Shown here: in pieces, positions 1 through 20,294 of the stretch
Layout of the letters: each line of letters begins with the position of its first letter
Position numbering within the stretch: the first letter of the stretch is position 1
Virus record (IMG/VR): IMGVR_UViG_3300009155_000336
Coordinates: 1-20,294 of that record
From: a virus
Direction: 5' to 3' (one strand)
DNA length: 20,294 nucleotides
Program-made: the position numbers and the translations under genes
Notes under the pieces: generated by a model
Told to the model about the DNA's origin: nothing
The model's database searches: none
The model's input: the letters and a program-made list of their open reading frames with translations, nothing else

Positions 1-42
1 ATACTCTTGTGCTACTATCTGTTTTATATCTGCTTGTGACAT
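1..42 (-). CDS. 5' end of a gene leaving the window; unknown product
   Basis: An ATG at 42-40 opens a frame read to the window edge as MSQADIKQIVAQEY. It lies just beyond a strong terminator and an A/T-rich upstream region holding a TATTTATA element, so it probably starts a new transcription unit. The N-terminus is short, helical and of the same style as the tagged proteins elsewhere in the window (ending ...IVAQE). Only 14 codons are visible, so no function can be assigned. Confidence 0.6.
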   Translation of the reverse strand, partial: MSQADIKQIVAQEY

Positions 43-59
43 ATTATATACTTATATAT

Positions 60-67
60 TATAAATA
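60..67 (-). promoter_or_regulatory. TATTTATA element upstream of the gene starting at 42
   Basis: The coding strand reads TATTTATA, 17 bases before the ATG at 42 and just after a terminator. The same octamer, or TATTTATT, recurs in five other intergenic gaps at a similar position. It could be a phage promoter -10-like element. On the opposite strand it reads TATAAATA, the T4 late promoter consensus, but that orientation points away from the genes. Confidence 0.4.
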
Positions 68-76
68 TGTGAATAT

Positions 77-105
77 AAAAAAACCCACCTTTATGGGGTG
101 GGCTT
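77..105 (-). terminator. Rho-independent terminator
   Basis: On the minus strand a GC-rich stem (CCCACC pairing with GGTGGG, extended by a G-U and two A-T pairs) encloses a seven-base loop CCATAAA and is followed directly by seven T residues. It lies about 20 bases past the stop codon at 125 and ends the run of small virion-like genes. It is the strongest terminator in the window. Confidence 0.9.
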
Positions 106-124
106 GTTTAGATACTCTATAATA

Positions 125-988
125 TTATTTTCTGTTCTCTGCTAAGAATTTTCTTAAGTCAAATCCTTCTTGTAAAGCTTCAGTAGCTTTTTCTTTGGCT
201 GGAGCCTCTTTCTTTTCTTTACCTGAGAATTTTTTATCAAATTCTTTTCTTAATTTTTCTTCTGCTTTTCTTAATGCTGCAATATCTTTACGCATTTGTT
301 TAACAGCTTTTTGATCGATATGCTCAGCATGCTCTCCTTCTTCTAAAGATCCTACTTTAGCCTCTAGTGCTTCGTAAACTCTTTTCATCTCTTCCATTTT
401 GTATTTATGAGCTGCTTCGTTAGTTCCGTGTTCAATCTCTTTCATCAATTCTTCAATTGATTCATATTTTGGAAGAGGTTTTGCTTCTTCTATATTAGCT
501 TCTCCTTCTGGGATGTTTAATTCTGGTGCTGGGTTTGGTAGTTGATTTGGATCGTCTTCATGGCCCATTGTGTAGTCTACATTCTCTTCTCCTAAGGCTC
601 TTTGAACCATTTCTACTAATTTTCTTTCTTTATCTGTCATTTTATTTTCATTTAACTGTTCGTGATTTACTTCCTCTTGTACTTCTTCTTCTTTCTTTTC
701 TTGTAAATATAGTTGATTGTCGTGAATCATTTGACTTACTAAGTCGTAATTTTCTTCTTGGAATTGCATTAACTCTTCATCCGATAATGGAGTACCATCT
801 TCATACTCCGCTGCTGCAATATATGCATCTACAAAGTCTGGATAGTCGTCTGTATCTATTCCGTCGATCTCAACTGATCCAACGTTTACTGGTTTTCCAT
901 TAAAAGAAACTTCTTCTTTAAGAAGCTGTGCATTTTTTGTAAGTTTATTCTCTGTTAAGAATGTTCTTAAGTTAAAATTATCTGCCAT
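125..988 (-). CDS. Tagged, acidic/coiled-coil phage protein with the tag repeated at its C-terminus
   Basis: This 287-residue protein is of unknown function. Residues 1-17 form an amphipathic peptide (FNLRTFLTENKLT) almost the same as the N-terminus of the 194-residue protein at 12146-12730. A third copy, FDLRKFLAENRK, is the very C-terminus (276-287), preceded by ALQE-G. A small domain around 28-95 (VGSVEIDG...DYPDF.DAYI) is of a kind I recall from marine phage proteins. Residues 95-170 are Glu/Pro/Asn-rich linker, and 195-265 is a highly charged Lys/Glu helix likely to form a coiled coil. The ATG at 988 has no Shine-Dalgarno but follows a TATTTATA element. It is the last gene before the terminator. 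The charged coiled coil would suit a head-internal or core protein, but that is inference. Confidence 0.85.
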   Translation of the reverse strand: MADNFNLRTFLTENKLTKNAQLLKEEVSFNGKPVNVGSVEIDGIDTDDYPDFVDAYIAAAEYEDGTPLSDEELMQFQEENYDLVSQMIHDNQLYLQEKKEEEVQEEVNHEQLNENKMTDKERKLVEMVQRALGEENVDYTMGHEDDPNQLPNPAPELNIPEGEANIEEAKPLPKYESIEELMKEIEHGTNEAAHKYKMEEMKRVYEALEAKVGSLEEGEHAEHIDQKAVKQMRKDIAALRKAEEKLRKEFDKKFSGKEKKEAPAKEKATEALQEGFDLRKFLAENRK

Positions 989-1004
989 TGTGGTTTATTT
1001 TGTT

Positions 1005-1012
1005 TATAAATA
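1005..1012 (-). promoter_or_regulatory. TATTTATA element upstream of the 287-residue gene
   Basis: The coding strand reads TATTTATA, 16 bases before the ATG at 988 and just past the stop of the preceding gene. It matches the octamers at 60-67, 14480-14487 and 18588-18595 exactly. It is a putative promoter or leader element; the function is inferred only from recurrence and position. Confidence 0.4.
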
Positions 1013-1019
1013 GTTTTGT

Positions 1020-2066
1020 TTATTTAAACCCTTTTATTCTTAAATACTTTGTACTTCTATTAAAATTACTGTCAAAGTAAATATCTCCTGATTCTACTCC
1101 TTGTTTAAATTCCTCTCTAGTATACATTTTATACTCTCCTCCGATTATAATCATAATATAATCTACATTCTTTGCTTCTGTATTAAGAAAGTAATTTACA
1201 TACCAGGTTAAAAGCTCTTGATTAAGTTCTTCTGCTGAATCTAGTTTTGAAAAAGTGGTATTGAATTCTTTTTGTAATAATTTTTCTACTTCTTTTCTAA
1301 GTTCTGGGTGTTGTTTAATTATTTCAGATACTCTTACAGGAACACTTTTTGACCTACCCGATTGCTGTGTGTTTGGGTCTAGGCTATCAAGAGAGCTGTA
1401 TAAATCTTCCAAAGAATCCCATCCTCCTAATCTTCCTGCTCTTCCTTTTAGTTCTATAGATTTACCTTCTAATCCAACATCCCCTATATCTAACTTCTTA
1501 CCCTCTTTCCCTAATAAAGCTAAAAAAGCCTCTCCTTCTCCAACTGCTTTTCCTCCTTTTGCAGAACGACCTGCAGAGAGTAAGCTAACAAGAAAGCTTT
1601 GAGGTAGTTTGGTAACTGCTTTTCCTACTGAGATTATATTACCTGTTTTACCTAAATCGCTAAGTTTTATTTGGTTATCTGCATTACTTAGTACCTGTGT
1701 AAGTTGTGTTTCTAGTCCCGGTACAGTATTTATCAGTCCAAAAAGCTCAGCCTCAGAGGCATCTAAACCTTTCGAGTGTATTTCTTTAGAAATAAGTGAA
1801 CCCAGTTTTTTACCTTTCTCTTGAATAGAGTGATATATTTTTTGAATAAAAGCACTATCTAGCTCTGATCTTCTATCCTGTAGTAGTTTAATAAGATCAT
1901 CAGCACTGTATTCTGCTTTCTCTTTAGGTTTTTCTTCCTCTAATACTACTCCAAATTCAGAATAAATCTCTTTTAATATTTTCATATCGGCAGGATTATT
2001 CATATCTGGGTATCCTTTTTTACAACGGAAGGCCCATTCTGCAACTATTTTATTTACTACGCTCAT
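1020..2066 (-). CDS. Tagged protein with a PD-(D/E)XK nuclease-like core
   Basis: This protein has 348 residues. The N-terminus VVNKIVAEWAFRCKKGYPDM (residues 3-22) combines a short tag-like helix with a conserved-looking motif (AW/F-RC..GYPDMNN) of a kind I recall from marine phage proteins. Residues 40-140 are mostly helical. Around 176-213 a pattern G-E-G-E179, G-D196, I-E205-L-K207 followed by GRAGRLGG fits the E...D...(E)xK arrangement of a PD-(D/E)XK endonuclease fold. The region 300-348 looks like a small alpha/beta module (YIMIIIGGEYKMYT). The ATG overlaps the upstream stop as TAATG, so it is probably translated by reinitiation after the 537-residue gene. The nuclease assignment rests on motif spacing only and could be wrong; the gene itself is secure. 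Confidence 0.8.
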   Translation of the reverse strand: MSVVNKIVAEWAFRCKKGYPDMNNPADMKILKEIYSEFGVVLEEEKPKEKAEYSADDLIKLLQDRRSELDSAFIQKIYHSIQEKGKKLGSLISKEIHSKGLDASEAELFGLINTVPGLETQLTQVLSNADNQIKLSDLGKTGNIISVGKAVTKLPQSFLVSLLSAGRSAKGGKAVGEGEAFLALLGKEGKKLDIGDVGLEGKSIELKGRAGRLGGWDSLEDLYSSLDSLDPNTQQSGRSKSVPVRVSEIIKQHPELRKEVEKLLQKEFNTTFSKLDSAEELNQELLTWYVNYFLNTEAKNVDYIMIIIGGEYKMYTREEFKQGVESGDIYFDSNFNRSTKYLRIKGFK

Positions 2067-3679
2067 TAAAGTGCTTCTGGTGTTTCTGGTTCTGTTCCTA
2101 CCTCTTCTTCACCTGCTGGTGTTTCTTCTGCTCCAAATTCGGGTGCTGGTTCTCCTCCGGCTTCTCCACCTGGAAAGTCTCCTCCACCACCGCCTCCGGC
2201 TGCTGTATCTGCTCCGAATTCTTCTCCACCTGGTTCTTCACCGGTTGTGATTGGTCCGTTTTTAAGTATATCGTTTAATTTATCTAAAGCTTGCTGGTAG
2301 GCTGAAGTACCTCCCAAAAAGTAATTTTTACCTTCTATTTGAGCATCAAAATCTTTTCCTGTCCATTTTAAATAAAATGCCTGCCCATTTTTAAGAACAA
2401 CTTGAAAGGTAGATGGTTTTGGTGCTACCCATTTTACGTCTTCTATAAACTCATCATACTCATTGGTAAGTAAGCTGGTTAATGTTTTCTTTACTGTTGG
2501 AAATTTTCCTAATATTTCTTGTGTAGATGTTTTAAGAACTGTTCCTTCTTCTTCTTGTAGAACTTCAATATATGCTTCAAGCATTAATTCTCTCAGTTCT
2601 TCTTTAGTTATTTTTTTAGAAATAGTATCTCTTCTATTTTTTAAATACTTATCTGTTTTATCAACTTTTCCATCATTATTAACATCGTCATCTTCTTTTC
2701 CAACTCCGTCTAATGCTTCATCTACACCTTCTTTAAAAGGTCTTGGACAAGGTGTACCTTTAACATGGGTATGTCCACATCTCCCGCAATGTGTAGCTTT
2801 CTTTTCATTTAATGCCAATGCAACTATTCTAGTTTCTTGATTATCGTATTTTTCTGATTCTGTATATCCTGCTACTGCGTCTAGATAATCTTCTGCTTTT
2901 GTTAGTTTTGATTGAACCCATGCATCTAATTGATCATCATCTCCTAATAAATCCATCATCTTACTTGCGTTTGATTGAATAGATCTTAATTGTGCTTTTG
3001 CCATTGAAGATTCATCATCTGGCTGTAAGTTATGATTTTCACCTATATTTTTATTTATTTGTGATTCATCATCAGGAAACTGCTGTGTTGCTATATCATC
3101 ATATTGAGTATCTGTTGGTTCTCCTACATACTTTTTCATTGCATCACTTAGTTTATCTTCTAGTTCAGGAGTAGGTAGAGAAACAGTATTACCTTGTGTT
3201 ATCACGAAGTCTACTAGCTCTAATGGTTCGTTTCCTAGATCTAATACTATACTTTCTGTATCTGGGGTTAGGTCAAATTTAAAGAGGTCTTGTCCTTTAT
3301 TATTACCGTATTTTACTTTGATATTAAATTTATTAAGTCCTATTCCTGTAAGTCTGATGTCAACTACTTCATCTCCTTGTGCTCGTAATACTTTTAGTAG
3401 AGACTTACCTACTGTTTTACCAATAGCTGTTGATTCTTCTGCTGTATATTTTCTTACTTCTTCCGAGATACTTTCTTGTGTTGCTGTTGCTTTTGCTAAA
3501 GTTTCTTTAGCAGCTACTAAAGCATCTTGTGCTGCTGTTTTCTCTAAAGGAGATTTAGCAGTCTGTAGCTGTTTTGTAGCGTCTTTTATCTTTTCTTGTT
3601 GAAGTGCTATTGCAGATTTCTTAGCTTGTGCTTCTGCAGGTGTCATTTCTTCTGTTACTATTCTTATTAGTTTTTTCAT
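2066..3679 (-). CDS. Modular tagged virion-type protein with zinc knuckle, EF-hand loop and internal tag
   Basis: This 537-residue protein is a mosaic. Residues 1-12 are a tag ([12 protein letters not shown]) and 13-82 an Ala/Lys/Gln-rich coiled coil. Residues 95-165 form a compact alpha/beta domain. Residues 226-275 are a helical segment (MAKAQLRSI...[19 protein letters not shown]) of a type I recall from marine T4-like phage proteins. Residues 298-311 hold a zinc-knuckle-like [14 protein letters not shown]. Residues 332-343 are a calcium-loop consensus [13 protein letters not shown] second tag-like peptide lies at 359-378 ([17 protein letters not shown]). Residues 405-475 are another small domain, and 480-537 a Gly/Glu/Pro low-complexity acidic tail. 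The leader holds TATCTTTAG just before the ATG. A precursor cut into pieces during head maturation is plausible but not shown. Confidence 0.85.
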
Positions 3680-3714
3680 CTTCTAAAGATATGAATTTAT
3701 TTTATATTATTCTA

Positions 3715-4377
3715 CTATTTACAGTGATAATTTAGGTATCTCTGTAATGCTTTTGCATAATGAGTACCTTTATCTTCAAGCCCTGCTTTAGCTGCTCTTA
3801 CTTTTGTACAAGTTAATTTACCTAACCTATCTTTTACTATTCCTGGTTGAACAGGATCATCTATTCCTTCCTCTATTGCTATTGTAGGATTTGGAGTTAC
3901 AAACCCCGGTTTCCTCATAATAGTCTTTGCTAGTGCCTGGTTTACTTGACTAACAAATGGAATATTAATACTACTATTTTTATCCTTAACAACAAACTCT
4001 TGATACCTTTTTACAAAGCTTATAAAAGCTTCTTTTTTCTTAGATAACCTATCAAAGAAAGTCATTAATTCACTCGATGTTATCTCTTTTCCGTTTCTAG
4101 GATCATTTAGTCGATCAAAGAAGTGGTTACCAAATTCTACATCTACCGGATCTAATTCTGAATCAGCATATCTTTCCACAGAGTCTAGTTCTGAAGAGGT
4201 TATCTCTTTCATAGCTAATATCTCTTTTCCTGCTTTGAAAGCTGCTTTGAAAGCTTTGCTTCCTTTTCTAGCAGGCTTTTCTCCTCTTTCTTGCTTTGCA
4301 TGTATATTAGCCCATAGTCCTTTAGATTCCTCTTGAAGAACTTCCTTAACTATCTCTCTTATTTGATTTTTTTTCAT
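3715..4377 (-). CDS. Tagged mosaic phage protein with KGLWANI and LTCTKVR modules
   Basis: This protein has 220 residues and unknown function. The tag MKKNQIREIVKEVLQEE (1-17) leads into a basic KGLWANIHAKQERGEKPARKG segment (19-39). Residues 80-165 form a small domain (FFDRLNDPRN...SINIPFVSQVNQALAKTIMRK). The C-terminal 184-220 (DRLGKLTCTKVRAAKAGL...YLNYHCK) is a separate basic module. All three remind me of pieces found in different combinations in marine phage proteins. KEITSSEL occurs twice, at 57-64 and 97-104, 40 residues apart, with different codons. The start overlaps the upstream gene by 32 bases, but the tag at the N-terminus supports this ATG. It is probably a head or virion protein, by context only. 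Confidence 0.85.
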   Translation of the reverse strand: MKKNQIREIVKEVLQEESKGLWANIHAKQERGEKPARKGSKAFKAAFKAGKEILAMKEITSSELDSVERYADSELDPVDVEFGNHFFDRLNDPRNGKEITSSELMTFFDRLSKKKEAFISFVKRYQEFVVKDKNSSINIPFVSQVNQALAKTIMRKPGFVTPNPTIAIEEGIDDPVQPGIVKDRLGKLTCTKVRAAKAGLEDKGTHYAKALQRYLNYHCK

Positions 4378-4990
4378 TTTCTAGAGTATAATAGTAAATA
4401 TTTTCATTACCTTTTTCCATTGTCCATTTATCTGAGACTGATTCACAGAACCATTCTTTATCATCAATCATCCAATCCGGTCTATCTGGGAATGGTTGAG
4501 TTACAAAAGACATATCTCTCCACATTAACCTATTATTAGGTTGGAGAGTAAAGTTTCCATTATCTAATTTAATTAGATGTGCTGCTTTATATTGTGTAGG
4601 TTCGTTAGAATATGGATTGTTATACCAGTCAAAAGTCATGATATAATTTCCCCACTCTTTACTTCCGTCTTTAAATATTGCTTTTACTCTTGATTGGAGT
4701 AAGTAATCGTATACTGTGCAGGATACTTCATATCCAAAACAATCCCATAATTGTAAATGGTCTAAAGCCATTTTTGGTGCATCATCCTTCCAAGCGAGCA
4801 TATGAATTGGAACTCTTGATCTAACAGCTCCTTCATCTGTCATTACATGAAATGTAATAGCTCTTCCTCCTACAGATTGTGTACCAAATACTATTACATC
4901 TTGCATACCTTCTCTTCCGTCATGCTGGTAGAGATGTTCTGTTCTCATCTTAGCATAAAAATGGGGTATAGGTGTGTTTAGAGTTGGCAT
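4346..4990 (-). CDS. Conserved-type marine phage protein of unknown function
   Basis: This protein has 214 residues. The N-terminus MPTLNTPIPHFYAKMRTEHL and internal segments such as LDHLQLWDCFGY (77-88) and KAAHLIKLDNGNFTLQPNNR (134-153) match, from memory, a protein family widespread in T4-like marine phages with no assigned role. It is rich in aromatic residues and looks like a single beta-rich globular domain, with no signal peptide or membrane segment. It carries no N-terminal tag, unlike its neighbours on both sides. Its ATG overlaps the stop of the 109-residue gene as TAATG, so the two are co-translated. Its 3' end overlaps the next gene by 32 bases. A structural or assembly role is a guess from position. 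Confidence 0.85.
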   Translation of the reverse strand: MPTLNTPIPHFYAKMRTEHLYQHDGREGMQDVIVFGTQSVGGRAITFHVMTDEGAVRSRVPIHMLAWKDDAPKMALDHLQLWDCFGYEVSCTVYDYLLQSRVKAIFKDGSKEWGNYIMTFDWYNNPYSNEPTQYKAAHLIKLDNGNFTLQPNNRLMWRDMSFVTQPFPDRPDWMIDDKEWFCESVSDKWTMEKGNENIYYYTLENEKKSNKRDS

Positions 4991-5319
4991 TATTTTTTAT
5001 TTTTTATAAGTAGCTCTCCCAATACCTCTAATCTACCTACTTCTCTTTGAAATTCGATTTGAGACATGTCTAATGAGATCTTCTTATAAGTATCCTCGTA
5101 TTCTTTCTTTGCTTTTTCAAAATCAAGATTTCCTTCAGCTGCTTTTTTATAATATGGTAATTTAACTTTAAAATGATGCCATGTTAGTAGAGCTAATCCG
5201 CCTTTTTCCTTAGCATTATCAGCAATCTTTTCAGCTCCTTTTTCTCGAGTTTCTGCAAACTGTTCAATTACCTCGTTAGAGTCAGTTATTGCTTCTTGTA
5301 GTAATTGTGCTAGTTTCAT
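4990..5319 (-). CDS. Small tagged helical phage protein
   Basis: This protein has 109 residues and is almost entirely helical and highly charged. The tag MKLAQLLQEAIT ends in LQE-A, the closest match in this window to the T4 capsid-targeting peptide with its (I/L)-x-E cleavage site. The body (FAETREKGAEKIADNAKEKGG..., then a Lys/Glu/Tyr-rich helix and EFQREVGRLEVLGELLIK) is of a type I recall from marine phages without known function. The leader AAGGAAAGTAAT is one of the few Shine-Dalgarno-like sequences here, and it lies inside the end of the 45-residue gene upstream. The stop overlaps the next ATG as TAATG. It is possibly an internal head protein. Confidence 0.85.
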   Translation of the reverse strand: MKLAQLLQEAITDSNEVIEQFAETREKGAEKIADNAKEKGGLALLTWHHFKVKLPYYKKAAEGNLDFEKAKKEYEDTYKKISLDMSQIEFQREVGRLEVLGELLIKNKK

Positions 5320-5320
5320 A

Positions 5321-5458
5321 TTACTTTCCTTGTCCTTTATAAAGCTTTCTATAATTTTTAGAACTCTTCAATTTTGAAGTTTTAGATTTTGCATGAACTC
5401 CAGGTCTTGATACCTTTACTTTTTCTACCTTAGCTGGAGAAGGTGCTGCTTTTGCCAT
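5321..5458 (-). CDS. 45-residue basic peptide
   Basis: A short frame from ATG 5458 to TAA 5321 encodes 45 residues, beginning MAKAAPSPAKVEKVKVSRPG and ending YRKLYKGQGK. It is very rich in Lys/Arg/Ser with almost no acidic residues, so it probably binds nucleic acid or an acidic partner. The SRPGVHAKSKTSKLK...KNYKKLY(K/R)GQG style is familiar to me from very short basic proteins of marine T4-like phages. It is followed after one base by the next ATG (TAATATG), and its 3' end supplies that gene's ribosome-binding sequence. A TATTTATT element lies 26 bases upstream. It may act in head DNA condensation, but this is unproven. Confidence 0.75.
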   Translation of the reverse strand: MAKAAPSPAKVEKVKVSRPGVHAKSKTSKLKSSKNYRKLYKGQGK

Positions 5459-5484
5459 AAATTAAGTGCTATTTACTGTTTAAA

Positions 5485-5492
5485 AATAAATA
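5485..5492 (-). promoter_or_regulatory. TATTTATT element upstream of the 45-residue gene
   Basis: The coding strand reads ACTATTTATT in the 48-base gap between genes, 26 bases before the ATG at 5458. It is one mismatch from the octamer at 1005-1012. A short inverted repeat (TTTACT/AGTAAA) spans it, but T residues precede rather than follow the stem, so it is not a terminator for these genes. Confidence 0.3.
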
Positions 5493-5506
5493 GTAAAAAA
5501 AACTTA

Positions 5507-6091
5507 TTACGAATCTATATGTGAATTTAAGTATTTTAGGTAATCTTGTAGCTTAGTTGTTAACTCTGCCTTTACTTTACTGCTCGTAGTATTCCAGTCT
5601 TCAATGTCTCCCTGCTCTGTTACAAAAGTATCTGAGTTGTTTATCATTTCTAAAGCCCAAGCTTCAATGTCTTTTGCAAAAGCTTTTATGCCTCCTTGCA
5701 TCATTGTCTTTTCGTACTGCTCGTATAACCCTGCTTTTCTTAACTGTGCTTCATAATCTATAACACAATCAAAGCACATTTTATGTACCTTATACATTTT
5801 TTGTGCAAGGTGATGTTTCATAGATCCTCCACATTTTGGACAGCCTAGTGGTATTTGTAATGCTTTTTTTGCACTATCCAGCTTTGTTATATTCTGTCTT
5901 ATCCCGTTTTTGATAGTCCAGGTTCTTCCACTCTCTTCCCAAATATCTCCCTCCTCATGCATTTCGTATGCTTTGGAGTATCCTACACCCTGTGTAGTAC
6001 TATCGCTAAAATTTTTATTGACTAAATTCCTAGCTCTATTAACATCTTTTGATTTGAATTCCTTTTTAAGTAAGCTCTCGCCCATAACCAA
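5507..6091 (-). CDS. Zinc-finger phage protein of unknown function
   Basis: This protein has 194 residues (192 if translation starts at the second Met, 6085). Four cysteines in two CxxC pairs (C84, C87, C106, C109: CPKCGGSMKHH...MCFDC) form a probable zinc-binding site. Upstream, a motif G-(D/E)-IWEESGRTWTIKNGIRQ (48-66) and the N-terminal NKNFSDSTTQGVGY are of a pattern I recall from conserved marine phage proteins. The C-terminal third is helical and charged. The gene overlaps the end of the HAD gene by 26 bases (20 with the second start), so the two are translationally coupled. No catalytic motif is visible; nucleic-acid binding is a reasonable guess only. Confidence 0.85.
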   Translation of the reverse strand: MVMGESLLKKEFKSKDVNRARNLVNKNFSDSTTQGVGYSKAYEMHEEGDIWEESGRTWTIKNGIRQNITKLDSAKKALQIPLGCPKCGGSMKHHLAQKMYKVHKMCFDCVIDYEAQLRKAGLYEQYEKTMMQGGIKAFAKDIEAWALEMINNSDTFVTEQGDIEDWNTTSSKVKAELTTKLQDYLKYLNSHIDS

Positions 6092-6653
6092 GTTTTTTTA
6101 ATTTATTTATAACCGATGAAACATCTCCATCTTTACATTCTATTGCTATTCCTCCTTTAGAAGCAAATGCCTCTAGATTAGAAGGTTTATCATCTATTAA
6201 TATAGAATTTTCATTTGCAAAATCCGACTTAGCATCTCCGAATCTAAAAATTACCGGTGGTGCTGGTGATAGATGATTTCTTACCCATAGTTTTTTACCT
6301 AGCCTTGAGGTATCATCCTCAGATGGTGATGTAAGTAGCTTTGGATTATATGGTTGAATAAAGTCCCACAATACTTGACCGTGCGGCATCCAAGGCATTT
6401 CTGACCAGAACTCTAATCCTATGTGTTGGTCAATAAATTTCCAGAACTCTTCTGTTCCTTCTAATTTATCAAAGTGTTTAGGCCTTGTTACTTGTTTAAT
6501 TACTTCTTTTGAGTAATACTTTGGACCTTCTTTCCTTAATAAAGTTACAAATCTCTTTTCAAAGTCTGTTAACACTCCATCCATATCGCAATAAAGCTGA
6601 TATTTAGGTATGAAATCTGACTCTTCTAGTAATAAGTCTGTTAAATCTCCCAT
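6066..6653 (-). CDS. HAD-superfamily phosphatase, 5'(3')-deoxyribonucleotidase-like, tagged
   Basis: This protein has 195 residues, close to the size of small HAD nucleotidases. Motif I is YCDMDGVLTDF (nucleophile D23, acid D25). Motif II is the LLTSPS stretch (T108/S109), motif III the lysine of GKKLW (K120/K121), and motif IV ILIDDKPSN (D154, D155). The fold and the order match nucleotide phosphatases of the 5'(3')-deoxyribonucleotidase type, which dephosphorylate nucleoside monophosphates; the true substrate cannot be read from sequence. The N-terminus MGDLTDLLLEESDF precedes the HAD core and looks like the (I/L)-x-E tag found on neighbouring proteins. A weak AAGG precedes the ATG. It follows the 903-residue gene by 12 bases. 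Confidence 0.85.
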   Translation of the reverse strand: MGDLTDLLLEESDFIPKYQLYCDMDGVLTDFEKRFVTLLRKEGPKYYSKEVIKQVTRPKHFDKLEGTEEFWKFIDQHIGLEFWSEMPWMPHGQVLWDFIQPYNPKLLTSPSEDDTSRLGKKLWVRNHLSPAPPVIFRFGDAKSDFANENSILIDDKPSNLEAFASKGGIAIECKDGDVSSVINKLKKLGYGRELT

Positions 6654-6665
6654 AACCTTTTTATT

Positions 6666-9377
6666 TTATATTGATTGTTTTATCCCTAAAGCCGGCATTC
6701 TATTACGCCATATTGATAGGATTTCTTCTCTCTGTTCTGGTGTAATATCTTGAGCGTTTAAGTATCTATCTACTACAACTTTAAGTGGTAGTTTTTGTTT
6801 CTTAGCTCTAAAATACATTCCTTGTAGATTTGCGTCTACTTCTTTTTTTAATTTAAAGTAATCTGCTATTGGTTTTTCACCTGCTCTTATCTTATCTCTT
6901 TTTGCTAAATCACCTCTCATTACTTTAGAAGGGTTTGTAGATACTCCTCCTTTATTATGTGTTAGGTGTTCAATTTCATGTCTGAAAAGATCTTTTAAAG
7001 TCATTGAAATCTCTTCCCAAAAATCTGGTAGTAATTCTGGATCAATAGCAATATCTACTATAATAAAATCTCCATCATCATCAAAGCCTGCTCCTGTACT
7101 TTCTAAGACTTCCATTTTACCTGTACCTGGTGTTAGTACTAGAGTTCCTTCTACGTCAAACTCTACATCTCCATTTGAATAAGATTCTTCAAATCCTATA
7201 CTCTTTTCTCCTGCTTCAAATGCTTCTTTCCAGCCTCTAAATAACTCTGATGATGCTTGGTTACTTATCTTATCATACCTTCCTTCTGCCATAACTTGTT
7301 CCCCTTTTTTAACTCCATTCTTAATACCGTCTTCCCAGTTTCTAAATGTAATATTACCTCTTAAATAAGCTTCTTTTTCTATTTCTTGTAAGTAATCGTC
7401 TTCATTTGTATTGGTAGTAGCTGCTAATCCTTCAAGTCTTCCTTCTATATTCTGCATATGATGAATCATCTCATGAGAGAATGATCTACAAACATCTTTT
7501 GGGTGTCTTCCCATTACGTACAACACTACTTCTTTACTGTTTGGATCATAGTAAGCTGTTCTACCAAAGAAATCATTTGCTTGATCTTCGTCATATCTGA
7601 TTTTTACCTCCGGAAGTGGTGTAATATTCATTTTTTCATCTAACATATACTCTAAAAGGGATCCTATATATGGAGTATAATCAAATCTCTCTTGCTCTAC
7701 TCCCTCTGGAAGATCTTTTTGCTTAGGAGTATAGTCGTAACCTACTTGGCTTATTGTTCTATTTGATATAACAACTTTATCTTGTAAAAATTCTATATTA
7801 AATTCAGTGCGATCTATATTTTTAGTTAATTCATCGTATAAATGCTCTAACTTAGCTCTATCTTTTGAAGGTATAGAGGCAGATGGCATGACAGGTACTC
7901 CTGATGATGCTTCTTTAACTACTTTTGGGAAAAAACTTTCAAATACTTCATCTACTGTGTTAAGCATTTTATCTTCTATTGAAGGTTCTTCCTGTGGTGT
8001 TACAATACTTATTATTTCCTGTTTATCTTCTTTTGATATAACTGATGGAATCCACTTACCTGATACTAAGTACTCTTCTGATTTTCTTATTTCAGTTGCA
8101 GAAAACTTATCATCTTCTTTTGCTACTATTACTGGAAGTTCTTTTATTTCTACTTTTGGATATTTACCTTTATTTTTATCGAAATAACTAAACTTAGCTC
8201 TTTCATCTGCCATTGTACCTGTAACAATCTTATCTACTTCAGAGTGGTTTTGATCAACCCAGTCATAAATGTCTTTAATCGGAGTAACTGGGCTTATAAT
8301 AATTTCTACCGGTGTTGCTAGGTATTTTGAATATATTTCCCAAATAGCTTTGGATTGTTCAGCGGTAATTTTTACACCTTCTCTTATTTTTGATCCAATA
8401 AATATAATTAGTTTATCTGCATTTTGAGATAAGAGTTTAGCATTTTCGTAATGTGCTTTATGAGGTGGTTTAAAACCTCCTGCATATAGTGCTACTGTTA
8501 TGGACTGTTCATCTAACGCTTCTGCAAGTGTTTGTGCTACTTTCTCTAATGCATCTTCCTTTCCTTTTCCTTTAGCTGTTCCAACTTCTCCAGATTTAAC
8601 AGATACCATTGATTTGAATATACCTGCTATTCTGTTTTTAGATCTAGCATTAGTAAGCTTTCTAGCAACATCATCTAATAGGTCTTCAAAAGAACCATCG
8701 ATGTTAAATCCTTGAAATAATATCCTTATAGTACCCCAAGCTGTTGTTGACCACACCTCTTCTCTTGCTATTTCTTTAAATCCTTCAAGTTTTACTTTTC
8801 TTAAAGACAGTTTTACTGATGATAGGTTAAATTCAAACTCTTCACCTCTCTTAAGTTTAGGTACATTTGAAATACCCATTCTTCTAAACACGTCTTGTGG
8901 GTCTTGTTCTAATAGAATTACTTTTGCTAATCCTATTAATATTCCTTGCTTTTCAGCTGGTAGATCTAAAAATGATCCTTTAAATGCATGTTCTTCTTCT
9001 GAAAGTGATATTATATTATCTACTTGTATATACTGACCCTCTTTTCCTACAATTGGATAAAGAACTGAGATTAATTCACCTGAGTTGTAGTATCTTCTTC
9101 CTATATATTTTTCTGATTTAAAAGGTACAATTATGTTTTGTGGTAGAGCTAAAGCTGCATCGATAAGTCTTTGTTTGACCTCTCTTTTATCATCTCCTTC
9201 AAACCAAACAATAATGTCTAAGTCCCCAAAATCAGCTTTAGAACCTGCTTTAACGGACCCTGATAGAGAAGCTTTCTTAAAGCCTAGTATTTTACTTAGA
9301 ACTTCTTCTACGTACTTGTTAAATGTATTTTGTACATCCCCTCTTTCTATTCTATTTCCTCCTGCTACTCCTGACAT
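6666..9377 (-). CDS. Four-module polypeptide: nucleotidyltransferase + adenylyl/cytidylyltransferase-like + two zincin metallopeptidase modules
   Basis: This protein has 903 residues. Module 1 (about 10-275) is a Pol-beta-type nucleotidyltransferase with GS (40-41), GDLDI (D52, D54) and a third Asp at 120. Module 2 (about 292-470) is a HIGH-type nucleotidylyltransferase, GGFKPPHKAH with H306/H309, and a FSATEIR (425-431) matching the second family motif (ISSTxxR-like). Module 3 (about 505-690) is a zincin: SHEMIHH (H635, E636, H639) with a downstream EKEAYLRG glutamate. Module 4 (about 697-903) is a second zincin: RHEIEHLTH (H800, E801, H804) with KKEVDA downstream. Linkers carry (L/V)-x-E-A/G sites (TLAEA 284-288, VVKEA 486-490, VMAEG 696-699). 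The modules look like separate enzymes joined in one chain, possibly a precursor cut later. Substrates are unknown. It starts one base after the previous stop. Confidence 0.85.
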   Translation of the reverse strand: MSGVAGGNRIERGDVQNTFNKYVEEVLSKILGFKKASLSGSVKAGSKADFGDLDIIVWFEGDDKREVKQRLIDAALALPQNIIVPFKSEKYIGRRYYNSGELISVLYPIVGKEGQYIQVDNIISLSEEEHAFKGSFLDLPAEKQGILIGLAKVILLEQDPQDVFRRMGISNVPKLKRGEEFEFNLSSVKLSLRKVKLEGFKEIAREEVWSTTAWGTIRILFQGFNIDGSFEDLLDDVARKLTNARSKNRIAGIFKSMVSVKSGEVGTAKGKGKEDALEKVAQTLAEALDEQSITVALYAGGFKPPHKAHYENAKLLSQNADKLIIFIGSKIREGVKITAEQSKAIWEIYSKYLATPVEIIISPVTPIKDIYDWVDQNHSEVDKIVTGTMADERAKFSYFDKNKGKYPKVEIKELPVIVAKEDDKFSATEIRKSEEYLVSGKWIPSVISKEDKQEIISIVTPQEEPSIEDKMLNTVDEVFESFFPKVVKEASSGVPVMPSASIPSKDRAKLEHLYDELTKNIDRTEFNIEFLQDKVVISNRTISQVGYDYTPKQKDLPEGVEQERFDYTPYIGSLLEYMLDEKMNITPLPEVKIRYDEDQANDFFGRTAYYDPNSKEVVLYVMGRHPKDVCRSFSHEMIHHMQNIEGRLEGLAATTNTNEDDYLQEIEKEAYLRGNITFRNWEDGIKNGVKKGEQVMAEGRYDKISNQASSELFRGWKEAFEAGEKSIGFEESYSNGDVEFDVEGTLVLTPGTGKMEVLESTGAGFDDDGDFIIVDIAIDPELLPDFWEEISMTLKDLFRHEIEHLTHNKGGVSTNPSKVMRGDLAKRDKIRAGEKPIADYFKLKKEVDANLQGMYFRAKKQKLPLKVVVDRYLNAQDITPEQREEILSIWRNRMPALGIKQSI

Positions 9378-9378
9378 A

Positions 9379-10287
9379 TTATACTTTATATTGTGTTAAG
9401 TTTGAATTATCCGGTAAGAACTTACCTTTTAATCCTAATCTTTCTTGGTTTTCTATCCAATATGACTGTAAATCTTCTGGTATATCACATCTAGTACTAT
9501 CTAATATTTTTAAATAAGTATCATAAACAGCATGTAAATCCTCCGGAGATAGGCCTGTTTCTAACGTTTCTATCAGTTTAAAATAGTCTCCTATTGTATC
9601 TCTATCTAAATCTAAGCCATATGCCTTATTTAAAAGGCCTATTGCTTGTTGTGGTTGATTTGCTACAATCTCTTGTGACTCTTTATCTTTTACTCCATAA
9701 TTGTGAGAGAATGTATATCCTTTCTGTGAGAATAAAGATACAAGTAATTGTGTTCTATGTAACCCTTTTACGTTTCCTGAATAGGTAGCTGAGTGGTAAG
9801 CAAATTGTAACCAATCTACATCTCCTACATTTACATCTATCTGAACGTTTTGCCCTACTACTTCGTTATTCTCATCGTATTGAGGAAATAGTAAGAATAA
9901 AGCTCCTGCAGAAGATCCTTTCACATCTGCTATGATCTCTGTATCAGCTTCTGCAATCTTTTGTGCTATTGCTACAATTACTGCTCTTTTCATTAGCTGA
10001 TCATCCGAAGATGTTCTAGCTCTTTTCTTGAACCCTACAAACAGGTCTTGAACGTGTTTTTCGTCTAGTCCCCAATCCTCTACATTATCAAAGGATGACC
10101 CGGCAAGTGCTAGGTCAATATACCCTGAATAATCTTTTTTCCCTACAGATCCTAAAGTTTTCATTTCTCTGAAGAATGGTTCTGCTTTTGGAAATATAGT
10201 TTTGAACTGCTTAAAGAACTCTAATAGAGTCGGTTTAATATGTTCTTTTTTTATTGGTGCTGTACTATCGAATACGTTTCCTCCCAT
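9379..10287 (-). CDS. Nucleotidyltransferase-like phage protein with altered active site
   Basis: This protein has 302 residues. LGSVGKKDYSGYIDLAL (45-61) resembles the GS...(S)D-x-D signature of Pol-beta-type nucleotidyltransferases, and NVQIDVNVGD (147-156) would supply the third strand Asp (D151). The expected first Asp of the pair is Tyr56, leaving D58, so catalysis may be lost or changed. The segment GNVKGLHRTQLL...KGYTFSHNYGV and the N-terminus MGGNVFD....IKPTLLEFF are familiar to me from marine phage proteins without known role. It is the first gene of the group that continues into the 903-residue enzyme. A TTG-20-TATCTTTA promoter-like sequence lies 17 bases upstream. No tag is visible. 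Confidence 0.8.
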   Translation of the reverse strand: MGGNVFDSTAPIKKEHIKPTLLEFFKQFKTIFPKAEPFFREMKTLGSVGKKDYSGYIDLALAGSSFDNVEDWGLDEKHVQDLFVGFKKRARTSSDDQLMKRAVIVAIAQKIAEADTEIIADVKGSSAGALFLLFPQYDENNEVVGQNVQIDVNVGDVDWLQFAYHSATYSGNVKGLHRTQLLVSLFSQKGYTFSHNYGVKDKESQEIVANQPQQAIGLLNKAYGLDLDRDTIGDYFKLIETLETGLSPEDLHAVYDTYLKILDSTRCDIPEDLQSYWIENQERLGLKGKFLPDNSNLTQYKV

Positions 10288-10303
10288 TATACTTTTATTT
10301 GCC

Positions 10304-10334
10304 TAAAGATACGCATAATATTTCTACTATGCAA
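10304..10334 (-). promoter_or_regulatory. Bacteroidota-like promoter (TTG-N20-TATCTTTA)
   Basis: On the coding strand TTG (10334-10332) is separated by exactly 20 bases from TATCTTTA (10311-10304), close to the -33 TTTG and -7 TAnnTTTG elements described for Bacteroides and Flavobacterium. The same arrangement occurs before the primase gene, and both share CGTATCTT. The spacer contains a short inverted repeat GCATA/TATGC that could be an operator. The gene at 10287 would be its target. Confidence 0.45.
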
Positions 10335-10345
10335 CTATTATATTA

Positions 10346-10353
10346 AATAAATA
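10346..10353 (-). promoter_or_regulatory. TATTTATT element after the nuclease gene
   Basis: ACTATTTATT lies three bases past the stop codon at 10357, in the 69-base gap before the gene starting at 10287. It matches the element at 5485-5492. Here it is far (58 bases) from the next ATG and a second promoter-like sequence lies between, so its role is uncertain. Confidence 0.25.
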
Positions 10354-10356
10354 GTA

Positions 10357-11139
10357 CTAAAGTTTGATAGTAGTTGGATATGATGTGAACTTTGGCTCTG
10401 TTGTTGGATGCTCAAGCTCATATAGTTTATAGATTAATTTGAATAATTCAAAGTTCTTTTCTATATCGTCAATCACTTTCAACTCCCATCCTTTACCCTG
10501 TAACTTCTTACCTGCTTTATCAGCTCCTCGAGTTGATGCTTTCAACCAAAGAATAGCTGTTCTATCTATCTTAATACCTTTTGTTTCTTCTATTGATTTA
10601 GCATAAGCTGCTAACTGTAAGTCATATGATTTATGTAAATGATTTGATGTCTTAAAGTCAATTAACCAGTTTTCATCGTTCATCTTTACAACGATATCGG
10701 CTGTTCCTTCATACTTATGTTCATCTGAGTAGGTAAATTCTTCTGTAAATATGAGTTCAGGTTTTGCTACATCCCAGAACTCTTTGAACTTTATAATCAT
10801 TCCCCATACCAGTTCATTGTAACGGGCATTACCGTAATCATCCATCCATTGGATTTCCTTACCTTCTAATAGCTCTTCTATTGCATTATGAGTTTGAGTA
10901 CCTTCATCTCCGGCTCTTCTCATTATAATATCTGAATTGTGTCCTACGTCTTTCAACCAAGACTCAAAGAACTTATTCTTTGGCATGTACTGTAAGATCG
11001 AAGTAACTGAAGGGTAGAATACTCCTTCCGATCGTTGATAAACCCTCCTATCAAGGAAGTTAATTTGTTTAAGTTCAGGTTTAAAATCTAACCTCTTCTT
11101 AGCATGTTCTGACAAAACATTCTGTCCTTTTTGTATCAT
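10357..11139 (-). CDS. RecB/Cas4-like PD-(D/E)XK nuclease
   Basis: I place the start at the ATG at 11139, one base past the primase stop, giving 260 residues. The longer frame from 11217 would overlap the primase by 77 bases and adds only a non-conserved-looking leader. Motifs in the 260-residue numbering are EGTQTHNAIEE (H84), YEGTADIVV (D148), WLIDFKTS (D161, K163) and QLAAYA (Q175, Y179), the motif set of RecB-family nucleases related to Cas4 and AddB. Such enzymes are single-strand exonucleases acting in DNA recombination or end processing. Direct coupling to the primase fits a role in phage DNA replication or repair. Nothing nearby suggests CRISPR. No tag is present, as expected for a protein that works in the cell. 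Confidence 0.85.
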   Translation of the reverse strand: MIQKGQNVLSEHAKKRLDFKPELKQINFLDRRVYQRSEGVFYPSVTSILQYMPKNKFFESWLKDVGHNSDIIMRRAGDEGTQTHNAIEELLEGKEIQWMDDYGNARYNELVWGMIIKFKEFWDVAKPELIFTEEFTYSDEHKYEGTADIVVKMNDENWLIDFKTSNHLHKSYDLQLAAYAKSIEETKGIKIDRTAILWLKASTRGADKAGKKLQGKGWELKVIDDIEKNFELFKLIYKLYELEHPTTEPKFTSYPTTIKL

Positions 11140-11140
11140 A

Positions 11141-12061
11141 TTATGATAGTTTGTAGCGGAGTAACTTTCCGAAGTCCATTTCCTCTGCCTGTTGTACATA
11201 ACGAGTGAAGCTTGCAAAGCCCATATCGCTTGGATCCTTATCTTGCATATCTACTAGATATACTTTCTTTCCCATATTCAGAAACTGTTCTGTATATGAG
11301 AGTGCTTTTTTAAATGCATCCCTGTCTAGGGCTACATATATATCTTCTACCTGACTTGATACTATCTTTTTTATCAAAGATTTTGATAAAGACTTACCGA
11401 GTATCGGTACTGCGTTTCTTTTTACTGCTATTGCATCAAATACCCCTTCTACCAGGATTATGGGCTGGGCCCAGTTAATAAGGTTCTCAAAGACTATTAT
11501 ATCTTTAGAAATCTCTGGACCTCTATATTTATGGTATGCATCTTCATAGGTTCTGCCTACAAATGTATTTAATTGGTTATTCTCGTTATATGAAGGAATA
11601 ATCACTCTCCCCCTGTATTCCCCTGAGGTACAGTAACCTATGTTGTATTTTAGGAAGTCTCTGTCGGTAAATCCTCTTTTATAGAGGTATTTCCTTACTT
11701 TATTTGCTATAATAGATGTGGTTGATGCTGTATAAAGGGCTTGGAACTCTTTAGGAAGTTCTACAGAAGTTGTAGGAGCATATCCTATTTCATCACCTTT
11801 TCTTACATATTTAAGTATTTCATACGCTTGTTCGGCAGGTACTTGTAATTGTTTAAGTAAAGACTTGATTGTACGCCCTTTAAACCCACATACCCAGCAT
11901 TCAAAAGGATTCTCACCTTTTTCATTGGTATGCATGTTTACTTCTAGTTTTGGCTTATGGTGATTGCATTTAGGGCAAGTAAAAGCGTAGTTCTCTCTTG
12001 CTCTCTTATGAGATTTACCTAAGACATTCTCTATAAACCCTAATAATATATTACTACTCAT
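11141..12061 (-). CDS. DNA primase, DnaG/T4 gp61-like
   Basis: This protein has 306 residues, somewhat shorter than T4 gp61. An N-terminal zinc-binding domain has CPKC (C29, C32) and CWVC (C55, C58). A primase core runs about 110-180 (YKRGF...YNIGYC...RVIIPSYNENNQ). A TOPRIM domain follows with ILVEGVFDA (E205), YVALDRDA (D246, D248) and KDPSDMG (276-281). The enzyme makes RNA primers for lagging-strand synthesis and would work with a replicative helicase encoded elsewhere. The C-terminal helicase-binding part is short or absent. It starts its own unit, with a terminator and a promoter-like sequence immediately upstream, and is followed after one base by the nuclease gene. Confidence 0.93.
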   Translation of the reverse strand: MSSNILLGFIENVLGKSHKRARENYAFTCPKCNHHKPKLEVNMHTNEKGENPFECWVCGFKGRTIKSLLKQLQVPAEQAYEILKYVRKGDEIGYAPTTSVELPKEFQALYTASTTSIIANKVRKYLYKRGFTDRDFLKYNIGYCTSGEYRGRVIIPSYNENNQLNTFVGRTYEDAYHKYRGPEISKDIIVFENLINWAQPIILVEGVFDAIAVKRNAVPILGKSLSKSLIKKIVSSQVEDIYVALDRDAFKKALSYTEQFLNMGKKVYLVDMQDKDPSDMGFASFTRYVQQAEEMDFGKLLRYKLS

Positions 12062-12085
12062 ATATGTACATAACCGATTGACATC

Positions 12086-12116
12086 TTAAGATACGAAAAA
12101 AGACTTGAATAAACAA
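12086..12116 (-). promoter_or_regulatory. Bacteroidota-like promoter for primase (TTG-N20-TATCTTAA)
   Basis: TTG (12116-12114) and TATCTTAA (12093-12086) are 20 bases apart on the coding strand, 25 bases before the primase ATG. The TTG forms part of the terminator stem of the preceding gene, so the end of one unit and the start of the next overlap. It shares CGTATCTT with the sequence at 10304-10334. Confidence 0.45.
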
Positions 12117-12120
12117 GCCT
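12095..12120 (-). terminator. Rho-independent terminator before the primase gene
   Basis: On the minus strand AGGCTTG pairs with CAAGTCT around a six-base loop TTTATT (one G-U pair), followed by TTTTT. It lies about 26 bases past the stop codon at 12146. It separates the upstream late-type genes from the primase-nuclease pair. Confidence 0.75.
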
Positions 12121-12145
12121 TTCTTTTATTATTTTTAATAATATT

Positions 12146-12730
12146 TTATACAAATAGTTTTCTAATTGCTGGGTAAGCATTTACTATTGCTTCTTCTGAT
12201 TTTGCTACTGTTTTTAGTGATGATAATGCTCCTTGAAACCAGTCTGCATGTGATAACTTGTCAAGTGCTGCTGCACCGTATCCAGCTGCCATACTTCCCA
12301 CTACTATAGCGTATACACTCTTTGTTAATATGTCTAATGTTTTTGGATCTTTTACAAAGAAGCCTAAGACTCTTCTAATAGGAGCTTGAAAGTTCTTTTC
12401 ATTGTCATGAGCCCAGTGATGTATCTTTTCTGCAATATCTTCCCCTTTTTTATAATTTAAAAGTTTAAATAATTTTGCAGAGTATTTTGATATAAAGCCT
12501 ACTACTGCGTTTGCTGTTAATACGGCTGCAATTGTAGCAGTTATTATTGCTTCATCTAATTGTTTTGGATCTTTGTTTTTTAATTCTGCTCCAATTGCGT
12601 TAGCAATACCGTTAGCTGCTTGTGCAAATTCCGCATCAAAAGCTGCTTCTTCGTTATCAACCTCCACTATTCTAGAATTGTTAGTTAATTTATTCTCTAC
12701 TAAGAATTTTTTTAAATCGAAATTATCCAT
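12146..12730 (-). CDS. Tagged protein with two hydrophobic helices
   Basis: This protein has 194 residues and unknown function. Residues 1-16, MDNFDLKKFLVENKLT, are the same tag as on the 287-residue protein at 125-988. Two hydrophobic stretches, 60-82 (AIITATIAAVLTANAVVGFI) and 138-156 (SVYAIVVGSMAAGYGAAAL), are long enough to cross a membrane, with a charged middle region (84-135). The second is Gly/Ala-rich. Tag plus membrane helices would fit a virion protein that enters the host envelope at infection, or a lysis/immunity membrane protein; neither is shown. Its ATG lies inside the last codons of the 41-residue gene, and it is the last gene before a terminator. Confidence 0.85.
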   Translation of the reverse strand: MDNFDLKKFLVENKLTNNSRIVEVDNEEAAFDAEFAQAANGIANAIGAELKNKDPKQLDEAIITATIAAVLTANAVVGFISKYSAKLFKLLNYKKGEDIAEKIHHWAHDNEKNFQAPIRRVLGFFVKDPKTLDILTKSVYAIVVGSMAAGYGAAALDKLSHADWFQGALSSLKTVAKSEEAIVNAYPAIRKLFV

Positions 12731-12848
12731 TCTGTAATTTTTTTAATATTAGTTCATTCTGCTTTATTGTCTTAGCAGTCTTTACTATTGATTTTTTTCT
12801 CTTATTAAACTTTGTTCTTTGTGGAGAACTATGGTTACCTCTAGCCAT
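12723..12848 (-). CDS. 41-residue basic peptide
   Basis: ATG 12848 to TAA 12723 encodes 41 residues, beginning MARGNHSSPQRTKFNKRKKS and ending LILKKLQNG. It is strongly basic in the first 30 residues and helical at the end. The ATG overlaps the kinase-like stop as TAATG, and the 3' end overlaps the next gene by 8 bases (ATGGATAA). This tight coupling on both sides supports a real gene. In style it parallels the 45-residue peptide at 5321-5458, though the sequences are not clearly related. A nucleic-acid-binding role is a guess. Confidence 0.7.
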   Translation of the reverse strand: MARGNHSSPQRTKFNKRKKSIVKTAKTIKQNELILKKLQNG

Positions 12849-13286
12849 TATACGTCTATTACTTTTATTCTACCTGCTTTATCTTGCATTAGGTTATCCA
12901 TTTTAATTGAACCTCCTGGTCCTTCTAAGTCTGGATATATTCCTAGCATATCTGCCTCTTCCATTATATCATCAATTGGAACATCTTTTTCAGATCCTGT
13001 GAAAGGCTGTAGATCTTCCATTGTAATAATTCCTAGTTTTGGGTTTCTAACCTCTACATCGTATATGTATACAAAGTATTTGGTCTTTTGTCCTTTTATT
13101 TGCTGTGCATCTTAATTCTTCTGAATCAGTAGTTACTTTCATTACTTTATCTCCTACTAAAAATACTACTCCATAATCTCCTTCTCCTATGTACTCTCCT
13201 CCTTGATCAACAATGTCGTTAACAAGTTCACTATACTCTTGAGTTGGTGAAATTACTTCTTTTAGTATGTTATAAAGACTGATCAC
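12848..13286 (-). pseudogene. Small protein-kinase-like gene split by a one-base frameshift
   Basis: The frame opens at a GTG (13286) with a tag-like MISLYNILKEVIS, then a glycine-rich loop GEGDYGVVF (34-42) and the lysine strand VMKVT (K50). Around 13111-13117 (coding strand GAATTAAGATG) the frame runs off into a stop at 13047. The next frame continues with coherent protein: YFVYIYDVEVRNPKLGIITM, EDLQPF, then SIKMDNLMQDKAGRIKVIDV at the end, which matches the catalytic-loop Asn and magnesium-binding Asp strand of kinases. Removing one A restores a 145-residue protein. At the usual catalytic Asp, five residues before the Asn, there is Ser, so it may be a pseudokinase. The break could be sequencing error, a true mutation or programmed +1 frameshifting. 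The restored stop overlaps the next ATG. Confidence 0.75.
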
Positions 13287-13726
13287 TATTGAAATCTAAT
13301 TCTAGGGTAGTAGTACCTATCACCATCATCATCCCCTTCTCTTGTTGTTTGTTTACGGTCGATTGTGTATCCGTTATCTTCTAAATAGCTAAGTATATTG
13401 TTAAAATCTTCTTCAGAAGGATCTTGCTTTATTGTTAATTTAATTTCGTTATAGGCTGGGTTAAGACTAACGCTAACGTCATAATCTTGAAGGTCAAGGG
13501 TCTGTTTAACAAATTCTTTAATCTCTAAAGCTGTTAGAGCTCCTTCTTCTTCGTTTACAGGAGCTTCTTGTTCCTTTTCACTATCTCTATCTACAATTCC
13601 CTTTAGTATATTATTCAGTTTAGTACTGTCGAACTTATCGTTATGTGGTACTAGCTTTCCTTTTCCATCCGGTTCGTATCCTCCTACTATTTCACGTATT
13701 AGTTCTCTTAGTTCAGATTTTTTCAT
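13286..13726 (-). CDS. Tagged acidic phage protein
   Basis: This protein has 146 residues and unknown function. The tag MKKSELRELIREIVGGYEPD (1-20) is the classic form of the peptide shared through this window. A Glu-rich linker (45-65) leads to an alpha/beta domain, about 65-125 (LTALEIKEFVKQTLDL...VSVSLNPAYNEIKLTIKQ...ILSYLEDNGYTI), and a C-terminus rich in Asp, Tyr and Arg. The leader is A-rich (AAAAAAAATAAATA) with no Shine-Dalgarno. The TAG stop overlaps the GTG of the kinase-like gene by one base. The tag plus one compact domain suggests a packaged or head-associated protein. Confidence 0.85.
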   Translation of the reverse strand: MKKSELRELIREIVGGYEPDGKGKLVPHNDKFDSTKLNNILKGIVDRDSEKEQEAPVNEEEGALTALEIKEFVKQTLDLQDYDVSVSLNPAYNEIKLTIKQDPSEEDFNNILSYLEDNGYTIDRKQTTREGDDDGDRYYYPRIRFQ

Positions 13727-13729
13727 TAT

Positions 13730-13819
13730 TTATTTTTTTTTAAATTCTTCTATAATTAAATACAATGCCAATGTGATGACTGCTGCTATCCAATAATATG
13801 CCGGTAACCCTTCTTCCAC
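13730..13819 (-). CDS. 29-residue single-span membrane peptide
   Basis: A GTG directly after the TAA of the cupin-like gene opens a frame of 29 residues: a short acidic start (VEEGLP), a hydrophobic span of about 17 residues (YYWIAAVITLALYLII) and a charged end EEFKKK, before TAA at 13730. It fits exactly between two genes, with only the three-base ATA between its stop and the next ATG, which favours a real coding unit. The charge pattern suggests one membrane helix. A role in lysis or envelope interaction is possible but unsupported. The non-ATG start and small size leave doubt. Confidence 0.5.
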   Translation of the reverse strand: MEEGLPAYYWIAAVITLALYLIIEEFKKK

Positions 13820-14089
13820 TTAGAATTCCTGTATTAGTATGTTTAACTCCCCTGTTCCTTTTATTAACCTATGGTAGGTGCTCTTTGGTATAAATATTGT
13901 ATTTTTTAATTGCTGAGGTATTTCATCTTCTAGTTGAAACATCCAATCTGTTTCTCCTATTATTGTAACTTCTCGATCTCTCCTATCTCTATGCCATACT
14001 AATTCTGATTCAGGTGTATCCTCCTTAAACTTTCTTCGAAGAGTGTCAAATTGTTTTAACTCTTGGTAAGGTCTATTTTCCTGATCCAT
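13820..14089 (-). CDS. Small cupin-like phage protein
   Basis: This protein has 89 residues. The body (ESELVWHRDRRDREVTIIGE, WMFQLEDEIPQQL, NTIFIPKSTYHRLIKGTGEL, NILIQEF) has the alternating short strands, a central His and a late 'IPxxxYHR(L/V)IKG' strand typical of small single-domain cupins, and I recall similar proteins in marine phages. Candidate metal ligands are H33 and the His of TYHRLIKG. No enzyme activity can be named. It has no tag. It sits 12 bases after the Dps-like gene and is followed at once by the GTG of the 29-residue peptide. Confidence 0.75.
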   Translation of the reverse strand: MDQENRPYQELKQFDTLRRKFKEDTPESELVWHRDRRDREVTIIGETDWMFQLEDEIPQQLKNTIFIPKSTYHRLIKGTGELNILIQEF

Positions 14090-14101
14090 ATCAGCAATAC
14101 T

Positions 14102-14467
14102 TTATGCTAAAAACCTTAATTTATACTTAGTTGATTCTATTAACTCTGTTACATTATCAATTTGATTCTGTAAGTATGAATCTTGTATATCTTGTCTTAA
14201 TACATCTACTACTTCTCCTAGTTGCATAAAGTATGAAACTACTTGAGCATTGTCTGTATAGTTCTTTATAGGTAAGTTAGTATAGTTCATTAGAATTCCA
14301 TACTTACCTTGATATGATTCAATTAATCCGTCCACTATTTCAATAATACCGTCATAGTAGTCGTTTAATGCTTTGTGTTCTGCAAACGATTTAGTTTGTA
14401 GATGAAATACATGTACCTGTGTTCTTGAATGAAACAGGCATGATACCATTTTTGTAAAATTTTCCAT
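14102..14467 (-). CDS. Dps/ferritin-like small helical protein
   Basis: This 121-residue protein is all helical. The first helix FTKMVSCLFHSRTQVHVFHL and the next (KSFAEHKALNDYYDGIIEIV, DGLIESYQG) give the His-x2-His ... E/H ... D-x-x-x-E spacing seen in Dps/ferritin-type four-helix proteins (H19, H22, H31, D39, E43). I recall this as a family in many marine phages (DUF5856, from memory). Iron binding or protection of packaged DNA would suit a Dps relative, but ligands have not been checked by alignment. The leader is A-rich with a TATTTATA element ending 12 bases before the ATG. Confidence 0.75.
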   Translation of the reverse strand: MENFTKMVSCLFHSRTQVHVFHLQTKSFAEHKALNDYYDGIIEIVDGLIESYQGKYGILMNYTNLPIKNYTDNAQVVSYFMQLGEVVDVLRQDIQDSYLQNQIDNVTELIESTKYKLRFLA

Positions 14468-14479
14468 TGTTGTTTTTTA

Positions 14480-14487
14480 TATAAATA
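14480..14487 (-). promoter_or_regulatory. TATTTATA element upstream of the Dps-like gene
   Basis: The coding strand reads TATTTATA immediately after the TAA stop at 14488 and 12 bases before the ATG at 14467. It matches the elements at 60-67, 1005-1012 and 18588-18595 exactly. Confidence 0.4.
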
Positions 14488-15189
14488 TTACCAGTATCCG
14501 CTAAAGTTTCTACTACCTCCTAAGGACTTCCAATATCTTCCTATATTACAGGCCCAGTATCCTGGTTTTGTTTTATCTTTTTTAGTAGCACATTGATGTC
14601 TAGCTGCAAAAGAAGATCTAGCTCCTGGTTCATCTATCTTAACATTCAATCCTGTTGTACCTCCAAAAGAAACCTTTACTACCTTTCCTTTTTTATTTTT
14701 AGTATAAACATAAAATTTTTTAGAACCACCTCTTTTTGGTTTATTTAAAGGAACATCTTTACCTCTATATTCTGCCTCTTGAAGACTTTTCCAGGCTTCA
14801 AATGCTTCTATATCGTATACGTTTCTTTGATTGTCATACCCGCATTTGTGGCAAAGGGCTGGATTATCATCTTCAGGTGTTGTCTCCCAATCGTGTTTAC
14901 ACTTCTTACAGATAATCTCTTGACCTACTTCTTCATCGACCATTGGAAGGTCTAAAGGTACTTTTTGTCCTTCATACATTCCATATTCTCCAATATCTGT
15001 TGTTTCTAGTAGTAGAATATCTTGTCTACTTAATACAATTTTACCGTCTCTAAAGGCTTGTCTTGCTTCAGCAAACAATTGTATAAACGAGTCAGAGGAG
15101 TACCTGTAGACACATTCAGATAGTGTTAGATCATTATCTAAATGGTACTGAAGGTTTGGTAATCCAACTATTTCTTGTAATCTTATCAT
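14488..15189 (-). CDS. Zinc-ribbon protein with conserved marine-phage C-terminal domain
   Basis: This protein has 233 residues. The N-terminus MIRLQEIVGL has an LQE site like the tag. Residues 20-88 are helical with a DIGEYGMYEGQKVPLDLPM segment. C94, C97, C113 and C116 (CKKCKHDW...LCHKCGY) form a zinc ribbon. After an LQEAE boundary (136-140), the C-terminal domain 141-221 (YRGKDVPLNKPKRGGSKKF, VSFGGTTGL, ARHQC, PGYWACNIGRYW) is of a type I recall across T4-like marine phages (DUF5872, from memory). Its function is unknown. Start and upstream stop overlap as ATGA, coupling it to the GIY-YIG-like gene. Confidence 0.85.
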   Translation of the reverse strand: MIRLQEIVGLPNLQYHLDNDLTLSECVYRYSSDSFIQLFAEARQAFRDGKIVLSRQDILLLETTDIGEYGMYEGQKVPLDLPMVDEEVGQEIICKKCKHDWETTPEDDNPALCHKCGYDNQRNVYDIEAFEAWKSLQEAEYRGKDVPLNKPKRGGSKKFYVYTKNKKGKVVKVSFGGTTGLNVKIDEPGARSSFAARHQCATKKDKTKPGYWACNIGRYWKSLGGSRNFSGYW

Positions 15190-15623
15190 AAGAAATCTTT
15201 TCTAAAATATCTTCCTTCTATATTATCATTTATATAGTTGGAATCTGGTTCTATTACTCCTTTTATAAATAGGAATTTGTTTTCATAGTATGTATGTAGC
15301 TTTTTATTTGGAGTAAAGATAAGAATTTCTCTTGAGAATTCCGACTGTTTACCCTCTTTTATTAAGCCTTTTATTTCTAAGTGAGAACCGTAATAGGTTT
15401 TCCAATCAGATTCCTTTTTAACTATTTTAGATTTGCTAGCTCTCTTATCTGTTATTAAAGCTAGTTCTTTTTTACCTAAAGCTTTTTTTGTAACAGAAAT
15501 AAGTTGTTTCTTTCCTAAGTATTTTCTACCGGTTGGTAGGTGTGTTACTTCATAGATAAACCCGAAGTTGTCTCCGGGCATATCTTCTAATTCTTTTATT
15601 TCTTTATTTTGATATAACCACAT
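15186..15623 (-). CDS. GIY-YIG endonuclease-like protein
   Basis: This protein has 145 residues. GFIYEVTHLPTGRKYLGKKQ (21-40) carries the paired GIY (GFIY) and YIG (KYLG) signatures. W74-K-TYYGS is the next conserved strand, E114 (YYENKFLF) matches the metal-binding Glu, and N129 or N132 may match the late Asn. This is the compact fold of T4 Seg-type and related nucleases, which cut double-stranded DNA. Whether it is a homing enzyme or a repair/packaging nuclease cannot be told. Standing directly after the repetitive fibre gene, it could promote exchange there. Starts after an A/T-only leader; overlaps the next gene by four bases. Confidence 0.75.
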   Translation of the reverse strand: MWLYQNKEIKELEDMPGDNFGFIYEVTHLPTGRKYLGKKQLISVTKKALGKKELALITDKRASKSKIVKKESDWKTYYGSHLEIKGLIKEGKQSEFSREILIFTPNKKLHTYYENKFLFIKGVIEPDSNYINDNIEGRYFRKDFL

Positions 15624-15638
15624 TTTTTATTTTATTTT

Positions 15639-18572
15639 TTAGAATAATGCATTCCAAGTTGTTCCGTTGTAATAGTATACTTTACTAGCTCCTGCTGATC
15701 CTGATGCTATTATCATTCCTTCTATTGCGGTTGGTGTTGTTGTTCTTACTGATAATTGTAAAATATCCTTCACCATTAATGAACCAGTTACCTGGAATTG
15801 AGAACCTGATGCAAATACTAAATTACTTCTAGATGCTCCTGTCCCTGTTCCGTTTCCTATTATGAAGGCAGATTGTGCAGATGATGATATATTGTATTGA
15901 CCTTGAACGTGTTGAAAGAATCCTGATGCTACTGTGTTATATCCTTCAGCGTGTGAGTAGTTTGCAGATGCTGTTGTTTCTCTTCCCTCAGCATGTGATG
16001 CATCTCCTTGTGCCCATGTATATACTCCTTCTGCATGTGAGGCACCACCTGATGCTAAAGTACTCTCTCCTTCAGCGTGTGCTGTTATTGCTGTTGCTCG
16101 TGTAGTATATCCTTCAGCATGTGAATAAATTCCTGATGCTATTGATTGTCTTCCTTGTGCATGTGAGTATGATCCTGATGCTATTGTAAGGTATCCTTCA
16201 GCATGTGAGTATGATCCTGATGCTATTGTAGAGTATCCTTCAGCGTGTGAAGATTCTCCTATAGCTTGTGTTGAGTCTCCTTCTGCATGTGAATATCGTC
16301 CTTGAGCTGTTGTACTACTTCCTTCAGCATGTGAGCTTTCTCCTGATGATGTTGTGTCATATCCTTCTGCATGTGAATATATTCCTTGTGCTGTTGTTGT
16401 GTTTCCTTCAGCATGTGAATAAGATCCTGTTGCTGTTGTATTAAGACCTTCTGCGTGTGAAGATTCCCCTATTGCCTGTGTTAGATTTCCTTCTGCATGT
16501 GAGTATAGTCCGTTAGCATATGTGTTGTATCCTTCTGCATGTGAATAGTTTCCGTTTGCATGAGTATTATATCCTTCAGCATGTGAATAAGATCCTGATG
16601 CTATTGCAAAGTATCCTTCTGCATGTGAATAAGATCCTGTTGTAATTGTAAATGCTCCTTCTGCATGTGAATAAGATCCTGACGCTACTGTAGAATATCC
16701 TTCAGCATGTGATGCTAATCCTTTTGCTACTGTAAGCTGTCCTTCAGCATGTGATCCTGTACCTAGTGCTATTGTTTGACTTCCTTCAGCATGTGAGTAA
16801 TTTGCTGATGCTGATGTAGAGAGACCTTCTGCGTGTGAGGCAAATCCTAATGCTGTAGATCCTGATCCTTCAGCATGTGACCATTTTCCTGATGATAAAG
16901 TATAAGCTCCTTCTGCATGTGAGTAGTCACCTGATGCTGTTGTATAGTATCCTTCTGAGTGTGCCCATGCTCCTAATGTAGTAGTATTTATACCTTCAGC
17001 ATGTGATCCTTGAGCAGATGCAACTGTACTACTTCCTTCTGAGTGTGCATAAGTACTTATAGCTACTGTATTACTTCCTTCTGCATGTGCTCCTTCGTCT
17101 TTTGCTATTGTTCCTCTTCCTTCAGCATGAGAATACATACCCTGTGCTTGTGTTTCTCTTCCCTCAGCATGTGACCATGATCCTGAAGATATACTTAAAA
17201 GTCCTTCAGCATGTGAATAAGATCCTGATGCTACTGTCTGTTGACCTTCAGTATGTGAGTAGGTACCTTTTGCTACTGTGGTAGTTCCTTCAGCATGTGA
17301 GTAATCTCCTGATGCTGAGGTGTATAGTCCTTCGGCATGTGCTGATGCTCCCGATGCTACTGTAAATTCTCCTTCAGCATGTGCACCACTTCCTTGTGCT
17401 AATGTATTACTTCCTTCAGCGTGTGCTGCACTTCCTAATGTTACCGTTAAGTACCCTTCTGCGTGTGAGCTATCTCCTGCTGCGTTTGAACCAAATCCTT
17501 CTGAATGTGCAAATGTGTGATTTGTCTGTGTTTGTCTTCCTTCAGCATGTGAATAGGATCCTGATGCTATTGTTGCGTATCCTTCAGCATGTGCTCCGTC
17601 TGCTCTTGCTATTGCTTGGTATCCTTCTGCGTGTGAGTAAGATCCTGTTGCTACTGTTTGATATCCTTCTGCATGTGAATACGAAGCAGAGACTGAGGTT
17701 TTAGTATTATACCCTTCTGTATGTGAATACAGCCCTGTTGTTGTTGTTAAATGTCCTTCAGCATGTGAGTAGTCACCAGCTGATAGTGTATTAAGTCCTT
17801 CTGCATGTGAGTGGTCACCTAATGCTTGCATAAGTTCTCCATTTTCAAGTTGTCCACCTACTGTAAGTGTAGTACCGTTAAAAGTTAAATTTGCTTCTCC
17901 GTTAATAGTTGATCCGCTAGTTGCTGTTAATACATAGTTATCTGTATTATTTGTAATAACAGAACTTAAACTTGCAAATCCTGCAGAAGCTGCATAAGAA
18001 GCAGTTAAAGCGTAAGAAGCAGTTGTAGCTTGTACAGCTGTTGAAGCAGTTATTGCGTTTTGTACAAAAGATGCTGTTAAAGCGTTAGAGGATGTTACTG
18101 CATAAGAAGCAGTTAAGGCATAAGAACCTGTTAAAGCTCTATGACTAAATGAAGATGTTATTGCAAGAGATGAAGTAACATATACTGTATTTATAGTAGG
18201 ATTGTATATAAAACCTGTACTGTCTAATCTTAGAGCTGTGGTCTGTGTTCCGTCTACAAAAGTTACATAATATGGCGGTGTTCCTGTAATTGTATCAATT
18301 ACTGTTACTGCTGATGCTGTTTGTGCGGTCTGTACTGTATAAGTAAATGATGCAGTCGAAGCATAAGAAGAACTAACTATGTTTCTTACGTATGATGCAG
18401 TTGTAGCGTGAGAGGCTGATACTGCATTCCTTACGTATGATGCAGTTGAAGCAAAAGAAGCTGTAGTTGCAAAAGAAGATGTACCTACAAAACTACCGTT
18501 TATATTACCAATTACTGTTAAACTCCCTGAAAGGTATACCGAGCCTGTTATTATAGGACTATCTAAAATCAT
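15639..18572 (-). CDS. Tail-fibre/adhesin-like protein with about 46 SHAEG repeats
   Basis: This protein has 977 residues. Residues 1-110 and 130-205 are shaft-like, with repeats such as TASYA/TASFA and GSFVGTSSFAT. Residues 252-891 contain about 46 copies of a 14-residue unit, SHAEGxxTxAxGxY, with variants SHTEG, AHSEG, SHAQG and HVQG. The G..T/S.A.G spacing resembles the YadA-type trimeric adhesin head, a left-handed parallel beta-roll. The end (QYNISSSAQSAFIIGNGTG, then SGSQFQVTGSL and IEGMIIASGSAGASKVYYYN) is a fibre-type tip without the S74 chaperone. It is probably a long trimeric fibre contacting the host surface. ATG 18572 follows a TATTTATA element. It pairs with the upstream fibre gene, with which it shares modules. 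Confidence 0.9.
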   Translation of the reverse strand: MILDSPIITGSVYLSGSLTVIGNINGSFVGTSSFATTASFASTASYVRNAVSASHATTASYVRNIVSSSYASTASFTYTVQTAQTASAVTVIDTITGTPPYYVTFVDGTQTTALRLDSTGFIYNPTINTVYVTSSLAITSSFSHRALTGSYALTASYAVTSSNALTASFVQNAITASTAVQATTASYALTASYAASAGFASLSSVITNNTDNYVLTATSGSTINGEANLTFNGTTLTVGGQLENGELMQALGDHSHAEGLNTLSAGDYSHAEGHLTTTTGLYSHTEGYNTKTSVSASYSHAEGYQTVATGSYSHAEGYQAIARADGAHAEGYATIASGSYSHAEGRQTQTNHTFAHSEGFGSNAAGDSSHAEGYLTVTLGSAAHAEGSNTLAQGSGAHAEGEFTVASGASAHAEGLYTSASGDYSHAEGTTTVAKGTYSHTEGQQTVASGSYSHAEGLLSISSGSWSHAEGRETQAQGMYSHAEGRGTIAKDEGAHAEGSNTVAISTYAHSEGSSTVASAQGSHAEGINTTTLGAWAHSEGYYTTASGDYSHAEGAYTLSSGKWSHAEGSGSTALGFASHAEGLSTSASANYSHAEGSQTIALGTGSHAEGQLTVAKGLASHAEGYSTVASGSYSHAEGAFTITTGSYSHAEGYFAIASGSYSHAEGYNTHANGNYSHAEGYNTYANGLYSHAEGNLTQAIGESSHAEGLNTTATGSYSHAEGNTTTAQGIYSHAEGYDTTSSGESSHAEGSSTTAQGRYSHAEGDSTQAIGESSHAEGYSTIASGSYSHAEGYLTIASGSYSHAQGRQSIASGIYSHAEGYTTRATAITAHAEGESTLASGGASHAEGVYTWAQGDASHAEGRETTASANYSHAEGYNTVASGFFQHVQGQYNISSSAQSAFIIGNGTGTGASRSNLVFASGSQFQVTGSLMVKDILQLSVRTTTPTAIEGMIIASGSAGASKVYYYNGTTWNALF
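15793..15830 (-). repeat. 38-base direct repeat, copy in the 977-residue fibre gene
   Basis: This stretch is identical to 19090-19127. It encodes the SNLVFASGSQFQ junction after the SHAEG repeats. The surrounding 100 bases (INGNGT and SSSAxSAFII parts) are also similar. Identity at DNA level points to recent exchange or duplication between the two fibre genes. Confidence 0.9.
15900..17819 (-). repeat. 42-base tandem repeat array encoding SHAEG units
   Basis: About 46 in-frame units of 42 bases each encode one 14-residue SHAEG unit. One unit is longer by two residues (near 17690). The SHAEG part is nearly constant, the other nine residues vary. Neighbouring units 16160-16201 and 16202-16243 differ at only 2 of 42 bases, showing recent local duplication. 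Confidence 0.9.
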
Positions 18573-18587
18573 ATCGTGTTATTTATG

Positions 18588-18595
18588 TATAAATA
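18588..18595 (-). promoter_or_regulatory. TATTTATA element upstream of the 977-residue fibre gene
   Basis: The coding strand reads TATTTATA in the 30-base gap between the fibre genes, 15 bases before the ATG at 18572. It matches three other intergenic octamers exactly. Confidence 0.4.
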
Positions 18596-18602
18596 TTTTA
18601 AA

Positions 18603-20294
18603 TTAAAGTATTCTAGCATAACCTGCCATTGCAAATGAGAATTTAATTATTGTAGTATTAACATCCACTCCTTTTATACGATCTGGGACTACCATTACGT
18701 CATCTGTGTTATAAACCTGTACTATTGGGTACTGGTTTCCTAGATTATGTGTTACTGTCCATAGGTAAGCTGGTGATGATTCTACATGATTATATCCTGT
18801 AACTGTGTTTGCATTATCTGCTTGAATTGCATGAGATGCTGATGTTGCAAATTGTGCTGTTGGTGATACAAGTCCTGTTAGTTGTGAACCATCTCCTGAG
18901 AATACTCCGTTTAAAGTATTAGTTGCATTATTCCAGGTTAGGTTTGCTGTACCGTCTAATACCCCATTGTTATTATACTGCATCTGTGTATCAGTTCCTC
19001 CTGGTATTGCATATGCTAAGGTAGCAAAAGAAGCTGTACCAAATAAAGAACCTGTTATACTTCCTGTTACATTTAATGATCCGGTTATTTGGAATTGAGA
19101 ACCTGATGCAAATACTAAATTACTTCTTGCTGAGGTTGATGTTCCGTTTCCTATTATGAAAGCTGATGGTGCTGAGGATGATATATTGTATTGACCCTGT
19201 ACGTGTTGATAACTACCTAAAGCCACTGTGTTATAACCTTCTGCATGTGAAGCCAGCCCTGATGCAAGTGTGTAACCTCCTTCAGCATGTGAAGCCTGTC
19301 CTCTTGCTACTGCTTGATACCCTTCAACGTGTGAATAACCTCCTGCTGCTATGTTACTTAATCCTTCAGCATGTGAGTAAGATCCTGACGCTATTGTGCT
19401 ACTACCTTCTGCATGTGAATAAGTTCCAATTGCTGTAGTTAAGGATCCTTCAGCATGTGCATTGTCTCCTAAAGCTTTTGTATAGTACCCTTCAGCATGT
19501 GCACTGTATCCAGTTGCAATAGTGTAGAACCCTTCTGCATGAGAACTTGCACCCGTTGCTAATGTACCTTCCCCTTGTGAATTTGATCCGTTTCCTCCTA
19601 TTATTGCATCCCCTGTCCAAGAACTTGGAGAAGTGCTTGGGTTAATACATACTGTTAAAGGTCCAAAAGGAGCTATATTTGTTGATAAACTAGATGTTAT
19701 GTATGTTCCTACACCTGCTACATATTTTCTACCCAATACGGTACCGGTAGCGTTTACTCCTGAACCTGGTGAAGATATGTGAATATACTCTCCTAAATTA
19801 AATTTACTTGTAATGTTTCCATACAATGCATCAAAAAGAGCAATACCTGAGATTACTTGTGTTGCATAGTATCCTTTCTCTGTTCCTGTTGCTGTACTAA
19901 TTCCTTCAGCATGTGAGTAGTCCCCGTATGCTTTTGTAGATAAACCTTCAGCGTGTGATGCTGCTGATTTAACTGTTGTGCCTGTTCCTTCGGCATGTGA
20001 GTAGAAAGCGTAAATTGGATCAATTGTATTTGCATTTCCTTGACTTAGTGTATTAGTATTTACATCGTAAATAAGTCCAGAATTTCCAGCTAAAGTACCT
20101 GCATTATTAAACTGTATTTGTGTGTCAGCTCCTGCTGGTAGTGCTGTTGCAGCTAATGCATAAGAGGCTGTTCCAAATAAAGATCCTGTTATTCCTTGTT
20201 GTACCTTTAAAGATCCTGTTATTGTTACATTACTTGTTACATCTACAACTCCTTGTACTTCTAATGATCCGGTTACTTGAAATTGAGATCCTGA
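18603..20294 (-). CDS. Tail-fibre/adhesin-like protein with SHAEG repeats, 5' end outside the window
   Basis: The frame is open to the window edge: 563 residues are visible and the true start lies beyond 20294. A TTG at 19826 is the first in-frame start-like codon but lies mid-protein (FDALYGNI), so it should not be used. Visible order: SGSQFQVTGSL and TGSLFGTASYA shaft with PAGADTQIQFNN (1-96); three SHAEG units (97-137); about 100 residues of a non-repeat domain (138-236); ten more units ending HVQGQYN (about 236-367); a second SGSQFQITGSL...DTQMQYNN shaft; and a C-terminal domain LWTVTHNLGNQYPIVQVYN ending AGYARIL, a tip type I recall from phage fibres. The protein therefore repeats the same shaft module at both ends. 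It is probably a receptor-binding or connector fibre. Confidence 0.9.
   Translation of the reverse strand, partial: SGSQFQVTGSLEVQGVVDVTSNVTITGSLKVQQGITGSLFGTASYALAATALPAGADTQIQFNNAGTLAGNSGLIYDVNTNTLSQGNANTIDPIYAFYSHAEGTGTTVKSAASHAEGLSTKAYGDYSHAEGISTATGTEKGYYATQVISGIALFDALYGNITSKFNLGEYIHISSPGSGVNATGTVLGRKYVAGVGTYITSSLSTNIAPFGPLTVCINPSTSPSSWTGDAIIGGNGSNSQGEGTLATGASSHAEGFYTIATGYSAHAEGYYTKALGDNAHAEGSLTTAIGTYSHAEGSSTIASGSYSHAEGLSNIAAGGYSHVEGYQAVARGQASHAEGGYTLASGLASHAEGYNTVALGSYQHVQGQYNISSSAPSAFIIGNGTSTSARSNLVFASGSQFQITGSLNVTGSITGSLFGTASFATLAYAIPGGTDTQMQYNNNGVLDGTANLTWNNATNTLNGVFSGDGSQLTGLVSPTAQFATSASHAIQADNANTVTGYNHVESSPAYLWTVTHNLGNQYPIVQVYNTDDVMVVPDRIKGVDVNTTIIKFSFAMAGYARIL
19090..19127 (-). repeat. 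38-base direct repeat, copy in the upstream fibre gene
   Basis: Identical to 15793-15830, about 3.3 kb apart, and at the same place in the module (end of SHAEG block, start of the SGSQFQ shaft). A third, diverged copy begins at 20294 and is cut by the window edge. Confidence 0.9.
19194..19590 (-). repeat. SHAEG repeat block of the upstream fibre gene, second cluster
   Basis: About ten 14-residue units from SNSQGEG to YQHVQG. The left border is set by the GGT of HVQG; the right border is approximate. Together with three units at about 19884-20006 it is split by a non-repeat domain. Confidence 0.85.
19884..20006 (-). repeat. SHAEG repeat block of the upstream fibre gene, first cluster
   Basis: Three units: FYSHAEGTGTTVKS, AASHAEGLSTKAYG and DYSHAEGISTATG. 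They lie directly before the approximately 100-residue domain at about 19590-19883 that separates them from the larger cluster. Confidence 0.85.

Follow-up and report, generated by a model that had tools for sequence, protein, structure and literature searches.

This locus raises the question of why a single phage gene should join two types of nucleotidyltransferase and two metallopeptidases, with the same short motif at each boundary between them. The window, as we call the whole 20,294-nucleotide stretch analysed here, carries the gene on the minus strand at 6666..9377 (stop codon included), where it encodes a 903-residue chain of four modules; read on the plus strand, 6666-9377 is full of stops. 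Flavobacterium phage vB_FspM_immuto (immuto) has a full-length relative with 72% identity. Judging from sequence comparison, we put at roughly 0.7 the probability that the gene encodes a polyprotein that serves as cargo in T4-type head assembly, cut by the S77 prohead protease so that its enzymes are packaged.

The first module, NT (residues 1-286; 8520..9377, minus strand; predicted fragment 31.8 kDa), is a nucleotidyltransferase of predicted DNA-polymerase-X fold. AlphaFold modelled residues 1-284 with a pLDDT of 91.5, the best Foldseek matches in the PDB were DNA polymerases lambda and beta (E 6e-7), and VIA structure comparison gave Z scores of about 12 to TdT and to Pol lambda, mu and beta. 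In an alignment of 44 sequences, G40, D52, D54 and D120 never vary and S41 hardly does, with D52 and D54 lying in the catalytic GDLD (residues 51-54; 9216..9227, minus strand). By these models NT has the Pol X palm with its GS and three carboxylates, and template-dependent synthesis is a putative activity. The second module, HIGH (residues 287-489; 7911..8519, minus strand; predicted fragment 23.1 kDa), carries the HIGH-family motif GGFKPPHKAH at residues 300-309 (8451..8480, minus strand). Scanned alone, it scores 22.1 bits against PF01467, above the Pfam cut-off of 21, and its family profile picks up PPAT and NMN adenylyltransferase structures in the PDB. HIGH is assigned to the nucleotidylyltransferase superfamily and looks like an adenylyltransferase of the NMN/PPAT type.

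The remaining two modules each carry an HExxH motif. Zn1 (residues 490-698; 7284..7910, minus strand) consists of an N-terminal sub-domain of about 65 residues followed by a zincin with the zinc motif HEMIH (residues 635-639; 7461..7475, minus strand), and its zincin fold gave VIA Z scores of 8.3 to Wss1, 7.6 to PprI/IrrE and 6.3 to ArdC. Zn2 (residues 699-903; 6669..7283, minus strand; predicted fragment 23.2 kDa) has an invariant HEIEH (residues 800-804; 6966..6980, minus strand) and an invariant E846, within KEVDA, as candidate third ligand. AlphaFold predicts Zn2 as a separate, confident domain; structure comparison identified no fold for it, the Zn1 matches having taken up the lists, and we assign it to the zincins by motif only. 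Profile searches returned little: the whole chain gave only a sub-threshold PF01467 match in Pfam and no PHROG match, Zn2 on its own had no PHROG match, PDB sequence profiles found nothing for NT or Zn1 and only weak unrelated matches for Zn2, and PF18818 (MPTase-PolyVal) matched one of 27 Zn1 members, at E 0.18, and no Zn2 member. The AlphaFold half model of the chain has a low pTM (0.53) and confident individual domains, as expected for domains on flexible linkers.

Three predicted cleavage sites of the form hydrophobic-x-E separate the modules, all on the minus strand (here and below a slash marks the predicted cut or the start of a module). They are L284-A-E/A287 (8517..8528), V487-K-E/A490 (7908..7919) and M696-A-E/G699 (7281..7292), and AlphaFold confidence dips at each, with pLDDT below 50 at residues 287-290 and 487-495 and a dip at 682-701. 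The loose pattern hydrophobic-x-E-(A/G) also occurs at residues 331, 478, 556, 729 and 757, so its presence alone is weak evidence, and we tested its position before modules instead. One look-alike within Zn1, L556-P-E-G559 (7701..7712, minus strand), was considered as a fourth site and rejected, occurring in 8 of 20 relatives against 5.5 expected by shuffling. The original prediction had described a chain joining two nucleotidyltransferase types with two HExxH modules and bearing an (L/V)-x-E-(A/G) site at each boundary. Its four domains are confirmed, the zincin nature of Zn2 by motif only, and the sites, at residues 284-287, 487-490 and 696-699, are real; structure prediction and fold comparison of the kind that it proposed identified the folds of NT and Zn1, while Zn2 emerged as a separate domain with no matched fold.

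The comparison set comprised 318 loci, whose junctions were made non-redundant for motif counts. Directly before Zn2, hydrophobic-x-E is found at 23 of 23 junctions, in the form hydrophobic-x-E/G (shuffled sequences gave 3.3, maximum 9), and directly before Zn1 at 29 of 37 (shuffles, 10.8). HIGH is preceded by it within 14 residues at all 17 junctions (shuffles, 7.6). In these sequences, the above-chance signal is the exact position of the motif before each module across relatives.

The modules themselves are exchangeable units. The 318 loci differ at the junction points, where modules are missing, extra, split off or in another order. The distinct ORFs of the IMG/VR relatives include HIGH-Zn1-Zn2 (49), HIGH-Zn1 (37), NT-HIGH-Zn1-Zn2 (34), NT-HIGH-Zn1 (21) and NT-HIGH (9), with Zn1 alone and Zn2 alone also occurring. 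Longer chains have extra modules inserted at junctions. The chain of L315/L339 has at least 1,428 residues and contains Zn2, a zinc ribbon, a predicted HAD-like phosphatase, an HD domain, a relative of the neighbour protein described below and DUF6267; the L339 polyprotein (3844-8145, minus strand), in which we noted HAD-like, HD, nucleotidyltransferase and DUF6267 domains, is interrupted near its start by masked bases. Within the one gene, identity to immuto is 93% for NT, 66% for HIGH, 74% for Zn1 and 48% for Zn2, an unevenness expected if modules are exchanged separately. Among named phages, all four modules were matched only in immuto isolates, and Erwinia and Serratia giant phages gave weak HIGH matches. 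Seven metagenome-assembled GTDB contigs with Zn1 relatives (L349-L355), labelled Flavobacteriales, Woesearchaeota and others, are possibly phage contigs binned with their hosts.

The same modules also occur as free-standing genes with short N-terminal tags. Stand-alone Zn2 genes begin MKYIKQFENFLINE/GRYD (L313) and MKYIKMFESFTLNE/GRYD (L314), their tags ending INE/GRYD or LNE/GRYD, and fused chains read VMAE/GRYD or xxE/GRYD at the corresponding point. The gene next to the window chain (9379..10287, minus strand) encodes a 302-residue, second nucleotidyltransferase-like protein with GS..DxD that starts M/GGNVF. In its family, 158 ORFs start M/GGN untagged (a count that is not deduplicated and includes overlapping loci), and all 13 non-redundant members that are fused or carry a tag of 14-18 residues have hydrophobic-x-E/GGN, against a mean of 0.64 and a maximum of 4 in 5,000 shuffles; examples are MISFAKFFKTKQILAE/GGNVF, MIKLTSLLKQILNE/GGNVF and VPINE/GGNVF. 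In L154 the neighbour and NT are fused in one chain, and INE/GGNVF and LNE/SGSAGG replace the start methionine. Since fused, tagged and untagged forms share the same start point, the mature N-terminus would be identical in all three. At the NT-HIGH junction of L120, L121, L127 and L131, the segment between two predicted sites (NKNTSFSRFFAE/S) is an apparent internal tag, similar to the tag that the neighbour gene of these contigs has at its N-terminus (KSSFSSYFKT..LLSE/G).

Similar tags recur across the window, on genes that are all on the minus strand. Profile scans identified an NT5C-type 5'-nucleotidase (6066..6653) that begins MGDLTDLLLE/ESDF. From the ORF list come a small protein starting MKLAQLLQE/A (4990..5319); a protein starting MKKNQIREIVKEVLQE/E (3715..4377), the body of which recurs as an inserted module within polyprotein relatives (L049, L065 and L068); a multi-segment protein with a tag and an internal tag-like stretch (2066..3679); proteins starting NFDLKKFLVENKLTNNSRIVE/V (12146..12730) and MKKSELRELIRE/I (13286..13726); and an ORF starting MISLYNILKE/V (13047..13286). 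The protein at 125..988 begins NFNLRTFLTENKLTKNAQLLKE/E and has a second copy of its tag at the C-terminus, the motif DLRKFLAENRK standing at both ends, which suggests targeting from the C-terminus as well as the N-terminus. A further tagged protein (MIRLQE/I; 14488..15189) has an internal LQE/AEYRGKD. Compared with immuto gene 172, it has a zinc-ribbon segment, CKKCKHDWETTPEDDNPALCHKCG, inserted before the (A/G)EYRGKD module, the immuto protein lacking the ribbon, and both versions keep hydrophobic-x-E directly before EYRGKD (LQE/A in the window, LDE/G in immuto). CDNCGW ribbons like this one also turn up between the modules of other chains.

In both the window and immuto, tag families are common to several unrelated proteins (MKKSxLRxIIKExL; NFDLKKFLVENKLT), and L339 has four consecutive small genes with a nearly identical 20-residue tag ending VLKE, MLKE, VVNE or ALNE. 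The scaffold-like product of immuto gene 204 (L081:13627-14868) has the C-terminus SRWQKLAGIIK, which is similar to the tag at the N-terminus of the gene 188 product (RRMQKLAGIITES); scaffold and tag may thus have a docking motif in common. The end of the window (15639-20294, minus strand) encodes two tail-fibre-like proteins with dozens of degenerate (Y)SHAEG repeats. The 903-residue chain itself begins M/SGVAGG, and no tag was found at this N-terminus. That both NT and its neighbour in the window lack an N-terminal tag is a weak point of the proposed entry into the head; many HIGH-first relatives do carry one (MNSLVKALIQPILE/A). In the window chain, the helix at residues 467-482, followed by site 2, is a candidate internal tag.

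A protease that would recognise such sites is encoded by the relatives. Head genes are absent from the 20-kb fragment that forms the window, and the evidence for the protease comes from elsewhere in the group: immuto gene 201 encodes a T4 gp21-family S77 protease (PF03420, E 9e-35), immuto also encodes a gp23-type capsid protein, and an S77 gene is present in 10 of 10 module-bearing contigs longer than 120 kb. It was found in 6 of 12 shorter contigs and not seen in the other 6, which may reflect contig truncation. T4 gp21 cuts after L/I-x-E (PMC9026906), a rule that the junction motif of the chain matches. Sites for calibration come from the phages' own head proteins. In immuto and in 9 of 10 other contigs, the gp23 homologues carry hydrophobic-x-E close to where T4 gp23 is processed (IVSE/A, IIKE/A, VVAE/A and IVAE/G); the most distant capsid protein (L336) lacks the motif, and the S77 proteases, in immuto and eight aligned relatives, have it near both ends.

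These observations bear on whether the gene might instead encode a polyvalent protein, that is, one multi-domain effector delivered whole, with any processing done by its own zincins before packaging or in the host. Polyvalent proteins commonly join zincins with Pol-beta nucleotidyltransferases and have been proposed to process themselves (PMC5512222), and Zn1 does have a zincin fold. However, the NT junction keeps hydrophobic-x-E in nine complete chains without either zincin module, an argument against explaining the motif by self-processing through built-in zincins. The motif is also carried by tagged single-domain genes of the neighbour family, and it equals the capsid and protease processing sites of these phages. 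We regard the polyvalent-protein reading as unlikely.

We considered it still less likely that the chain acts uncut as a multi-enzyme protein of the infected cell, with the glutamate motif being a helix cap or linker feature that travels with each module. Many relatives, like the window chain, have no N-terminal tag on their first module, and loose matches to the motif also fall inside domains. A travelling structural feature would nevertheless be hard to square with the distribution of the motif, which is absent where a module is N-terminal and untagged and present nearly always where anything precedes, the upstream sequences being unrelated. The residue preferences are also informative: P1 is E at 61 of 62 junctions and never D, though D makes up 8% of the flanks, P2 is free, and P3 is L, M, I or V at all but about ten. 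As an internal control, the linker within Zn1, which holds the LPEG look-alike, has no motif enrichment. Two features of P3 count against a protease site: a hydrophobic residue is missing at 8 of 37 Zn1 junctions, where K or T is mostly found, and M is common at the Zn2 site yet lies outside the T4 rule and the calibration sites.

Least probable is that the chain is injected as a toxin-like effector against the host. In its favour, some Zn1 relatives weakly match metallopeptidase effector profiles (best E 0.005 for M91 and 0.009 for PipA); against it, Zn1 is closest in structure to zincins of the DNA-repair and anti-restriction type (Wss1, PprI/IrrE and ArdC), and NT and HIGH look like nucleotide enzymes. 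The original prediction had offered a polyprotein of packaged enzymes and a toxin-like effector side by side. The first is well supported by comparison, through modules that swap at the sites, separate tagged genes with the same motif and the protease gene in relatives, whereas nothing specific favours the second, as any of the modules might have phage DNA, host metabolism or host proteins as its target. Its observation of similar tags on neighbouring proteins holds, and the search that it suggested, for relatives with separately encoded tagged modules, turned up the stand-alone tagged Zn2 genes described above.

Under the cargo-polyprotein explanation, the chain would be made in one piece and would enter the prohead core via its tag-like segments. 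The phage's own S77 protease would then cut it after hydrophobic-x-E during head maturation, releasing the polymerase-X-type transferase, the HIGH nucleotidylyltransferase and the metallopeptidases Zn1 and Zn2, which would stay in the head with the DNA and probably be delivered at infection. Cutting into separate enzymes in the assembling head is made probable by the junction motifs and by the relatives with separate genes or other module orders. We infer the cutting, packaging and injection, and likewise the targets of the enzymes; roles that would fit the predicted folds are the processing of DNA ends or gaps, chemistry on NAD or CoA, and proteolysis of DNA-bound or host proteins.

A broader proposal, which we hold with even odds, is that a large and diverse T4-type clade ships a mix-and-match enzyme kit as polyproteins, with head-protease sites as universal connectors, such that any module can be tagged, internal or separate with the same mature N-terminus. 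If so, these chains would be to tailed phages what polyproteins are to RNA viruses, with unpacking inside the prohead, and the T4-type head-maturation protease would both mature the shell and separate cargo enzymes encoded as one chain. This would explain how large, quickly changing sets of injected enzymes are assembled. It would also provide a sequence rule for predicting cargo, whose mature N-termini would follow hydrophobic-x-E, and open many unannotated multi-domain phage proteins to interpretation.

The closest isolate is immuto, whose gene 183 has the same four modules, neighbours and junction motifs, differs more in Zn2 than in NT, and is annotated as the NMN adenylyltransferase NadR, which describes one domain only. 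Its cultured host, Flavobacterium sp. LMO8, is available, making a direct test possible. The open-access literature yielded no virion proteomics of immuto-type phages and no multi-enzyme chain joined by exchangeable head-protease sites. In T4, internal proteins reach the head by way of short N-terminal capsid targeting sequences, and in IPIII an Asp at the cleaved position prevents processing and leaves targeting intact (PMC9026906). The T4 internal head proteins and Alt (PMC9026906, PMC3012670) share with the present system a short N-terminal tag ending in hydrophobic-x-E, a gp21-family protease (PF03420), a gp23-family capsid and diverse cargo behind interchangeable tags. T4 cargo, in contrast, is encoded as one protein per gene with terminal propeptides and is tagged at its N-terminus, whereas here one chain holds several enzymes separated by sites, and that of the window has no N-terminal tag. 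Prohead maturation in SPN3US and phiKZ (PMC10052503, PMC9026906) likewise has a gp21-family protease that cuts many packaged or ejected head proteins after a Glu-ended motif. For SPN3US, the excerpted account (PMC10052503) has cuts that take off N-terminal propeptides, or the C-terminal propeptide of the protease itself, and the separation of several enzymes of one chain is not among them. The polyvalent proteins of phages and conjugative elements (PMC5512222) resemble our chains in having many unrelated enzyme domains, frequent Pol-beta transferases and zincins, extensive mosaicism and proposed delivery in early infection. They differ in that a built-in zincin is proposed to process them, whereas the junctions described here carry the head-protease motif, also in chains without zincins. 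By analogy, then, the chain is a protein that would work like the T4 internal proteins and that overlaps with the polyvalent-protein concept, which foresaw multi-domain injected chains (PMC5512222), and what appears to be new relative to known systems is a multi-enzyme chain whose junctions are predicted head-protease sites.
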